This document shows, in pieces, positions 1 through 64,000 of a stretch of 64,000 nucleotides of DNA. A program made the position numbers and the translations under genes. The DNA is from Sphingobium sp. 66-54. Its GTDB lineage: Bacteria; Pseudomonadota; Alphaproteobacteria; Sphingomonadales; Sphingomonadaceae. The stretch is taken from positions 248,001 through 312,000 of the forward strand of contig MKWI01000003.1 of the NCBI GenBank assembly GCA_001899715.1, read 5' to 3'. The notes under the pieces are model-generated. The model worked only from the letters and a program-made list of their open reading frames with translations, had not been told where the DNA came from and searched no databases. Position 1 is the stretch's first letter. Every line of letters starts with the position of its first letter.

Positions 1-172
1 TGTCAGCCAGTTCATGAGCTTGCAGCCCGGCGACATCATCAGCACCGGCACGCCCCCCGGTGTCGGCATGGGCAAGACACCGCCGCGCTTCCTCCAGGAA
101 GGCGATATCGTGACGCTCGGTATCGACGGCCTGGGCGAACAGCGGCAGCAGGTCACGCGCTACAGAGGCTGA
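1..172 (+). CDS. Fumarylacetoacetate hydrolase family protein, C-terminal end (partial)
   Basis: The reading frame enters from the left edge, with the first full codon at base 2, and ends at the TGA at 170-172. The visible 56 residues contain [15 protein letters not shown] followed by [16 protein letters not shown]. This is the conserved C-terminal signature of the FAH fold, which covers acylpyruvate hydrolases and the 2,4-diketo-3-deoxy-sugar-acid hydrolases of the non-phosphorylative L-fucose/L-rhamnose routes. The neighbouring gene is a 2-keto-3-deoxy-sugar-acid-dehydrogenase-like SDR, so a sugar-acid cleavage role is plausible. The substrate is inferred from context only, because the catalytic N-terminal part lies outside the window. 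Confidence 0.85.
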
Positions 173-510
173 AGCGCCGGGGGGCGCGCAAGCTCATGCG
201 CGCACCTTTCAGAGCAATGATCCTGTCGCGCCGAGGTTCACCGGGGCATGACAGTTCGCGTTGCTTCAACCCGAGCCTCTCCCTCAGGCCGAGCGCCGCC
301 GGGATATGTTTGCACAGCGCCGGCGTCTCACTTTCGCGCGCCCCGAAGGGCGATATAGCCATCCAAACGAGGCAGGTGCTGGCGTGCGGCCGCTTCAGGT
401 CGAACCCCGCCTGCTCCTGCACAGGCGGAAACCCATGCGCATGAGCGGACCTTTTCCGCCATAGGCTCCCGCCTGTACCAGAGCATTGCTTCCATCTGGT
501 GCGGATAAGC
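173..510. other. Intergenic gap between convergent genes, nothing recognised
   Basis: About 340 bases separate the end of the FAH-family gene from the convergent end of the SDR gene. Short open frames exist on both strands, but they lack ribosome binding sites and recognisable protein features. I see no strong terminator hairpin, RNA gene or repeat here. Confidence 0.5.
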
Positions 511-1254
511 CTACAGGCTCATGCCGCCGTCGATCACGATATTCGCGCCGGTCATGAAACGGGCTTCATCCGAGGCAAGCAGCACCGCGACCTCCGCGAT
601 CTCCCCCGGCGTGCCGATCCGCCCCATGGGCTGGCGCGCGATGAAGGCCGCGCGGGCGGCCGCCTCATCCCCGGTCGCGCGCAGGCGTTCGGCCAGCGAC
701 GGGCTATCGACGGTGCCGGGGCTGATCGCGTTGCAGCGAATCCCCTGCGTGATGAAATCGCGCGCCACCGACATGGTAAGGCCGATCACGGCCGCTTTCG
801 ACGTGCCGTAGGCAAAGCGATTCGGCGCGGCCATAACCGAGGAGACAACCGACGCGATATTGACGATGCTTCCCCCTCCCCCGGCCAGCATGGCGGGCAG
901 GAAAGCGCGAATCATCGTTTCGACGGACCCGACATTGACCTTGAGGCTGCGCGCCAGAGCGTCGGGCGCCGCATCGAGCAGCGTGCCGGAGAGCACGATC
1001 CCCGCGCAATTGACGAGCACATTCACCTGCGGATTGGCCTGCGCCAGCGCCTCGGCGGCCGAGCTGTCCGTGGCATCGAGCGCAGAGCACGTGACGTGCT
1101 CCAGCCCCGCGAAACGCTCCGCCAGTCCATCCCCCTGAAGATCGGTTGCGATGACATGCGCGCCTTCGCGCAGGAAAGCGCGGGCGATGGCGAAACCGAT
1201 CCCCTGCGCCGCACCGGTGATGAGGCAATGTTTGCCCGCGAGCCTGTTGGTCAT
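511..1254 (-). CDS. SDR-family dehydrogenase, 2-keto-3-deoxy-sugar-acid dehydrogenase-like
   Basis: A 247-residue classical short-chain dehydrogenase. The Rossmann motif TGAAQGIG is near residue 14, followed by NCAG, a Ser in NIASV and the YGTSK pair that supplies the catalytic Tyr/Lys. The C-terminal half (ARQPMGRIGTPGEIA, then VIDGG) resembles 2-keto-3-deoxy-L-fuconate/L-rhamnonate dehydrogenases, which oxidise the C4 hydroxyl before an FAH-type hydrolase cleaves the product. I chose the ATG at 1254 because GAGAGGA sits just upstream. An in-frame TTG at 1269 would add five residues. The gene follows the next SDR with 11 bases between stop and start, so they are probably one transcript. The exact substrate is inferred. 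Confidence 0.85.
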   Translation of the reverse strand: MTNRLAGKHCLITGAAQGIGFAIARAFLREGAHVIATDLQGDGLAERFAGLEHVTCSALDATDSSAAEALAQANPQVNVLVNCAGIVLSGTLLDAAPDALARSLKVNVGSVETMIRAFLPAMLAGGGGSIVNIASVVSSVMAAPNRFAYGTSKAAVIGLTMSVARDFITQGIRCNAISPGTVDSPSLAERLRATGDEAAARAAFIARQPMGRIGTPGEIAEVAVLLASDEARFMTGANIVIDGGMSL

Positions 1255-1265
1255 GATGTCCTCTC

Positions 1266-2105
1266 TCAACCTGGGAACAGCGTCAGCCCGCCGTCGATGC
1301 GCAGCACCTGCCCGCTGACGAAGCGGCTCTGCTCGCCGGCGAGGAAAGCAACGGCATCGGCAATCTCATCGGGCGTGGCGTAGCGGTCGAGCGATGGGCC
1401 CTCAACTTGCATCCGGGGGTCGGTCGTGCGCGTGGCGAGAAAACGCGCGCTCATCGCCGGGCCGGGGCTGACCGCGTTGACGCGCACGCCATGCGCCCGC
1501 GCTTCCAGCGCAAGGCAGCGCGTATAATGCAATATGGCCGCCTTCGCGCAGGCATAGACGACCTCCGGCGACACGCCCATCTGCCCGTTTAGCGACCCGA
1601 AATTGATGACACTGCCCCGCTGCCGCGTCATCATGCCCGGCACGACCGCGCGGCACATCAGGACCGTACCGAGGAAGTTGCGGTCCATCACCGCGCGCAT
1701 ATCCGCCATGCTCACGTCCAGCGCGCCGTTGGGATTGGGCTTGCCGCCGGCCGCGCCAATGTCGCCGCCCGCGCAATTCACCAGGATGGAGATCGGCCCC
1801 AATGCGGTCTCGACCTCACCCACCATCCGCGCCACGGCCGCCTCGTCCGTGATATCGCCGGTGACGCCGATGGCGGGGCGCTCGCCCGCAATCGCGGCCG
1901 CGACGTCCGACAGGTTCCGCGCCTCGCCATATTGGGCCGGGGCCAGCTCATCAATGTCGTGAATGGCGACCGCGGCGCCCATGGCGGATAGCTTTTCCGC
2001 GATCCGGCGCCCCAGTCCACGCCCCGAACCGGTAACGAGCGCCACCGCCCCACCTTTCAGCGGCGGGACAAAGGAAGCAGCCCCCCCTTCCACCGATTGC
2101 GCCAT
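1266..2105 (-). CDS. SDR-family oxidoreductase
   Basis: A 279-residue short-chain dehydrogenase with the NAD(P)-binding motif TGSGRGLG, then NCAGG, NFGSL and the catalytic YACAK, ending with the usual RIDGG segment. The insert after the TGxxxGxG motif (residues about 50-75) is slightly longer than usual. The start at 2105 is preceded by GGGGAG at good spacing. A GTG two codons upstream is possible. It is the first gene of a two-gene run with the SDR at 511-1254 and diverges from the MFS transporter at 2314. A role as a sugar or sugar-acid dehydrogenase fits the neighbourhood but is not shown by the sequence alone. Confidence 0.85.
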   Translation of the reverse strand: MAQSVEGGAASFVPPLKGGAVALVTGSGRGLGRRIAEKLSAMGAAVAIHDIDELAPAQYGEARNLSDVAAAIAGERPAIGVTGDITDEAAVARMVGEVETALGPISILVNCAGGDIGAAGGKPNPNGALDVSMADMRAVMDRNFLGTVLMCRAVVPGMMTRQRGSVINFGSLNGQMGVSPEVVYACAKAAILHYTRCLALEARAHGVRVNAVSPGPAMSARFLATRTTDPRMQVEGPSLDRYATPDEIADAVAFLAGEQSRFVSGQVLRIDGGLTLFPG

Positions 2106-2199
2106 GAGCACTCCCCTAAAATGAATACAGGCCGAAAACTAGATTTTCTGGTGATATACCGTGACGATTCCCTTGAATACATGACGCAGGGAAACGCCG

Positions 2200-2230
2200 T
2201 TGACAACCTCCGTTGTCCATTTAGTATACA
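2200..2230 (+). promoter_or_regulatory. Candidate promoter with GTATAC half-palindrome
   Basis: TTGACA at 2200-2205 is followed after 16 bases by TAGTAT (or after 19 by TATACA), facing the MFS gene. The -10 area contains TTAGTATACAG, close to the GTATAC-centred operators of FadR-type regulators such as UxuR/ExuR. A similar GGTATAC lies upstream of the GntP gene at 17865. Confidence 0.45.
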
Positions 2231-2313
2231 GTTTTGATAAGCCGATGAAGCCTTGGAGGGGGTAGCTTGACCAGCGCAATGACGTTCGATCGCCCCCTGC
2301 CCCGGTGGGCCGC

Positions 2314-3573
2314 ATGAGGATGAGCCGGGTCCGTTACGGCGTGGTCGGCTTCGCCCTGTCGCTGGCCGTTCTCTCCTACATCCAGCGTGTCGCCATCTCG
2401 CAAGCGGCCGGCCCGATCGCGGAGGATCTCAACCTCAGTAAGGCCGAACTGGGGGCGGTGCTGGGCGCCTTCGGCCTCGCCTACGCCGCGTTCGAAATCC
2501 CGATGGGCCTGTTCGGCGACAAGATCGGGGTGCGCCGGGTGCTCACGCAGATCGTGCTGTTCTGGTCGTTCTTCACCGCCATGACCGGCGCTGCCTGGAG
2601 CTACGTCTCGCTCTGGGTCATCCGCTTCCTGTTCGGGGCGGGCGAGGCGGGCTGCTTCCCCAATCTCACGCGCATGCTCAGCCAGTGGCTGCCGCGCGGC
2701 GAGCGCATCCGCGCGCAATCGCTGATGTGGGCGGCGACCCGCTGGGGCGGCGCCATCGCACCGCCGCTGACCCTGCTCGGTATCCAGCTCTTCGGCTGGC
2801 GCTGGAGCTTCGTGGCGTTCGCGATGCTGGGCGTCATCTGGTGCGCCTTCTTCCTCGCCCGCTTCCGCGAGTATCCGGCCGATCACCCCGGCGTCGACGA
2901 GGCGGAACAGGCGCTGCTCGCGGAATCCGCCGCGCTAGTGCGCGAGGAGACGCACGGCGGCTGGTTCAAGGTGCTGCTGCGGCCGCAGGTTCTGCTGCTC
3001 GTCCTGCAATATTTCTGCTGGTCCTACGTCTGGTATTTCTTCATCACCTGGCTGCCGATCTTTTTGCAGGAGCGGCATGGGCAAAGCGCGGCGGCGACGG
3101 CCGGCCTCGCCATGCTGCCGCTGCTTGCCGGCGGCCTCGGCACCCTCGTCAGCGGCTGGATTCCGGCGGCGATCCCGCGCCGCCATATCGCGGTCGCCGC
3201 TTTCGCCGCCGTTGCGCTCATGCTGTTGCTGCTCCCCAATGCCGGCAGCGCCGCCACGGCGATCGCGCTGATGGCAGCGATCAGCTTCTGCGGCGACCTG
3301 ACGGTGCCGATCTCCTGGAACGCCTGCGCCGATATCGGCCGGCGCTACACCGCCACCGTCGCGGCGGCGATGAACATGTTCGGCAATTTCTCCGGCTTCA
3401 TCGCGCCGGTCGTCATCGGCCTCATCCTCCAGCGATCCGGCAACGACTGGGCGCCGGTGCTCTACGTCATGGCCGGCGTGGCGGCATGCGGCGCGGTGCT
3501 ATGGCTGGTGCTCGATCTGGAAGGGGCGGCAGGCGATGAACGCGCAGCGCCCGCAACAGGCATCGAGCCCTAA
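2314..3573 (+). CDS. MFS transporter, anion:cation symporter (hexuronate/sugar-acid) type
   Basis: About 420 residues with twelve hydrophobic segments and two six-helix halves separated by a charged loop near residues 190-215. The N-terminal region (SYIQRVAISQAAGPIAEDLN, then FEIPMGLFGDKIGVRR) matches the anion:cation symporter branch of the MFS, which imports hexuronates, galactonate and related acids. It lies upstream of an SDR and a ThuA-like gene on the same strand and probably starts that operon. The start is uncertain between ATGs at 2305, 2314 and 2320, of which 2314 has a GGTGG upstream. Substrate choice as a sugar acid comes from family and context. Confidence 0.85.
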   Translation: MRMSRVRYGVVGFALSLAVLSYIQRVAISQAAGPIAEDLNLSKAELGAVLGAFGLAYAAFEIPMGLFGDKIGVRRVLTQIVLFWSFFTAMTGAAWSYVSLWVIRFLFGAGEAGCFPNLTRMLSQWLPRGERIRAQSLMWAATRWGGAIAPPLTLLGIQLFGWRWSFVAFAMLGVIWCAFFLARFREYPADHPGVDEAEQALLAESAALVREETHGGWFKVLLRPQVLLLVLQYFCWSYVWYFFITWLPIFLQERHGQSAAATAGLAMLPLLAGGLGTLVSGWIPAAIPRRHIAVAAFAAVALMLLLLPNAGSAATAIALMAAISFCGDLTVPISWNACADIGRRYTATVAAAMNMFGNFSGFIAPVVIGLILQRSGNDWAPVLYVMAGVAACGAVLWLVLDLEGAAGDERAAPATGIEP

Positions 3574-3598
3574 ACCCAACAAGGACAGGAAACAAAAC

Positions 3599-4354
3599 GT
3601 GCAGATAGACCTGACAGGCAGGACGGCGGTGCTGGTGGGCGCCAGCGGCGGGCTGGGCGAAGCCATGGCGCGCGCGCTGGGCGAGGCGGGCGCGCAACTG
3701 GCGCTGGTCGGCCGCAACAGGGCCAGGCTGGATGCGCTGAAGGCGGAGCTTGAAGCGGCCGGCGCCACCGCAGCCTGCTTCACGGCGGAAATGACGCAGG
3801 AAACCGATGCGGCCCGCCTCCATGCGGAGGTGGTCGCCCGCTTCGGCGATCCGCAAATTCTCATCAACAGCGCCGGCACCAACCTGCGCAAGAATCTCGT
3901 CGATTTCACGCTGGAGGAGTTTCGCGGCGTTATCGATTCGAGCCTCATCAGCACCTTCCTCGCCTGCCGCGCCTTCGTGCCGGGCATGCAGCGCACCGGG
4001 CACGGGCGGATCATCAACCTGACCTCGATCCTCGCCCACGTCTCGCTGCCGCAGCGCACCGCTTATTCCTCGGCCAAGTCGGCGCTGCTCGGCTTTACCC
4101 GCTCGCTCGCGCTGGAGCTTGCCGGCAACGGCATCACGGTCAACGGCATCAGCCCCGGCCCGTTCGCCACGCCGCTCAACGCGCCGGTGATGAACGATCC
4201 GGCCGCGAACGCCGCCTTCCTCCAGAGCCTGCCCGTGGGCCGCTGGGGCAAGCCGGAGGAAGTCGGCGGGCTGGTCGCCTATCTCTGCTCGGACCTCGCC
4301 GGCTTCGTCACCGGCACGGACTTCCTGATCGACGGCGGCTGGACCGCGCGCTGA
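3599..4354 (+). CDS. SDR-family oxidoreductase (FabG/gluconate-5-dehydrogenase-like)
   Basis: A 251-residue short-chain dehydrogenase: GASGGLGEAMARAL is the cofactor loop, NSAGTNLRK the structural motif, and NLTSI with YSSAK the catalytic Ser/Tyr/Lys. It ends FLIDGGWTAR. I prefer the GTG start at 3599, which has AAGGACAGG upstream and begins VQIDLTGRTA, the usual family N-terminus. An upstream in-frame ATG at 3536 would overlap the MFS gene by 38 bases and add a low-complexity 21-residue head. The family resembles gluconate/keto-gluconate and sugar-alcohol dehydrogenases, and the substrate is unknown. Confidence 0.85.
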   Translation: MQIDLTGRTAVLVGASGGLGEAMARALGEAGAQLALVGRNRARLDALKAELEAAGATAACFTAEMTQETDAARLHAEVVARFGDPQILINSAGTNLRKNLVDFTLEEFRGVIDSSLISTFLACRAFVPGMQRTGHGRIINLTSILAHVSLPQRTAYSSAKSALLGFTRSLALELAGNGITVNGISPGPFATPLNAPVMNDPAANAAFLQSLPVGRWGKPEEVGGLVAYLCSDLAGFVTGTDFLIDGGWTAR

Positions 4355-4379
4355 ACCGCACAAGGAAAGGGTTTTCTCG

Positions 4380-5300
4380 ATGCATGCACGGATTTTGTGG
4401 AGCGCGCCGATCACGCTGGCGCTGGCCCTGATGGCGGCGCCTGCCGTCCCGCAGGATGCGCCGGACGCGCAGACCGCCGCGCTGCTCAAGCCGCCCAGCA
4501 TTCCGGGGCAGAACATCAACGGCATGAAGGTTTATATCCGCGCCGGGCTCAAGACCCATTTCCGCGGACAGCATGATTATCCGCAGTTCCTCGCGGACTG
4601 GTCCAAGATCCTCACCGAGCATGGCGCGGTCGTCGATGGCTCGATGCACGCCCCCACGGCGGCCGAGCTGGACGGCGTCGACGTGCTGGTCATCTACAAG
4701 GGCGACGCGGGTTACATGACGCCGGCCGAGAAGGCCGCGCTCGATGCCTTCGTCAAGCGCGGCGGTGGTATCGTCTCAATCCACGATGCGCTGTGCGGGC
4801 CGGACCCGGAGCAGTTCGCCACCTATGTCGGCGGCGCCAAGAAGCATGGCGAGATCAACTTCACGCTCGACGCGCCCGTCTCCTACAAGATCGTCGACCC
4901 CAACCACCCGATCATGAGGGGCATGAGCGAGATCACCCTGTTCGACGAGGCGTTTTACAAGCTCACCTGGTCGAAGGAGGCGAAGGTGAACGTCCTCGCC
5001 ACCAGCGTGATCGCCGATACGCCGGTCGCGCGGCAAGCCGGCTATGCCGGGCAGACGGTGCCGCAAATCTGGACCTATGAGCGCAATGCCGCCGGTGGCA
5101 AGCCGGCGCGGGCGTTCGTCTGGATGCAAGGCCATCTCTACGAGAATACGCTGAACTACCAGATCGAGACGATGCTCCTGCGCGCGATCGCGTGGGCCGG
5201 CCACCGGCCGGTCGAGGAACTGGCCGAGTATAAGGACGCAGCGCCCGGCCCCGGCGTCCATGAACAATCGGCGCCGAGCCGGGCTCCCAGGCGCAACTGA
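4380..5300 (+). CDS. ThuA-domain secreted protein
   Basis: A 306-residue protein with a signal peptide (hydrophobic stretch at residues 9-24). It is followed by a ThuA-like domain, which has a class-I glutamine-amidotransferase-like fold: the strand VDVLVIYKGDAG, the GGGIVSIHDALCG nucleophile-elbow region, DPNHPIMRGM, and the C-terminal FVWMQGHLYENTLN. ThuA proteins occur in trehalose/disaccharide utilisation loci, and their chemistry is poorly defined. It follows the SDR by 25 bases and ends the operon. The basic/proline tail after residue 280 looks like a linker. Function is inferred as carbohydrate-related only. Confidence 0.8.
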   Translation: MHARILWSAPITLALALMAAPAVPQDAPDAQTAALLKPPSIPGQNINGMKVYIRAGLKTHFRGQHDYPQFLADWSKILTEHGAVVDGSMHAPTAAELDGVDVLVIYKGDAGYMTPAEKAALDAFVKRGGGIVSIHDALCGPDPEQFATYVGGAKKHGEINFTLDAPVSYKIVDPNHPIMRGMSEITLFDEAFYKLTWSKEAKVNVLATSVIADTPVARQAGYAGQTVPQIWTYERNAAGGKPARAFVWMQGHLYENTLNYQIETMLLRAIAWAGHRPVEELAEYKDAAPGPGVHEQSAPSRAPRRN

Positions 5301-5632
5301 TCCGGGGGCAATCCCTCCCCGCCTGACCGGCTATATCGGGACAGACGCACAGGCCGCCGGACGAAGGGCCATGCTTCCGGCATGACCGACGAATAGCGAA
5401 CGGTGCCTCCATCACCCTGTCAGAAAAGCCCGGCATGGTGCCGGGTCCGGATGCGGGCCGATCTCATGCGAGAAAACAGCCGGCCCATTCCATGTCGATT
5501 GCTCCTCGGGTCGCAAGTCGGGGCAATCGGGGAACGGGCCGGCATAAAGCCCGGTTTGGCGAGGCCGAACCGGGCTTCTGGAGCGGGCTGGGCGGGCGCT
5601 GGCGGGAGTGCGGCCCGCCAGCGCCCAAACCT
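5301..5632. other. Convergent intergenic region with terminator
   Basis: This gap lies between the converging ThuA-like and TonB-receptor genes. It contains a short hairpin near 5429-5447 (CCCGGC/GCCGGG) and the stronger hairpin at 5548-5576. No gene is supported here. Confidence 0.5.
5548..5576 (-). terminator. Rho-independent terminator of the TonB-receptor transcript
   Basis: A nine-base-pair stem AGCCCGGTT/AACCGGGCT encloses an 11-base loop. On the minus strand it is followed by TTTATG. It lies 57 bases beyond the receptor stop codon. Confidence 0.7.
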
Positions 5633-8600
5633 TCAGAAGTTGAAGCGGACGCCGACGCGATACATCCGGCCGATCACATCGTAGAGGCCCGGATTCACGT
5701 CGATGCCGGTGTTGGTCTGCGGTGCCGGCTCGGGATCCCTGTTGAAGAGATTGTCGACCTTGAAATAGGCCTCCACCCCTTTCTTGAGGTTCACGGAGCC
5801 GGACACGTCGACATAGAAGGCGCCCTTCATGTCGTTGCGATTGATGGTGCGGTTGTTGACCGTCGAGGCTGGGCAGCCCGTCTGGCAGACGACATAGGAA
5901 TTGCTGTAGACGCCATCGGAGAACCAACGTTCCTGAACGGTGAAGCGCCAGCGGTCCGTGCTGAAGCTCTGCGTCGCCAGCACCTTCCAGTCCGGCGTCG
6001 AGCCGGCGTTGACCCCGGCGGACTCCGTCGGCACGGCCCCCGGAATGCCCGAGAAGGACCGGTTGTGCAGCACATGGGTCGCCAGCGCGCGGAGGGTCAG
6101 CCGTCCCGGCAAGCTCAACGGGTTGGCGATCTGATAGCTCGCCTCGATATCGAACCCTTCGGCAAACAGCTCGGCAAAGTTGAACGGCTGGGTCTTCACA
6201 TAATTGTCGGTCTGGTTCGGGCCGAGCAGGTTGAACAGACCGTCGCAGTTGGTGAGCAGGCCGGTCTTGCAGAAATTGACCACGTTCGCCGCCGATAGGC
6301 TGGAGATAACGTCCTTCACCTTGATTCGATAATAATCGAAGGAGAGACCCAGGCCCGGTGCCCAGCTCGGACGGGAAAGCACGATGCCGGCGGTTGTGTT
6401 TCGCGCCTTCTCCGGCGTCAGAGTGGGGTTGCCGCCCGTGATCTGCAACACATTGACCTGCGGCGGTCCCTTGCTGGGATCGTCGGGGGTCGCAGGATCG
6501 TAGAAGGGATTGGTGAAGTTCGGAATATTGACCGAGCTACCCGCGGCATACAGTTCCGACAGGTTCGGCGCACGCACGTCCCGCGATGTGACGGCACGCA
6601 GGCGAATACCGTCGATCGGCGTGTCCCAGGTGCCGCCGATCTTCCAGGTATAGATGGTGCCGGACGTGCTGTAGTGCGTGGCGCGGCCGCCCAGATTGAG
6701 GTTGGCTTTGCCAGCGCCTTCCGAATCGAACAACGGAACGTTCAGTTCGAGGAAGCCTTCGTAGACATGATATTTGCCGCCGCCGCTCCGGTAGTTGCCG
6801 GCGTACCAGTTGTTACCCCCCGCATTGAGCAGCGGATCAATGGGATACAGGCTGGCTTCCGGGCCGCCCGCCGCGCCGTTGCCGTTACTATAGGGGTCGC
6901 CGGTTACTTTGTAATATTCCTGCCGCCACTCGACACCGGCCGCGACCGCGACGGGGCCCGCCCATAGCGTGAGCGGCTCGCCGGAAATGTTGAAGCTGGC
7001 GACGTTCTGCGTCTGGCGGGTATGCTGGTAGGGCCCGGCGACCGGCTCGATATAGGCCAGCGTCGAAGCCGCCGGCACGCCGCCGCCGATGATGTTGAGC
7101 GGCTGGCAGCCCGATGCACGCGCCGCTGCGCTGGAGCAGACGATCTGCCCGTCGAGCAGAACGGCCTGGATCGCGGCGTTGTAGCGGGCATTGAGCGTGA
7201 TATTGCTCACGTCGATGTCGGTGATATTCTCGCCGTGCTCATAATAGGTATCGTAGTGCCAGGCGGTCCCGCCAAGGTCGACCGTACCCTGTGCGCCGAG
7301 CACCAGACGATATTGCTGGCGCGTCGGGGCAACGACGATGTTGGGCAGGATGGCGTTACTGACGCCAAAGCCGAACTGCGTGATCCCCGCCGTCGCGCAC
7401 TGCTGCTGGATGATCGTCGGCACATAAGGATTGGAGCATTGCAGCGTCAGGCCTGATTTGGCCGCCCCCGGATTAGGCTGTGTGCTGGTTTCGATCCGCG
7501 CTGCGTTGAAGGTTGCATAAATCTCATTGTCCGGCGCGATGTCGAAGCCGATCCGGGCATATCCGTTCCAGCGCTCGATCGGCGTCTGCAAGGTCGTACC
7601 GATGCCGACATTGCCCGAAAGGTCGCCGCCTGCGCAGAAGCCGACATAACAGTTCGCGACCGTCCCTGCGGCATTCTTGACCGGTACACCCTGAACGCCT
7701 GCAAGGTTGGTTCCGTAGACGAACGGGAAGGGATTGCCGTTGGCATCGAAAGCGGTGCCCTGAAGCGGGCCGTTCGTGATGAGGCCGTATTTGGTGTACT
7801 GATAGGCTTGGGCATGGTCGCCGATGGTATACTGCGGCCCACCCCCGCCCGCGAGAATGCCGGTATCGAAAAGGGTGGTCGTGCGATACCAGTTGCGCCC
7901 CTCGGCCATCTCCTCGCCATAGCCGCCGGCGGCGATGCCATCCTCATGGTCATACTCACCGTTGAGGATGATATGCAGGCGGTTATCCAGGAACGATTTT
8001 CCCACGGCGATCTGGGCCAGCACCTGCTTGTTGTCGCCATAGGTGCTGATGCCGCCCTGGATATTGCCCTTGATACCCTCGAAGCGCGTATCGGTGATGA
8101 AGTTGACGACACCGCCAACCGCGTCGGAACCGTAGGACGCCGAAGCGCCGCCGGTGACAACGTCGACACGCTTGACCAGAAGCTGCGGGAACAGGCTGAT
8201 ATCCGGCACGCCGGTCACATTCGCGCCGACGACGCGCTGCCCATCGAGCAGCGTCAGCGTGCGGATCGTGCCGAGGCCGTGCAGCGCGAAGGAGCTGAGG
8301 CCCTGCGTGCCGCTCGACGTGCTGTTATTGCCGACCGTAACGCCGGTAGAGCCCTGCAACGAGGGCAACTGCGCGATGGTGGTGAAGATGTTGGGCTGGG
8401 CGTTCGCGGCGATCTGCTCGGTATCAATCGCCTGAACCGGCGTGGGCGCCGAGAAGTTCGGCGAGACGATGCGCGAGCCGGTAATTACGATGTCCTGCGT
8501 GCTCGCCGCCCCGGATTGGGTTGTATCCTGAGCGTAAGCGGGTGCGGTGCAGGCCAGCGCGGCAAGCGCAACACCCGCCGAGAGCAAACCATGGCGCAAG

Positions 8601-8644
8601 CCGGAGTGGCTGCGCCGTCCATTCGTGCATTCAAGACTTTCCAT
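5633..8644 (-). CDS. TonB-dependent outer-membrane receptor
   Basis: A protein of about 1003 residues with a signal peptide ending APAYAQ. A plug domain begins DIVITGSRIVSPNFS and includes FTTIAQLPSLQGS, and a long beta-barrel ends GVRFNF with the terminal aromatic expected of an outer-membrane barrel. The start at 8644 has GGAGGA six bases upstream. A longer frame to 8704 has no such signal. The large size and the ITGSRI start are typical of sphingomonad carbohydrate or oligosaccharide receptors. It lies 34 bases downstream of the beta-helix protein on the same strand, so it probably imports the product of that enzyme using TonB/ExbBD energy. The ligand is not identifiable from sequence. Confidence 0.95.
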   Translation of the reverse strand: MESLECTNGRRSHSGLRHGLLSAGVALAALACTAPAYAQDTTQSGAASTQDIVITGSRIVSPNFSAPTPVQAIDTEQIAANAQPNIFTTIAQLPSLQGSTGVTVGNNSTSSGTQGLSSFALHGLGTIRTLTLLDGQRVVGANVTGVPDISLFPQLLVKRVDVVTGGASASYGSDAVGGVVNFITDTRFEGIKGNIQGGISTYGDNKQVLAQIAVGKSFLDNRLHIILNGEYDHEDGIAAGGYGEEMAEGRNWYRTTTLFDTGILAGGGGPQYTIGDHAQAYQYTKYGLITNGPLQGTAFDANGNPFPFVYGTNLAGVQGVPVKNAAGTVANCYVGFCAGGDLSGNVGIGTTLQTPIERWNGYARIGFDIAPDNEIYATFNAARIETSTQPNPGAAKSGLTLQCSNPYVPTIIQQQCATAGITQFGFGVSNAILPNIVVAPTRQQYRLVLGAQGTVDLGGTAWHYDTYYEHGENITDIDVSNITLNARYNAAIQAVLLDGQIVCSSAAARASGCQPLNIIGGGVPAASTLAYIEPVAGPYQHTRQTQNVASFNISGEPLTLWAGPVAVAAGVEWRQEYYKVTGDPYSNGNGAAGGPEASLYPIDPLLNAGGNNWYAGNYRSGGGKYHVYEGFLELNVPLFDSEGAGKANLNLGGRATHYSTSGTIYTWKIGGTWDTPIDGIRLRAVTSRDVRAPNLSELYAAGSSVNIPNFTNPFYDPATPDDPSKGPPQVNVLQITGGNPTLTPEKARNTTAGIVLSRPSWAPGLGLSFDYYRIKVKDVISSLSAANVVNFCKTGLLTNCDGLFNLLGPNQTDNYVKTQPFNFAELFAEGFDIEASYQIANPLSLPGRLTLRALATHVLHNRSFSGIPGAVPTESAGVNAGSTPDWKVLATQSFSTDRWRFTVQERWFSDGVYSNSYVVCQTGCPASTVNNRTINRNDMKGAFYVDVSGSVNLKKGVEAYFKVDNLFNRDPEPAPQTNTGIDVNPGLYDVIGRMYRVGVRFNF

Positions 8645-8678
8645 CACAAGTCCTCCCCGTTGGTTTTGGCCATGTTGA

Positions 8679-11600
8679 TCATGGCGCGACTGCAAAAAGC
8701 GCATGGTGAGTCAGGATAAAGAGCGTCCGGCGATCCGGCCCGCCGAAGATCAGTTGCAGCGGCCGGGCAGGCACGTCGATCCGGCCGATCGGCTTGCCCG
8801 CGCGATCGAAAACGAACACCTGGCCGTTGGCGATGAAGACATTCCCGTCCCGATCCACCGCGACGCTTTCCCCGCCCCGGTTGGCGAACGGCCTGAGGTC
8901 GGTGATCGCGCCGCCGACGCCGAGCAGGCCGCTGAAGGTGCGGTCCTCCGATTCATTGCTGACGAACACCCGTTCGCCGACCTTCCCCGTCACGAACCCG
9001 TAGGAGTCGAGCGAGTCCGAGAAACGCCAGCCCTGCCGGGATGCCGGCCCCTGCTGGAACACCCGGTAGGCGGGGAGGACGAGGGTCCCATCCGGCGAGA
9101 CATATTCGCGGGCGGTGGGCACGGCCACGTCGCGCGCGAACATCTCGGCAAGCGTGGTGAAATGATCGGTCGCCGGATCATATTGATCGCGAAACTCGCC
9201 ATTGTTCCAGAAATTGCCCGGAATGGCGGTGAGCGCATCCGGCCGGGCCTGGACCGGCGTCGGCGGGATCAGCGTGATCGCGCCATCCCTGGTGCCGGGC
9301 CGGACGCTGTAGACGCTTGCCTCGGCCCCCAGCGACGAGAGCACCATCAGATTGCCCGCCTTGTCCATCGCCAGATTGACCGGGTCTATCGGCTGATCGC
9401 GCAGGACGGCCAGCCCCTCATCGGCCGACCAGCTCAGGATGCGGTGGAAGCGGTGCTCGACGAAATAGAGCTTGCCCTTCTCATCCACCGTAGCGCCGGA
9501 AATGGACCAGAAGCCGTCCGCCACCTTCTTCAGCGCCGCGCCGGCGGGGAATATGGCGGGCAAGGGCGCGGGTGCCGGCTTGGCGGGGTGCGCCTCTATG
9601 TCGAGCACCGCGAATTCGCGCTCGCGCACGACAAGCCCGCTGCCCATCTCCTCGATCGCGTTTTCGAACGGGAACTTGCTCGCGCGCAGATAGGTGGCGC
9701 AGCCATTGGCGTCGCAGGTCGCATAGCCGCTCTCGGCATTCACATGGACATTGCGGAAGCGGATATCGGATGAGTTGAACAGCTTCACCGCGCTCTTGGC
9801 GGGCTTGTATGACCGGGTGACGCGATAGCCGTGATAATTGGCGAACAGAATGTTGCGCGAGTTGCGGATCTCCATGGAGATCGCATCGGCCCCGTCGCCC
9901 ACTTCCTGCTCGGTCTGCGGCGCGAAGAATTCCCAATTCTCGACACCGTCCAGCACGATCTCGTTGCGCACATGGTGCTCGGCCGAGAGTTGGTAGACGC
10001 GGCCGGGCGTGCGCGTATCAGACACGTAGAAGCCAGCCTGAGCAAAGGTATTGGGCGCCCAGATGGCGTTGAACGTGCCGCCGCCGCCATCCGTCACCCA
10101 GATCCCGGCGTGCTGCTCGTCCCAATAATTGTTGGCGACGGGGTCGCCATCCGGCCGGGCGTAGATATTCTGCGGCTTGCCATCGGCGATGACGGTGCCG
10201 CCACCGCCCTGGATCTTGACGTCGTCGATCAGCGAGGTGGCACCGGCCCGCCACAGGATATCGGTCGCGCGCGGGTTGATCCGGCCAGCAAAGACACCGA
10301 GGCCGGAGACGATATTGGTGCCGCCCTTCGGCGCTTCTATGATCGCCTTGGCCGGGCCGATCCCGGCATAAGCGGGCACATTGTCCGGCAATGCGATCTG
10401 CGTCGTGCTCGGGTGGAGGCCCACCAGCACCGTGTCGGGCTTGAGCAGCAACGTATCGGTGACGGAATAGAAGCCGGACGGGAAATAAAGAACGCGATGC
10501 GTCGCGATGGCGGCGCGCAGCGCGGCGGTATCGTCGGTCTTGCCATCCCCCTTCACGCCGAGCGTGCGGACATTCACCCACTCGACGGTCGGCGGCAGCG
10601 GGCGGATTGCCGGAGCACCGGGAGCCGGCAGCGCCGCGATGGCAGCCGCCTTGAACCGCGTCTCGAAGCTGCCCGGCACACCCAGGCCGGCCAGAGTCAG
10701 GCCGTAAGTGAATTCATCGACCCGGTAGGTCCCCGTCCGTCCCACGGTCCTGCCGCTGTCACGGAACCGCGCGAAGGTCGGCGTCCGGGCGGCCACCGCG
10801 TTCTGGAAGCCTATCTGAGTATAGGCATTGCCCTCGTTGGAAATGAGGACGGCCGCCTTCGACACATTCTCGAAGCGGATATCCTTGCCGAACAGCCAGT
10901 CGCCATATCCCTTGTCGATCTCGATCCCCACGGGTGTATTGCGGATCGAGACGTTAGCCATGGTCAGGCCCGCCTCATGCTCGCGGATGGCGGCATCCTT
11001 CTGCCCGTCGAAGGTCGCGTCGAGCAGGGTGAATTGCCACGCCGGCGACGGCTTCTCGCTGACGATGCCGTAACGGCCGCCGCGAAAATGCACGTCGCGG
11101 AACTCGTTGCCGGCCATGTAGACTCCGGCAAAGGCCGACCCGAGATCGAAGGTCATATGACTGAGAAAGCCGTGCTGCGCGACACGGAAGCGCACGGCGG
11201 CAGCCGCCGGATTGCCCTGCCCGATCTTCACGTCGATGTTGCTCATCGCGGAATAGAAGCTCGCCGAATTGGCGTCGCGCACCTTGCGATCGCGCGGCAC
11301 GACGTTCGGCACGGGCACGGGGATCTCGCCGACCGCATATTGGTCGCCGCCAGTGAACACGATCATGGCGGACACGCCGGTCTGGAAGCCGGGCGTCTCG
11401 TCCGCCAGCAGGATCACGGGCCGCGTTGGGCCGACACCGAAGATCCGCACGCCCTGCGGCACCAGCAAGGTGCGCGTGATGCGGTAGCGCCCGGACGGCA
11501 GGAAGACGAGGCCGTCGCGGCTCTCCTTGCGGCGCGCGCGATCGAGCGCCTGCTGGATGGCATCGGTATCGTCCGCCTGCCCGTCACCCTTGGCACTGAC

Positions 11601-11711
11601 GACGATCGCGACATCGTCGGCAGGCATGGTAACGAAAGCGGAATTCGACGCCGCGCGTACAGCAAAAGGCGCCCAAAGCGCTAGCAAGGCTATGATGAGG
11701 CTGATCTTCAT
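8679..11711 (-). CDS. Secreted two-lobed beta-helix (pectate-lyase-3/GH55-like) protein with SMP-30-like propeller
   Basis: About 1010 residues. A signal peptide (MKISLIIALLALWAPFAVRA) precedes a first lobe starting IVVSAKGDGQADDTDAIQQA with FLPSGRYRITRTL. A second lobe starts VNVRTLGVKGDGKTDDTAAL with YFPSGFYSVTDTL. These paired GDGxxDDTxAI/LPSGxYxxT repeats mark pectate_lyase_3/GH55 beta-helix proteins. The last 270 residues (FWSISGATVDEKGKLYFVEH, then PLQLIFGGPDRRTLFIL) look like an SMP-30/gluconolactonase beta-propeller. The start could also be the ATG at 11720. It is a close paralogue of the gene at 12522-15557 and is co-directional with the TonB receptor. It is probably a periplasmic or exported polysaccharide lyase or hydrolase; neither substrate nor catalytic residues can be assigned. 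Confidence 0.8.
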   Translation of the reverse strand: MKISLIIALLALWAPFAVRAASNSAFVTMPADDVAIVVSAKGDGQADDTDAIQQALDRARRKESRDGLVFLPSGRYRITRTLLVPQGVRIFGVGPTRPVILLADETPGFQTGVSAMIVFTGGDQYAVGEIPVPVPNVVPRDRKVRDANSASFYSAMSNIDVKIGQGNPAAAAVRFRVAQHGFLSHMTFDLGSAFAGVYMAGNEFRDVHFRGGRYGIVSEKPSPAWQFTLLDATFDGQKDAAIREHEAGLTMANVSIRNTPVGIEIDKGYGDWLFGKDIRFENVSKAAVLISNEGNAYTQIGFQNAVAARTPTFARFRDSGRTVGRTGTYRVDEFTYGLTLAGLGVPGSFETRFKAAAIAALPAPGAPAIRPLPPTVEWVNVRTLGVKGDGKTDDTAALRAAIATHRVLYFPSGFYSVTDTLLLKPDTVLVGLHPSTTQIALPDNVPAYAGIGPAKAIIEAPKGGTNIVSGLGVFAGRINPRATDILWRAGATSLIDDVKIQGGGGTVIADGKPQNIYARPDGDPVANNYWDEQHAGIWVTDGGGGTFNAIWAPNTFAQAGFYVSDTRTPGRVYQLSAEHHVRNEIVLDGVENWEFFAPQTEQEVGDGADAISMEIRNSRNILFANYHGYRVTRSYKPAKSAVKLFNSSDIRFRNVHVNAESGYATCDANGCATYLRASKFPFENAIEEMGSGLVVREREFAVLDIEAHPAKPAPAPLPAIFPAGAALKKVADGFWSISGATVDEKGKLYFVEHRFHRILSWSADEGLAVLRDQPIDPVNLAMDKAGNLMVLSSLGAEASVYSVRPGTRDGAITLIPPTPVQARPDALTAIPGNFWNNGEFRDQYDPATDHFTTLAEMFARDVAVPTAREYVSPDGTLVLPAYRVFQQGPASRQGWRFSDSLDSYGFVTGKVGERVFVSNESEDRTFSGLLGVGGAITDLRPFANRGGESVAVDRDGNVFIANGQVFVFDRAGKPIGRIDVPARPLQLIFGGPDRRTLFILTHHALFAVAP

Positions 11712-11767
11712 CTTACACATATCCGATCTTGCGAACGAATAGCGACGGTCGCGTGTTTCGGCATCCA

Positions 11768-11786
11768 CGACCAAGGTCGTATATGC
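11768..11786 (-). promoter_or_regulatory. Conserved 19-bp upstream motif, copy A
   Basis: On the minus strand the motif reads GCATATACGACCTTGGTCG, containing the inverted pair CGACC/GGTCG. It lies about 57 bases upstream of the first beta-helix gene and between it and the divergent gluconokinase. An 18/19 identical copy lies upstream of the paralogous gene at 15631-15649, which points to a shared regulator site or promoter. Confidence 0.55.
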
Positions 11787-11927
11787 AGGAGCATCGGGAG
11801 ACCGATACACGGAACGGGGCGGCGATTGCCGTCCGGTTTCTTGGAATGCCTCGCGCGGGAATAGAGCTTGCGCTGGCCGCTTGGGTTACGGATGGACAGG
11901 GTGCAGCCGGATTCACAGATCAAACCG

Positions 11928-12440
11928 ATGGCCCCCACCGCCGTGGTCGTGATGGGGGTTAGCGGCAGCGGCAAAAGCACGCTCGGCAGCTTGCTCGCGC
12001 AGGAACTGGGGTGTCGTTTCGTGGAAGGCGACGAATTGCATACGCCCGCGAACATCGAGAAGATGAGCCGCGGCGAACCGCTGAACGATGCCGACCGCTG
12101 GCCATGGCTCGATCGTCTGGGCAAGGTGCTCCACGACGTCGTCGAGCAGGAAGGGCTTGTCGTCGCTGCCTGCTCCGCCCTCAAATATTGCTATCGCGAG
12201 CGTCTCGGCGCGGCTGTCGGCGCGCCCGTCGCCTTCATCATGCTGGAGACGGATCGTGAGGAATTGTCCCGCCGGCTGAACAGCCGGGAGAACCACTATA
12301 TGCCGGCAAGCCTGCTCGCGAGCCAGTTTGACGCGCTGGAGCGGCCGTTCGAGAGCGAGCGGGCACTGATCCTGGATGCAAGCCTGCCGCCGGAAACGCT
12401 CTGCCGCGCCAGCCGGGAGTGGCTCGCGGCTCGCGGCTGA
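11928..12440 (+). CDS. gntK: Gluconokinase
   Basis: A 170-residue kinase of the GntK/IdnK family. The P-loop is VMGVSGSGKSTLG, the GDELHTPANIEKMSRGEPL segment is the gluconate-binding/lid region, and CSALKYCYRERL and MPASLLASQFDALE are family signatures. It phosphorylates gluconate to 6-phosphogluconate for the Entner-Doudoroff or pentose phosphate route in the cytosol. I chose the ATG at 11928, immediately before the conserved core. An in-frame ATG at 11892 would add 12 residues, and neither has a strong ribosome binding site. The gene diverges from the beta-helix gene, and with the GntP permease and FadR-type regulator nearby it supports gluconate as a pathway intermediate. Confidence 0.92.
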   Translation: MAPTAVVVMGVSGSGKSTLGSLLAQELGCRFVEGDELHTPANIEKMSRGEPLNDADRWPWLDRLGKVLHDVVEQEGLVVAACSALKYCYRERLGAAVGAPVAFIMLETDREELSRRLNSRENHYMPASLLASQFDALERPFESERALILDASLPPETLCRASREWLAARG

Positions 12441-12486
12441 GGCCGCGCCGGCAGGCCGGCCCGCTCCTCCATCATCCCGCAATGAG

Positions 12487-12513
12487 GGAGCCGGACGTTA
12501 CTCGCCCGGCTCC
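12487..12513. terminator. Bidirectional hairpin between convergent genes
   Basis: The stem GGAGCCGG/CCGGCTCC with an 11-base loop lies between the gluconokinase stop and the converging beta-helix gene stop. There is no long T-tract on either side, so it may be a weak terminator. Confidence 0.5.
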
Positions 12514-12521
12514 TCCCATCT

Positions 12522-15500
12522 TCAGATCGTCACCGAATAGAGCGCATGGTGGGTGAGGATGAACAGGGTCCGCCCGTCCTTGCCGCCAAAGAGCAACTGC
12601 AACGGCCGCTCAGGCACGTCGATCCGGCCCGCCTCGGAGCCGTCCGCCGCGTAGACGAAGACCTGCCCGTTCGCCACATAGACGCGCCCGTCCGGCCCTT
12701 GCGCGACGCTCTCGCCGCCGCGATTGGCGAAGGGCTTGAGGTCGGTGATCGCCCCACCCGCGCCGAGCGTGCCGCTATAGGTCTTGACCTCGGACCCGTT
12801 GGTGACGAACACCCGGTCGCCCGGCCTGGCCTTGACGAAACCGTAGGTCTGCAAGGCGTTCGACCAGCGCCAGCCGAGATGGTTGGGCGGCCCCTGCTCG
12901 AAGGTGCGGTAGGCGGGCAGCACCAGGCTGCCATCTGGCGAGACATATTCCCTCGCGTTCTGCACCGCCGAATCCCGCGCGAACAGCTCGGCGAGCGTGG
13001 TGAAATGGTCGGTCCTGGGATCATATTGATCCTTGAACTCGCCATTATTCCAGTAATTGCCGGGAATGGCGACGGTCGCCCCGTCCCGTGCCGCGACCGG
13101 GGTCTGCGGGATCAGCGTCAGTTGCTCGGCCGAGGTGCCGGGCTTGAACGTGTAGACCGTCCCATCGGCGCCATCGGACGACAGCACCATGATGTTGCCG
13201 GTCTTGTCGATGGCGAGATTGACCGGATCGAGTGCATTGTCGCGCTCGATGGAGAGTCCCTCCTCCGCGCTCCAGCCGTAGATGCGCTGGAATTTCTTCT
13301 CCACGAAGTAGAGCTTGCCGTCCGGCGCGACGGCCCCACCGGAGATCGACCAGAAGCCATCCGCCAGCTTTTTGGCCGTGAGCCCTTGCGCCGCCGGCTT
13401 GGCGAGGCTGGCCGGCACGTCGAGCACCGCGAATTCGCGCTCGCGCACCTCCAGGCCGCTGGTGCGGTCGTAAATGGCATTCTCATAGGGGAATTTGCTT
13501 GCGCGCAGGAAAGTGCCGCAGCCATTCTCATCGCAGGTGCCAAGGCCGCTCTCCGCGTTCACATGCACGTTGCGGAAGCGGATGCCGTCCACATTCTCCA
13601 GCACGATCGCGCTATGCGCCGGTTTCTCGGTGCGGGTGACGCGATAGCCATGGTAGTTGGTGACGAGGATATTGCTGGAATTGCGGATTTCCAGACTGAT
13701 CGCATCCGGACTCTCGCCGACCTCCTCCTCGGTCTGCGGCGCATGGAGCGCCCAGTTCTTCACGCGATTGAGGCCGATCTCCACGCGCACATGATGCTCG
13801 TTGGAAAGCTGCAAGACCCTGCCCGGCGTCTGCGTGTCGGACACGTAGAAGCCGGCCTGCGCGTATGTATTGGCCGCCCACAGATTGGTGAAGGTGCCGC
13901 CGCCCCCGTCCGTCACCCAGAAGCTGGGATATTGCGCGGCCCACCGCTTGCGCGGGTCCGCATCGCCGGCGTGATAGGGGTCGTAAGGGTTGAAGCGGCT
14001 GCCATCGGGATTGAAGGTGCCGTGGCCGCCGAGGATCTTCACGTCCTCGACGAGCGACTCCGCGCCCGCCTTCCACAGCAAGGCGGTCGCACGCGGATTA
14101 ATGCCGCCGGTAAACAGCCCCACGCCCGAGACGATCGCCGCCCCGCCCCTGGCCGATGCCACCAGCGCCTTGGGCGCGCCGACGCCCTGATAGGCCGCGG
14201 TCCCATCAGCGAGCCGGATCTGCGTCGTGCTGGGATTGAGGCCGACCAGCACGGTATCGGGCCGCAGGCGCAGCGTGTCCGTCACCTTGTAGAAGCCGCT
14301 CGGCAGATAGACGACGCGGTGCTTGTCGATCGCGGCCTGGATCGCGGCGGTATCGTCCGCCTCAGCGTCGCCCCTGGCACCGAGACTGCGCACGCTCACC
14401 CACTGGCTGGTCGGCGGCAGGGCCGTGACGACCGGCTTGCCGCGCCTGGGCATGGCGCCCAGTCCATTCGCGGTGAAGCGGGTCTCATAGGTCCCGAACT
14501 GCCCCACGCCCGGCAGCGTCAGACCGTAGGTGAATTCGCCGACCTTGTAGGCGCCGCTCCGCCCGACGGTGCGGCCGCTCTCCCGGAAACGCGCGAACAC
14601 CGGCGTCCCGCTGGCCACCGCATCGAGGAAGCTCACCTGCGTGAAGGCGTTGTTCTCGTTCGAGACGACGATGCCCGCTTTGGAGACATTCTCGAAGCGG
14701 ACATCCTGGCCGAACAGCCAGTCGCCATAGCCCTTGTCGATCTCGATGCCGACCGGCGTGTTGCGGAAGGCGACGTTGAGCAGCGTCAGCCCGGCCTCAT
14801 GCTCGCGGATGCCTGCATCGCGCTGCCCCTCGAAGGTCGAATCGACCAGCGTGTAGGACCAGGCCGGCGAAGGCTTCTCGGTGACGATGCCGTAGCGCCC
14901 GCCCCGAAAATGCAGGTCCACCGCCTCGTTGCCGACCATATAGACACCGGCGAAGCCCGAGCCGATGTTGAACTCCATATGGCGCAGATAGGCGTGCTGG
15001 GCGGCATGAAAGCGGATGGCGGTCGCCGCCGGATTGCCCTGGCCGATCTCGAAGTCGATATTCGCCATCGCCGAATAGAAACTGCCCGGATTGGAATCGG
15101 CGATATCGTCCCGGTCCGGCACCGCGCCCTGCACCGGGAAGGCGATCCGGCCGAACGGCCCCGTGACCGGCCCCGGATCGCGCCCGGAATAGATCACCAT
15201 GTTCTTCACGCCCTCCTGGAAGCCGGGCGTATTGTCCGGCAGCACCAGCACGGGCCGGGTCTTGCCGACACCGAAGACGCGGGTGCCCGGCGAGACGACG
15301 AGCGTGCGCGTGATGCGGTAGCGGCCGGAGGGGAGGAAGACGATGCTGCCCGCGCCCCGGCTCGCCGCGGAATCCAGCCCCGCCTGGATCGCCGCCGTAT
15401 CGTCCGCCTTGCCGTCGCCGACCGCCTTGATGGTGATCGCCTTCGGGTCGTCGGGCGCGGCCAGATAAACCGAGGGGCCGGCCCAGGCGGGAACCCCCGC

Positions 15501-15557
15501 AAGGCACGACCCCGCCGTCAGCACAAGCGCCGTGAAGATGCGATGGCGGCGGCTCAT
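12522..15557 (-). CDS. Secreted two-lobed beta-helix (pectate-lyase-3/GH55-like) protein with SMP-30-like propeller, paralogue
   Basis: A 1011-residue paralogue of the gene at 8679-11711 with the same order of parts: signal peptide to about residue 26; first lobe (ITIKAVGDGKADDTAAIQ, FLPSGRYRITRTLV); second lobe from about residue 385 (VSVRSLGARGDAEADDTAAI, YLPSGFYKVTDTLRL); and a C-terminal propeller from about residue 745 ending LLFGGKDGRTLFILTHHALY. The middle lobe contains WVTDGGGGTFTNLWAANTY, shared with the paralogue. It lies 91 bases downstream of the FadR-type regulator on the same strand, with the conserved 19-bp motif in that gap. It probably acts on the same polymer class as its paralogue, but the catalytic residues cannot be named. 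Confidence 0.8.
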   Translation of the reverse strand: MSRRHRIFTALVLTAGSCLAGVPAWAGPSVYLAAPDDPKAITIKAVGDGKADDTAAIQAGLDSAASRGAGSIVFLPSGRYRITRTLVVSPGTRVFGVGKTRPVLVLPDNTPGFQEGVKNMVIYSGRDPGPVTGPFGRIAFPVQGAVPDRDDIADSNPGSFYSAMANIDFEIGQGNPAATAIRFHAAQHAYLRHMEFNIGSGFAGVYMVGNEAVDLHFRGGRYGIVTEKPSPAWSYTLVDSTFEGQRDAGIREHEAGLTLLNVAFRNTPVGIEIDKGYGDWLFGQDVRFENVSKAGIVVSNENNAFTQVSFLDAVASGTPVFARFRESGRTVGRSGAYKVGEFTYGLTLPGVGQFGTYETRFTANGLGAMPRRGKPVVTALPPTSQWVSVRSLGARGDAEADDTAAIQAAIDKHRVVYLPSGFYKVTDTLRLRPDTVLVGLNPSTTQIRLADGTAAYQGVGAPKALVASARGGAAIVSGVGLFTGGINPRATALLWKAGAESLVEDVKILGGHGTFNPDGSRFNPYDPYHAGDADPRKRWAAQYPSFWVTDGGGGTFTNLWAANTYAQAGFYVSDTQTPGRVLQLSNEHHVRVEIGLNRVKNWALHAPQTEEEVGESPDAISLEIRNSSNILVTNYHGYRVTRTEKPAHSAIVLENVDGIRFRNVHVNAESGLGTCDENGCGTFLRASKFPYENAIYDRTSGLEVREREFAVLDVPASLAKPAAQGLTAKKLADGFWSISGGAVAPDGKLYFVEKKFQRIYGWSAEEGLSIERDNALDPVNLAIDKTGNIMVLSSDGADGTVYTFKPGTSAEQLTLIPQTPVAARDGATVAIPGNYWNNGEFKDQYDPRTDHFTTLAELFARDSAVQNAREYVSPDGSLVLPAYRTFEQGPPNHLGWRWSNALQTYGFVKARPGDRVFVTNGSEVKTYSGTLGAGGAITDLKPFANRGGESVAQGPDGRVYVANGQVFVYAADGSEAGRIDVPERPLQLLFGGKDGRTLFILTHHALYSVTI

Positions 15558-15630
15558 AATTCCCCTCCTCCTCAGGTTCGATACGATAATGATTTGCCTA
15601 CATATTGGCGCAAGGCGCGGGCCGCACCCG

Positions 15631-15649
15631 CGACCAAGGTCGCATATGC
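15631..15649 (-). promoter_or_regulatory. Conserved 19-bp upstream motif, copy B
   Basis: The minus strand reads GCATATGCGACCTTGGTCG, 18 of 19 bases identical to the copy at 11768-11786. It begins at the stop codon of the FadR-type regulator and ends 73 bases before the second beta-helix gene. This suggests an internal promoter or operator within the operon. Confidence 0.55.
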
Positions 15650-16368
15650 TAAGGCATCAGCCGGCGCCGGCCCTGAAGCAGATGCCAGCGCATCGCCACG
15701 GCCGCACCATCCGCATCCTGCAAGCGAATGGCTTCCACGATCATCTCATGCTCCGTCATCATCGCGCCGATCGCCTCGGGCGGCCGCGAGCGGGAGATGT
15801 CCACGCCGGCCCGCATGATGCGGTCGACCTCACAGAACATATGATCGAAGGTGGAAACGAAGGCCGAGTTGGCGGTCGCCGCCGCGATGGCGCGGTGGAG
15901 GGCCATGTCCTCGATATGCGCCGGGCCGCTCGACAGCAGGGCGTTGCGCAACTCCGTCCACGCTTTCTCAATGGCCTCCATCTGCGCGGGCGAGCGGCGC
16001 AGGGCGGCAAGGCGCGCCGCCTCGGTCTCGACGACGAAGCGCACCTCATAGCTGCCCAGCGTCACCGACAGATCGTCGAGCGACATATGCGCGCCGAGCC
16101 GCTCGGACGGGCGGCTCTTGACGAACGACCCAGCGCCGCGCCGTGCCTCGGTAATACCGTCTGCGGCCAGGCGGATCAGCGCCTCGCGGACCACGGTGCG
16201 CGACATGCCGAAACTCGCGGCAAGCTGCACTTCCGACGGCAGCCTGTCGCCCACGTCCAGCCCTTCGACCTTGATGATTTCGACGATGCGTGAATAGGCC
16301 TTGTCGGCAAGACGCCCTTCGCTCATCGCGGGAGATCGCTGGTGGATCGTTGCTGCGCCATATCTCAT
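15649..16368 (-). CDS. FadR-family (GntR) transcriptional regulator
   Basis: A 239-residue regulator with an N-terminal winged helix (LPSEVQLAASFGMSRTVVREAL then ARRGAGSFV). It is followed by an all-helical FCD ligand domain with the metal/ligand-binding pattern D..LHRAIA near the middle and a C-terminal HEMIVEAI..D helix. FadR-type regulators of this kind repress sugar-acid genes until the acid binds. The ATG at 16368 overlaps the permease stop (ATGA). A start at 16326 (MSEGRLADKA) is also credible. Its position between gluconate permease and beta-helix gene suggests it controls both, possibly through the GTATAC boxes at 2225 and 17866. Confidence 0.88.
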   Translation of the reverse strand: MRYGAATIHQRSPAMSEGRLADKAYSRIVEIIKVEGLDVGDRLPSEVQLAASFGMSRTVVREALIRLAADGITEARRGAGSFVKSRPSERLGAHMSLDDLSVTLGSYEVRFVVETEAARLAALRRSPAQMEAIEKAWTELRNALLSSGPAHIEDMALHRAIAAATANSAFVSTFDHMFCEVDRIMRAGVDISRSRPPEAIGAMMTEHEMIVEAIRLQDADGAAVAMRWHLLQGRRRLMP

Positions 16369-17717
16369 AGCAAATAGCTTCCCAGCATGACGAACACCAG
16401 TCCGGCGACGGAAATCACCGTTTCAAGAACGGACCAGGTTCGGAACGTATCGGCGGTGCTCGTGCCGATATAGCTGCGCACCAGCCAGAAGCCCGGATCG
16501 TTGACGTGCGAGAAAAAGACCGAGCCGCAGCCGATGGCCAGCACGATCCATTCGGGTTCGACGCCGCTCGCCGCCACCAGCCCCGGCACGACGCCGGCGG
16601 TGGTGATCGTCGCCACCGTCGCCGATCCGGTGGCGAGGCGGACGCCCACCGCGATCAGCCAGGCAAGAATTATGGGAGAGATCACGTCCGCCGTGGCCAA
16701 TCGAGCCAGCAAGTCGGAGAGCCCGGCCGTGACCAGCACCTGCTTGAGCGACCCGCCGGCGCCGATCGCGAGCAGGATCGCACCGGCCGGCAGCACCGCC
16801 TCGGACCAGATCGAATCCTGCAACGCGGCGTCGCGCGACCGGCGGCCGAACAGCAGCGGCAGCGCGGCGAGGTTCGCGATGAGCAACGCCAGCACCGGAT
16901 TGGCCGCGAGGCCCAGCCAGGCGAACCGGCTCGCCAGCGGCTCCGGCATCAGCCCGACGAACTGGCCGAGCGCGATCAGCACGACCGGCATCAGCACCAC
17001 GATCAGCGCCGCGCTCTTGCTCGGCGCCGGGCCACCGGCATGCGGCCGCTCGAATTCGGGAAGCTGGATGGAGACCCCGCGCGAGAGGATGCGCGCCAGC
17101 GGCGGCCCGACGACGATACCGGTGGGGATCGCCACCAGCAGGCCGTAGAATATCGTCCGGGCGAGATTGGCGCCAAGCGCATCGACCGCGATCAGCGGCC
17201 CCGGATGCGGCGGGATCAGCGCATGGGCGATGGACAGGCCGGCCAGCGCCGGCAGCATCAGTTGCAGCTTGGCGGCATCCCCTCCCCGCCCCTCCCCGGC
17301 GGTCATGCTGACCGCCACCGCCGCAACGATCGGCAGCAGCAGCACGAGGCCGGTCTCGAAGAACAGCGGCAGGCCGATAATCAGCGCGACGAACAGGCTC
17401 ATCCATGGCGCCATTCGGGCATTGGTGAACCGCAGCGCCGCCTGCGCCAGTTCGCTCGCGCCGTTGGAAATCTGCAACATCGCGCCGAGCGAAAGGCCCA
17501 GCGCCACCACGAGCCCGGTCCCGCCCAGAATCGAGCCGGCCCCCTGCTCGACCGCCTTGGCCGTCTGCTCGATGGGCATGCCGGCAAGTGGACCGACAAC
17601 AAAGGCGCCGCACAGCAGCCCGACAAAAGGATGCAACCGCCCCTTGGTGATAAGCAGGATCGACAGGGCAATGCCACAGATCGCTGCGACGACGAGCCGA
17701 ATATCCTCACCGCTCAT
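16365..17717 (-). CDS. gntP: GntP-family gluconate permease
   Basis: A 450-residue polytopic membrane protein with about 12-14 hydrophobic segments. Family landmarks are PFVGLLCGAFVVGPLAGMP, GGTGLVVALGLSLGAMLQ, LPLFFETGLVLLLPI and IPPHPGPLIAVDALGAN near the middle, and VFFSHVNDPGFWLVRSY near the C-terminus. GntP carriers take up gluconate and related aldonates by proton symport across the inner membrane. The start codon overlaps the stop of a 25-codon leader frame (17714-17791), and its own stop overlaps the regulator start, so translation coupling along the operon is likely. Gluconokinase at 11928 supports the substrate call. Confidence 0.93.
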   Translation of the reverse strand: MSGEDIRLVVAAICGIALSILLITKGRLHPFVGLLCGAFVVGPLAGMPIEQTAKAVEQGAGSILGGTGLVVALGLSLGAMLQISNGASELAQAALRFTNARMAPWMSLFVALIIGLPLFFETGLVLLLPIVAAVAVSMTAGEGRGGDAAKLQLMLPALAGLSIAHALIPPHPGPLIAVDALGANLARTIFYGLLVAIPTGIVVGPPLARILSRGVSIQLPEFERPHAGGPAPSKSAALIVVLMPVVLIALGQFVGLMPEPLASRFAWLGLAANPVLALLIANLAALPLLFGRRSRDAALQDSIWSEAVLPAGAILLAIGAGGSLKQVLVTAGLSDLLARLATADVISPIILAWLIAVGVRLATGSATVATITTAGVVPGLVAASGVEPEWIVLAIGCGSVFFSHVNDPGFWLVRSYIGTSTADTFRTWSVLETVISVAGLVFVMLGSYLL

Positions 17718-17791
17718 GACGAGAAAAATTTCATATTTTCAAATTGTTCTGATATCATCCGCACGAGTTGCGGAAGACTTGTCTCCGTCAT
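17714..17791 (-). CDS. Short leader ORF coupled to the GntP gene (hypothetical)
   Basis: An ATG at 17791 preceded by GGAGGGGAGCG opens a 25-codon frame encoding MTETSLPQLVRMISEQFENM and five more residues. It ends in a TGA that overlaps the permease ATG (ATGA). The ribosome binding site is better than anything directly before the permease start. It may therefore be a translational-coupling leader. No homology is recognised and the peptide itself may have no function. Confidence 0.4.
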   Translation of the reverse strand: MTETSLPQLVRMISEQFENMKFFSS

Positions 17792-17857
17792 GAATCGCTC
17801 CCCTCCGTCGGTTTCCGACAGCTTGTATCTGTGTGACAGAAATACGCAAAGCGCTAG

Positions 17858-17876
17858 ACAAATCGGTATACAATAT
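17858..17876 (-). promoter_or_regulatory. Candidate FadR-type operator/promoter of the GntP operon
   Basis: The sequence AAATCGGTATACAATAT is centred on GGTATAC at 17865-17871, resembling TTGGTATACCAA operators of UxuR-type regulators. It lies about 70-80 bases upstream of the leader ORF, in an AT-rich stretch. A related GTATAC lies in the promoter at 2225. Confidence 0.4.
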
Positions 17877-18006
17877 GCAAAATTAGTATGAATGGGGTTG
17901 AATTAGTCAGACAGCTTTGGCAATTTTACCCCGAAATCGGCCACCGGCTTGGGAAGTCGCCGGGGGATCGGGCGGTTGGCACGTTTGACCGAGAGGGAGA
18001 GAGGGC

Positions 18007-18303
18007 TTGGGCGCGTATTCTATGATGGAAATGACCTTGGACGAGGCCCCCCGTCCCGCAGAGGCCGAAGCCCGTAAGCTGACCCCGACGCAGTTCCGCG
18101 TGCTCCAGGGCGTCCATCTCGGCCTGGCGAACAAGCAGATCGCATTCGATCTCGGTATCGCTGAAGCCACGGTCAAGGCGCACATGACGGCCCTGATGCG
18201 GAAGCTCAAGGTGCGCAACCGCACCCAGGTCGCCCTTCTGGCCGAGAAAATGGACCTCGCCGAACAATTGTGGGCGTTCACTCCGCAGGACGCCCAGCAA
18301 TGA
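18007..18303 (+). CDS. LuxR-type helix-turn-helix protein without receiver domain
   Basis: A 98-residue protein whose residues 25-85 form a LuxR/GerE DNA-binding domain: LTPTQFRVLQGVHLGLANKQ, IAFDLGIAEATVKAHMTALM, then RKLKVRNRTQVALLAEK. There is no receiver or ligand domain, so it is a stand-alone DNA-binding unit of the kind related to response-regulator output domains. The TTG at 18007 follows GAGAGGGAGAGAGG. An ATG at 18022 is the alternative. It sits alone between divergent operons, and its targets are unknown. Confidence 0.8.
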   Translation: MGAYSMMEMTLDEAPRPAEAEARKLTPTQFRVLQGVHLGLANKQIAFDLGIAEATVKAHMTALMRKLKVRNRTQVALLAEKMDLAEQLWAFTPQDAQQ

Positions 18304-18519
18304 CAACCATCCAATGGCATTCCGTCACGGGATAATCCGTTCCCGCTGGTCCCATCATGAGCGTCGCGCGCTCCCGCTCCCGTTTCGCAGCCGTCAGACT
18401 TAGGCCCATATAAGCCACGGCCGTAGAACGTGCGCGATCCGTCAGGGGGCCAACACTCACCCTACCGAACAGAAAACGGCAGCTCGCCATTCCCTCAACT
18501 CACTCGCTTCAACGCCCCC

Positions 18520-19284
18520 TCAGCCCTCCGGCGGCGGCGGCAGATCGGCGGGCGGTGTCAGGTCCAGTTCCTCTCGCCCCGTCTTGGGGTTGAAGGAGGG
18601 GTCATCGTCGACGCACTTGTTATATTCCTGAAAGATGTGGCCCCGGTCGCGCATGTAGGTGAGCGTCTCATCATAAGGTCGTTCGAGCAATTCGGGTGCG
18701 ACGATGTGCACCGCGATCTCCAGCGTATCGGTGTCGCGCAGCGTGAGGCGCTCGGTGAAGTGAGCTTTGCCCCACGTCTGCGGGCCTGTTCTTGTGCCGA
18801 TAGTTTCGATCACCAGCACCTGCCCCTCCCAATGACCAGCCGATGTGCCCGCATTCGATTCTTCAACCGCCTCGGGCAATGCGGAGCCATCCATCGCGAT
18901 GCGGCGGATAAGGCCCTCCTCATTGGCGATAGTGAGCCGGCCGGGCGTGAACAGAAATTCGACCGCACCCTCGAATCCGCCGTTGAAGCCGATAAAACGC
19001 GGCGGCTTGCAATTCTCCCGGCGCGAATCGACGCCACGGTCCGCTGGATCGGGCAGCTTCGCCCGCCGGAACGCTTCCTTTGCAGCCGCGATCTCCGTGG
19101 TGATCGCTCCTTTGAAGGGAGCGTCCATAAAAGGGCTGGGAGCTTCCCCGTTCTTCGGGCTTTCCCACACCCACCAGCCGCTCAAATCCGGCGGCTCGCT
19201 CATGCCCGGCTGCGCCTGCGCGGCACCGGCTATCGCGAGCAGCGGCAGGGCGATCCGCATTCGCCGGGCAAGCGGGGCGTTCAT
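18520..19284 (-). CDS. Hypothetical secreted protein, DLSGWW family, copy 1
   Basis: A 254-residue protein with a signal peptide ending AGAAQAQ, followed by PPDLSGWWVWESPKNGE. It belongs with the genes at 19799 and 20658: all three share KPPRF.GFNG, FLFTPGRLTI, EESNAGTS.GHWEG, LVIETIGTR and a C-terminal DNDPSFNPKTGREELDLTPP. The GHWEGQVLVIET core resembles a short beta-rich domain common in secreted proteobacterial proteins of unknown function. The start overlaps the DUF6152 stop by four bases (ATGA). Function is unknown; a periplasmic or extracellular location is inferred. Confidence 0.75.
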   Translation of the reverse strand: MNAPLARRMRIALPLLAIAGAAQAQPGMSEPPDLSGWWVWESPKNGEAPSPFMDAPFKGAITTEIAAAKEAFRRAKLPDPADRGVDSRRENCKPPRFIGFNGGFEGAVEFLFTPGRLTIANEEGLIRRIAMDGSALPEAVEESNAGTSAGHWEGQVLVIETIGTRTGPQTWGKAHFTERLTLRDTDTLEIAVHIVAPELLERPYDETLTYMRDRGHIFQEYNKCVDDDPSFNPKTGREELDLTPPADLPPPPEG

Positions 19285-19754
19285 CGCGCGCCGCCCCGCT
19301 TTGGCAGCGAATTGGTCTTGGCCAACTCGCGCGCGACGCCCGGTGCGTCCGGATCGCCGATCAGTTCGGAGCCGTCCGGCCGCACGACGCGGATCAGGTA
19401 GCCGCCCTTCCCGCCGTTGTTGAGCGGGAAATAGTGCATGGTGATACGGTCGCCTACCTTGAGCACGGTCTTGGACCAGCCGTGGCGCGAGGCCATGCCC
19501 GGCGAATCGCTCTGGAACCGCCAGAGGTCATACTGGCCCGCTTGCCCCGCCTTGGGCGCATAGAGCCACAGCGAGATATGCGGGTTGATCCACTCGACCT
19601 TGGCGACCCGCCCATCGAGCGCGAGCGGCTTGTTCAGGTCGAACATCGCATAGCTGTGATGCGCGACCACCGGGCCGCCGAGCGACATAAGCGCCAGCGC
19701 GGCCACTATGGCGACCGGCTTGGGCGTTGGAGACGGGATCTGCTTCCATTTCAT
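19281..19754 (-). CDS. DUF6152 family protein
   Basis: A 157-residue secreted protein: a signal peptide to about residue 30, then AHHSYAMFDLNKPLALDGRV, WINPHISLWLYAP and RITMHYFPLNNGGKGGYLIR. The HHSYAMFD opening and the WxNPH segment are the hallmarks of DUF6152, often found next to proteins of the DLSGWW type, as here. The start at 19754 has GGGGAG upstream. It lies between two DLSGWW paralogues on the same strand. The two conserved histidines near the mature N-terminus could bind metal, but the function is unknown. Confidence 0.8.
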   Translation of the reverse strand: MKWKQIPSPTPKPVAIVAALALMSLGGPVVAHHSYAMFDLNKPLALDGRVAKVEWINPHISLWLYAPKAGQAGQYDLWRFQSDSPGMASRHGWSKTVLKVGDRITMHYFPLNNGGKGGYLIRVVRPDGSELIGDPDAPGVARELAKTNSLPKRGGAR

Positions 19755-19798
19755 TTCGGTAACTCCCCTTGATTACGTGAAAAAACATCGCCTCCCGC

Positions 19799-20611
19799 TC
19801 AATCGGCGGGTGGCGGCGGCAAGTCGGCGGGCGGTGTCAGGTCCAGTTCCTCCCGCCCGGTCCTGGGGTTGAAGGAGGGGTCGTTATCGACACACCAGGT
19901 AAATTCCTGAAAGACATGTCCCCGGTCACGCGTATAGGTGAGGATCTTGTCGTAAGGCCGCTCCAGAACGTCGGGCGCGACGGCATGGAGGGCAATCTCC
20001 AGTGTGTCGGGATCGCGCAGGGTAAGACGTTCGGTGAACCCGGCGTCCCTGGAGAACAGGCCAAACAGGAAATCGCCCGCGCTTCTTCTGGTCCCGACCG
20101 TCTCGATCACCAGCACCTGCCCCTCCCAGTGGCCAACCGAGGTGCCCATGTTCGACTCCTCGACGACCTTGGGCAGGGTCGATCCGTCCAGCGAAATACG
20201 GCGGATCAATCCGCCCTCGTCGGTGATGGTGAGGCGGCCGGGCGTGAACAGGAATTCGACCGCGTTCTCCAGCCTGCCATTGAAGCCGCCAAAACGCGGC
20301 GGCTTGCAGAGTTCGCGGCGCTGGTCGATGCCGAGATCGGCCGGATCGGGCAGCTTCGCCCGCCGGGTCGCCTCTTTCACTCCGGCGACCACATCGGCTG
20401 CCGGCCCCTTATAAGGCGCGTCGAGAAAGGGAAACGGCGGTTCGCCGTTTTGAGGGCTCACCCACACCCACCAGCCGCTCAAATCCGGTGGCTCGCTCAT
20501 GCCCGGCTGCGCCGGCGCGGCACCGGTCATGACGAGCGGCGGCAGGGCAAGGAACAGCGCCAGCCGGCCTCTCCCCCGTCTCCGCGATGATCGGTCGCTT
20601 TCGTAGTCCAT
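19799..20611 (-). CDS. Hypothetical secreted protein, DLSGWW family, copy 2
   Basis: A 270-residue paralogue of the genes at 18520 and 20658, with an N-terminal basic stretch and hydrophobic signal segment (LALFLALPPLVMTGAAPAQ) before PPDLSGWWVWVSPQNGE. The same conserved blocks follow: KPPRFGGFNG, FLFTPGRLTI, EESNMGTSVGHWEG and DNDPSFNPRTGREELDLTPP. It has an extra segment around residues 185-200 (RSAGDFLFGLFSRDAG). The start has GGGAGA at good spacing. The tandem arrangement suggests duplication followed by divergence. Function is unknown. Confidence 0.75.
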   Translation of the reverse strand: MDYESDRSSRRRGRGRLALFLALPPLVMTGAAPAQPGMSEPPDLSGWWVWVSPQNGEPPFPFLDAPYKGPAADVVAGVKEATRRAKLPDPADLGIDQRRELCKPPRFGGFNGRLENAVEFLFTPGRLTITDEGGLIRRISLDGSTLPKVVEESNMGTSVGHWEGQVLVIETVGTRRSAGDFLFGLFSRDAGFTERLTLRDPDTLEIALHAVAPDVLERPYDKILTYTRDRGHVFQEFTWCVDNDPSFNPRTGREELDLTPPADLPPPPAD

Positions 20612-20657
20612 TTATAAAAATCTCCCGTTTCGAATGGGGGATCGCGCCTTCATGCCG

Positions 20658-21479
20658 TCAATCGTCCGGCGGCGGCAGATCGGCGGGCGGCGTCAGGTCC
20701 AGTTCCGGCCGGCCGGTTTTGGGGTTGAAGGAGGGGTCGTTGTCGACGCAGGCGGTATATTCCTGAAAGACGTGGCCCCGGTCGCGCGTGTAGGCGATCG
20801 TCTTGTCGTAGGGCCGTTCGAGCACCTCGGCCGCAACGATATGCAGCGCGATCTCCAGCCTGTCGGCGTCGCGCAGGGTGATGCGCTCGGTAAAGTGCGC
20901 GCCCTTGCCGAACGGGATGAATGCGCCGCTCGCCCGCGTGCCGATGGTTTCGACCACCAGCGTGCGCCCCTCCCAGCGCCCGACCGAGGTGCCTGCGTTC
21001 GATTCCTCGACCGTCTCGGGGAGCGTGGAGCCATCCAGCGGCACCCGGCGGATGAGGCCCGCCTCGTTGGTAATGGTGAGTCGCCCCGGCGTAAGCAGGA
21101 ACTCGACCGCCTCCGTAAACCCACCGTTGAATCCATCGAAGCGCGGCGGCTTGCAGTTCTCCCGGCGCTGGTCGATGCCGAGATCGGCCAGGTCGGGCAG
21201 ATTGGCCTGTTTGAGCGTTTCCTTGATGAGGGCAATCGTCTTTGCCGTCTCGCTCCCCGGCTTGAAGGGCGCATCCGCCAGCGGCGAAGGCTCGCCATCG
21301 TGCGGATTGTCCCACAGCCACCAGCCGCTCAGGTCCGGGCGACCGGCGGCATCGGACTGCGCCTGCGCGGTGCCAGCCAAGGCAAGCAGCGGCAGAGCGG
21401 CGAACGGCGCCAGCCAGCAGAGCCGGCGCGCGCACCTTCCCCATCTCCGTGCCGATGATTGGCCATGTTCGTGATCCAT
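20658..21479 (-). CDS. Hypothetical secreted protein, DLSGWW family, copy 3
   Basis: A 273-residue paralogue with signal peptide to about residue 41 (LALAGTAQAQ) and then RPDLSGWWLWDNPHDGE. It shares KPPRFDGFNGGF, FLLTPGRLTI, EESNAGTSVGRWEG and DNDPSFNPKTGRPELDLTPP with the two following genes. I chose the ATG at 21479 because GGGAGA lies upstream; the longer open frame to 21632 runs through the neighbouring intergenic area. It is the first of the three copies in transcription order. Function is unknown. Confidence 0.75.
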   Translation of the reverse strand: MDHEHGQSSARRWGRCARRLCWLAPFAALPLLALAGTAQAQSDAAGRPDLSGWWLWDNPHDGEPSPLADAPFKPGSETAKTIALIKETLKQANLPDLADLGIDQRRENCKPPRFDGFNGGFTEAVEFLLTPGRLTITNEAGLIRRVPLDGSTLPETVEESNAGTSVGRWEGRTLVVETIGTRASGAFIPFGKGAHFTERITLRDADRLEIALHIVAAEVLERPYDKTIAYTRDRGHVFQEYTACVDNDPSFNPKTGRPELDLTPPADLPPPDD

Positions 21480-21549
21480 TTCGGAAAATCTCCCTTGTTC
21501 ATGGTGGAGAGCGGGCGCCGGTGATGCGCTGCCGGTCCCGCACCGCCCG

Positions 21550-21975
21550 CTAGCTCGGCGGACATGGCGCGGCATCGGCACGGCTGGGGCTGGGGCTGGG
21601 GACGACCAAACTGAACAGGCCCATGCCGGCAATCAGCGTAGCGCGTCCGTAGCGGGCCGGCGGCGCGGGGTCGGCGGCAGTGCGGGCCGTGGGCAGCGCC
21701 AGCGCCGCCGCGGCGGGGGAAGGCGTCACCGCTCCCACCGCATGGCCGATCAGGTCCGCCGCCAGCAGCCCGCCGATGATCGTCAGCGGCAAGGCAATGA
21801 AGCGAGCACACCATCGCCACGCGTGCCGGTACGGCTGGCGGCGGCGCACGCGAGCGATCCGGTCTCCCCAGGGCGCTCTCCATTGCGCGCACACGGCGCG
21901 GTCGCCACCTTGGGCTCGATCATCGTCCAGACCTCCGAGCATGGGAATCTCGTGATGATGATGCCGATCCGTCAT
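21550..21975 (-). CDS. Small hypothetical membrane protein
   Basis: A 141-residue frame starting MTDRHHHHEIPMLGG with an excellent AAGGAGG six bases upstream of the ATG at 21975. A basic middle stretch (residues about 30-58) precedes one clear membrane segment (ARFIALPLTIIGGLLAADLI) and a second hydrophobic stretch near residues 110-125. No family is recognised. It lies at the head of the DLSGWW/DUF6152 run. It is supported by the ribosome binding site and membrane segment rather than by homology. Confidence 0.5.
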   Translation of the reverse strand: MTDRHHHHEIPMLGGLDDDRAQGGDRAVCAQWRAPWGDRIARVRRRQPYRHAWRWCARFIALPLTIIGGLLAADLIGHAVGAVTPSPAAAALALPTARTAADPAPPARYGRATLIAGMGLFSLVVPSPSPSRADAAPCPPS

Positions 21976-22290
21976 GCCCGGCCCCCTCCTTTTCGGAGAG
22001 GCACGGTAATCCCGCACGTCCGAGGCGCGCCTCCCCCAAATGATGGAGAAAATCAAAAATAGTTCGGGCGCCGCCCCCCATTTGGGCGGGATCATGAGCG
22101 CTTACCGACTCCAAAAGGATTGCAGCCGCTGCCGATCGCCTCGTGGGGAAATGGATTGATGTCTTTATGCCGGCTCACCCGGCGGCGTCAGAGCTTAACC
22201 TACAGACTCCGCAAGGAATGCGCGCATCAGGCCGATGGAGCACACGCGCCAATGGCCGCCCAACATGGCCGGCACGCTCTCCCATTTCCG
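21976..22290. other. Intergenic region, nothing recognised
   Basis: About 315 bases separate the small membrane protein gene from the end of the gene at 22291. It includes an AT-rich patch (ATGGAGAAAATCAAAAATAG near 22040). I see no confident gene, RNA or terminator. Confidence 0.4.
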
Positions 22291-23358
22291 TCAGAAGTCG
22301 CCCACCAAGGTGACAGCCGGCCCTCGCGCCGGCCGGGCGTCCCCGAGAATCCGCTCGCGCCATTCGACCGAGAGGCGCAGGGCGGCTGCACCCGCCGGCA
22401 GACGCAGGCTCAATTCTGGGCCGACATCGAGCCGCTCCGCGCCCGGCTGCACACCGCCCGAGAGGCTGGCACCGAGCACCAGTCGGGAGGCCGCGCGGCG
22501 CGGCGTAAGGCGATAGCCGAGGCTCGCCTTGCCGTCGGCGAACCCGTCCAGCCCCGGCAGGCCGACTACGCCCGCCTGCGCATAGCCTTCCGCGACCAGC
22601 CGGGGCGCCACCTCGCGCGGGCCGAGACCGCCGGCGGCGAGCAGCGCGAAGCCGCTGCGCCCGCCCCGCCCCAGCCGCTGGCGCCGCTCCACCAACACGG
22701 AGACAGGCGCGCGGCCCGGCCGGAAAGCCGCACCCAGCGCGGCCTCCTCCGCCGGCGCGCCGGTCAGCGCCCGGCTCACCCGCCCGTAAAGGCCAAGCCG
22801 GCCGAGGCGCCCTTCCGCAACGCGATAATCGACGCGCACGCCCGCCTGCGATCCGCCGAGCAACGGCGCCTGCGCAAGGCCCCCTGCAACCTCCGGCCGC
22901 CACAGCATCCACGCCGTCGCCGACCAACGGCGCGGCGCCGCAACACCTCGCGTCTCCGGAGCCCGCGCGATCGAGGCCGTGCTGGCGCCGGCTGCCTGCC
23001 CATCTTCCCGTTGCGGATCCGGCGCAACAGCCAACCGCGCGACCGCCCTGACCGCGATGGCCCCGCCGCTCCCGACCGGAGGCGCAGGCGCAGGCACCGC
23101 CCAATCGCGGCCGGGTGCGCGGCGGACCGGCAACGCTCCGGCTGGCACCGAAGGGACGGCGTACGCAACCGCAGAGGACGACCGCACAATCGGCGCCTGC
23201 CGCGACGCCTCCAATCCCGCCGCCGCAAGGCTGCCACCGTGCTTCGTACCCCCGCCCATGAACGGAAACGCCGCCATCAGCAGCACCGCCACGCGCATCG
23301 CGATCCAGCCGCCGACCACCCAGCCAAGGAAGCGCAGCGGTTGCCCCGGCCGCCTCAT
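22291..23358 (-). CDS. Hypothetical envelope protein downstream of the NfrB-like glycosyltransferase
   Basis: About 355 residues. One N-terminal membrane segment (LGWVVGGWIAMRVAVLLMAA) is followed by an Ala/Pro-rich middle. The C-terminal 200 residues alternate hydrophobic and charged positions with many Gly and Arg, consistent with an outer-membrane beta-barrel or beta-rich repeat, and end VTLVGDF. The ATG at 23358 overlaps the glycosyltransferase stop (ATGA), so it is translationally coupled. An open frame extends upstream to 23622, but that part is the shadow of the glycosyltransferase. By position it could be the NfrA-like surface partner, but I see no clear similarity. Because its operon is cut by the 18-kb element, its expression may be reduced. 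Confidence 0.6.
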   Translation of the reverse strand: MRRPGQPLRFLGWVVGGWIAMRVAVLLMAAFPFMGGGTKHGGSLAAAGLEASRQAPIVRSSSAVAYAVPSVPAGALPVRRAPGRDWAVPAPAPPVGSGGAIAVRAVARLAVAPDPQREDGQAAGASTASIARAPETRGVAAPRRWSATAWMLWRPEVAGGLAQAPLLGGSQAGVRVDYRVAEGRLGRLGLYGRVSRALTGAPAEEAALGAAFRPGRAPVSVLVERRQRLGRGGRSGFALLAAGGLGPREVAPRLVAEGYAQAGVVGLPGLDGFADGKASLGYRLTPRRAASRLVLGASLSGGVQPGAERLDVGPELSLRLPAGAAALRLSVEWRERILGDARPARGPAVTLVGDF

Positions 23359-24242
23359 CGCGGCGCGCCCTCCGCGCCGGTCGGGAAACGATGGCGGGTC
23401 TTGTCCCATGCCAGCGCCTGCCCGCGCAGATGGCGCCAATAGAGCATTACCGCCCGGCGCGCCGCCATCATCGCGATGACGTTGGCGATGAGCGCGCGCG
23501 GGACGGAGCGCAGCGCCTCGGCCGGCCCATAAGCGCGCCAGACGAACAGCATCCGCACGGCCAGCCGCCACGCCAGCATGACGGTCGTTGCCGCCAGCAG
23601 CAGCGGCAGCGGCGCCGGCCATGGTGCAGGTGCACGGCCGAGCAGCAGCGCCGCGCCATCTGCCAGCACACCCAGCACCAGCCCGGCATAGGCCGCGAAC
23701 AGCACCAGTGCCGCCAGCGCCGCGCGCCGGTCCCGCAGGCGCATCCAGCGCTCGCGCCAGCGGCCGGACCAGCCCATCCGGTCCCAGCCGGCAAGCGCAA
23801 TGCCCACCGTCCAGCGTGCCTTCTGCCGCACGGCGGCGGGGAGCGTATCGGGGAAATATTCGCGTGTGGCGATCAACCCGCCCTCGGTATCGCGCATCCG
23901 CACCAGCGCGCCGCGCCCGCCGTCCTGCCCGAGACGCAGGCCCAGCTCATAATCCTCGGTGAGACTGGTCGCGTCGAACGGCCGGTCCGCGCGCGCCGCC
24001 GCCACCGCCCCCAGCGCCGCGCGATTGAAGCCGCAGCCGACCCCGGCGGAAGGCAGCGCCGCGCCCAGCGCCTCGCGCACCAGCATCGCTTTCCCATGCG
24101 ACTCTGAAAACTCGTCACAATAATGCCCCGCCACCCAGCGCGACCGCGCCGAGACCAGCGGCAGCACCGGAAGCTGCACCAGCGCGAAACGCGGCGCCAG
24201 CAGGCCGATCAGCCGCAGTGCGTCGCGATGCACCACGTCCTC
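23355..24242 (-). pseudogene. Family-2 glycosyltransferase (NfrB-like), C-terminal part, split by the 18-kb element
   Basis: This is the C-terminal 295 codons of a membrane glycosyltransferase whose N-terminus is at 42525-43037. It begins at EDVVHRDALRLIG and contains the TEDYELGLRL acceptor motif and RQKARW (QxxRW), followed by three or four membrane segments. Joined at the shared GAG codon, the two parts give HDAEDVVH and an uninterrupted protein of about 465 residues. The open frame continues into the element as far as an ATG at 24356, so a truncated C-terminal protein could be made. NfrB is the inner-membrane partner in phage N4 adsorption in E. coli. The present protein is related by fold and motif only. 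Confidence 0.88.
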
Positions 24243-24264
24243 CAATGTGGACACGGTTGTAAAC
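24217..24264. repeat. Left attachment junction of the 18-kb element
   Basis: Read on the minus strand, element sequence TTTACAACCGTGTCCACATTG meets the core GAG at 24240-24242 and then host codons GACGTGGTGCATCGC. Only the GAG triplet is shared exactly with the right junction at 42525-42527. This is typical of large serine recombinases, whose crossover core is very short. Confidence 0.85.
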
Positions 24265-24300
24265 CAAATGGAAACGTCGCCCACATAGGACCGTGCTGTT

Positions 24301-26001
24301 ATGGTCAAGGAAAATCGCGATTTCTCTAATGCCGTAGAGGCAAAGCCAGCATACATTTATGCCCGTTTCAGTTCGCTCAATCAGCGAGACGGCCACAGCA
24401 TTGAACGCCAGCTTGGCTACGCTCGCTTGTTCGCTGAACAGCACGGTTGGGAGATCATAGAGGAACTGAAGGATGAAGGGAAAAGCGCCTACAAAGGGGC
24501 TAACCGTGAGGTGGGCTCGGCGCTTTACGAATTTGAGCTAAAGGCTCGTGAAGGATATTTCCAGAACGGTGTGGTGCTCATCTGCGAGAATGTTGATCGT
24601 CTCTCGCGCCAAGGTGCCAAAGCCGCTGCGAAGCTGATTTGGTCCCTCAACGAAGCTGGCGTTGATGTTGCCACATACCATGATGGGCACATCTATACGG
24701 CTGGCGATGACGCCGACATGATGGACCTGTTCTCGGTTATCATCAAAGCATCGGTTGCTCACGAAGAAAGCGCGAAAAAGTCCAAGCGTTCCGTCGCTGG
24801 CTGGACACGCATTCACGGTGACATCGCAAACGGCGATAAGCGGGCATATTCCCGTCAGTGTCCCGCTTGGCTAAAAATTGAAGATGGTCGATATGTAGTG
24901 GACGAACATCGCGCCGCTATAGTCAAGCAGATATTCGATTGGTATGTGAACGGTATTGGCAGCCTTTCGATCATCCGCAAGCTCAGGGCGATGAATGAGC
25001 TTAGCTGGTCATCTGAGAAACGATATAAGGGCACCAAGGAATGGACGCCCCGCTATCTCCACAAATTGCTGACATCTCCCGCTGTAATGGGTGAATATAT
25101 TACCTTGAAAGGGGAAGCTCTGGCGACAGACTACTATCCTGCCGTAATCGACGCAGATACCTTCTACAAAGCACAGGCCGTCCGAAAAGCTCGAACGACG
25201 CTCGGCGGCGATGAACGCAAGCGCAGCGCCAACCTGTTTTCTGGTATTTCAAAGTGTGGGTGCTGTGGATATGGAGCAGTTTTTCAGCGGCGGGTACATA
25301 CCAACAAAAAGCCGGCTTTTCCTCCGCGTATCCATACCTACCTCCGCTGTAATGCCGCGCGCTACAAGGAGGATGCCTGCTCCAATGGCGTCACAATCCG
25401 ATATGAGGTTGTCGAGCAAGCGGTGCTTGACCGTATGCTGCCCCTGATTGTTACCTATAAGCATGAAAATCGGGTGCTAAGCGCGTTCGACGTCCAGATT
25501 GCGGATCATCAACGTCAGCTTGAGGCTCAGCAAAAGCAGCTCGACAATATCGTTGAAGCTATTGCCCAGGGGATTGCGGCAAAGGCGCTGGCCCAGAGGG
25601 CAGATGTGATCGAAGCGCAGATCGAAACCCTAACCGCGCAGATTGATGAGGCTAAGCGCCAGCGCGGATTGGAGGCAGCCAAGCCCGCGAAAGATCGCGA
25701 TGCACGCGCGATCGACAAGCTTCGTTCTGATCTCAATAGCGATGATGAGGAGATTCGCTTTGAAACGAGAGCGCAAGTGAACAGTCACTTATCCCGTCTC
25801 CTGACCGCAATCTACATCAACGACGACCGCACATTTACCGTGGACGTTGATGAAGGTTTTTCAGCAACTTTTAGTGCAGATGGCGATGTTATCGGCTACC
25901 GCCTCAACGGTAAGCTGATTGATGAAGATGTGATGCGCCATATTCTCCTAGAGAACAGGACGGCGATTGCAGACGCCGCCTTTGGGAAGTTAACACCGTA
26001 G
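24301..26001 (+). CDS. Large serine recombinase (integrase of the element)
   Basis: A 566-residue recombinase. An N-terminal resolvase domain begins YIYARFSSLNQRDGHSIERQ with the likely nucleophile Ser24, and has ENVDRLSRQG and KKSKRSVAGW. A recombinase domain follows (RHLHKLL-type segment RYLHKLLTSPAVMGEY). Then come a Cys-rich zinc ribbon (SKCGCCGYG with YLRCNAARYKEDAC) and a long coiled coil from about residue 395 to 460 (QRQLEAQQKQLDNIVEAIAQ). Large serine recombinases insert circular DNA into a single attB using a 2-3 bp core, and excision needs a directionality factor. It lies directly beside the left attachment site and reads into the element. I see no obvious directionality-factor gene next to it. 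Confidence 0.95.
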   Translation: MVKENRDFSNAVEAKPAYIYARFSSLNQRDGHSIERQLGYARLFAEQHGWEIIEELKDEGKSAYKGANREVGSALYEFELKAREGYFQNGVVLICENVDRLSRQGAKAAAKLIWSLNEAGVDVATYHDGHIYTAGDDADMMDLFSVIIKASVAHEESAKKSKRSVAGWTRIHGDIANGDKRAYSRQCPAWLKIEDGRYVVDEHRAAIVKQIFDWYVNGIGSLSIIRKLRAMNELSWSSEKRYKGTKEWTPRYLHKLLTSPAVMGEYITLKGEALATDYYPAVIDADTFYKAQAVRKARTTLGGDERKRSANLFSGISKCGCCGYGAVFQRRVHTNKKPAFPPRIHTYLRCNAARYKEDACSNGVTIRYEVVEQAVLDRMLPLIVTYKHENRVLSAFDVQIADHQRQLEAQQKQLDNIVEAIAQGIAAKALAQRADVIEAQIETLTAQIDEAKRQRGLEAAKPAKDRDARAIDKLRSDLNSDDEEIRFETRAQVNSHLSRLLTAIYINDDRTFTVDVDEGFSATFSADGDVIGYRLNGKLIDEDVMRHILLENRTAIADAAFGKLTP

Positions 26002-26120
26002 CCCCTGTCGTGCGCTCTCCTGCCCGACGAAGGCAATTTTCCCCCACGTCGCAGTCTGACAGCAGCGCTTGCGTTCCCTGCGCTCAGAAGCTCGGAAACC
26101 AACGTCGAGGCAATGTGCCC

Positions 26121-26131
26121 CACTAGTAGTG
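26121..26131. repeat. Dispersed palindrome CACTAGTAGTG, copy 1
   Basis: CACTAGTAGTG flanked by C and A, in the gap after the integrase gene. It is one of five related sites found only inside the element. Confidence 0.6.
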
Positions 26132-26186
26132 AGCGAGGAAGCCCCCAAGGATCGACAGCGGACCAGGTATTTGCAGTCAGTCGCGA

Positions 26187-26561
26187 CTACACTGCAACCA
26201 TCGCCGCTTCAATCCGGGTGCGAAGGTCGCTGATCTCTCCTTCGTCGAATGAACTATATGCTTGCTTCGATGCCGAAGAGGTGATCAGAAAAAGCTGAAA
26301 CTCAACAATCTTGGACCGGCGCCAAAGCCAATGAGATATGCCGGCAGCGAGCAAACATAGGGCAACGGCAGGAGTAGGAGATTTCCCATCTTGAATGAGA
26401 TTGTAAGCCCCGTAAGCAAAAATCACCGCCAGCATCGCCCAACCCCACGTCCAACCGGTTGCATATGGATACACAGTCCGCACTTCCACGGTGTTGATCT
26501 TGTTGATGGCATAGCTCTTTTCACCAAAGCGAGCGAAGTTATTGTCAACTGTGATCTGCAT
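26187..26561 (-). CDS. DUF6232-type small membrane protein
   Basis: A 124-residue protein beginning MQITVDNNFARFGEKSYAIN and INTVEVRTV, a beta-rich N-terminus. Two adjacent membrane segments follow (WGWAMLAVIFAYGAYNLI and AVALCLLAAGISHWLW), then a soluble C-terminus with SSFDEGEISDLRTRIEAAM. This layout matches the DUF6232 group of small two-helix membrane proteins. It is the first of three minus-strand genes encoding envelope proteins between integrase and two-component genes. Function is unknown. Confidence 0.7.
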   Translation of the reverse strand: MQITVDNNFARFGEKSYAINKINTVEVRTVYPYATGWTWGWAMLAVIFAYGAYNLIQDGKSPTPAVALCLLAAGISHWLWRRSKIVEFQLFLITSSASKQAYSSFDEGEISDLRTRIEAAMVAV

Positions 26562-26585
26562 TTCGCAAAATCCTAAATTATTATA

Positions 26586-27260
26586 TCAATATGGTCGGAA
26601 AGTGCTGAGTTCGGCAGCAGCCTTCTTTTTATCCGCCAAGGCTTTTTGCGCCGCCAATCTCTGGCGCTCTGCCATGGCCTGCTGCTGTGCCAGCTTTGCT
26701 CTCTGCGCTTCCGCTTCGCGCACCCTTTGTTCCGCTTGCAGGCGGTTTGATCGGGCTGCGGGCATCTCCAAGGTCGCAATCTGCACCGTGCCACCTGAGG
26801 CGGCGAGGCGGATGAACGCATCCCTGTCCAGCGGGCGAACCTCCCCATTGCCGGTGGACACGAATTGCTCATAGCAGAGCGTTTCCACATTCTGCCCGGC
26901 ACCATTCGGCGTGTTGCACGGGAAGTTGTTCCTGAGTTGTCTGCTCATCACGGCTTGGCAAAACTTCATAAGTTCCGAAAGCCGTGGATCGGTCGCTTTG
27001 ACGCCCGAGCGGATCAGCCCTTCAACATTGGCATTTTTCGGAGAAAACGCGGTATCGAGGCATGAACGGGTTTCGACAGGCACAGCGTTCCAACTGCTTC
27101 GAACATCGGCCTGAGTAATGCCTTTAGCAACCACGCCGAAAAGATCGATTACGGCATCTGTAGAAGCTCGCCTATCCTGCGCGAACGCAGACGAGAAACC
27201 GCAGAGCAAAAGCGCAGTACAAAATATAAATTTATCTATGCCTGAATTAACTCGCTTCAT
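26586..27260 (-). CDS. Hypothetical secreted protein with C-terminal coiled coil
   Basis: A 224-residue protein with a signal peptide (FIFCTALLLCGFSSAFAQ) and a compact cysteine-containing domain (residues about 30-125; VAKGITQADVRSSWNAVP, then CLDTAF, KFCQAVM, FPCNT and TLCYEQF). A charged coiled coil rich in Ala, Gln and Lys occupies residues 165-215. The GITxxWN segment resembles part of the next gene (27310), so both may belong to one lysozyme-inhibitor-like superfamily. It probably acts in the periplasm. Function is unknown. Confidence 0.6.
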   Translation of the reverse strand: MKRVNSGIDKFIFCTALLLCGFSSAFAQDRRASTDAVIDLFGVVAKGITQADVRSSWNAVPVETRSCLDTAFSPKNANVEGLIRSGVKATDPRLSELMKFCQAVMSRQLRNNFPCNTPNGAGQNVETLCYEQFVSTGNGEVRPLDRDAFIRLAASGGTVQIATLEMPAARSNRLQAEQRVREAEAQRAKLAQQQAMAERQRLAAQKALADKKKAAAELSTFRPY

Positions 27261-27309
27261 AATACCCCCAAACGCGAAACATCTATACAGTGTTGGTTAG
27301 GTATGCCTG

Positions 27310-28347
27310 TCACCGAGGGAGATATTGCTTTAGCCACTCGATTCTCGATAGGTTGGCCTCCGTATCGCACTTCAATCTCGCAGTTTCTTGCTCGGTGTGA
27401 TCTAGCGAGGCGGATGCAGCCTCCACGCTGCAATTCGCGTCCTTCGATTTAATCCATGCACGCTGCTGCGGCAGAATGTCGGCTCGCGTAGAAGTTTCGA
27501 TGGCATTCCATGCCGCCGTGATGCCCTGCGTGGAGAGCTTGTTGTCAGCGACGGCTTTGTCGTGCGCTGCCTGCTTTTGGGCCGGGGTCTGGGTTTGTAC
27601 CGATCCGTTCTCATCGACTGACGCATTTTCCGTACCAACATCAGTGCCATTATCGGTTGACGAGATCGATGCAGGAGGCTCGCTGGCGTCTGTAGCAGAA
27701 CCATATTCCTGAGGAATATCGACAATACCGGCCTGCTTCATCACCGCGCCGATAGTTGCGCTATCTTCCGAGGCGCAAGATAGGGCCATTGCGCCCCTCT
27801 CCAGATTGAACTCATCGTCGATGATGGAAAATTTCCGAACACAAACTTGCCCACGAAATCCATCCGTCGGATTGACGATATTTAGCTTAGCTTCGAGAAG
27901 GACAGCTGGGAGATTGCGGCCTTTGCTTTTCGCCTCGCCTTGCCAAAGTGGCTCGATAGAAATATCTCCGTCGATGTCGGCCCCGATAACTGCGTTCCGC
28001 ACATCCTTGCCGAGCCCACGAGCAGCCATGGCCCAGATCGAACACGCTTCGCGCTGTTCTCCGGACATCTCCGACAGAAAAAGCCCACCGCCCGGTTTAT
28101 CCGACATGTCGCAAGTAACAAGGATCATTGACCTGCCAGCGTCGCCTAATCCGCCTGACGATTTGAGCATTTCCTGAGAAATTTCTCGGGAGAAAGCGCG
28201 CGATAAGGATTTCTCGAAGGATTCTGTCGCCTTCTCCTGCTCGACTGATATGGAGATCTTGTTATTGTTATCATCACCGCCCTTCGAAGAATTGCAGGCG
28301 GATATCAAAAGAAGGCAAATCAGAGATAAAAATTTGTTGCGAAGCAT
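27310..28347 (-). CDS. Lipoprotein with C-terminal LprI-like domain
   Basis: About 345 residues with a lipoprotein signal (LLLISAC, lipobox Cys at about residue 18), an Asn/Asp-rich linker, and an uncharacterised middle domain. A Ser/Thr/Gly linker around residues 225-260 leads to a C-terminal segment, ILPQQRAWIKSKDANCSVEA with TARLKCDTEANLSRIEWLK. That matches the LprI/DUF1311 family, which includes lysozyme inhibitors. The start at 28347 has GAGGT upstream; a GTG two codons earlier is possible. An envelope-protecting role for the host of the element is a reasonable guess, not shown. Confidence 0.7.
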   Translation of the reverse strand: MLRNKFLSLICLLLISACNSSKGGDDNNNKISISVEQEKATESFEKSLSRAFSREISQEMLKSSGGLGDAGRSMILVTCDMSDKPGGGLFLSEMSGEQREACSIWAMAARGLGKDVRNAVIGADIDGDISIEPLWQGEAKSKGRNLPAVLLEAKLNIVNPTDGFRGQVCVRKFSIIDDEFNLERGAMALSCASEDSATIGAVMKQAGIVDIPQEYGSATDASEPPASISSTDNGTDVGTENASVDENGSVQTQTPAQKQAAHDKAVADNKLSTQGITAAWNAIETSTRADILPQQRAWIKSKDANCSVEAASASLDHTEQETARLKCDTEANLSRIEWLKQYLPR

Positions 28348-28611
28348 GTCCACCTCATGGCACTTCTAATATCCAAGAAACGTCGTGCCATCTTTAGCGA
28401 CTCAATTCATGAATCGTCGACAATATAGAGTCATAACCAATGTTTCTTGGAATATTAGCTTCACTTTGGATAAAACACATATCGCCCTATAGGAAAATCC
28501 GGAAAAAACCCGGGAAATTAGTTAAAAATATACTAACACCCCTTACGGATCGTTATCCGGGTATTTCCCCGATTGCTGGAAATTCAGCCAATGTGATTTA
28601 ATGTCTTGGTG
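28348..28611 (+). promoter_or_regulatory. AT-rich divergent promoter region of the lipoprotein and two-component genes
   Basis: A strongly AT-rich stretch (28420-28560) lies between divergent genes. It contains CGGGAAAT near 28518 and the inverted ATTTCCCCG near 28563, about 38 bases apart, which could form an operator for the adjacent response regulator. No gene is seen. Confidence 0.4.
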
Positions 28612-30171
28612 ATGAATACTCGCACTTCGCTGCCGAAGCGCAGCCTATCCCGGCTGCTATCATGGCCATCCGTGGGGCTATGGCTCGCTTATCTGGTCGC
28701 CTTCAGCATCAGCCACGAAATCGCGCGGATATGGGGCGGGGCCTATTTTTTCAGCCTGTGGTATCCTGCGGCCGGCATCAGGTTCGCCTTTCTCTGGCGC
28801 TATGGCGCGCGATGGACATTCCTTATCGCTGCCGCTGAATTGCTGGCGCAGAGCCTATTGTGGACAGTCATCGAACATCAGGTCGTATCGCCGAGGATGG
28901 CGGTCGACATTATCCTGCCGTCGCTGACCTCCGGCGGCGTCATCGCAGCCATAAGATATGAAAGCCGTCGCAATCCATCCGAACTGGCGATTGCCCCGCT
29001 ACCGCTCGGACTTGCCGCCATATTGACGCCGACATTCACCGCGCTTGTTCGAGGCGGATGGGAATGGGTGTCATCCCATTACGATGCTTCGGCCACCTTC
29101 CTTCCCACCTCCATATTCCTGTTAGGGGATATGCTGGGCATTCTAATCGTCGCGCCATTCCTGCTGTGGCTGAGCGAAGGCAAAGGCAGGTGGGGCGAGT
29201 TGAGGCTGTCCTGGCCTGATCTAAGACAGGCTGCCCTTGTGTTTGCGCTAGGGTGGTCGCTTGCTCTGCTGCTGCCTGATCTCCGGCTAATGCCCATCAT
29301 GCTTTCGATGACATGGCTGGGATTGCGTTACGGCAGCAAAGGGGCATGGATCGCCATTATTCTCTCCAGCGGTGTGACGCTGTTCTGGTCTGCCAAGGTG
29401 CCGGATATTCCCACGCAGATCGGGCTTCACATCGGCTTGGCCGTGGCTGCCGTATCGGCCTATCTGGCGGGTAGCTATACCGATGCCCAGCAGGCCGCAC
29501 GAGAGATTATCGCCCGCCGCGACCGGCTTCTATTTCAGGCCGAGCGGCTGAAAACATTGCGCGCTATGTCTGTCGCGGTGATCCATGAAATCAGCCAGCC
29601 CCTTTCCACGCTCGCCATCGAAAGCCGTCATCTCGCGGCCATCAGTCGAAATGATACAGAGATTGCTGGGAGCGCCGCGCTGATTGCCCGCAAGGTCGAA
29701 ACATTGTCCACGACGATACGTCGCCTGCGCCGCTTCGGCGGACGCGCCGTGGATGAGCCATCGCCCTTGTCGCTGGGCTTATTGCTGAGCGAAGTGGTGA
29801 AACTTGCCATCGGAGAAACTGGCCAGAAGCTGGACAGGGCTCAATTGATCGTGCCCGCAACGGACGTTTTTGTGGTGGGACAGGAAATCGAGCTGACCCA
29901 GGCCTTTCTCAATCTTGTCCGCAACGCGATGAGCGCGTCGCCGACTCGTCCGATCACAATCCTTCTGTCAAGCAACGCACAAGGCGCGAGTATCATGATC
30001 GCCAACCCCCATGCGAACGTCGTTTCGGATTCGGGCGGCTTCGGCGTAGGCAGCCTGATCGCACGGGCCATCATCATGGCGCATGGCGGCACTCTGATCC
30101 GCAAGGACGGGAGGGATGGCCTGATCCGTCATGAAGTGTGCCTGCCAATTATCGAGACCCCTCATGAGTAA
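28612..30171 (+). CDS. MASE1-type membrane sensor histidine kinase
   Basis: A 519-residue kinase. Residues 1-300 are a MASE1-like sensor with about eight membrane helices (FFSLWYPAAGIRFAFLWRYG is a typical opening). A dimerisation helix with the phospho-acceptor His325 in VIHEISQPLSTL follows, then the ATP-binding domain with the N-box LNLVRNAMSA and a G-box GGFGVGSLIARAIIMAHGG. The MASE1 input senses an unknown small ligand or membrane state. The stop overlaps the regulator start by eight bases. I used the ATG at 28612; TTG and GTG codons just upstream are in frame. Confidence 0.9.
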   Translation: MNTRTSLPKRSLSRLLSWPSVGLWLAYLVAFSISHEIARIWGGAYFFSLWYPAAGIRFAFLWRYGARWTFLIAAAELLAQSLLWTVIEHQVVSPRMAVDIILPSLTSGGVIAAIRYESRRNPSELAIAPLPLGLAAILTPTFTALVRGGWEWVSSHYDASATFLPTSIFLLGDMLGILIVAPFLLWLSEGKGRWGELRLSWPDLRQAALVFALGWSLALLLPDLRLMPIMLSMTWLGLRYGSKGAWIAIILSSGVTLFWSAKVPDIPTQIGLHIGLAVAAVSAYLAGSYTDAQQAAREIIARRDRLLFQAERLKTLRAMSVAVIHEISQPLSTLAIESRHLAAISRNDTEIAGSAALIARKVETLSTTIRRLRRFGGRAVDEPSPLSLGLLLSEVVKLAIGETGQKLDRAQLIVPATDVFVVGQEIELTQAFLNLVRNAMSASPTRPITILLSSNAQGASIMIANPHANVVSDSGGFGVGSLIARAIIMAHGGTLIRKDGRDGLIRHEVCLPIIETPHE

Positions 30172-30757
30172 AAATCTCTCTGCTCTTGTCCATGTCGTGG
30201 ACGATGATGAGGATTTGGGCGAGGCAGTCGTTCGCCTGCTGATCCGTCACGGCTATCAGGCGGAATCATTTGTCGCCCCGGAAATGATGCTGGACGCCTG
30301 CGCTCGACAGGAATGTCAGTGCGTCGTCACCGACATCATGATGGGAGAAATGGACGGATTTGCATTGGCTGATGCTCTGCGCGCACGCAATCCAGCGGTC
30401 GCCATCATCTTCATGACGGCGTGGCCCACCACCGCCAATGCCGTGGATGCAGTGCGTCGCTATGGCGGCCTGGATTATCTGGAAAAGCCGATTGACGAAG
30501 CGCGCTTGCTTGCGGCTATCGCTGAGGGCGTTGCGTGGAGCAGGAGGCGTGGCGCGGCACTGATCCGCATGGATCGTTTGACAGCGCGGGAAAGGCAGGT
30601 TCTCAATTTACTGGCGGCGGGCATGAGCAACAAGCGAGTCGCGGCCAGTCTGGAACTCAGCACCAAAACCGTGGAAGATCACCGTGCCGCCGTTATGGCT
30701 AAGACCGGCACCAGTAGCATTGCCGATCTGATTGCACTGGTCAGGGACGCGCAATAG
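30164..30757 (+). CDS. FixJ/NarL-type response regulator
   Basis: A 197-residue response regulator: acidic pocket DDDEDLG, phospho-acceptor Asp57 in CVVTDIMMGEMDG, conserved Thr in IIFMTAWP and Lys in LEKPIDEARL. A C-terminal LuxR-type domain follows (LTARERQVLNLLAAGMSNKR then LSTKTVEDHRAAVM). It is the cognate partner of the preceding MASE1 kinase, and the coding regions overlap by eight bases. The FixJ-type linker and output suggest activation of a few promoters, possibly inside the element. Confidence 0.92.
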   Translation: MSKNLSALVHVVDDDEDLGEAVVRLLIRHGYQAESFVAPEMMLDACARQECQCVVTDIMMGEMDGFALADALRARNPAVAIIFMTAWPTTANAVDAVRRYGGLDYLEKPIDEARLLAAIAEGVAWSRRRGAALIRMDRLTARERQVLNLLAAGMSNKRVAASLELSTKTVEDHRAAVMAKTGTSSIADLIALVRDAQ

Positions 30758-30778
30758 CGCCCCTGACTATCTGTTTCC

Positions 30779-31240
30779 TTATCGGGCCGTTGCCGTCTTG
30801 GACTTGGGCTTGAAGTTAGCACGGCGGGCATCGCGGGCGGCGTTAAGCTGGGGGTCCAGTTCGCCCGCGCTGATCGCCTCAACGATCGACGCGATGAGGC
30901 TGGGCAACTCCGCGAGATTCTCGACCTCCACGGCGTTCATGCCCTTCGTGAATTCCAACGGCTTACCGCCGTAGCGCATCTGGAAAAACATCTTGCCAGC
31001 CGCATCCGTGAACCAGCCCTTACGGACATGGCGCGGCGCATCGACGCGGATATTTTCACCCTCCGCGTTCTTGCGCGTTACCTTCTTGGTCGCGACAAAA
31101 GGCGTTCCGCTGATTTCCGCTTCCGCAAGGGCCTTCTGTTCGTTGAGATAGCGGACGAGCTTGCCGCGCAGCATCTGCTCGGGCGTCAGGGGCGCATTGC
31201 GGGTGGCAGCAGTCAGCTTGAGTGTCTTGAGGATCGACAT
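30779..31240 (-). CDS. DUF6641 family protein
   Basis: A 153-residue basic protein beginning MSILKTLKLTAATRNAPLTP, with RGKLVRYLNEQKALAEAEIS, KGWFTDAAGKMFFQMRYGGK and VEVENLAELPSLI. This matches the DUF6641 group, small proteins encoded on phages, plasmids and integrated elements. AAGGAG lies at good spacing before the ATG at 31240. It is convergent with the response-regulator gene. Function is unknown; the many basic residues would allow nucleic-acid binding. Confidence 0.75.
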   Translation of the reverse strand: MSILKTLKLTAATRNAPLTPEQMLRGKLVRYLNEQKALAEAEISGTPFVATKKVTRKNAEGENIRVDAPRHVRKGWFTDAAGKMFFQMRYGGKPLEFTKGMNAVEVENLAELPSLIASIVEAISAGELDPQLNAARDARRANFKPKSKTATAR

Positions 31241-31462
31241 TTTCGATTGCTCCTTGGCCGTTATGGTCAAGGTCAGTCGATGGCATCGTCGTTCAGACGG
31301 TCGATTGAAATCAGAAACACCGCTTTGCGCCCTCATTTCTGACGTTCGGCGGAACCGCTGGCGATCCCGAAAGCAGCCGTTCGTCAGATGCAGGCCAGTA
31401 TGGCAGCTGTTGGGTGGGACGCCGTATGGCTGCTTGATCAGTAGCAGAAACGCGTTCTTTGC

Positions 31463-32983
31463 TCAGATATAGTGTCGAAACGGCAAGGGCGGTGGGTCGA
31501 GTTCCGGCGGAATCGCCGTAAGCACGCGACCAACGCGATCGGCAAATCGGAGGGTAACCGGCATGCCGTCGGCATATAGACAAGCGTTGAAGTTCACCTT
31601 GGTGAGCGCCAGGACATCGGTCATGACAGTGCGCAAGTCGGCATCACCGCGACAGATATCAATAAGCAACGGATTCGGGACCTCGCGTCCCTGGTAGGTC
31701 TGAAGTCGCGGCACGAAACCTAGAGTCCAGAGCAGGCCCATCCGCTCGGAGAAGGGCATGGCCATTCCTCTGAGCGATGTATAGCGATCGTCGCGATAGA
31801 GTTTGCGCAACCCGTTTCGCTTGATCCGCACGCCAACGAGAGCAGTGCCTTCAGGCACTCCCGCCTGGAAGCCTGCCCATTCGGCATCGTTGAACCGCGC
31901 GCGACCATGGATGAAGATTTCCTTCGGTGCCTCTCCATGCTGAGAATGATAGCCGGCGATGGCCTTGCGGATCAGCGCTTCGGCATGTGCCTCGTCGAGA
32001 TGATATTCTCGCGTCTCGTCGCTGTACCAGTCGCCAACTGCTCCCTTGAAGACAAGGCCGTCGCCGTCAGACAGGAACATCTGCGCACCACAACACGCCT
32101 GGCTACCTGACCGCTCGTCGAGCTTCTTGTAGACCATGCCGAGATAGCAGACGCCGTGTCGAATGCCATCGAGGCGCCAGGGCTGGCCGCCCCCCTTGTA
32201 GAACGCTCCCGTCGCCAAGTTCCAGGCGATATCGACAGGATCTTGCAACATGCGCGCCGGTGCACCGTTAGGCCGGGTGAAAGCGTGAGGAGCGAGCGTC
32301 GTCTCGCGCACGACCTGGATTACAGCGCGCGAAGCGAGCAGACGCCCTTTCAACTGGTCACGAAAGTCTCGCGCGTAACGGTGCATCTCAGCACTTTTGT
32401 TCACCTCTTCGAGGAAGGCGAAATAGGGTTCGGAGGCCAGTGTCTGTGCTTGCTTTCGGCTGAGCGCCTCATCCTGATTGGTCCGCTCAGCCATAGGGAC
32501 CGTCGATTTTGGCCGGCCTCGCTCATAGACAGACTCCGGGATCACCACAAACCACATGTCAACCGGATAGTCTTCCTCGGTTACGTAGCGCGCGATTTGG
32601 CTTTGGTAGAGGCCGACTGTATTGTAGATTCGCTGGTGGCCGTCGGCGTGTCGAAGTGCCTCGTCAATGTCCTTCGGATCGATCGCAAGTGACGCTACGG
32701 GCTGCTCAGACCAACTGCATTTAAAGGTCGCCTCGAAGCCAGGGAACATAGACTGTTTTGGGTCTCCTTCCCGTGAGACCGGCACCGCGCCTTGAATCGA
32801 GGCGACCCACTGGCGCAAATAGCGAAGCCCGTCCGGAGTCCCTATCGCGCCGACTCGGAGCGTCTTGGGCTGACGATGGTCATGAACAGGCCCGAAAGCC
32901 GTGAGGCCGTCCTTTGGATGCTCCATGGATTGCCCGTAACCGAACACGCATCTGGGCTCCGGAATGTACCAAAGAGCGGTCAT
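31463..32983 (-). CDS. Short prokaryotic Argonaute (MID-PIWI) of a SPARTA system
   Basis: A 506-residue short Argonaute with MID and PIWI domains and no N or PAZ domain. It opens YIPEPRCVFGYGQSMEHPKD with GLTAFGPV, and has MFPGFEATFKCSW, the MID region, then VCYLGMVYKKLD, AQMFLSDGDGLVFKGAVGDW, EIFIHGRARFNDAEW and GFVPRLQTYQGREVPNPLL, ending ACLYADGMPVTLRFADRVG. These blocks match the Argonaute of the SPARTA systems described from Maribacter and Crenotalea. In short pAgos the PIWI slicer tetrad is lost; guide-RNA-directed recognition of DNA instead activates the partner NADase. The start overlaps the TIR-APAZ stop (ATGA), so the two subunits are made together as a heterodimer. Confidence 0.95.
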   Translation of the reverse strand: MTALWYIPEPRCVFGYGQSMEHPKDGLTAFGPVHDHRQPKTLRVGAIGTPDGLRYLRQWVASIQGAVPVSREGDPKQSMFPGFEATFKCSWSEQPVASLAIDPKDIDEALRHADGHQRIYNTVGLYQSQIARYVTEEDYPVDMWFVVIPESVYERGRPKSTVPMAERTNQDEALSRKQAQTLASEPYFAFLEEVNKSAEMHRYARDFRDQLKGRLLASRAVIQVVRETTLAPHAFTRPNGAPARMLQDPVDIAWNLATGAFYKGGGQPWRLDGIRHGVCYLGMVYKKLDERSGSQACCGAQMFLSDGDGLVFKGAVGDWYSDETREYHLDEAHAEALIRKAIAGYHSQHGEAPKEIFIHGRARFNDAEWAGFQAGVPEGTALVGVRIKRNGLRKLYRDDRYTSLRGMAMPFSERMGLLWTLGFVPRLQTYQGREVPNPLLIDICRGDADLRTVMTDVLALTKVNFNACLYADGMPVTLRFADRVGRVLTAIPPELDPPPLPFRHYI

Positions 32984-34473
32984 TGCGCTTCCTCGTCCTC
33001 AAGATCATCCCAGCCCTCGACCGCCGTACCGGCCTCCGGATCCTCTTCTGGAACCTCTTCATCAGACTTGGGATCAGGCTCGACTTCGGCGACGGGCTCT
33101 GTGCCCGTCGGTCGGACGCGGGCCTTGGTCGGCGGCGGATCGAACGATACTGGGCTCGTATAACGCTCAGGCCGAGTGTCGATAATGCAGACTTGGTCTT
33201 TTGATACCGGCATCTCGATGCGTCCATCATCATCAGAGAGACGCGCAAAATAGGCGAGATGCAGCGTCCGCCATTGCTCATTGAACCACTGCTTGCAGAA
33301 ACTACGGCGGATTTTGTGCGCCTTATCTGGATCACCCAGTAAGTTTCGGCCATTGGTAGTAAAGGCGACATGGGCCTCGACATGTGCCTCATCCACATTT
33401 CCAAGCGCGAATTGTAGCCGCGGCGCATAATGCCAGTGCATCGCGATAACCCGCGTCTCGCCCGACTTTTTGGTCTTCACGCCATAGAGAAAGCGCTTGC
33501 GTGGCCGCCCATCGAAGTCGGTGAACCGTACGAAATTGCCCTCAATGGTGCCGGCCGGCCAGAACCAACCGCTGCGGCCGGACGCAAGCGTGAGGGGCTC
33601 GAGGCCCCGGTGGAGACAGAACCGGTCCCAAGCCTGCCGCAGCATGTTGACGACATGGTTGGACGCGTCTCGCCGGGCGACTACCGGATCGCCTCGCTTA
33701 GGCCGTCCTTCCAAAAAGGCTTCGATCTCCATCTCGGCACGCAGCGTGATTTGCATCTCAGCTGGCAGATAAGTGCGCATCTCCTCCAGGCCAGCGAAGG
33801 TGACAAGCAAGGCGTCATGTCTGACGCTCGGCACTGGCAGCATGTCGGGAATCTTTTTGAGTGTCTCAGCACTTACTCGCAGATTGTAAAAGCGCACATG
33901 AGACGGCAGCGCTTCGAGCCCGAGTGAGTTCGTCATGAGTTCGGCGTTTCGCTCGATCACCCGATGCCGCCCCTCGAACCAGTCGGAGACCCATTGGCCG
34001 ACCGCCTGCGGCTCAGCGCTCTTTGGAAATTCGTCGCGCGCGAGCAGCTTAAGCAGCCTCGCGAGCCCGTCAGCCCACGAAGGATGGAAGGCGATCGCAT
34101 TCTGCCGCGCGACTTGCATGGGGAGGTCACTTCGCTGGAGTGGTGCGAGTGTTATAGGGACGATGAACTTGTCATGCTCGATCCCGAGGCCCTCGGCGGT
34201 CGCAGCGGCGCGCTCTATCTCGTCAAGCACGCCGTTTTTCGAGCGCGTTACCTTGGAGACGATAGCGACTGTCTTTCCAATCACCGTATCAAAAGCTTGC
34301 TCAATACCGCTCCAGAACCGCTCACCCCCAATCAGCTGTGTGGCCTCTGACCAGACGCGATATCCGGCATTAGCTAACTGCACACCGAGCCAGACGGCGA
34401 ATTCGGTGTCCTCTGGCATAGCGTGACTGAGAAAGATGACATCCCTTGGCACCTTTGCGCTCGCATTGTTCAA
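32980..34473 (-). CDS. TIR-APAZ NADase subunit of a SPARTA system
   Basis: About 497 residues (TTG start at 34473 with GAGGG upstream; frame open to a TTG at 34518). The TIR domain begins VIFLSHAMPEDTEFAVWLGV, with YRVWSEATQLIGGERFW. The likely catalytic Glu is in VLDEIERAA, equivalent in position to Glu77 of Maribacter SPARTA. From about residue 155 an APAZ domain follows, with LPSHVRFYNLRV and RRSFCKQWFNEQWRTLHLAY. The last 35 residues are highly acidic (DPKSDEEVPEEDPEAG), like the C-terminal tail that occupies the nucleic-acid channel in the inactive complex. On invader detection the complex oligomerises and degrades NAD(P)+. Confidence 0.93.
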   Translation of the reverse strand: MNNASAKVPRDVIFLSHAMPEDTEFAVWLGVQLANAGYRVWSEATQLIGGERFWSGIEQAFDTVIGKTVAIVSKVTRSKNGVLDEIERAAATAEGLGIEHDKFIVPITLAPLQRSDLPMQVARQNAIAFHPSWADGLARLLKLLARDEFPKSAEPQAVGQWVSDWFEGRHRVIERNAELMTNSLGLEALPSHVRFYNLRVSAETLKKIPDMLPVPSVRHDALLVTFAGLEEMRTYLPAEMQITLRAEMEIEAFLEGRPKRGDPVVARRDASNHVVNMLRQAWDRFCLHRGLEPLTLASGRSGWFWPAGTIEGNFVRFTDFDGRPRKRFLYGVKTKKSGETRVIAMHWHYAPRLQFALGNVDEAHVEAHVAFTTNGRNLLGDPDKAHKIRRSFCKQWFNEQWRTLHLAYFARLSDDDGRIEMPVSKDQVCIIDTRPERYTSPVSFDPPPTKARVRPTGTEPVAEVEPDPKSDEEVPEEDPEAGTAVEGWDDLEDEEAQ

Positions 34474-34595
34474 AACCCGGCCCTCACACCATTGGTCGCC
34501 TGTTATCGACGAGTTCAAGCGTCAGCAATTTGCTATTCCATGCTTGGATCGTTCGTGCTTCTTCTATTCCCGCCTACCACACATGAAAGGGGCCT

Positions 34596-35270
34596 ATGGC
34601 ATTGAAAGAGGAGAGCCTAGTGGCGCTTAGAGTGGCGCACCTGAGCATGATCCAAGGCGTCATCGCCCGCATGTCTGGGTTCAGCGCCAGCGCGAAGACG
34701 TTCACTATCACCATCCTCGCGGGGCTCGCTGCTATTTCGCTTCAAGCGGATGCCGCACAGCTGGGCGTGATTGCGATGATCTCGGCCATCGCCCTATTCC
34801 TCGTCGATACCTACTACATGACCTTGGAGGTGCGCTTCCGCAATTTCTACGACGAGGTGGCGGCGCGCGATTTGGATCAAGCGTCCAATCTGAAGATCGC
34901 ACCATCCGTCAACCCGGGCGACACGAAGAGGGCCATCAACAGCAAGTCAAACTGGCTCTTTTATGGACCGGTTTTGTTCGCCAGCACCCTCTTCATCTGC
35001 TACGGTCTGATCCATGAGCGGAAATCCGAACGACTTTCTCGATCCGATACTCCGCGCGTTGAGCGACCCGCCGACACCGGCTCTGCCGTCGCAGGAAAAC
35101 GCGTTGAGTCGTCTGTTCAACCCACCGCCGCCACCAAGGGGGATATTGGGCGCTTACCTGGACAATCAATCGGCGCCGCCGGCGCTGAGCGGATTGTTCG
35201 GGGCGAACCCGCAGCCGAACGCTCTGGGCGGCCTGTTCGGGCTGAAGCCGCAGGCAGCACCCCCCGTTAG
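34596..35270 (+). CDS. Three-helix membrane protein preceding a TIR protein (candidate effector)
   Basis: A 224-residue protein. Residues 1-25 are amphipathic (LVALRVAHLSMIQGVIARMS). Two close membrane helices follow (TFTITILAGLAAISLQAD and LGVIAMISAIALFLVDTYYM), then LEVRFRNFYDEVAARDLD, and a third helix (WLFYGPVLFASTLFICYGLI). AAAGGGG precedes the ATG. From residue 140 on, a 85-residue Arg/Ser/Gly-rich tail is encoded in the same DNA as the start of the next gene in another frame. The family is often seen next to TIR proteins but has no assigned function as far as I know. A membrane effector activated by a TIR-made signal is a reasonable hypothesis. Confidence 0.72.
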   Translation: MALKEESLVALRVAHLSMIQGVIARMSGFSASAKTFTITILAGLAAISLQADAAQLGVIAMISAIALFLVDTYYMTLEVRFRNFYDEVAARDLDQASNLKIAPSVNPGDTKRAINSKSNWLFYGPVLFASTLFICYGLIHERKSERLSRSDTPRVERPADTGSAVAGKRVESSVQPTAATKGDIGRLPGQSIGAAGAERIVRGEPAAERSGRPVRAEAAGSTPR

Positions 35271-35898
35271 CCTTCCTGCTCCTGCGCCTCGTGTGAGGCG
35301 CGTGTTCTATTCATTTCACTATGCGGATGTGAACCGCGTCAATCAGGTTCGGCAGTCTGGTAAGATAAGGCCGATCGACAGCGAGCGGGTTAAGACCGTT
35401 CAAGACCGAAGTCTCTGGGAACGCAAGAAGAGCATCAACGAGGAGTATCTTCGGAGGGCGATCGCAAAGAACATCGTGGGCACTAGCGCGACCTGTGTTC
35501 TAACCGGGGAACATACTTGGGAGCGACGCTGGTGCCGGTTTGAGATCGCCCGATCGCTGCTCAACGGCAATGGCGTTTTCGCCGTGCGGATCGACCACCT
35601 CTATTGCATTGGTCAGCGCTGCTATGGGGCACCGGGGCCAAACCCGCTCGATTATATGGCGGTGGGCAGAGACAATCAGGGCCGCATCTACGTATACGAA
35701 TATTTGGACGGCGGCTGGTATAAGATGTCCACGATGGCGAAGCAGCTGATGCGCTGGCCCAAGTGGCTCCAGCCGGTGCCGCCGGGATACGTGCGGCAGC
35801 TTTCTTCAGGGGCACCGATCTACGACTACGAAAGCCAGAACGGCTCCCGGCTTCTTCTCTATTGGGCTAACCAAGCTGCGAAGGCGGCCGGACGCTAG
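35014..35898 (+). CDS. ThsB-like TIR-domain protein (DUF1863 type)
   Basis: A 294-residue protein with a Pro/Leu/Phe-rich N-terminal 90 residues containing the repeated pattern NALSRLFN, PALSGLFG and NALGGLFG. From residue 93 a TIR-like domain follows: VRRVFYSFHYADVNRVNQVR, the linker SLWERKKSINEEYLRRAIAK, ATCVLTGEHTWERRWCRFEI and ARSLLNGNGVFAVRID. This order matches ThsB-like/DUF1863 TIR proteins, which make a cyclic-ADP-ribose-type signal in Thoeris. The RRWCRFEI Glu is the likely catalytic residue. The start lies 257 bases inside the membrane-protein gene in a different frame, and no strong ribosome binding site is visible, so the exact start is uncertain. Confidence 0.82.
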   Translation: MSGNPNDFLDPILRALSDPPTPALPSQENALSRLFNPPPPPRGILGAYLDNQSAPPALSGLFGANPQPNALGGLFGLKPQAAPPVSLPAPAPRVRRVFYSFHYADVNRVNQVRQSGKIRPIDSERVKTVQDRSLWERKKSINEEYLRRAIAKNIVGTSATCVLTGEHTWERRWCRFEIARSLLNGNGVFAVRIDHLYCIGQRCYGAPGPNPLDYMAVGRDNQGRIYVYEYLDGGWYKMSTMAKQLMRWPKWLQPVPPGYVRQLSSGAPIYDYESQNGSRLLLYWANQAAKAAGR

Positions 35899-36071
35899 GT
35901 CCGCATGCAAGCTGTGTCTTTCAAAACATAAGCAATCACTCAGATGCAGCGCGCTCCTTAAGCGCGAAGGCAGCAATGGCCGAGCTTGACCCTTCGCGCG
36001 ACCGTCTCCGCAATGTCTGTTTTCTGCGTCTCGCGACCAAAGTAGCCGGTCCGGAAGCGGCACAAAGGTGC

Positions 36072-36608
36072 CTATCTGTCCATCAACCGGTATACTGATT
36101 GCCTATGGCAGCCGAGCTGGTGGGCAATCTCACTGGCCGTAATTCCCTGAGCGGCCATTTCCCTGACCCGTGCAGCGTCAATCCCAGCCTTGCGCCCCTT
36201 GTAGACGCCATTGGCTTTGGCCTTGGCAATGCCCGCGCGTTGCCGCTCCCTCCTGATGTCGTTCTCAAATTCCGCCACGGCGCCCAATATCGCGAGCGTC
36301 AGCTTGCCCGTGCTGCTGCTGGTGTCGATGGACTGGTGGACACACTGGAACGCAACGCCCTTGCGGTTGAGTTCGTCCAGTAGCTGAAACAAGTCCGTCA
36401 ACGAACGAGCGAAACGGTCGAGCCTGCTGACCACGATGGTGTCGCCGTCACGGACAAATTGCATCATTTCTACCAGGCCCGCGCGTGCCCTGCTGGTGCC
36501 GCTCGCCTGATCCTGAAAGATGCGTTCGCAGCCGTGAGCGGCCAATTCGTCCATCTGGACGTCGAGGCTTTGGTCCGTGGTGCTGACGCGTGCATAGCCG
36601 ACGATCAT
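36072..36608 (-). CDS. Small serine resolvase/invertase
   Basis: A 178-residue recombinase of the Tn3 resolvase/DNA invertase type: MIVGYARVSTTDQSLDVQMD with nucleophile Ser9, VVSRLDRFARSLTDL, GAVAEFENDIRRERQRAGIA, and a C-terminal helix-turn-helix (GITASEIAHQLGCHRQSVYR). A longer frame to 36656 exists, but the resolvase fold begins at 36608. It is separate from the large integrase and could resolve dimers, invert a segment, or be left from an earlier insertion. A perfect 17-base palindrome lies about 130 bases upstream. Confidence 0.9.
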   Translation of the reverse strand: MIVGYARVSTTDQSLDVQMDELAAHGCERIFQDQASGTSRARAGLVEMMQFVRDGDTIVVSRLDRFARSLTDLFQLLDELNRKGVAFQCVHQSIDTSSSTGKLTLAILGAVAEFENDIRRERQRAGIAKAKANGVYKGRKAGIDAARVREMAAQGITASEIAHQLGCHRQSVYRLMDR

Positions 36609-36734
36609 GTTTGCTCCTGTCACTTTCGGGTCTGGAGCCTGACCATCTGATGTCATTTCCGGCGGAAATCGACCTCAATGTGACAGGCGCAGCATGGAAT
36701 GCGACTGTCACGACAGGGACTACCTGAATGCGGC

Positions 36735-36751
36735 ACTCACTAGTAGTGAGT
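36735..36751. repeat. Dispersed palindrome, copy 2 (perfect 17-mer)
   Basis: ACTCACTAGTAGTGAGT is a perfect odd-centred palindrome, located between the resolvase and reverse-transcriptase genes. Confidence 0.65.
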
Positions 36752-36787
36752 CGGACGCGCAGGCCTCCACCGCGAGCGAGGTCCGTT

Positions 36788-37657
36788 TCAATTCTTGGCA
36801 GCTATTTGCCGAATCTGACCAGATATGCCTGCGACCCGTCCCAGCAGCGCTTGTCGATCATCATCCGCCGCCGCCGCGAGCAACGCCCGCGCTTCGTGCA
36901 TCTTTTTGTGCTGGCGAAACGGCGCAACCAACTTGCCATCGCGAACTACGACGCCGGTTATCTCAGCAGGTTGGTCCACGAAGGTTTTTTCCTTGTGGTA
37001 GCGCAGGCCCATGCCGTGAATCATTCTCTGCACCTGCCAGACATCGGCCTTTGGTACCCGCGTGCCAGAAATGGTCACGTCGTCGATATACACTGTGAAG
37101 GCATAGCCCCGCTCCTTGCAGAACGCGGCGATGCGTGCCCACAGGTCGTAATAGGCGAAATAGGCCATGATCGGGCTCAAAGGCGACCCAGTGGGCAAAT
37201 GCTCCCGATAACAGGCAAGGTTCGCGAGCAGGCCAGCGATATCGCGCTCGCACTGCATGACACTATGGAAGAACCAGAAGACCCGCCGTTGTGGAGTGCT
37301 GGGAAAGAACTTGCGAATATCGAGGCATTGGACCACGCGATTACCCCGATGCACCGCCGCATTGGTGACATAGCAGCGTCGCTTCACGGGGCAAAAAAGG
37401 AACTCTGGCGGATTGATGCGGGCCAGTACCTTCGCGAGCCTCGCCTGAACGCGTTTCAATGCCTTGCATGGGTTTTCGACGTGCCTGACGCCGTTGCCCG
37501 ACTTCTTCGGAACATCAAACTCAGTGTAGAGCGTGTCGCCGATTGACAGCGCGCGCAGGTCTGCTCCCGTAACGCCCAACAGCGCAGCCAGCTTAGAACG
37601 GCTACGCATCTTGTATAGCGGCGACTGGTTCAGCGCATATGTTGACCTATTCCGCAT
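36788..37657 (-). CDS. Retron-type reverse transcriptase
   Basis: A 289-residue reverse transcriptase without maturase or integrase domains. Residues 12-40 form the usual N-terminal helix (SPLYKMRSRSKLAALLGVTG). NAAVH at residues 99-103 fits the NAxxH signature of retron enzymes. Asp113 in CLDIRKFFPS is the first catalytic acid, LPTGSPLSP is motif B, YIDD at 190-193 is the catalytic core, and ITG at 233-235 replaces the usual retron VTG. The ATG at 37657 overlaps the stop of the XRE regulator; a TTG at 37681 is the alternative. Retron enzymes make a branched RNA-DNA hybrid from a nearby msr-msd RNA, which would here be upstream of the small ORF. Confidence 0.88.
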   Translation of the reverse strand: MRNRSTYALNQSPLYKMRSRSKLAALLGVTGADLRALSIGDTLYTEFDVPKKSGNGVRHVENPCKALKRVQARLAKVLARINPPEFLFCPVKRRCYVTNAAVHRGNRVVQCLDIRKFFPSTPQRRVFWFFHSVMQCERDIAGLLANLACYREHLPTGSPLSPIMAYFAYYDLWARIAAFCKERGYAFTVYIDDVTISGTRVPKADVWQVQRMIHGMGLRYHKEKTFVDQPAEITGVVVRDGKLVAPFRQHKKMHEARALLAAAADDDRQALLGRVAGISGQIRQIAAKN

Positions 37658-37952
37658 GGACACGGCCCGAACGCGCTTCAAGGAACTGCATCAAGCCGAC
37701 CATCTTGCCAGCCACGAAAGAACGGGCGCGATCATAAGCGCCTCCATCTTCCACGTTCTCGGCAAAAAACATGATCGAGGAAACGGGCAGTCCGAAGATA
37801 TTCGAATAGCGCTGGATCAGGTCCAAGCTGGGCGTCTTATGCCCCTTCTCAATCTCAGATAGGTACGAAGTGGAAATATCAAGCCGCTCGGCGACCTGCT
37901 TCTGCTTCAGGTCGTGATAAACGCGAATGAGCCTGAGGGCTTCACCAAGCAT
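37647..37952 (-). CDS. XRE-family helix-turn-helix regulator of the retron-like cassette
   Basis: A 101-residue protein. Residues 5-62 are a Cro/C1-type helix-turn-helix (LIRVYHDLKQKQVAERLDIS, TSYLSEIEKGHKTPSLDLIQ, RYSNIFGLPVSSIMFF). A short helical C-terminal part follows, ending in an Arg-rich tail. TAGGAG lies five bases before the ATG at 37952. The stop overlaps the reverse-transcriptase start, so they are coupled. A helix-turn-helix partner is the hallmark of the retron class called type VI in published classifications. It could be a repressor of the operon or the effector/toxin controlled by the RNA-DNA hybrid. Confidence 0.88.
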   Translation of the reverse strand: MLGEALRLIRVYHDLKQKQVAERLDISTSYLSEIEKGHKTPSLDLIQRYSNIFGLPVSSIMFFAENVEDGGAYDRARSFVAGKMVGLMQFLEARSGRVHAE

Positions 37953-37994
37953 GTTGGCTCCTAACAAATCCAAAATGTAATGCAGGGTGGCGGA

Positions 37995-38168
37995 TCATCC
38001 TTTGAACAGCTTCACCAACTCAATGGCCAGACGCAGGATTTTCGCAATCCAAGGCCCAACCGTCAGTAACACTTTTAGCGTCTGCGGGTTTACCAATCGG
38101 CTTGCCCACTTCGGCTTATTCTCCGGCTTCAACCGCCCACGTTCCTTGTCGTCGTCCCGATGAGTCAT
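37995..38168 (-). CDS. Small 57-residue protein of the retron-like cassette
   Basis: An ATG at 38168 preceded by AAGGAG at seven bases opens a 57-codon frame. It begins MTHRDDDKERGRLKPENKPK with a highly charged N-terminus and ends in one long amphipathic or membrane-like helix (LKVLLTVGPWIAKILRLAIE, then LVKLFKG). It ends 43 bases before the XRE start on the same strand, so it is the first gene of the XRE-reverse-transcriptase operon. No homology is recognised. A small helix-forming peptide next to a retron could be a toxin or membrane effector. Confidence 0.65.
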   Translation of the reverse strand: MTHRDDDKERGRLKPENKPKWASRLVNPQTLKVLLTVGPWIAKILRLAIELVKLFKG

Positions 38169-38400
38169 CGACTTTCTCCTTCTTCACCAACCACCGGGAA
38201 CGGTGGCGTCGCCATCTGGCTCGGAAGGTAGGGAAGGAACGTGCTTACCCTGATCACCTGGGCGGTCCCCCGCCATCGGGGGCCGCCCGTGGCCGCCACG
38301 CGCATCGCATGACACAGCCATAATGGTAGGAGGTTCACACCCCCCGCGAAGGTCGCCCTTCAATGAATGATGGCAGTCCCCTTTATGACTAACGACATCA

Positions 38401-38775
38401 TTTAGGTGCCTGATCGCAGCGGACATGTCCAGAATTTTATTCGCTGTGAGCGAACTTTTTTCCCGAAGGCTGGTCTGGCAACGGGATTGTGCGGCAGCCA
38501 CTAGTAGTGGGGCAATCCCACCGCTCATTTGGCTTTCCCGTCGCTGTCGCTCGGTAAATCCAATATCAGCAGCGCCGCTTTCCAAACTCGCCTTGCTCGT
38601 TTGGCGCGCCGTGCTCGCTGCTAATGTTCGGATGGAATTATTTTCCTCTGATCGGCGGATTGGTGATGCGGCGATAGCGATGGATATTCGCTTAGGCACC
38701 TGAGCCGAAATACTTCTATCCCCCCTCCCATAAAAACCGAAGAAAATCGGTCCTCATGGGAAGGGGGATGAGAGT
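38401..38775 (-). ncRNA. Candidate retron msr-msd or other structured RNA
   Basis: On the minus strand, upstream of the 57-residue gene, many stems are packed into about 370 bases. ATCCCCCTTCCCAT pairs with ATGGGAGGGGGGAT (38718-38771). ATTAGCAGCG pairs with CGCTGCTGAT (about 38565-38627) and encloses CCAAAC/GTTTGG. GGGATTG pairs with CAATCCC, enclosing CCACTA/TAGTGG (38482-38519). TTCGCT pairs with AGCGAA (38440-38454). AGGTGCCT near 38701 and AGGCACCT near 38410 are complementary over eight bases and could be the outer a1/a2 arms, with AAGC just after the first arm as a possible branching site. No protein gene is supported here. The exact boundaries and the retron assignment are hypothetical. 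Confidence 0.45.
38499..38509. repeat. Dispersed palindrome CACTAGTAGTG, copy 3
   Basis: CCACTAGTAGTGG lies within the structured region upstream of the retron-like operon and forms the tip of one of its stems. Confidence 0.6.
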
Positions 38776-39428
38776 TTTGACATTCGCTTGAGTTCTTCGC
38801 GGTCAACACTTTGTATTCAATCACATTGGTTGTCCAATGCAGCGGGGTCGCCCTGTCGCTGTCCGGTCAGCCGATCTTGTCGGCCTTGCCCGTGGTGGAG
38901 ATTGTCATCTTATGTGCGGCGGTGGCTGGCTGGGACCAATACAATAGCATCCAGTCAGCGTGCAGGTCATCAATGGTCCTAAAAGGCAGACGTTTCCTGC
39001 GTCCTTACCACTGGGAGGATGAGCAGCCTCCCGCTTACCTGATCTCTGTCTCAGTCACGCCGTTCCCCGAGGGGCGAAGAATCTAATCCTCTGGCTGTAG
39101 ACAGGCCATTCGTGGATCGCATTGTTTATAGAGGTGCCAAAACGCCAATCTGCAGGTTACCCCGGTTATGCGCCATTCCTTCCTCTGCGCCGCTGCCAGC
39201 ACTGTGACCTCGTGAGCCACTCATCCTTCCCGTCTTCGTCCGGGTTAGGGGTTCGTATATGCAGCCATGTAAAAGCCCGATGTGCGGACTTTGGAAACAC
39301 ACATCGGGCTGGAACGTCATTGGTAGCAACAAACTGGCTCGGCTGTGTCGAAGCACACAGGCAAATCCAAAGTCCGCTGCTTCAATTCTATTTATACATC
39401 ATGCCAGAATATAAATTGATGCGCACAA
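38776..39428. other. Gap with structured inverted repeats, no supported gene
   Basis: No convincing coding region is seen between the structured region and the gene at 39429. The stretch 39274-39377 contains nested complementary segments (separate entry). The rest, 38776-39270, shows only short frames without ribosome binding sites. Confidence 0.5.
39274..39377 (-). terminator. Hairpin terminator with possible loop pseudoknot
   Basis: On the minus strand AGCCCGATGTG pairs with CACATCGGGCT (39300-39310 with 39274-39284) and is followed by TTTAC, a plausible terminator for the gene ending at 39429. Its loop contains TCCAAAGTCCGC, exactly complementary to GCGGACTTTGGA found 70 bases upstream in the transcript (39366-39377). 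CTGTGT/ACACAG lies between them. The arrangement allows an alternative fold or pseudoknot, as in an attenuator. Confidence 0.5.
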
Positions 39429-40412
39429 TCATTGCCGACGATCACGATCCTTCTGCCCCTGCGCGGAGGCATCAAACCACTTGCCGTCTGAATCCTGCTT
39501 CCAGATCGGATCGAACTCAGGGCCAGCATCGAATTCAACATTGCCAATCTCATCAACGGCCCGATTTTCCCGCTGCCGCCTGATCCTCTCCCAATCCAAG
39601 GGAACAGCATTCTGACAGGCTGCATAGGTGGGGAATATCCCGCGCGCCGCGTTCTCCGCGATCATGTGTCCGCGACGTAGCGCGCGGCTGGTCAGTATCT
39701 TGAGTGCCGTGCGATCCTTGGCATCCACCTCGCCCGCAGGCTTCGCGGTCGGATCCAGCCGCCCGTCATACATGGTGCTCAACCTCACGGCGGCACCAAT
39801 CTGCCAGAGCGTAGCGGTTGGGTTATCTCGTTTTTCGCAGAGGCAGCGGCGGTATTTCCCGACGCTACCCCAATCGAGCTTCTTCCCCGTTGGCTGATAT
39901 TTGGGAGCTTGTGGCGACAGAACGCGGTCGTGCTCAGGCAACTCGTCCAGCATGGCAGCAATCTGCTTGATGATCGCGCCTTTAGACAGGCCAGCGGGAA
40001 TGGCGGCCACGAGCGTTGTCCGTTCGCCCTGCATGATCCAATCCGCTTGAGCGTAGCGCCCAACCGCTTCCGCGATCCGATCGAATTGCGGCCGCTCACT
40101 ACTCGTGAGTCCAAGGCTGACGACGCAGGGCCGCGCGCCGCTATGACCGAATTGTCGATTTGCACCGGCCAACCACCAGTCAGCGTAGTTGCCTGAAACG
40201 TCGCCCAGGTCGTCATACACAGCCAACACAGCGTCGAAATCCGCCGGAAGGTTTTCCAGCTGCTGACCCGCACGATGACGACGCGCAAGCTCGTAGCTCG
40301 GGCTGAATTGCAGAAACTCAAACCATTCGTGGATGCGGCGCATCGCCACGAAGGTGGTCCATGTGCCGCCATCCTCGCGAATTATGTCCTGCCGATCGTC
40401 CAGCCCACGCAT
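39429..40412 (-). CDS. Hypothetical protein of mobile elements
   Basis: About 327 residues (ATG at 40412; a TTG at 40427 is in frame). The N-terminal part has WTTFVAMRRIHEWFEFLQFS, PSYELARRHRAG and VYDDLGDVSGNYADWWLAGA, a pattern I associate with uncharacterised phage and plasmid proteins that carry an FGDVxxxxFxxWW-like block. The C-terminal half contains RTALKILTSRALRRGHMIAE and GIFPTYAACQNAVP. No enzymatic motif is seen. A degenerate copy of the dispersed palindrome lies inside the gene at 40097. Function is unknown. Confidence 0.6.
   Translation of the reverse strand: MRGLDDRQDIIREDGGTWTTFVAMRRIHEWFEFLQFSPSYELARRHRAGQQLENLPADFDAVLAVYDDLGDVSGNYADWWLAGANRQFGHSGARPCVVSLGLTSSERPQFDRIAEAVGRYAQADWIMQGERTTLVAAIPAGLSKGAIIKQIAAMLDELPEHDRVLSPQAPKYQPTGKKLDWGSVGKYRRCLCEKRDNPTATLWQIGAAVRLSTMYDGRLDPTAKPAGEVDAKDRTALKILTSRALRRGHMIAENAARGIFPTYAACQNAVPLDWERIRRQRENRAVDEIGNVEFDAGPEFDPIWKQDSDGKWFDASAQGQKDRDRRQ
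40097..40107. repeat. Dispersed palindrome, degenerate copy 4
   Basis: CTCACTACTCGTGAG, one base from the perfect form, lies within the coding region at 39429-40412. Confidence 0.45.
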
Positions 40413-40543
40413 TCGCCCACGCTTCAAAAAGGTTATCCTAATACGCCAACAATAATCAAGATAATCACGTATCAGGACAACTTCTGCGTATCAACTCCTC
40501 ACGGCGCAGCACGGTGCTGCCGCCGCTTTGTAGGAGAATGTAA

Positions 40544-41605
40544 ATGAAAGTTAATGAGTTGAAGGCGCTGGTAGCTGACTTCCAGACGACGCGTCTGGAC
40601 GATGACCAGATGAAGATGGTTGGCTTTGAAGGGCAGGGGCGCGCAGTCCTCTACAACCAGTTGGCGGAAGCATATCGCATCGCCAAGCTGCTTCTGACCA
40701 AAGGCCCTAATCGTGGTGCGTTCCAGAGCATGATGGAAGCCGCGGGAATGACCGTCGAGGCGAAGAAGTTCGAGGACGACAAGGCCACCAACGAATGGGC
40801 CTACGCGACGAAGCTGCTCTACGGCAAGTTTGTCGAAAAGGAATTCCTCAACACTGTGTTTCAGGAATTCGAGCCGAATCGCTCGGCGGAAAGATACGGC
40901 TGCATTCTGCGCCACCTCAACAAGCATAATATCGCCGTAGAGGCCGCAGCTGATTACATGGCGAACTTCACTCACGAAAAGGGTAACGCGCTTTTTGGCA
41001 TTGAGGCAGTTGATCGTGCCGAAGCCAAGGGCGAGGGCAACAGCAAGGACGAGAAGCAGGAGCAGACGTATCTGAACTTTGGTGTCTCTCCTGCGCCTAA
41101 TGACGTTGTCCAGTTTGAAGTTCCCGCTGACTGGTACGACGACAAGCGCTTCAAGTCTGATAATCAGTTCGGCACTTGCTGGTTTGAAGTTAAGGATGGT
41201 CGAGTTTTACTCTTCGACCGCAAGCCGTTGAAGGAAGACGATTTCAAGAAGCTCGCAACGGCCCGTGGCAAGCGACTCTATGCTGAACACAAGGCTACTC
41301 AAAAGACGCTCGATAACGTGGCGAAGGCGTCGAACAGGAAGTTAGATGCCGCTGAGAAGATCCGAGCTGGTGACAAGGACTTGGCAGTTATCAAGACCGG
41401 TGTTGTCGGCACGACTACTGCGGAATATCGGAATATGCTGAATGCTCTCGGCGGCGAAGCGAAGCAGGATGCTGCCAACGCTATGGAGCATCGCCAGTAT
41501 TTCACTGACCTTGCAGGCGGCAAGCTGGGCGTTGATCCGCTCAAGAGCATCGTACTGATTAAGTCTGCGTCTGAGCAGCTTCCGTCTGAGGAGATTGCGG
41601 CATGA
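40544..41605 (+). CDS. Hypothetical protein, phage-like
   Basis: A 353-residue soluble, highly charged protein with no signal peptide or membrane segment. It begins MKVNELKALVADFQTTRLDD and contains GQGRAVLYNQLAEAYRIAKL, a Lys/Glu/Gln-rich linker near 165 (KGEGNSKDEKQEQ), and a helical C-terminal half (KATQKTLDNVAKASNRKLDA). GTAGGAGAATGTAA precedes the ATG. Codon use is more AT-rich than in the flanking chromosome. It overlaps the next gene by four bases (ATGA). I do not recognise a family. The composition and compact pairing suggest a phage or satellite origin. Confidence 0.65.
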   Translation: MKVNELKALVADFQTTRLDDDQMKMVGFEGQGRAVLYNQLAEAYRIAKLLLTKGPNRGAFQSMMEAAGMTVEAKKFEDDKATNEWAYATKLLYGKFVEKEFLNTVFQEFEPNRSAERYGCILRHLNKHNIAVEAAADYMANFTHEKGNALFGIEAVDRAEAKGEGNSKDEKQEQTYLNFGVSPAPNDVVQFEVPADWYDDKRFKSDNQFGTCWFEVKDGRVLLFDRKPLKEDDFKKLATARGKRLYAEHKATQKTLDNVAKASNRKLDAAEKIRAGDKDLAVIKTGVVGTTTAEYRNMLNALGGEAKQDAANAMEHRQYFTDLAGGKLGVDPLKSIVLIKSASEQLPSEEIAA

Positions 41606-41928
41606 GCAACTCAATCTCCATCCCTTATCAGGGAGACGCGCTTGATATCGCAGTCGCGGAAGCGGAAGCGAAACTGATAGTTGAAAATACGGTTGGTATC
41701 GTATTTGGCTATATGATTGGCGATGATGTCGAAGTCATCGTTGAGTTTGTAGACAACGCAAATGAAGCTATGACGAAATACGCTCAAGCCGCTAACCGTT
41801 TCATGCAGAGAGCCAATAAACCTGACCTGCCTATGGACGTAGTTACGCGACCAGTTGGTTGGAACGGACTGGACGCAGCATTGATTCGCGAGTTGGTGAA
41901 AGAGAGCCATGAGTTGATGGCTTTCTAA
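41602..41928 (+). CDS. Hypothetical small protein coupled to the preceding gene
   Basis: A 108-residue acidic protein (MSNSISIPYQGDALDIAVAE, IVFGYMIGDDVEVIVEFVDN, PVGWNGLDAALIREL) without signal peptide or membrane helix. The ATG overlaps the stop of the 353-residue gene (ATGA), so the two are translated together and may form a complex. A terminator follows at 42008. Family and function are unknown. Confidence 0.65.
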   Translation: MSNSISIPYQGDALDIAVAEAEAKLIVENTVGIVFGYMIGDDVEVIVEFVDNANEAMTKYAQAANRFMQRANKPDLPMDVVTRPVGWNGLDAALIRELVKESHELMAF

Positions 41929-42007
41929 TAGCGTCACCTGTCACCGCATCAGTGTGGCAGCATATATCACCCACGGAGGGCGCTATGCTCGACGGCGATG
42001 GTTTCTG

Positions 42008-42039
42008 AAACGCTCTCACGGTTCGCCGTGGGGGCGTTT
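42008..42039 (+). terminator. Rho-independent terminator after the two-gene unit
   Basis: The stem AAACGC-tct-CACGG pairs with CCGTG-ggg-GCGTTT around a TTCG loop and runs into TTTT. It closes the transcript of the genes at 40544 and 41602. Confidence 0.75.
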
Positions 42040-42052
42040 TCATTTGCCCACC

Positions 42053-42063
42053 CACTACTAGTG
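42053..42063. repeat. Dispersed palindrome, copy 5
   Basis: CCCACTACTAGTGGG, the reverse orientation of CACTAGTAGTG with extended arms, lies just after the terminator near the right end of the element. Confidence 0.6.
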
Positions 42064-42190
42064 GGCCACGCCGTGATCTGGAATTATCTACATAGTAAAT
42101 TATCGTGCCTGATCGGCATCGACATCGTGTTCGATGAATATATGTGGGTAGAATGGGAGTCTGCCTTCGTGATCAAAGGCTGATTGACGG

Positions 42191-42406
42191 TCAGTTCGAC
42201 CGCTGTAGCTGCCGAATGTAGCTGTCCTTGCGGGCGCGCTCCATCTTTCTGCGGCGCTTGTGCTGGTCCTTCACGGATTGCAGCGCCTTTTTCGCTACAT
42301 CGACCTCGCGCTTTTTAGCTGCCTCGAGCGATTGCTCAGGCGTCAGGGGTTTGTGCGGCTTTTTGGCCTTCTTCGGCTTGGTCGTCGCGAACTCGTAAAA
42401 TCTCAT
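42191..42406 (-). CDS. Small basic phage-type protein (MRFYEF family)
   Basis: A 71-residue, strongly basic protein beginning MRFYEFATTKPKKAKKPHKP followed by LTPEQSLEAAKKREVDVAKK and a long Lys/Arg-rich helix to the end. Small proteins with an MRxYEF start and a LTPEQ helix are common in phage and integrated-element genomes. Their role is unknown. The frame is open to 42484, but the family start is at 42406. It is the last gene before the right attachment site. It could be a candidate directionality factor by size and charge only. Confidence 0.6.
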   Translation of the reverse strand: MRFYEFATTKPKKAKKPHKPLTPEQSLEAAKKREVDVAKKALQSVKDQHKRRRKMERARKDSYIRQLQRSN

Positions 42407-42502
42407 GCCGTATTTATGCGGCCATGCTGGAATACGCCATCTGACGAATATTTCGCCCTCGTAAATGCGGCTCAAAAATCGCACGTTTCTGCGATTTCTT
42501 AC

Positions 42503-42545
42503 GTGTTACAACCATAACCACTTGCTCGGCATCGTGCAGCACCAC
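42503..42545. repeat. Right attachment junction of the 18-kb element
   Basis: On the minus strand, host codons GTGCTGCACGATGCC meet GAG (42525-42527) and then element sequence CAAGTGGTTATGGTTGTAAC. The element half GTGGTTATGGTTGTAA is the imperfect complement of the left element half TTACAACCGTGTCCAC, as expected for attP arms. Confidence 0.85.
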
Positions 42546-43037
42546 CGCCAGCGCGGCCCGCTCCTCCGCTGCCTCCCAGCGTCGCAGCGCGCGCCAGAGC
42601 TGGTTGAGGCAATCCGCCTTGGTCGTCGGCCCCGGCCGCTCGTTGATGACCAGCGTCACCCGCCCCGCGCCCGGCCCGGCGGCAACATCGGCCACCGCGT
42701 CGATGGTCGCCCGGTCATTGGGGTAAGTGCCGACGAAGATGTGCAGATCCTCGTCTCGCCAGGCGTCGAGGCAGCCGCGCAGCATCCCGCCGATGACCGC
42801 CGCCTCGTCCCACGCCGGCACGAAGATCGCGATCGGCCCGGCCGCACCGGCCGGCGGCAGGTCGCGCGCCGTCATACGGGGGACGCGGCGATAGACTGTC
42901 AGCGCTCGCCAGCCCCGGCGCACGCCGTAAAGCAGGTCCAGCAGCAGATCGTCCAATCCGCCCAGCAGCAGACCGACCCCGGCGAACAGCAACAGCTCAT
43001 TGCGCAGCAGCTCAAGCGCCGCGACCGCCACCCCCAT
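42525..43037 (-). pseudogene. Family-2 glycosyltransferase (NfrB-like), N-terminal part
   Basis: The first 171 codons of the glycosyltransferase: an N-terminal membrane region (LLRNELLLFAGVGLLLGGLD), IAIFVPAWDEAAVIGGMLRG (the GT2 nucleotide-sugar strand), HIFVGTYPNDRATIDAV and ERPGPTTKADCLNQLW. It ends at VVLHDAE, the metal-binding acidic motif, where the element begins. A read-through frame adds 37 element-encoded residues before a stop at 42414. The C-terminal half is at 23355-24242. The start at 43037 is the ATG preceding the hydrophobic stretch; the frame is open upstream to 43100. Confidence 0.88.
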
Positions 43038-43203
43038 CAAATTCCCCCTCGCCGGCTTCTCCCGCGCCGGCAGAGACGCCTTCGCCGTTCGCCTCCACAA
43101 AGGACAACCGAATAATTATGATGGATAACAAGCATAGCTTTGGGGATACCCGCGTCACCGCACCCGTTTGACGCGCCGATGCCGCTTCTCTAGCGAGAAG
43201 ACC

Positions 43204-44472
43204 ATGGCCATGCCGGACCTTCCCGCCCCCCGCTCCGCACTGCGCGCTTTCGTGGCGGGGCAGGCCGGCAGCGGCGCTCTGCTCATTCTCTCGGCGGCAC
43301 TGGCCATGCTGGCGGTCAACCTCTCGCCCGGTCTTGCGGAGACCTATCACCACCTGCTCCACCAGCCGGTGGGGCCGACGCTCTCGGCCACGCTGGGGCC
43401 GATGACGCCGCATCTGTGGATCAACGATGGGCTGATGGCGGTTTTCTTCTTCGTCATCGGGCTGGAGATCAAGCGCGAGTGGCTGGACGGGCGCCTCGCG
43501 ACATGGGACCAGCGCCGCCTGCCGATCATCGCGGCGCTGGCGGGCATGATCGCCCCCGCCATCGTCTATCTGCTCGTCGCCCGCGCCGAACCCGCCCTCT
43601 ACAGCGGCTGGGCGATCCCGGCGGCGACGGACATCGCCTTCGCCATCGGCGTGCTGGCGCTGCTCGGCCGGCGCGCGCCGCTCTCGCTCAAGCTGCTGCT
43701 CACCACCATCGCCATCGTCGACGATATGGGCGCGGTGGCGATCATCGCCATCGCCTACACCGCCAGCATCGGCGGCGCGGCGCTGTTCGCGGCGGCGCTG
43801 GTGCTGGGGGCGATGCTGCTGCTCAACCGATGGGGCGTCAAGGCGCTGCCGCCCTATCTGCTGCTCGCCGCGCTGCTCTGGTATTGCGTGCTGCTCTCCG
43901 GGGTGCATGCGACCATCGCCGGGGTGCTGGCCGCCACCGCCATCCCGATCCGCCCGACCCCCGGCGCGCCCGACGCGGCGGACAGCCCACTCCACCGCCT
44001 GGAGCATCTGCTCCACCCATGGAGCGCGTGGCTGATCGTGCCGCTGTTCGGCTTCGCCAATGCCGGCGTGGCGGTGGAGAGCGATCTTGCCGCCCAGCTC
44101 AGCGCGCCGCTGCCGCTCGCCGTGGCGCTGGGGCTGTTCCTCGGCAAGCAGATCGGCATTTTCGCCGCGATCCGCGCCTGCGTGGGAAGCGGCATCGCAC
44201 CCATGCCGCGCGGGGCGACATGGCTGCAAATCTATGGCCTCGCCCTGCTCTGCGGCATCGGCTTCACCATGAGCCTGTTCATCGGCACGCTCGCCTTCCC
44301 CGGTGCGCCGCATCTGGCCGAGCAGGCCAAGGCGGGCATCCTCGCCGGCTCGTGTCTTTCCGCGCTGGCCGGCTTCATCCTGCTCCGCTTCGCCCCGCTC
44401 CACCCGGAGCATGAGACGGCGCGGACGGCGCAGGAAGGCGAGATCGCCGCCGATGGAGATGTGGCGGCATGA
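43204..44472 (+). CDS. nhaA: Na+/H+ antiporter NhaA
   Basis: About 422 residues with eleven or twelve membrane helices. NhaA landmarks are [48 protein letters not shown] and [19 protein letters not shown] (the two Asp residues used for ion exchange), then [11 protein letters not shown] and [15 protein letters not shown]. It exports sodium in exchange for protons across the inner membrane. The ATG at 43204 begins the conserved protein; the frame is open to 43168. It diverges from the interrupted glycosyltransferase and its stop overlaps nadD by four bases. Confidence 0.95.
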
Positions 44473-45131
44473 GGGGCGCGCGCCCCCGCACCGTCGGCCT
44501 GCTCGGCGGCTCGTTCAACCCGGCGCATGGCGGCCACCGGGCGATCTCGCTGTTCGCGCGCGAGGCGCTGGGGCTGGACGAGGTCTGGTGGCTGGTCTCA
44601 CCGGGCAATCCCCTGAAGCCCCGCGCCGGCATGGCGCCGCTCGCCGCGCGCATGGCCAGCGCCCGCCAGACGGCCCGGCGCGCGCCGATCCGCGTCACCG
44701 CCATCGAGCGGGAGCTGCACACGCGCTACACGGTGGAGACGCTACGCAAGCTGCAACGTCGCTATCCGCGCATCCGCTTCATCTGGCTGATGGGGGCCGA
44801 TAATCTCGCCCAGTTCGATCGCTGGAAGGACTGGCGCGGCATTGCACGCGGCACGGCCATTGCCGTTATCGCCCGGCCGGGTTATACTCGTGCGGCCCAT
44901 GGCGCGCCCGCCATGGCCTGGTTGCGGCGCTTCGTCCGGCCCGCAAGCCAGTGCAAACGCTGGACGACATGGAGACTGCCGGCGCTCGTGCATCTGCGCT
45001 TTCGCCCCGATCCCCGATCGGCCACCCTGCTTCGGCAGAAGGCCCCCCTTTGGCACCGCAGCTTCGCCTCTGCCACGCCGCGTGACGGCGTGACCGGCCG
45101 CCTCATCGAAAACCTTATCGACAAGGAGTGA
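44469..45131 (+). CDS. nadD: Nicotinate-nucleotide adenylyltransferase
   Basis: A 220-residue nucleotidyltransferase with [20 protein letters not shown] (phosphate-binding HxGH-type motif), [12 protein letters not shown], and [20 protein letters not shown]. It adenylylates nicotinate mononucleotide in NAD synthesis. It overlaps nhaA by ATGA at its start and the rsfS start by GTGA at its end. The order nadD-rsfS-rlmH is widely conserved. Confidence 0.95.
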
Positions 45132-45556
45132 CATTGCCCGACCCCTTACCTCCCAGGACTGCACGCGCCGCCAATGACGCGGGCCGTCCTGTCACCGCCG
45201 ATCAGCTCGTCGAGGCGCTGCACGCGCTCGTGCTCACATCGCTGGACGACGATCAGGCACAGGATATCGTCAGCATTCCGCTCGCCGGAAAGAGCAGCAT
45301 CGCCGATCATATCGTCATCGCCTCGGGCAATTCCTCCCGGCAGGTCGCGTCCATGGCGCAGAAGCTGGCCGAGCGGATCAAGGAGAGGCTCGGGCGCACC
45401 GTGCGCATCGAGGGGCTGCCGGTCGCCGACTGGGTGCTGATCGACGCGGGCGACGTGATCGTCCATCTTTTCCGCCCGGAAGTGCGCAGCTTCTATAATC
45501 TGGAGCGCATGTGGGGCTTTGCCGACGCGCCGCTGGCGGCGGGCGGCGAGGCATGA
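45128..45556 (+). CDS. rsfS: Ribosome silencing factor
   Basis: A 142-residue RsfS/Iojap protein: [40 protein letters not shown], and [20 protein letters not shown] with [11 protein letters not shown]. It binds ribosomal protein L14 and blocks subunit joining during starvation. The GTG start at 45128 follows AAGGAG and overlaps the nadD stop. It starts with a slightly long variable N-terminus (about 25 residues) before the conserved core. Confidence 0.95.
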
Positions 45557-45600
45557 GGCGCCGCACCGCGCACTGACGGGCCGAAAAGGGGGGAGAGGCC

Positions 45601-46026
45601 GTGCTGCTGCACATCGTCGCACGCGGACGCATCGGCCGCTCGCCCGAGGCCGAACTGGTCGAGCGCTACCTGAAGCGCGTCACCTGGCCGACCAAGATCA
45701 CCGAACTGCCCGACAAGGGCAGCGCCAGGCTCCCGCCGCTCCCCGCGCCCGCCGTCACGGTGATGCTGGACGAGACCGGCACGCAGATGCCCTCCATGGC
45801 CTTCGCCGAAAAGCTCGGCCGCTGGCGGGACGACGGCATGCGCGAGTGCCGTTTCCTCATCGGCGCGGCGGATGGCTTCTCGGACGACGAGCGCACCGCC
45901 GCCTCCTTGCGCATCGCCTTCGGCGCGATGACGTGGCCGCATATGATGGCCCGCGCCATGCTCGCGGAACAGCTCTGGCGCGCGACGAGCATCCTCGCCA
46001 ACCATCCCTATCATCGCGAGGGATAA
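45601..46026 (+). CDS. rlmH: 23S rRNA (pseudouridine1915-N3)-methyltransferase
   Basis: A 141-residue SPOUT methyltransferase: VMLDETGTQMPSMAFAEKLG, RFLIGAADGFSDDER (the SAM-binding knot) and GAMTWPHMMARAMLAEQLWR, ending NHPYHREG. It methylates pseudouridine 1915 in helix 69 of 23S rRNA. The GTG start at 45601 has GGGGAGAGG upstream. It follows rsfS by 44 bases. Confidence 0.95.
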   Translation: MLLHIVARGRIGRSPEAELVERYLKRVTWPTKITELPDKGSARLPPLPAPAVTVMLDETGTQMPSMAFAEKLGRWRDDGMRECRFLIGAADGFSDDERTAASLRIAFGAMTWPHMMARAMLAEQLWRATSILANHPYHREG

Positions 46027-46055
46027 GGGCGATGCGCGGATCATATCCCACCCCC

Positions 46056-46132
46056 GTGCTCCTGCGAAAGCAGGAGCCCAGGGCCCAGCCGCGGTGCCTC
46101 GCCGCCCTGGACTCCTGCTTTCGCAGGAGCAC
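46056..46132. repeat. REP-like long hairpin repeat at the start of the envC-like gene
   Basis: The arms GTGCTCCTGCGAAAGCAGGA and its exact complement TCCTGCTTTCGCAGGAGCAC flank a 35-base centre that itself pairs through CCAGGGC/GCCCTGG. Related copies or halves lie at 52102, 56174 and 60211. The repeat is in frame with the following gene and translates as part of a basic N-terminal extension. Confidence 0.75.
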
Positions 46133-46136
46133 TGCG

Positions 46137-47354
46137 TTGGCTTGGAAGCGTCCCCTCGTCCTCCTCCTCTCGCTCTGTGCCATCCCCGCCGCGCTGCTCG
46201 CCCAGCAGGCGCCCTCGCCCATCCCCGGCACCTCGCTCGACCGGCAGCGCACGGCGCTCGCGCAGGCCAAGGCGCAAGCGGAGGAGGCCCGCAAGCGCAG
46301 CGAGGCGCTGGAGGCGCGCGCCCGCGCCACCAACGCAGCGGCGGACAAGACCCGCGACCAGATCGCCGCGCTCGCCGCGCGCATCCAGCAGAGCGAGGCG
46401 GACCTGCGCGCGGGGCAAGCGCGCATCGCCATCATCGCGGACATGCAGCGCACGCAGGCCCGTAAGCTGGCCGAGCGCCGCCAGCCGATCGTGCGCCTCA
46501 CCGCCGCGCTCCAGCAGATCGCCCGCCGCGCGCCGCTCCTCGCGCTGGTCGAACCGGGCTCGGTGAGCGATGCGGTGCACCGGCGGATCGTGCTGGCGCA
46601 GGTGATGCCGGTGGTCATGGCCAACACGCGCGGCCTCCAGAGCGAAATTGCCCGCAGCGCCGCCCTGCGCGAGAGCGCCGAGGCAGCCGCCGGCGCGCTC
46701 GCCCGCACGCGCGATGGCCTCGCCGCCCAGCAAAAGACGCTGGCCACGCTGGAGCAGCGCCAGCGCCTCGCCTCGCGCACGCTGCGCGACAGCGCCGGCC
46801 TTGAGGTGGAGCGCGCGCTCGCCATGGGCGAGGAGGCGCGCGACATCGGCGAGCTGATGGAGAAGATCGAGGATGCGGCAACGGTGCGCGATGCCCTCCT
46901 CACCCTGCCCGGCCCGACGCTCCGCCCTGCCCGGCCCGGCAGCGCGCCGCCGCCGAGCGACCGCCCCGCGCCGGCCGCCGCCGATGCCGCCGCGCTCCCC
47001 TATCGCCTGCCGGCGGTGGGCGAGGTCGTCACCGGCTTCGGCGAGGCGAGCGAGAGCGGCGTGCGGGCGCGCGGCCTCACCATCGCCACCGCGCCGGCCG
47101 CCACCGTGGTCGCGCCGGCGCGCGGCCGCATCGCCTTCGCCGGGCCGTTCCGGGGCTATGGCCGCATCGTCATCATCGACCATGGCGGCGGCTGGACTAC
47201 ATTGGTCGCCGGCCTCGACCGGCTGAGTGCGCAAGTAGGCGAGACCGTGCGGCCGGGCGATCCGCTCGGCGCCACCGGCCAGCGCGATCCGCACCTCACC
47301 GTTGAGCTGCGCCGGCAGGAGCGGCCGGTCGATATCGCCGCGCTGCTGCGCTGA
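46137..47354 (+). CDS. envC: Murein hydrolase activator EnvC-like (degenerate LytM)
   Basis: About 405 residues from the TTG at 46137: a signal peptide (PLVLLLSLCAIPAALLAQ), a long coiled coil over residues 25-285 (DRQRTALAQAKAQAEEARKR and onwards), a Pro-rich linker, and a C-terminal LytM domain. In it GVRARGLTIAT replaces the usual HxGxD metal site and HLTVELRR replaces HxH. This loss fits EnvC, which activates amidases rather than cutting peptidoglycan itself. An in-frame ATG at 46032 would add 35 residues encoded by the REP-like hairpin and would spoil the signal peptide, so I prefer the TTG. Confidence 0.85.
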   Translation: MAWKRPLVLLLSLCAIPAALLAQQAPSPIPGTSLDRQRTALAQAKAQAEEARKRSEALEARARATNAAADKTRDQIAALAARIQQSEADLRAGQARIAIIADMQRTQARKLAERRQPIVRLTAALQQIARRAPLLALVEPGSVSDAVHRRIVLAQVMPVVMANTRGLQSEIARSAALRESAEAAAGALARTRDGLAAQQKTLATLEQRQRLASRTLRDSAGLEVERALAMGEEARDIGELMEKIEDAATVRDALLTLPGPTLRPARPGSAPPPSDRPAPAAADAAALPYRLPAVGEVVTGFGEASESGVRARGLTIATAPAATVVAPARGRIAFAGPFRGYGRIVIIDHGGGWTTLVAGLDRLSAQVGETVRPGDPLGATGQRDPHLTVELRRQERPVDIAALLR

Positions 47355-47516
47355 AAGGTGGTTTGGATTCGCGAGAGAGGAAATTTCGATGCGGCACCAA
47401 CCAGCTCATACCCCGTTCAGCCGCGCGCAACCTGTCGCGATGCAGTCTCGCCGCGCTAGGCAGACCTCCCAATCGCGCTTATAGGTGAGCGCAGCACTAT
47501 CGTCCGAAGGCCCGTC

Positions 47517-48869
47517 ATGACCAGCGCCCGCAAGAGCTTCCTCATCCGCTCCGCCGTGATTCTCGGCGCCATCGCGCTGGTTCCGGCGTCCACCTCGGCG
47601 GTGACGGAGAGCGAGAGCGAGACCTACAAGCAGCTCGACCTGTTCATGGACGTGTTCCAGCGGGTGCGCGCCAGCTATGTCGAGAAGGTCGACGACGCGT
47701 CGCTCATCAAGGGCGCTATCGAGGGCATGCTCTCCAGCCTGGATCCGCACAGCTCCTATCTCGACGCGCGCGATTTCACCAACCTGCGCACCCAGACGGA
47801 GGGCAATTACGGCGGCCTCGGCCTCACCGTCACGCTCGACGAGGGCGTGGTGAAGGTGATCGCGCCGACCGACGACACGCCCGCCGCCAAGGCCGGCATC
47901 AAGGCCGGCGACTATATCACCCATATCGACGGCAAACTGATCTACGGCTCCTCGCTCGACGAGGCTGTGGACAAGATGCGCGGCGCGCCCGGCACCAGCA
48001 TCAAGCTCACCATCGCCCGGCAGGGCCGCGACGAGCCGCTGGAACTCACCCTCACCCGCGCCATCATCGACATCAAGCCGGTCAAATGGCAGGTGAAGGG
48101 CGATGTCGGCGTCATCAAGATTGTCAGCTTCTCGGCCGACACCGGCAACGACGTGCGCAGCGCCATCCGCAGCATCGAGAAATCGCTGGGCCACAAGCCG
48201 ATCGGCTATGTGCTGGACCTGCGCTCCAACCCCGGCGGCCTGCTCGACGAGGCTGTCACGGTCTCCGACGCGTTCCTCGACAAGGGCGAGATCGTCTCGC
48301 AGCGCGGCCGCTCGGCGAGCGACAACCGGCCTTATTATGCCCGCCCCGGCGACGATGCGCAGGGCCTGCCGGTCGTCGTGCTGATCGACGCCGGCTCGGC
48401 CTCCGCCTCGGAGATCGTGGCCGGTGCGTTGCAGGACCAGCATCGCGCGCTGGTGATGGGCGAGCGCAGCTTCGGCAAGGGTAGCGTGCAGACGCTGCTG
48501 CCGCTCTCGCAGGATACCGCGCTGCGCCTCACCACCGCGCGCTACTACACGCCGTCCGGCCGCTCGGTGCAGGAAGGCGGCATCGAGCCGGACATTCTCG
48601 TGCCGCAGATTTCCGATCCCGATTACGCCAAGCGCCCGCGCTACCGCGAGAGTGACCTGCGCCGCCACCTCATCAACGAGGCGAAGCTGGACCGCAGCGA
48701 GCTTGAGGCCGATACCAATACCGATCCCGCCTTCGCCGCCACGCCCGAGGAGCTGGAGAAGGCCGGCATCGACGACTTCCAGCTCCATTATGCGCTCAAG
48801 ACGCTCGATCGGCTCGGTCCGGCGATACAGACCGCCGCCGCCAAAAAGCAGACGGCGTCGCGGAAATAG
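47517..48869 (+). CDS. ctpA: S41-family C-terminal processing protease
   Basis: A 450-residue periplasmic serine protease: signal peptide to about residue 25, the helical bundle (YKQLDLFMDVFQRVRASYVE), a PDZ domain (GGLGLTVTLDEGVVKVIAPT, then PAAKAGIKAGDYI), and the S41 core with VLDLRSNPGGLLDEAV, nucleophile Ser in SASASEIVAGAL and Lys in RSFGKGSVQ. CtpA/Prc proteases trim or degrade envelope proteins, including murein hydrolases, which suits its place after the EnvC-like gene. It is followed by dsbB two bases later. Confidence 0.95.
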   Translation: MTSARKSFLIRSAVILGAIALVPASTSAVTESESETYKQLDLFMDVFQRVRASYVEKVDDASLIKGAIEGMLSSLDPHSSYLDARDFTNLRTQTEGNYGGLGLTVTLDEGVVKVIAPTDDTPAAKAGIKAGDYITHIDGKLIYGSSLDEAVDKMRGAPGTSIKLTIARQGRDEPLELTLTRAIIDIKPVKWQVKGDVGVIKIVSFSADTGNDVRSAIRSIEKSLGHKPIGYVLDLRSNPGGLLDEAVTVSDAFLDKGEIVSQRGRSASDNRPYYARPGDDAQGLPVVVLIDAGSASASEIVAGALQDQHRALVMGERSFGKGSVQTLLPLSQDTALRLTTARYYTPSGRSVQEGGIEPDILVPQISDPDYAKRPRYRESDLRRHLINEAKLDRSELEADTNTDPAFAATPEELEKAGIDDFQLHYALKTLDRLGPAIQTAAAKKQTASRK

Positions 48870-48871
48870 GC

Positions 48872-49360
48872 ATGAGCCAGACCATCCTTCTCGCGCGCGC
48901 CCGGCTTGTGGCGCTGCTGGTGCCGGTCGCCCTGCTCGGCGGCGCGCTCGCCTCGCAATATATCGGCGGGCTGTTCCCGTGCGAGATGTGCATGTGGCAG
49001 CGCTGGCCGCACCTTGCCGCCATCGGCGCGGCGCTGGCGGCGTTCCTGCTGCGCCGCAATCCCTTCGCCAGCGCCGTGTTCACCCTGCTCGCCGCGCTCG
49101 CCGTCGCCACCAGCGGCGCCATCGGCATCTTTCATGCCGGCGTCGAATATGGCTGGTGGGAAGGGCTGACCACCTGCGCCACCGCCGCGCCACCAGCGGG
49201 CAAGTCACTGCTCGATTCGATCATGGAGGCCCCGCTGGTGCGCTGCGACGTGGCGCCGTGGGACCTGTTCGGCATCTCGCTCGCCGGGTTCAACGCCATC
49301 TTCTCGCTGGCCGGGGCGGCGCTGGTTTTCGCCCTCGTCCTCAAGGGGAGCCGCGCATGA
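48872..49360 (+). CDS. dsbB: Disulfide bond formation protein DsbB
   Basis: A 162-residue membrane protein with four helices. The first periplasmic pair is in FPCEMCMWQRWPH and the second pair is the Cys of LTTCATAAPP with the Cys of PLVRCDVAPWD. DsbB reoxidises DsbA using quinone. The start is immediately after the ctpA stop, and the end overlaps coq7 by four bases (ATGA). Confidence 0.92.
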   Translation: MSQTILLARARLVALLVPVALLGGALASQYIGGLFPCEMCMWQRWPHLAAIGAALAAFLLRRNPFASAVFTLLAALAVATSGAIGIFHAGVEYGWWEGLTTCATAAPPAGKSLLDSIMEAPLVRCDVAPWDLFGISLAGFNAIFSLAGAALVFALVLKGSRA

Positions 49361-49908
49361 GCACGCCCACCGCCTTCCCCCCGCGTCCCGGTGCGCGCGG
49401 TGCCGACCGCGCCTCCATGCTGCGCGTGGATCAGGCCGGCGAATATGGCGCGGTCCGCATCTATGCCGGCCAGCTCGCCGTGCTGGGCGACCGCCACCCG
49501 ATGAGCCGCGAGATCAGCCACATGGCCGCGCAGGAGGAGCGCCACCGCGCCCATTTCGACGCGATGATTGCCGAGCGCGGCGTGCGGCCAACCGTGCTCC
49601 AGCCCTTCTGGCACGTCGCCGGCTTCGCGCTCGGCGCGGCCACGGCGCTGCTCGGCCCGGAGGCCGCGATGGCCTGCACCGCCGCCATCGAGACCGAGAT
49701 CGACGACCATTACGGCAAGCAGCTCGCCGAGCTGGGGGATCAGGACCCGGACCTTTCCGACGCGATCGCGGATTTCCGTGCCGAGGAGGTCGAGCATCGC
49801 GAGGCGGCGCTCAAGGCCGGGGCCGAGTCCGCGCCCGCCTATCCGCTGCTGTTCGGCATGATCCGGCTGGGCTGCCGCGCCGCCATCGCGCTCTCGCGCC
49901 GTTATTGA
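49357..49908 (+). CDS. coq7: Demethoxyubiquinone hydroxylase (Coq7 family)
   Basis: A 183-residue ferritin-like di-iron enzyme: SMLRVDQAGEYGAVRIYAGQ and MAAQEERHRAHFDAM (Glu and ExxH ligands of the first half), then ETEIDDHYGKQL and EEVEHREAALKAG (the second half). It hydroxylates demethoxyubiquinone in ubiquinone synthesis at the inner membrane. Two hydrophobic helices are visible (FALGAATALLGPEAAMACTA and the C-terminal LLFGMIRLGCRAAIAL). The coding region overlaps dsbB. Confidence 0.93.
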   Translation: MSTPTAFPPRPGARGADRASMLRVDQAGEYGAVRIYAGQLAVLGDRHPMSREISHMAAQEERHRAHFDAMIAERGVRPTVLQPFWHVAGFALGAATALLGPEAAMACTAAIETEIDDHYGKQLAELGDQDPDLSDAIADFRAEEVEHREAALKAGAESAPAYPLLFGMIRLGCRAAIALSRRY

Positions 49909-49924
49909 GAGGACATCCACCACC

Positions 49925-50518
49925 ATGCGCCCCCTTTCCTTCGCCCTCATCCTCAGCACGGCCCTGTGGAGCCACGCCGCCTTCGCGCAGGCCGATGCGC
50001 CCGCCTCCGGCGTCGGCCCCACCGATACCGAGAAGGTGAAGCAGGTGTTCGTCTATGGCGACGATCCCTGCCCGCCGAGCAGCGGCGACGAGATCGTCGT
50101 GTGCGCCCGCATGCCGGATAACGAGCGCTATCGCATCCCCAAGGACCTGCGGACCGATCCCAATTCGGCTTCCGTGCAGAGCTGGGTGAACCGCGCCCGC
50201 TCGATCGAATATGTCGGCGCCGAGGGCACCAATAGCTGCTCGCCCACCGGCGCGGGCGGCTTCACCGGCTGCTTCGCCCAGATTGCGCGCGAGGCGAAGG
50301 AGGAGCGGCAGAAGATGCTCGGCAGCGCCACCTGGGCGGACGCCGTGGCCAAGGCACGCGAGGAGCGGCTGGGCAATCTCGACGCCGAATCGGCGCAGAT
50401 CGAGGCGGAGGCCAAAGCCGAGGAGGAAGCCGAGGCCCGCCGCAAGGCCGCGCAGGAAGCGGCCGAGAAGGAAGCCGCCGCCAGGGCCGCGCAGCAGGGG
50501 CCGACCGAACAGCCGTAG
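49925..50518 (+). CDS. Hypothetical secreted protein with charged coiled-coil C-terminus
   Basis: A 197-residue protein with signal peptide to about residue 22 (SFALILSTALWSHAAFAQ). A small Cys-containing domain follows (VFVYGDDPCPPSSGDEIVVC with RMPDNERYRIPK and SARSIEYVGA-like segments), then a long Ala/Glu/Arg helix from residue 120. The DxCPPSxGDEIVVCAR pattern is common in sphingomonad periplasmic proteins of unknown function. It is the last gene of the run that begins with ctpA. Confidence 0.75.
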   Translation: MRPLSFALILSTALWSHAAFAQADAPASGVGPTDTEKVKQVFVYGDDPCPPSSGDEIVVCARMPDNERYRIPKDLRTDPNSASVQSWVNRARSIEYVGAEGTNSCSPTGAGGFTGCFAQIAREAKEERQKMLGSATWADAVAKAREERLGNLDAESAQIEAEAKAEEEAEARRKAAQEAAEKEAAARAAQQGPTEQP

Positions 50519-50816
50519 GGCGGATCGCCATCCAGCGGGAGGATGAGGGCTCACTGCCCTCACCTTCGTCATGCCGACCTTGCTTCAGCATGAAAAACAA
50601 CAACCCACGCCCTCGCCTGACATCTGAACGTCCATTCTCCCCGGCATCTCGCCCCCGGCTGAGCAATCCGGCAAGCATGGCGAGGCCGTCGTTCATCCGC
50701 GCCCCCCTCTCCGCCGTAGCCCTCCATGCCGCGCCCCCACGATTGACCGCAACGCACCCCCAGGCGCATGATCGCGCGCGATGGCCGGCGCCGCATCCGC
50801 CGGCCGCCGGAGCGCC

Positions 50817-51440
50817 ATGGACGAGACACCGGGCCACATCGCCTTCACCCCTTCGGTCAAGGCCATGCAGACCGCGCGCGGCTCGCGCACCGCTTATGCG
50901 CGGATGGAGGCGCGCGGCATCTCCAGCACGCTGGTCGATGCGGCGCTGATGGAGCTGCTCGAACAGATCGACAGCGCCTATCTCGCCACCGCCTCGGCCG
51001 ATGGACGGCCCTATGTCCAGCATCGCGGCGGCCCGCGCGGGTTCATCAAGGCGCTGGACGCGCACACGCTGGCCTTCGCCGACTACAGCGGCAACCGGCA
51101 ATATATCACCACCGGCAATCTCGCCGAGAACGACCGGGCGCTCTTGTTCCTGATGGATTACCAGCACGCCCGCCGCGTCAAGGTCTGGGGCCGCGCCCGC
51201 ATGACCGGCGACGCGGACCTCATCGCCCGCCTGATGCCGCGCGGCTATCAGGCACGGGCCGAGCAGGCGCTGCTGTTCGCCGTCGAGGCGTGGGACGCCA
51301 ACTGCTCGCAGCATATCCCGCGAAAGTTCGATGGCGCCGACGTGGTGCGGGTCGTAGAGCAGTTCGAGGCCCGACTCGCCGCCCTCGAAGCCGAAAACGC
51401 GGCGCTCAAGGCCGAGCTGAAAACAAGAACAGGAGCCTGA
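50817..51440 (+). CDS. Pyridoxamine-5'-phosphate-oxidase-like flavin-binding protein
   Basis: A 207-residue protein with a split-barrel FMN-binding fold: [40 protein letters not shown] and [22 protein letters not shown]-terminal helix ends in a short coiled coil ([19 protein letters not shown]). This type is annotated as PNPOx-like with an N-terminal extension. The reaction is unknown, probably a flavin-dependent reductase. I chose the ATG at 50817, where the family sequence begins. It precedes the DUF1348 gene by two bases. Confidence 0.85.
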
Positions 51441-51442
51441 GC

Positions 51443-51907
51443 ATGAACAGCCCCATCGTCCCGCCCTTCACCGCCGAGACCGCCGCCGCCAAGGTCCGCG
51501 CCGCCGAGGACGCCTGGAACGGTCGCGATCCCGCCAGGGTGGCACTCGCCTACACGCCGGACAGCCGCTGGCGCAACCGCGCGGAATTCGTCAACGGCCG
51601 CGCGGAGATCGAGGCATTTCTGGCTCGCAAATGGACGCGCGAGCTGGATTATCGGCTGGTCAAGGAAGTCTGGGCCTACGGCGGCAACCGCATCGCGGTA
51701 CGCTTCGCCTATGAATTCCACGACGACAGCGGCCAATGGTTCCGCGCCTATGGCAACGAGAACTGGCAGTTCAACGCCGAAGGGTTGATGGAGCTACGCC
51801 TCGCCAGCATCAACGAGCACCCCATCGCCGAAGCCGATCGCAAGTTTCACTGGCCGCTCGGCCGCCGCCCGGACGACCACCCCAGCCTCAGCGCCATGGG
51901 GTTCTAA
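51443..51907 (+). CDS. DUF1348 (NTF2-like fold) protein
   Basis: A 154-residue protein of the SnoaL/NTF2-like superfamily: [60 protein letters not shown] and [23 protein letters not shown]1348 members are about 150 residues, and this one is complete. It starts two bases after the PNPOx-like gene, so they are one transcript and may act together. The reaction is unknown. Confidence 0.88.
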
Positions 51908-52217
51908 GGCGCTGTCTGCATTCAGAAGATGACGTGACGGAGTCGCAGACGACCGCAGGGCACAATGGCGGGTGTGCGTGACCCGGAGCGCAGGGACGTT
52001 TCGATCCATGAGCACCGGAAGTGCGCAGAGCCGCCATTTGCAGGCTGTCAGGGATGAATGCGGCACCTAAGCCGGAGGGGAGGCGCTGCCTCCTCAAGCC
52101 AGTGTTCCTGCGAAAGCAGGAGCCCAGCGCCCAGCCGCAACTCCCGTGTCGCTCTGAAGAAGCAAACTCACTCTGGCGCGCGGACATGGCCTTCCCGCGC
52201 TCCCGTCGGTTACAAAC
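51908..52217. other. Intergenic region with two repeat types
   Basis: Bases 51939-52035 match, in degenerate form, the stretch 57776-57873. Bases 52102-52140 are one arm and centre of the REP-like hairpin family (GTTCCTGCGAAAGCAGGAGC). No gene is supported. Confidence 0.6.
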
Positions 52218-52742
52218 CTAAAAGGGCTGCTCGCCCAGATAATTGCCGGCCTCGGCATAGCGGCAGACGAGGATATCCTCCTCGTTGCTCTCCGCGCGCG
52301 CGCAGCCGACCTGTTGGGTCGCCCGCCAGACGAGCTGGGTATAATGGCCGACATCCTCGAACCGACCGGTGGTGCTGTTGTCGGGGAAGCGGCCAGGGCG
52401 GAAATAGCGCTTCTCGCGCGCCCAGGCGTCCACCATCTGCTCGGGGGAATAATAGCCTCTGGTCCCGGCCCAGAGATTCTCGCCCTGCGGCTCGAAATAA
52501 TTTTCCGGCGCATGCTCGAACCGGCCGGTCTGCGCGAGATAGTCCGCCCAGTGCTGTGCCGACTGGACCAGCGCCGCGTTCCACTGGAGCGGCGCCAGCC
52601 CCAATTCCGCACGTTCCTGATTGTGGACGAACAGCAGCCGATCGTCGAAATTGGCCAGCGGATCGGTCGCGCTGACGACGAACGGCGCGGCCAGGGCGAG
52701 CGCGCAAGCTGCGGCACGCGCTTTCAACCGGGAAGCCGACAT
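52218..52742 (-). CDS. CAP-domain secreted protein
   Basis: A 174-residue protein: signal peptide to about residue 25, then a CAP/SCP domain with FVHNQERAELGLAPLQWNAA, SAQHWADYLAQTGRFEHAPE, GENLWAGTRGYYSPEQMVDA and VGHYTQLVWRATQQVGCARA. The two His and two Glu of the CAP cleft are present. AGGAGG lies at good spacing before the ATG at 52742. CAP proteins are secreted and bind lipids or act as peptidases in a few cases; the bacterial role is unclear. Confidence 0.92.
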   Translation of the reverse strand: MSASRLKARAAACALALAAPFVVSATDPLANFDDRLLFVHNQERAELGLAPLQWNAALVQSAQHWADYLAQTGRFEHAPENYFEPQGENLWAGTRGYYSPEQMVDAWAREKRYFRPGRFPDNSTTGRFEDVGHYTQLVWRATQQVGCARAESNEEDILVCRYAEAGNYLGEQPF

Positions 52743-53040
52743 GGGACACAAACCTCCTGCAATCGTGCAGGAACTGTCCCATCATCCTCTCACGATCTCG
52801 TGCACGGATGCGGTTAACATAGCGTAAAACATGGATATTCCTGGCGCCCAAGCGTCCGATCTGTCTCGCAGATGCGTGCCTCACCGGCTGGGCCGGCCAA
52901 CAGGCGCAACTGCGCGGCACAACCGCCCCGCTCACGCATGCCGCCTTCCATCCGTCCGCGTCCAGCATGTCGGCGCGGAGCCCGGCGTTGCCGGCCGGCA
53001 CGGTCGCAGCGATATCGTTGCGGGCCGCGCTTCCGGCAGG

Positions 53041-53697
53041 TCAGGCGGCGCTGTCGGCCGATGCCCCGGCCGGCAGGATGACCACCGTATCGCCCTTGCT
53101 CGCCTGCTCGAACAGGCGACGGGCGAAGGCCACCGGCACGCCGATGCAGCCGTGGGTCGCGAAGCCAGTGCGCACGTCGCTGCCGTGGATCGCCACGCCG
53201 TCGTCGGTCAGCCGCAGCATGTAGGGCATCGGCGCGTCATAGGTGCGCGAATGATAGTCGGCCGCTTTCTGAAGGATGGGGAAGCTGCCGGTCGGCGTCG
53301 GCTTGCCGTCCGTGCCGTAGAGGATCACCGCCGAGCCGATCTCATGCCCGTCGCGGAACACGGAGAGGATCTGCCGCGCCAGATCGACGCGGATCAGCAG
53401 TGGCCCCTGCGGGATGCCCTCCTCGTCCCACACATAGCCGCCGTAGCGCATCGGCCGGGTGATGTTGAGCACGCTGCGCACCGTCTCGTGCCGTCCGTCC
53501 GGCAGGTCGAGCCGGGGATATTCGCCGGCCGCATAGCGGATGCGCGCTTCCGGCGGGGCGGTCGCGCGCAGCACCGCCTCGATCTGCGCTTCCTGCTCGG
53601 CCGCGCGCTCAGCCCGCCCGCGCAGGGCCAGCGCAACCGTGGAAAAGACGAGGCAGCTCACGATGAACAGCAGCAGCGCGCGCGGCCAGGCCGACAT
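53041..53697 (-). CDS. L,D-transpeptidase (YkuD domain)
   Basis: A 218-residue protein with an N-terminal membrane anchor (ALLLFIVSCLVFSTVALAL) and a YkuD domain: LLIRVDLARQILSVFRDGHE, GSAVILYGTDGKPTPTGSFP and IHGSDVRTGFATHGCIGVP, which holds the catalytic His and Cys. L,D-transpeptidases form 3-3 peptidoglycan cross-links or attach proteins in the periplasm. It follows the PEP-CTERM gene on the same strand by 12 bases. Confidence 0.92.
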   Translation of the reverse strand: MSAWPRALLLFIVSCLVFSTVALALRGRAERAAEQEAQIEAVLRATAPPEARIRYAAGEYPRLDLPDGRHETVRSVLNITRPMRYGGYVWDEEGIPQGPLLIRVDLARQILSVFRDGHEIGSAVILYGTDGKPTPTGSFPILQKAADYHSRTYDAPMPYMLRLTDDGVAIHGSDVRTGFATHGCIGVPVAFARRLFEQASKGDTVVILPAGASADSAA

Positions 53698-53709
53698 GAG
53701 CGCCTCCGC

Positions 53710-54516
53710 TTATCGTGGAGAGGCCCGGCTGGCCAGCGCCGGGGCCGGCCGCCGCGCGCGCCGACGCATCGCCGCGCCCGCGGCAAAGAAGCCGGTCAGC
53801 AGCATCGCCCAGGTCGCCGGCTCGGGAACCGGAGGCGGCGGCGGCGGGGGGGGCGGAGGAGGTGGTGGCGGCGGCTCCGGATTGGGGCCGGGCCCCGGTC
53901 CGGGGATCAGCACATTGGGGCCGAAGAAGGGCGGCGCCAGAAAGGGAGGGGCCGGCGGGGTAGCCGCGGCCTCCGCCACCTGGATCGGCGCATCGACCAC
54001 CGGCAGGCCCGCTTCGGGTGCTGCTGCGGCGGCCGGCGTCGGCACGTCCGGCGCGCGTTCGCGCACGCTCGGAAGCACGCGCTCCCTGGGAGCGACGGCA
54101 GGTGCAGCCCGCGCGATTCGCGGCGGCTTGGTGCTGTGCTTGGCGCCCGGCGCGCGCTCGCCCGGCGAGCGCTGGGCGAGCAGCGAGGCGGGGTCCTTGA
54201 CGGCGGCGGCAAAGGCGGCGCGGCCGCTCTCGCCGATGATGATCGGTGTCGCCACCACCGCGACGAACAGCCCGGCGGCAACCGGCGAGACGAACAGCGC
54301 CTGCGTCCGCATCGAGAGCCGCGTGCGGCCCAGCGCCGCCGCCCGCGCGGAAACCCGCCCGAGCGCCCCGGCCCAGATGGAAGGATGCAGCCACACCGGC
54401 GCTTTCGCCCACAGCGCGCCAAGCGGACGGACGGCCCGCTCGCGCCGTGTATGCGCCTTGCTCCTCGCCAGCCAGGCTGGTCTGGATCTGCGCATCAAGG
54501 GACGAGGCTTCTGCAT
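53710..54516 (-). CDS. PEPxxWA-CTERM protein with polyproline linker
   Basis: About 268 residues: basic N-terminus, one membrane segment around residues 75-95 (LFVSPVAAGLFVAVVATPII), a Pro/Ala-rich middle with an uninterrupted run of about fifteen Pro, then VPEPATWAMLLTGFFAAGAA and MRRRARR. The last part is the PEPxxWA-CTERM sorting signal read by an exosortase/archaeosortase-type system. It is probably an envelope-anchored protein. The start is uncertain (frame open to 54564). Confidence 0.75.
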   Translation of the reverse strand: MQKPRPLMRRSRPAWLARSKAHTRRERAVRPLGALWAKAPVWLHPSIWAGALGRVSARAAALGRTRLSMRTQALFVSPVAAGLFVAVVATPIIIGESGRAAFAAAVKDPASLLAQRSPGERAPGAKHSTKPPRIARAAPAVAPRERVLPSVRERAPDVPTPAAAAAPEAGLPVVDAPIQVAEAAATPPAPPFLAPPFFGPNVLIPGPGPGPNPEPPPPPPPPPPPPPPPVPEPATWAMLLTGFFAAGAAMRRRARRPAPALASRASPR

Positions 54517-54862
54517 AGGGTCAACGCTTCTTCTGCACTGGCGGTGAATTGCCTGTTCAATCAAGCTGGTATCATGGAATGCGGCGGGAGCACAGAAAGT
54601 TTACCCTCTTTTTACTTTTTCGTATCTCCGTTCGTCGATTTTCTATTTAATATAATAAAATCAGTACGTTGTTTTCCCAGTAAACGCAGCCCTATACCCG
54701 CGCGACCCACATTAAGGGCAGTGCGCCCGCGTGGGGTGGGCCGTGCGCCCTGCCCGATCAGCCGAGTCCCCCGCGCTGCCCACCGGATGGATCAGCCCCC
54801 ATCGCCGAAAATGCCGCAAACGGACTGGACCTTTTCAACCAGGGGTTTATTGGGCTCTCATT
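54517..54862 (+). promoter_or_regulatory. AT-rich leader region of the transaldolase-family gene
   Basis: Bases 54590-54690 are unusually AT-rich for this chromosome (TTTACTTTTTCGTATC, TTTAATATAATAAAATC), suggesting a strong promoter or an upstream element. No gene is seen. The gene at 54863 lacks an obvious strong ribosome binding site. Confidence 0.45.
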
Positions 54863-56059
54863 ATGACAGACCATATTCTCGAAAGCCTCGCCGCCACCAA
54901 TCCCGACTGCGAAATCTGGTGGGACAGCTCGCCGCTGATCTACCCGAGCTGGAAGGAGGAGACGCTCGCCAAGGCCCCCGGCAACGCCGATTGGGCGGCG
55001 CAGCTCACCCGCTTTTTCGACCTCAAGACCATTGAGTCGGAGGGGCGCATGGGCTTTCGCGGGGTGACGACCAACCCGCCGCTCTCGCTTCAGGCGATCA
55101 AGGTCGCGCCGCAGATGTGGGCCGATCGCGTGCGCGAGATCGCGCGGGAAACGCCGGGCGCCGATGTCCAGAGCGTCTATTGGGCCATGTATCTCGACCT
55201 CGTCCGCAAGGGCGCCGAGATGATCCTGCCCGTCTACAAGGCATCGGGCGGCAAATACGGCTTCCTGTCCGGCCAGGTCGATCCGCGCTACGTGCGCGAT
55301 GGCGAGCGGATGCTGGCCGAGGGTCTCACCATCGCCGCGCAGAGCGAGAACGTCATGGTCAAGATCCCCGGCTCCAAGGAGGGCTATGAGGTGATCGAGG
55401 AGCTGACCGCGCGCGGCATCTCCACCAACAACACCACCAGCTTCACCGTCTCGCAATATATGCGCTGCATGGCGGCGGTGACGGCGGGCCTCCAGCGCGC
55501 CCGCGCCGCCGGCGTGAACCTCACCCACTGGCGCTCGGTCGTCACGCACATGTCGGCGCGGCTCGGCGAACTGAGCGACTGGCGCACCGAGGCGAAGGCA
55601 CGCGGCATCGAGCTTTCCCTCTCGGAAATCCGCGATGGCGAGGAGGCCGTGCTCAAGCGCGCCTACCATTGGGGCAAGCAGAACAACCATCCCTCCAAGA
55701 TGCTGCAATGCTCGATGCGGGTGGAGAAGGACGACCGCACCGGCAAGACGGTGAGCCGCCACATCCAGGACTTCGCCGGCAGCGACATGGTCTACACCTG
55801 CCCGCCGGGCTATATCGCCGGGCTGATGACCGTGCAGGCCGAGCTGGACCCGTTCGATCCGCATGCGATCGACCGCGCGCCGCGCAAGGAGAGCATCGAG
55901 AAGCTGCTCAAGCTGCCGAGCTTCCGCGCCGCATACGAGTTCGAGGGCATGCGCCCCGACGAGTTCGCGCATTTCGGCTCGTTCAAGGCGACCGAGACCG
56001 AGTTCGCCGCCGCCACGCGCCAGACCGTGGACTTCGTCCGCAAGACGCTGGAAGGCTGA
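54863..56059 (+). CDS. Transaldolase-family protein
   Basis: A 398-residue protein with the transaldolase barrel pattern FRGVTTNPPLSLQAIK near residue 70, SGQVDPRYVRDGERMLAEGL, NVMVKIPGSKEGYEVIEELT (the KIP Schiff-base lysine strand), RGISTNNTTSFTVSQY and HWGKQNNHPSKMLQC. It is longer than classical transaldolases (about 220-320 residues), with an N-terminal extension (CEIWWDSSPLIYPSW) and a C-terminal helical part. This longer variant is found in several bacterial groups. Transfer of three-carbon units between sugar phosphates is the family reaction, and the actual substrate is unconfirmed. Confidence 0.85.
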   Translation: MTDHILESLAATNPDCEIWWDSSPLIYPSWKEETLAKAPGNADWAAQLTRFFDLKTIESEGRMGFRGVTTNPPLSLQAIKVAPQMWADRVREIARETPGADVQSVYWAMYLDLVRKGAEMILPVYKASGGKYGFLSGQVDPRYVRDGERMLAEGLTIAAQSENVMVKIPGSKEGYEVIEELTARGISTNNTTSFTVSQYMRCMAAVTAGLQRARAAGVNLTHWRSVVTHMSARLGELSDWRTEAKARGIELSLSEIRDGEEAVLKRAYHWGKQNNHPSKMLQCSMRVEKDDRTGKTVSRHIQDFAGSDMVYTCPPGYIAGLMTVQAELDPFDPHAIDRAPRKESIEKLLKLPSFRAAYEFEGMRPDEFAHFGSFKATETEFAAATRQTVDFVRKTLEG

Positions 56060-56670
56060 GCGAACAGACTGCCGCTCCGGCGCTCGGCGCCGTGGCGGCG
56101 CGTTCGGCGAAACAGGAAGCAAGCTCTCCCGCCAGCCCACATGAAGGCTGCGACGAGACCCACGATCTCCATGCGCTCCCGCGAAAGCAGGAGCCTAGGG
56201 CAGCGAGGAATTGCGGCTGGAGCGGATCGTGAACGAACGGAAGCGCGCCTTCCGGTCGCCCCGCGCATATCGAAGGACCGCCCTTCTTTCGTCCCGACGC
56301 GGGGAGAGGGTCGATCCCGGCTTCCTCTATTATGGCGAGTATTATGGCGAGCATTGCGGCCGCACCTGTCAGGTCCAGCTCCCGCGCCGCCCTGCCCTAT
56401 GGCGAACCGCGCATTCGTATCGAAGACGATCGACTGTCTGCGCCAGTCTTCAAGACAGCCATGCGACAAACGCGGGGGCGAATGCACCTCCTCGATCGCA
56501 ATCCGCTATCAGCTTACCCACAGCACCCAATTGGACCATCGGCGGTCCCGGCATCGGCCACTCCGGAAAAAACCGGACATCCAAAATCCAACGCACGGTC
56601 CATCGCCCCAATGCGAAACGGCCTCGCACCGAAGTGCGAGGCCGCGCAATCATCGTCCGGATGATCGGGA
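56060..56670. other. Intergenic region with partial REP-like repeat and terminator
   Basis: Bases 56174-56194 (GCTCCCGCGAAAGCAGGAGC) are one hairpin arm pair of the dispersed repeat family. The stretch 56620-56643 is a terminator for the following minus-strand gene. Short frames on both strands lack support. Confidence 0.55.
56620..56643 (-). terminator. Terminator of the PEP-CTERM gene
   Basis: A perfect ten-base stem GGCCTCGCAC/GTGCGAGGCC with a four-base loop (TTCG on the minus strand) is followed by GTTTCGC on that strand, 28 bases beyond the stop codon. Confidence 0.75.
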
Positions 56671-57432
56671 TCAGGCGAAGCTGACCGTCGTGCGCGCCGC
56701 CCGGCGACGCATCGAGGCGCCCACCAGACCGAAGCCCATGATCATCAGCGCCCAGGTCGCCGGCTCAGGCACGGCCGCCTTCGGCTGGAAGTAGAGCAGA
56801 TCCTGATACTTGCCGCTCTTGGCGACGAAGAAGTCATACCCGCCAGTGTCGGAGATGCTGCCAAGAGTCCCCAGCAGGCGATTCGCCTCGATCTGAACCG
56901 CCGAGTCGTCCTTCCAGTCATAGCTCCACTTGTTGGTCCACGACTTGCTCCACACGCTCTTTTCCGCGTCCGTGCTCTTGAAGCCGCCCTTGGTCACGTT
57001 GAAGCTGTTGCCGTCCTCATAGAGGAGTTCCCAGATGGCGAGCTGCACGGCCGAATCGGTCAGCACATTGTTCGTCATGCCATAATTGCTGACCAGCGCC
57101 GCAATGCTGCCGGCAACGCTGCTCTTGCCCAGATCCTGGAGATATTTCCCCAGCGGAATGACATCGAACGTGCCCGTGTGGGACGTTTGCGCCAGATCGA
57201 CGCAGAAGGCCTTGAGCGTGCCGTTGATCGTCTGCGGCGACAGCAGGGCGTTCGTGGCATCATTCTTGGTGCCGGGGGCGTTCAGATCCGCCCGGTAGGC
57301 CGTGGTGCCCTGAACCGAATAGTCATAGACCATCGTGACCGAATTGATCTTCAGCGTCTCGGCGGCGTTCGCCGTGCCGGCGAAACCCAGGATGGCCGCT
57401 CCCACGGCGGCGGCTGCGAATAAAGACTTCAT
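56671..57432 (-). CDS. PEPxxWA-CTERM secreted protein
   Basis: A 253-residue protein: signal peptide (SLFAAAAVGAAILGFAGTAN A), then a beta-rich domain with TLKAFCVDLAQTSHTGTFDV and SAVQLAIWELLYEDGNSFNV, ending VPEPATWALMIMGFGLVGAS and MRRRAARTTVSFA. The CVDL...QLAIWELLYE combination is typical of a group of secreted PEP-CTERM proteins of unknown role. GGGAGATAGGGGT precedes the ATG at 57432. It is probably sorted to the cell envelope. Confidence 0.9.
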   Translation of the reverse strand: MKSLFAAAAVGAAILGFAGTANAAETLKINSVTMVYDYSVQGTTAYRADLNAPGTKNDATNALLSPQTINGTLKAFCVDLAQTSHTGTFDVIPLGKYLQDLGKSSVAGSIAALVSNYGMTNNVLTDSAVQLAIWELLYEDGNSFNVTKGGFKSTDAEKSVWSKSWTNKWSYDWKDDSAVQIEANRLLGTLGSISDTGGYDFFVAKSGKYQDLLYFQPKAAVPEPATWALMIMGFGLVGASMRRRAARTTVSFA

Positions 57433-58011
57433 ACCCCTATCTCCCACAAGAGTTGAAGGGCCACTGCCAGACGCACGGGGGCTATTAAAGAGTGTTAATC
57501 ATATTCATTTCGACCTGTCTCATCATGGGACGATTTGCATGATTTTCGTTAAATTCATTCGTTTCCCTGCCCCGCTACGTTGGCTTCACCATCACCGGAC
57601 GCCGAAATTACTGTATTTCCTGCAATATCCAGCTCGATGGAAAGACTATCCTCCCTCCGAATTTCCCCACGAACAGCCGTGCATCATAGCTTTCCCCCCG
57701 CGATGCCCATGCGATCATCGAGCGATCGGGCGCGCGCCGGGTCGGAGCAAGCCGGCGTCTATAGAGGGCGGAGCCGGAGTCGCGAACGACCGAAGGGCCA
57801 ACAGGGTGGATTCGCGCACCCCGGAGCGCAGCGCCCCACGGGCACGCAAGCACCGGCAGCGCGCGGAGCTGCCCGCAGAACCGAAAGGCGATCCATCCTC
57901 GCGCCTTGACCCCGCCGGGCGCTGCGGCTTTTATGCCGCGCGCGTTGCGCCGCATATCCCGAGCGGCCAGCCGACGCGCCGCGCCACAAGAACCCTTGGA
58001 GCCGCACAGAC
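57433..58011. other. Intergenic region upstream of crtI with a dispersed repeat
   Basis: Bases 57470-57620 are AT-rich and hold the promoter of the PEP-CTERM gene. Bases 57776-57873 match the repeat at 51939-52035. No gene is supported. Confidence 0.5.
57776..57873. repeat. Dispersed ~100-base intergenic repeat, copy 2
   Basis: This stretch shares GGAGTCGC, ACGACCG, AGGGC, CCCGGAGCGCAG and GCACCGG in the same order with bases 51939-52035. It is a degenerate intergenic repeat family of unknown role. Confidence 0.6.
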
Positions 58012-59490
58012 ATGAACAAGGCCGTCATCATCGGCGCGGGATTCGGGGGGCTGGCGCTCGGCCTGCGCCTGCAAGCAGCGGGCATCGCCACCACCATCGT
58101 CGAGGGGCGCGATCAGCCGGGCGGCCGCGCCGGGGCGTGGCGGCGCGATGGCTTCACCTTCGATACCGGCCCCGTCCTCATCGCCGATCCGGACTGTCTC
58201 GCCCAGCTCTGGCGCCTCTCCGGCCACAGCATGGCGGACGACGTGACCTTGCTCCCGGTCGATCCGCACTACCGCTTCCACTGGCCGGACGGCACAACCT
58301 TCGACCATACCGCCGACGAGACGCGGCTGCGCGCCGAGATCGCCCGGCTCAGCCCCGCCGATCTCACCGGCTACCAGCGCTTCCTCGATTACAGCGCCAG
58401 CGTCCGCCGCGAGGGCTATGAGACGCTCGCCCCCGTCGCCTGCCAGGAGCTGGGCAGCCTGATCCGCGCCCTGCCCACGCTCGCGCAATATCAGGCGTGG
58501 CGCTCGATCCATGGCATGGTCGCGCGCTTCGTGAAGGACGAGCGGCTGCGGCAGGCGCTGTCCTTCGCGCCGCTGCTCGCGGGTGCCAACCCGGCGGCGG
58601 CCAGCGCCTTCCACGCCGGCCTCCATGCAGTTGAACGCGAGGGCGGCCTGTGGTTCCCCAAGGGCGGCACCAACGCGCTGGTCGCCGCCATGGTCACGCA
58701 GTTCGAGCGGCTCGGCGGCACGCTGCACCTCGGCGATCCGGTGGCGGGGATCGAGACGGTGGGAGACCGCGCCACCGGCGTCACCACCCGCGCCGGCCGC
58801 CGCTTCGAGGGCGATGCCGTCGCCAGCAACGCCGACATCATGCACAGCTATGCCGATCTGCTGGCAGGCCACACACGCGGCCCCCGCCGGGCGCAGGCGC
58901 TCACCCGCAAGCGCTGGGGGCCAAGCGCCTTCCTCCTCCATTTCGGCATCGAGGGGACGTGGCCGGGCATCCCGCACAGCATGGTGCTGCTCGGTCCGCG
59001 CTATCAGGCGTGGCTCACCGACATTTTCGAGCATGGCGTGCTGCCGGCGGAAAACTGCATCATCCTCCACCATCCCAGCGTGACCGATCCCGATCTCGCC
59101 CCGCCCGGCCATTCCACCTTTCAGGCCATCGTCCCGGTGCCGCACCTCGGCAAGCTGCCGGTCGACTGGCGCGCGGTCGGGCCGATCCTCGCCGGGCGTA
59201 TCCTCGATGAGATCGAGCACCGCCTGATCCCGGACATTCGCGGCCGCATCAAGGTGCAGGCCACCACCGCCCCGCCCGATTTCGCGCGCGACCTCCACGC
59301 CCATCACGGCAGCGCGTGGGGGCTGGAGCCGCTGCTGAGCCAGAGCGGCTGGCTGCGTCCGCACAATCGCGACGATGTGATCGGCAACCTCTATTTCGTC
59401 GGTGCCGACACCCATCCGGGCGGCGGCGTTCCCGGTGTGGTGGCCTCCGCCCGCGCCACCGCCGCGCTGATGCTGGCGGATCGCGCATGA
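58012..59490 (+). CDS. crtI: Phytoene desaturase family protein (CrtI)
   Basis: A 492-residue FAD enzyme: the Rossmann motif VIIGAGFGGLALGLRLQAAG at the N-terminus, GRAGAWRRDGFTFDTGP, GGLWFPKGGTNALVAAMV in the middle, and the C-terminal NLYFVGADTHPGGGVPGVVA typical of carotenoid desaturases. It introduces double bases into phytoene on the way to lycopene and the yellow carotenoids of this bacterial group. It overlaps the following gene by four bases (ATGA). The rest of a crt cluster is not in the window. Confidence 0.95.
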   Translation: MNKAVIIGAGFGGLALGLRLQAAGIATTIVEGRDQPGGRAGAWRRDGFTFDTGPVLIADPDCLAQLWRLSGHSMADDVTLLPVDPHYRFHWPDGTTFDHTADETRLRAEIARLSPADLTGYQRFLDYSASVRREGYETLAPVACQELGSLIRALPTLAQYQAWRSIHGMVARFVKDERLRQALSFAPLLAGANPAAASAFHAGLHAVEREGGLWFPKGGTNALVAAMVTQFERLGGTLHLGDPVAGIETVGDRATGVTTRAGRRFEGDAVASNADIMHSYADLLAGHTRGPRRAQALTRKRWGPSAFLLHFGIEGTWPGIPHSMVLLGPRYQAWLTDIFEHGVLPAENCIILHHPSVTDPDLAPPGHSTFQAIVPVPHLGKLPVDWRAVGPILAGRILDEIEHRLIPDIRGRIKVQATTAPPDFARDLHAHHGSAWGLEPLLSQSGWLRPHNRDDVIGNLYFVGADTHPGGGVPGVVASARATAALMLADRA

Positions 59491-60077
59491 GGCGCCTCAA
59501 GCGCATCGCCGTCTATTGCGGTTCGGCGAGCCCGCGCGATCCGGTTTATCTCGCGACCGCACGGGCGGTCGGCACCCAACTTGCCCAGCGGGGCATCGGC
59601 ATCGTCTATGGCGGCGGCCGCGTCGGCCTGATGGGCGCGCTGGCCGATGCCGCGCTGGCGGCCGGCGGCGAGGTGATCGGCGTCATCCCGGAGGCGCTGG
59701 TCGGCGCCGAGCTGGCCCATCGCGGCCTTACCGACCTGCACGTCGTGCCCGACATGCACGCCCGCAAGGCGCTGTTCACCACGCTGGCGGACGGCTTCAT
59801 CGCCCTGCCCGGCGGCGTCGGCACCATGGACGAATTGTGGGAGGCGATAAGCTGGGCGCAGCTCGGCTATCACGACAAGCCGGTGGGCCTGCTCAACGCC
59901 GCCGGCTTCTTCGACCAACTCCTCGCCTTCAATGCGCACATGATCGAGACCGGCTTCATCCGCCCCGCCCACGCCCGCATCCTCCTCGCGCGCGACACGC
60001 TGGCGGATCTGCTCGACGCCATGGCCGCCTACATCTCGCACGAAGCGATCTTCGCCATGCCCATCGACCGGCTGTAG
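59487..60077 (+). CDS. LOG-family cytokinin riboside 5'-monophosphate phosphoribohydrolase
   Basis: A 196-residue protein of the lysine-decarboxylase-like/LOG family: IAVYCGSASPRDPVYLATAR, GIVYGGGRVGLMGALADAAL, and the catalytic motif ALPGGVGTMDELWEAISWAQ. LOG enzymes cleave N-glycosidic bonds of nucleoside monophosphates; many bacterial members are general nucleotide hydrolases. The start overlaps crtI. Confidence 0.93.
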   Translation: MRRLKRIAVYCGSASPRDPVYLATARAVGTQLAQRGIGIVYGGGRVGLMGALADAALAAGGEVIGVIPEALVGAELAHRGLTDLHVVPDMHARKALFTTLADGFIALPGGVGTMDELWEAISWAQLGYHDKPVGLLNAAGFFDQLLAFNAHMIETGFIRPAHARILLARDTLADLLDAMAAYISHEAIFAMPIDRL

Positions 60078-60473
60078 GGGTGCGGGCGAAGCATCGGCAG
60101 CAGCAGACGCGCGGACACGTGCTTTCTACCCGATCGCAAGGCCCTCCCCAACCCTCCTCTCAAGGGCAGAAGTTCAAAGCTCTCGGAGAGGTGCTCGGCC
60201 CGAGTGACGTTGTGCTCCTGCGAAGGAGAATCCCCGTGCTCCTGCGCAGGCAGAGGCCAGGGCCCAGCCGCGCCGCCGCCACCGCCGCCCTGGGCTTCTG
60301 CTTCCGCAGGAGCCCATGAAGGAGGACATGAGGCAGCCGGCCTTTAAATCCAGTGCCGCGCAACGGCGCACGCCTTCCCCTTCAGGGCAAGGTCGGGGCA
60401 CGGCCCACGCTCACCGAAACCTGACCAGCCCTCGCCAGCGCAAGGCCTCGCCCCCGCATGCAGCCCCGCGGCG
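60078..60473. other. Intergenic region with REP-like hairpins
   Basis: Bases 60211-60313 hold a composite copy of the hairpin repeat family: GTGCTCCTGCGAAGGAG, then GTGCTCCTGCGCAGGCAG, the shared centre CCAGGGCCCAGCCGC and the closing CTTCCGCAGGAGC. No gene is seen. Confidence 0.65.
60211..60313. repeat. REP-like hairpin repeat, composite copy
   Basis: It has the same arms and centre as the repeat at 46056-46132, with an extra partial arm on the left, suggesting nested or tandem insertion of the same repeat. Confidence 0.65.
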
Positions 60474-61985
60474 TTACTCCTTCGCCCCCGCCACGCAGCG
60501 CCACGACGCCGGATCGTTGGCATCGCCCTTGCCGCTGTAGTGAGCGACCTGCGGCCAGACGCACACCGGCCGCGTCTTGCTCTTGTCGTCGCGGGTGGCG
60601 ATCAGCGTGCCCGGCGCCTGCCCCTTGTCGACCCAGCCATCCAGCGCGCCCAGCCAGTCGACGAGGTCGGCGCCCGGCCCGCCCCGGCAGTGGCCCACGC
60701 CCGGCAGGATGTAGGTGCGCAGATGCTCCGCCGCGCCCTTGGCGTCCGCCTTGGCCACCGCCTTGGCGTAATCGAGCGTGCCGACCGGGCTCGGCCCCGG
60801 ATCGGATTCGCCGTGCCACAGGATCAGCCGCCCGCCGCGCGCGAAGAAGGCGGAGAGATCGGGATTGGTCGCCTCATAGATTTTGGCGAAGGCGCTGGCC
60901 CGCGCCTCCGGCACGTCCTTGTTGGGGTCGAGCTGCGAAAAATCCACCTGCCGGTCGCCGAACAGCAGTTTGGTGAGGCCCGGCATGCCGCCGCCGGTGC
61001 TCTGCGTGGTGCCGCCGCCCGAGACGTTGATGAACATGCCCCACAGCGTCTCGCCGCCCTTGCTCAGCGGCAGTTGCGCCCAGCTTCCGTCCGGCGCGCG
61101 GACGCCGGTATACATGGTCTCCAGCGCGCTCACCTGCGCCTTGCTGAGGCAGGTGTCCGCCTTCTGCCCCGGCTTGCAGGCCAGCACGGCGGGCTTCCAG
61201 CCGCAGGCGCGCGGCTGCGCGATCAGCCCGTCGGCAAGGCCGTCCTTGGCATCGCACGCCTTGAGCACGCTGTCGTTGACCAGCTTGAGCAGCGCCGGGG
61301 TAAAGCCCGCGCCCGGCTTGGCGAAGCCGTTGTTGCGCAGCACCGCGCTCGATTGCACCTGCAAGCTATAGACCGGCGCGCCGGCGATGATGCCGTCATA
61401 ATCCTCGGCGAAGCGCTGCGCCTCCATCAGCGCCATGCGCCCGCCGGTTGAGCAGCCGTTGAAATAGGCGCGGTCCTGCGCGCGGCCGTAATAGGCCTTG
61501 ACCAGCGCCTTGCCGGCCACCGTCATCCGGTTGATCGCGCGATAGGCGAAGTCGGTCGCGGCATCGGGGCTCGCCGTCCAGCTGGTGTTCCACACCTCGG
61601 TGCTGGGGTGGCCGCCATCGGTCTGCGCAGTGGCATATTTCTGCTTGAGGCCCTCGCTGGCCGCCATCAGCGTGACGTTGCCCGCCCAGCCGCCACCGCC
61701 GATGCCGAGCAGCTTGCCGTTCCAGCCGACCGGCAGGCGATAGACCACGCCGATGCTGGAGTCGGGCGTCGGGTGGAGCGTGCCCTTCACTTCGCAATAG
61801 GCCGGCAGCCCGCTATGCGCGTCCGCATCCACATAGAGCGCGGTCACGTTGGAGGCATCGAACATGGCGCCCGTCACCGCCTCGCAGCGCGCGCCATCGT
61901 CGCCCTGAGCCGCCGCCGGCGCCGCGATCAGCCCGCCGCCGATCGCCGCCGATGCCAATAGTCCGATGATCCGTGCCCTGCGCAT
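60474..61985 (-). CDS. Tannase/feruloyl esterase family protein
   Basis: A 503-residue secreted alpha/beta hydrolase: signal peptide to about residue 26, then SSIGVVYRLPVGWNGKLLGI, the nucleophile elbow FNGCSTGGRMALMEAQRF, GRLILWHGESDPG (acid) and YILPGVGHCRGG (His). The Cys of GCS and that of HC form the disulfide that ties the triad together in this family. It releases ferulic or gallic acid from plant esters, probably in the periplasm or outside the cell. GGGAGAGGG precedes the start. Confidence 0.93.
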   Translation of the reverse strand: MRRARIIGLLASAAIGGGLIAAPAAAQGDDGARCEAVTGAMFDASNVTALYVDADAHSGLPAYCEVKGTLHPTPDSSIGVVYRLPVGWNGKLLGIGGGGWAGNVTLMAASEGLKQKYATAQTDGGHPSTEVWNTSWTASPDAATDFAYRAINRMTVAGKALVKAYYGRAQDRAYFNGCSTGGRMALMEAQRFAEDYDGIIAGAPVYSLQVQSSAVLRNNGFAKPGAGFTPALLKLVNDSVLKACDAKDGLADGLIAQPRACGWKPAVLACKPGQKADTCLSKAQVSALETMYTGVRAPDGSWAQLPLSKGGETLWGMFINVSGGGTTQSTGGGMPGLTKLLFGDRQVDFSQLDPNKDVPEARASAFAKIYEATNPDLSAFFARGGRLILWHGESDPGPSPVGTLDYAKAVAKADAKGAAEHLRTYILPGVGHCRGGPGADLVDWLGALDGWVDKGQAPGTLIATRDDKSKTRPVCVWPQVAHYSGKGDANDPASWRCVAGAKE

Positions 61986-62205
61986 AATCCCTCTCCCTCG
62001 ATCCGTTCGGAGGGCTTGCTTAGCGCGCTACAGGTGGAGCGACCAGCCGGAAGCGGCCTTGCGCGTGCCATAGGCTGAAATCCTGTCCATGCGGCCACGG
62101 CGCATGCAAAAACGCGCGCCCGGATCGGGGCGCGCGTCTGTCATGCCATCGCAGGGAATGGGGAACCGCGCCGATCCCCCCGACCGGCACGGTTCCCGCC
62201 CCCTG

Positions 62206-62835
62206 TCAGAAGCGGATGCCCATGCCGTAGACGATCGCGTCGCGATGGGGCCGGACCCGCACGCCGAAGGTGCCGTCGCGATAATCGAGGTCGTCATAGT
62301 TGGTGCGGACATAGTCCAGCTTGGCGTAGACGTTGCGGGTCACGTCGACCTCGACGCCGCCGCCGACATGATAGCCGTCGGAATTGTCCGCCAGCCGGAA
62401 ATCATAGGTCGGGTCGGCCGGGTCGCGATAGCTCAGGCGGATGCGGCCGCTCGAATAGCCGCCCTTGACGTAGAGCAGCACGCCCTCGCTCAGATGGACG
62501 CCCGCGCGCACGCCGGCATTGATGCTGCGGCCCGCCTTCACGCAGGCTTCGTCGCCGCCGTAAACCTCCACGCACTCGCGCGTGGTGGCGCCGCTCAGAT
62601 TGGCATAGACGCCGAGGATCGCCGGGCCGGCGGGCAGATCGTAGCCGATCTCGCCGCCAAAGCTGAACCCGTCCTTGCCGTCCGAAACGTTGACCGAGCC
62701 GGTGGAGTCGCTCGCCAGCACGGCGGCCGAGGGGTGGTCCCAGCCGATCTGGGCTTCGGCCCGCAGGCCGGTCTGTGCCTGCGCGGCGGATGCCGAGGCG
62801 GCGAGAAGCGCAACGAGCGCGATTTTCCTGAACAT
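62206..62835 (-). CDS. Outer-membrane beta-barrel protein (OmpA/Omp25-like)
   Basis: A 209-residue protein: signal peptide (MFRKIALVALLAASASAAQA), eight predicted amphipathic strands including FGGEIGYDLPAGPAILGVYA, INAGVRAGVHLSEGVLLYVK, GYHVGGGVEVDVTRNVYAKL and a C-terminal YGMGIRF with terminal Phe. It is a small porin-like barrel of the Omp25/31 type. GGGAGGACCC precedes the ATG. Ligand or role unknown; structural outer-membrane protein is most likely. Confidence 0.88.
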   Translation of the reverse strand: MFRKIALVALLAASASAAQAQTGLRAEAQIGWDHPSAAVLASDSTGSVNVSDGKDGFSFGGEIGYDLPAGPAILGVYANLSGATTRECVEVYGGDEACVKAGRSINAGVRAGVHLSEGVLLYVKGGYSSGRIRLSYRDPADPTYDFRLADNSDGYHVGGGVEVDVTRNVYAKLDYVRTNYDDLDYRDGTFGVRVRPHRDAIVYGMGIRF

Positions 62836-63077
62836 GGGTCCTCCCGGTTTAGTGATCGGAAACGCCCCGCCCCTAGGCAGCCATGGTTATCAACCGGTTA
62901 AACGGAGCCGCAACCGCCGTGCGTTTCCTCCATTACGGACCAGACCGGACCGGCACCCGCGCATCCCGTTTCGTTGTTCACAACCGTGCCGCCCGTCCAC
63001 TCGCGGCGCCTGCCATCGAGCCGGGGAAAGAATGTGGCCGGCAATCTCCATCCGGCAGGCCCAAGGACGCGCTGGCC

Positions 63078-63878
63078 CTACCCCGCCTCACCCAGCAGCC
63101 GCAGCGCCCGGCTGCGCAAGCGCCCCAGCCCCGCGTCGTGCAGGGCGGGCACGGCGCAGAGCAGGCCGATCACGCTCGGATCGGGCTTGTTGAAGCGGAC
63201 GGTCTCACCCAGCGCATCCGTCACCCGCGCGCCGGCCTCCTGCGCGATCAGCGATGCGGCGGCGATGTCCCACTCCCCGCCGCGCCGCAGCCCGGCGACG
63301 AGGTCCGCCTCGTCGGCGGCGACCATCGCCATGCGTAGCGCGATGCTGTTGGGCTTGTCCACCACCGTATAGTCAACGTCGATGCCGCGCAGATTGTCGA
63401 TCGGCACCCGCGCGCCGGAGAGGGTGGCGTGGCTGCCTACTTCCAGCCGCGCGCCATTGCGCCACGCGCCACCGCCGCGCGCGGCCCACCAGCGCTCGCC
63501 CCGCGCCGGCGCGGCCAGCACTCCGGCAACCACGGCGCCATCCTCGACCAGCGCGATGGAGATTGCCCAGCCCGGCCGCCCGCGCACGAAATCGCGGGTG
63601 CCGTCGATCGGGTCGACCACCCAGGCGAGCCGCGCCGCGCTGCGTCCCGGCGTCTCCGCGCTCTCCTCGGAGAGCCAGCCCGCCTCGGGCAGCAGCGCGC
63701 CCAGTTCTTCGCGCAGCAGCGCGTCGACCAGCAGGTCGGCATCGCTCACCGGCTCGCCCGGCGTCTTTTCCCACTGGTTGCCATAGGCGCGGCCGGGCGC
63801 CCAATGCGCCATGGCACGCACTCCGGCCGTATCGGCAATCGCCATGATGTGCTGGAGCAGGCGATCATTCGCCCGCAA
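63078..63878 (-). CDS. Inositol monophosphatase family protein
   Basis: About 266 residues with the Mg-dependent phosphatase signatures WLSEESAETPG, AWVVDPIDGTRDFVRGRPGW and GGEWDIAAASLIAQEAGARV. Such proteins hydrolyse inositol phosphates, histidinol phosphate, or 3'-phosphoadenosine phosphates (CysQ-like). Which one cannot be told here. The start is probably the TTG at 63878, which overlaps the stop of the upstream gene by 14 bases; the first ATG at 63845 would remove part of the first helix. Confidence 0.88.
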   Translation of the reverse strand: MRANDRLLQHIMAIADTAGVRAMAHWAPGRAYGNQWEKTPGEPVSDADLLVDALLREELGALLPEAGWLSEESAETPGRSAARLAWVVDPIDGTRDFVRGRPGWAISIALVEDGAVVAGVLAAPARGERWWAARGGGAWRNGARLEVGSHATLSGARVPIDNLRGIDVDYTVVDKPNSIALRMAMVAADEADLVAGLRRGGEWDIAAASLIAQEAGARVTDALGETVRFNKPDPSVIGLLCAVPALHDAGLGRLRSRALRLLGEAG

Positions 63879-64000
63879 TGGTCATCCCGTCTATGCGCAG
63901 TGTGGGGACGTTGACGGCGTAGCGGAACGCCAGATCGTCCGCCGCGACGATGCGCGCGAGCATGTCGCGCAGGTTGCCGGCGATGGTGATCTCCGCCACC
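63865..64000 (-). CDS. pmbA: PmbA/TldD family metalloprotease component, C-terminal end (partial)
   Basis: The minus-strand frame entering from the right edge encodes VAEITIAGNLRDMLARIVAA, DDLAFRYAVNVPTLRIDGMT and IAGE, ending at the TGA at 63865-63867. The EITIAGNLRDM and PTLRxxGMTIAG blocks are the C-terminal signature of PmbA (TldE), the partner of TldD in maturation or degradation of peptides. The rest lies outside the window. Confidence 0.75.
   Translation of the reverse strand, partial: VAEITIAGNLRDMLARIVAADDLAFRYAVNVPTLRIDGMTIAGE

What the first reader, a model, noticed from the sequence alone, without database searches (positions are those of the whole stretch)
36788..38775. Retron-like cassette of the helix-turn-helix (type VI) class
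The reverse transcriptase carries NAAVH before the first catalytic Asp and ITG after YIDD, fitting the NAxxH and VTG marks of retron enzymes. It is coupled to an XRE protein, preceded by a 57-residue gene and a heavily folded upstream region. Type VI retrons are among the least studied, and their effector mechanism is not clear to me from published work.
Basis: partly seen in the sequence, partly recalled or inferred. Interest (0 to 1): 0.78.

Follow-up and report, generated by a model that had tools for sequence, protein, structure and literature searches.

The report
Type VI retron with peptide toxin
This is a type VI retron, a bacterial reverse-transcriptase cassette likely used against phages; its small, positively charged protein is predicted to be a membrane-acting toxin, and conserved base-pairing in its RNA would link the toxin's message to the step that makes the retron DNA.

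Summary
RT (36788-37657, -) and XRE protein (37647-37952, -) match PADLOC's type VI models far above all others (RT_VI 300.7 bits, HTH_VI 120.7), and the RT's predicted fold is closest to solved retron RTs. Comparing 51 non-redundant loci showed: an operator TTCGCT-N3-AGCGAA (2 mismatches or fewer in 45 of 51), found once in the 4-Mb genome; hairpins and a covarying helix P1; a second covarying helix P2 joining the leader to the sequence just behind the small gene's stop; a small protein with a basic N-terminus and an amphipathic helix, in all 51; and no shared gene behind the RT except a TIR gene in 2 of 49. I infer that the peptide is the toxic effector, kept silent by XRE, RT and msDNA. msDNA, toxicity and phage defence are untested. 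The cassette sits in an 18-kb defence island.

The parts
38440..38454 (-). Operator: inverted repeat TTCGCT-CAC-AGCGAA, likely bound by the XRE protein
   Evidence: 2 mismatches or fewer in 45 of 51 loci; one place in the own genome; coordinates. Binding is inferred.
38426..38431 (-). -35-like hexamer TGGACA
   Evidence: read in the sequence behind the operator; promoter not tested
38169..38384 (-). Conserved structured leader RNA, candidate msr-msd
   Evidence: alignment of 21 leaders and covariation
38369..38374 (-). Helix P1, 5' arm GCCATC (candidate a1)
   Evidence: covariation with 38211-38216; not formed in the window's own minimum-energy folds
38348..38361 (-). Hairpin SL1 (msr-like)
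   Evidence: covariation
38328..38345 (-). Hairpin SL2 (msr-like)
   Evidence: covariation
38260..38288 (-). Long hairpin SL4 (msd-like)
   Evidence: covariation; fold
38247..38257 (-). Helix P2, 5' arm GTGATCAGGGT
   Evidence: pairs with 37977-37988
38211..38216 (-). Helix P1, 3' arm GATGGC (candidate a2)
   Evidence: covariation
38176..38181 (-). Shine-Dalgarno-like AAGGAG of the small gene
   Evidence: read in the sequence
37995..38168 (-). Small gene, 57 aa: basic N-terminus, amphipathic helix; predicted effector
   Evidence: positional homologue in all 51 loci kept; dN/dS; fold model. Toxicity is inferred.
37977..37988 (-). Helix P2, 3' arm ACCCTGCATTAC, just behind the small gene's stop
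37647..37952 (-). XRE (helix-turn-helix) protein, 101 aa
   Evidence: PADLOC HTH_VI 120.7 bits; start by homologues
36788..37657 (-). Retron reverse transcriptase, 289 aa
   Evidence: PADLOC RT_VI 300.7 bits; fold; motifs

Best explanation
This is a type VI retron whose 57-residue protein is likely its effector, a membrane-acting peptide toxin that the XRE protein, the reverse transcriptase and its predicted DNA product would keep silent until a phage disturbs them. Shown by sequence: the order operator, structured leader RNA, small basic protein with an amphipathic helix, XRE, RT; an operator that is conserved and unique in the genome; hairpins and two long-range covarying helices, P1 within the leader and P2 joining the leader to the sequence just behind the small gene's stop codon. 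Inferred: P1 is the a1/a2 helix of a classical msr-msd; the RT copies the leader strand upstream of P1's 3' arm into msDNA; XRE represses its own operon at the operator and may also bind msDNA; the P2 5' strand lies in the stretch that would be copied, so making msDNA would open P2 and couple DNA synthesis to translation of the small gene and XRE; loss of msDNA or RT, or titration of XRE by a phage protein, would release the peptide, which would damage the membrane and stop the infected cell.
For: Class: RT_VI 300.7 bits (next 136.2) and HTH_VI 120.7 (next 33.8); retron-first fold and profile ranking. Operon: small ORF before XRE in 63 of 70 loci by rule, 51 after dropping 12 near-identical ones. 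Peptide: in 51 loci 48-67 aa, median net charge +9, Trp in 48; predicted helix 28-56; mostly purifying selection; no shared gene behind the RT except TIR in 2 of 49. Operator. RNA: P1+SL1+SL2+SL4 95.6% of cells paired, covariation 0.455 against 0.201 shuffled, 0 of 500; P2 z 9.2, 0 of 10,000 re-pairings, 92.1% paired against 38-47% slid, and all 11 pairs formed in the unconstrained fold of 37950-38395.
Against: No msDNA, toxicity or defence data. The small protein matches no library family, its model is weak overall (pLDDT 70.8, pTM 0.32), and two of 13 pairs show dN/dS near 0.9. Three plasmid loci carry a TIR gene right behind the RT, so some type VI loci may use another effector. P1 is 6 bp, a window-wide scan over 51 loci found no P1 signal (z -0.08), the number of P1 pairs with double changes is not above shuffles (155 of 500), and P1 does not form in the window's minimum-energy folds. 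P2 support is collective: in the window's own row 22 of 51 partners score at least as well, because relatives share it.
Confidence: 0.58

Rival explanations
1. P2, not P1, is the a1/a2 helix, so the small gene lies inside the msr-msd RNA and the RT copies the toxin message itself, making antisense DNA and consuming the message.
For: P2 is the longer helix, varies in length between loci as a1/a2 helices do (recalled), reaches 18 pairs in L075, and forms in the unconstrained fold. A G lies in a conserved stretch just 3' of its 5' arm.
Against: The hairpins that look like msr (SL1, SL2, SL4) lie upstream of P2, outside it; the small gene is under protein-level selection; P1 also covaries.
Confidence: 0.2
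2. The small protein is not a toxin but a nucleic-acid-binding helper or antitoxin of the RT-msDNA complex; the effector is XRE itself, acting on transcription, or a gene elsewhere (such as the TIR genes behind some relatives).
For: The protein is strongly basic (median +9); TIR genes follow the RT in L076, L079 and L081.
Against: No gene is shared behind the RT in the other loci; the hydrophobic amphipathic helix is the most regular feature; in the window the next gene is a serine resolvase 131 nt on.
Confidence: 0.25
3. The enzyme is a group II intron or DGR reverse transcriptase and the neighbourhood is coincidence.
For: The RT fold is shared with both.
Against: RT_VI and HTH_VI scores, retron-first ranking, conserved operon, NAxxH and [VI]TG invariant.
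Confidence: 0.02

Closest known systems
Type VI retrons (class of Mestre et al. 2020, paper not held; PADLOC RT_VI and HTH_VI)
   Same: RT, XRE/HTH protein and a small auxiliary protein; PMC8541194 (passages) describes type VI as RT genes with genes for DNA-binding and small auxiliary proteins
   Different: Not shown to differ; the operator, leader anatomy, P2 and the peptide's character are described here and I did not find them in the held library
Type IX retron Kva2 (PMC13405049, passages)
   Same: Four-part operon with a DNA-binding (winged-helix) protein that holds the msDNA; a phage helix-turn-helix protein triggers it
   Different: Its effector is a HEPN RNase; no HEPN gene here, and its DNA-binding protein is winged-helix, not XRE
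Retron Ec86/Eco1 (type II-A, type recalled)
   Same: Best sequence-profile match in the PDB and among the best folds
   Different: Its effector is a ribosyltransferase (PMC12948488, passage); no such gene here
Small membrane toxins of type I toxin-antitoxin loci (recalled)
   Same: Works like, if the inference holds: a short membrane-seeking peptide under RNA control
   Different: No antisense RNA shown; a retron RT and an XRE protein are in the operon; no similarity search against such toxins was made

Membership tests
Retron | RT of the retron group, with NAxxH and VTG-type marks | tested here: met
   NAAVH and ITG, invariant positions in 32 sequences; profile and fold rank retrons first; no tree
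Retron | msr-msd RNA closed by an a1/a2 helix | tested here: inconclusive
   structured covarying leader next to the genes; two candidate closing helices P1 and P2; no Rfam match
Retron | msDNA produced | not testable with these tools
   needs extraction and sequencing of small DNA
Retron | phage defence | not testable with these tools
   defence-island setting only
Type VI retron | RT_VI profile is the best | tested here: met
   300.7 bits against 136.2 for the next
Type VI retron | HTH protein encoded next to the RT | tested here: met
   HTH_VI 120.7 bits; 11-nt overlap with the RT
Type VI retron | small auxiliary gene | tested here: met
   57-aa gene with positional homologues in all 51 loci kept
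Diversity-generating retroelement | DGR-type RT | tested here: not met
   DGR RTs rank behind 18 retron matches; template and variable repeats were not searched for
Group II intron | RT with maturase domain | tested here: not met
   Pfam at E 0.1 finds RVT_1 only; group II RTs rank behind retrons; intron RNA was sought only through Rfam

The most novel reading that the evidence does not exclude
In type VI retrons reverse transcription itself is the antitoxin: helix P2 ties the toxin gene into the retron RNA, so copying the retron strand into DNA opens or consumes the very message that encodes a membrane-killing peptide, and a phage that disturbs the RT, its DNA or the XRE repressor frees that message.
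Probability: 0.25. Interest if true: 0.85.

Novelty: new member of a known kind. Interest (0 to 1): 0.6.

Why it matters
In the held library I found one paper with the phrase 'type VI retron' and no account of its effector or RNA (searches; the founding paper is not held). This work names an effector candidate, an operator to footprint, an RNA to sequence and two helices to break and restore. If P2 couples DNA synthesis to toxin translation, that would be a kind of toxin control I have not met in other retrons (from recall).

Tried and rejected
An early guess that AGGTGCCT near 38703 and AGGCACCT near 38404 were a1/a2 was dropped, because the sequence upstream of about 38460 is not conserved in L003. 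Rfam at E up to 1 gave nothing for 35900-39600. An unrestricted duplex search and a loose pairing score (also 0 of 10,000) found many competing GC-rich pairings; the strict score replaced them, and in several loci even its best pairing is not P2. A second control window that partly overlaps the P2 arm gave z 3.7. The helix at columns 191-193/210-212 proposed by RNAalifold was left out because it competes with P2. A window-wide scan for P1 showed nothing. The P1-like words found in other groups (28 loci searched) were not tested against chance. Mestre et al. 2020 could not be read. No tree was built. L029's RT appears interrupted; it was left as it is and kept in the counts. In one search the listed papers matched an unrelated abbreviation, so that search says little.

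Full report
Observation. The RT, XRE and 57-aa frames are present as described. Homologues move two starts: the RT begins at Met9 (ATG 37657, 289 aa) and the XRE protein at ATG 37952 (101 aa), so that the RT start lies inside the XRE gene (11-nt overlap). In a 32-sequence RT alignment (31 relatives picked from the 120 listed of 605 found) N107, A108, H111, Y198, D200, D201, T242 and G243 are invariant.

What the proteins are. PADLOC gives RT_VI 300.7 bits (next model 136.2) and HTH_VI 120.7 bits (next 33.8); the small protein matches nothing there and in Pfam only a weak Dicer_PBD line at E 0.086, below its cut-off. The AlphaFold model of the RT has mean pLDDT 88.6. Its first 18 PDB fold matches are all retron RTs, then come DGR and group II intron RTs. 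The sequence profile ranks Ec86 first (1.4e-28) and the best group II intron RT at 1.7e-7. No tree was built.

Relatives. Seventy records were compared: the window, 46 genome loci, 4 viral contigs, 4 loci from whole genomes (L054-L056, L075) and 15 plasmid or phage loci (chosen from the rows listed for 185 plasmid and 41 phage records). An automatic rule found XRE in 65 of 70; L015 had no upstream sequence and L056 no convincing small ORF, leaving 63; 12 near-identical ones were dropped, leaving 51. Read by eye, six of the others gave: L054 (apparently the contig of L014), L055, L077 and L078 with operator and small basic ORF, L056 doubtful, L034 with neither. The cassette is rare in close kin: 4 of 397 family genomes, own included, at E 1e-60 and 2 of 385 in the class sample, own included. 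With the RT_VI profile 15 of 61 genomes match at E 0.001, of which 4, own included, exceed 240 bits.

Small protein. In the 51 loci it is 48-67 aa (median 57), median net charge +9 (range 1 to 17), with Trp in 48 of 51; the best 18-residue hydrophobic moment is 0.46-0.63 in the 8 loci computed. The window's protein has charge +7 and a predicted helix 28-56 after a low-confidence N-terminus (mean pLDDT 70.8, pTM 0.32). dN/dS is 0.22-0.37 in 9 of 13 pairs, 0.44, 0.89 and 0.91 in 3, undefined in 1; some pairs rest on very few changes. Behind the RT no gene family is shared except a TIR gene in 2 of 49 usable loci; 21 of 49 have no same-strand ORF of 80 aa or more within 200 nt. By elimination and character I take the small protein as the likely effector. 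That is inference, and the TIR genes count against it for those loci.

Operator. TTCGCT-N3-AGCGAA has 2 mismatches or fewer in 45 of 51 loci (21 exact, 50 of 51 at 3 or fewer; L086 has none), and 45 of 51 beat 95% of shuffles. The loci range over alpha-, beta- and gammaproteobacteria and one cyanobacterium at 1 mismatch (L032). The consensus was read from these same loci. A -35-like hexamer follows it in the window. In the own genome the exact pattern occurs at one place, here; the reversed control pattern at none. Autoregulation by XRE is inferred.

Leader RNA. The conserved RNA is 38384-38169; folded alone it is only modestly better than shuffles (z -2.09). In 21 alphaproteobacterial leaders (of 22 taken from the 51; L076 left out because the anchor motif was not found) the structure P1+SL1+SL2+SL4 has 95.6% of cells paired (40-55% when slid), 16 of 28 pairs with changes on both sides, covariation 0.455 against 0.201, 0 of 500 shuffles. 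The structure was derived from the same alignment. P1 alone: 96.8% paired (15-64% slid), 15 double-changed cells against 4.1, 0 of 500; but 3 pairs with double changes is not above shuffles (155 of 500). A window-wide scan for P1 over 51 loci showed nothing (z -0.08), and P1 does not form in the window's minimum-energy folds. Words that would make P1 with other letters occur in some other groups, for example TCTCGC/GCGAGA in L040 and L045, untested against chance. The 5-base motif of the P1 3' arm recurs in the SL4 loop in 15 of 21 leaders.

P2. GTGATCAGGGT (38257-38247) pairs with ACCCTG-C-ATTAC (37988-37977), just behind the small gene's stop (37995). All 11 pairs form in the unconstrained fold of 37950-38395. 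Over 51 loci the summed cognate pairing exceeds every one of 10,000 re-pairings (z 9.2); a control window gave z -1.3, a partly overlapping one 3.7. The support is collective: single loci often do not rank first, the window's own among them (22 of 51 partners at least as good). In 22 aligned loci 92.1% of cells pair against 38-47% slid, with 28 double-changed cells against 10.9 (0 of 500), while the numbers of pairs with double changes (30 of 500) and of pair types (161 of 500) are less striking. L075 shows 18 pairs with one bulge. P1 and P2 cross, so together they would form a pseudoknot.

Mechanism. I take P1 as a1/a2, because it would close a domain of two short hairpins and one long one in the classical order (recalled), and P2 as a link between the strand to be copied and the junction of small gene and XRE. 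Making msDNA would then open P2. The alternative, P2 as a1/a2 with the gene inside the template, is the bolder reading and is not excluded. In the type IX retron Kva2 a winged-helix protein holds the msDNA and a phage helix-turn-helix protein triggers the system (PMC13405049, passages); XRE might play such a part here. The trigger of this cassette is unknown.

Setting. The cassette lies in an insert of about 18 kb (about 24,235-42,510) that splits a glycosyltransferase gene: the two halves match PF13641 positions 3-100 and 96-229. The N-half matches in 17 of 21 genomes, own included; 14 of the 16 others have open frames of 478-573 aa, two have 205 and 294. The insert carries a large serine recombinase (24301-26001), a short Argonaute (657.1 bits) with its TIR partner (430.4 bits), a pair matching candidate system PDC-M50A/B with a ThsB-like TIR protein, a small serine resolvase and the retron.

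Literature. Seen: passages of PMC8934634, PMC8541194, PMC12548924, PMC13405049 and PMC12948488; otherwise search listings with openings of abstracts. The founding classification is not held, so I claim only that I did not find these features described.

Noticed in passing
window 24235-42510: An 18-kb insert splits a glycosyltransferase gene (halves 42414-43100 and 23355-24356, both -); a large serine recombinase (24301-26001) sits at its left end.
   Followed up: partly
window 26121, 36738, 38499, 42053(-): CACTAGTAGTG occurs four times in the whole 4-Mb genome, all four inside this insert; two copies flank the retron cassette (the reversed control pattern occurs twice). It could be a recombinase or cassette-boundary site.
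   Followed up: partly
window 31463-34518 (-): Short prokaryotic Argonaute (pAgo_I 657.1 bits) and a TIR protein with Argonaute-partner domains (430.4 bits), overlapping by 4 nt.
   Followed up: no
window 34596-35898 (+): Two overlapping genes matching candidate defence system PDC-M50A/B; the second has a ThsB-like TIR domain.
   Followed up: no
L076 2507-3466, L079 2411-3376, L081 2411-3376: In three plasmid type VI cassettes a TIR-domain gene follows the RT by 19-79 nt, a possible extra effector.
   Followed up: partly
window 38273-38277 and 38212-38216 (-): The motif GATGG stands both in the SL4 loop and in the P1 3' arm; the two copies agree in 15 of 21 leaders even where the letters change, which might mean a switch between two partners of the P1 5' arm.
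   Followed up: partly
window 38720-38767: Long near-perfect hairpin (CCCCCCTCCCAT...ATGGGAAGGGGG) in the unconserved folded stretch upstream of the operator; function unknown.
   Followed up: no
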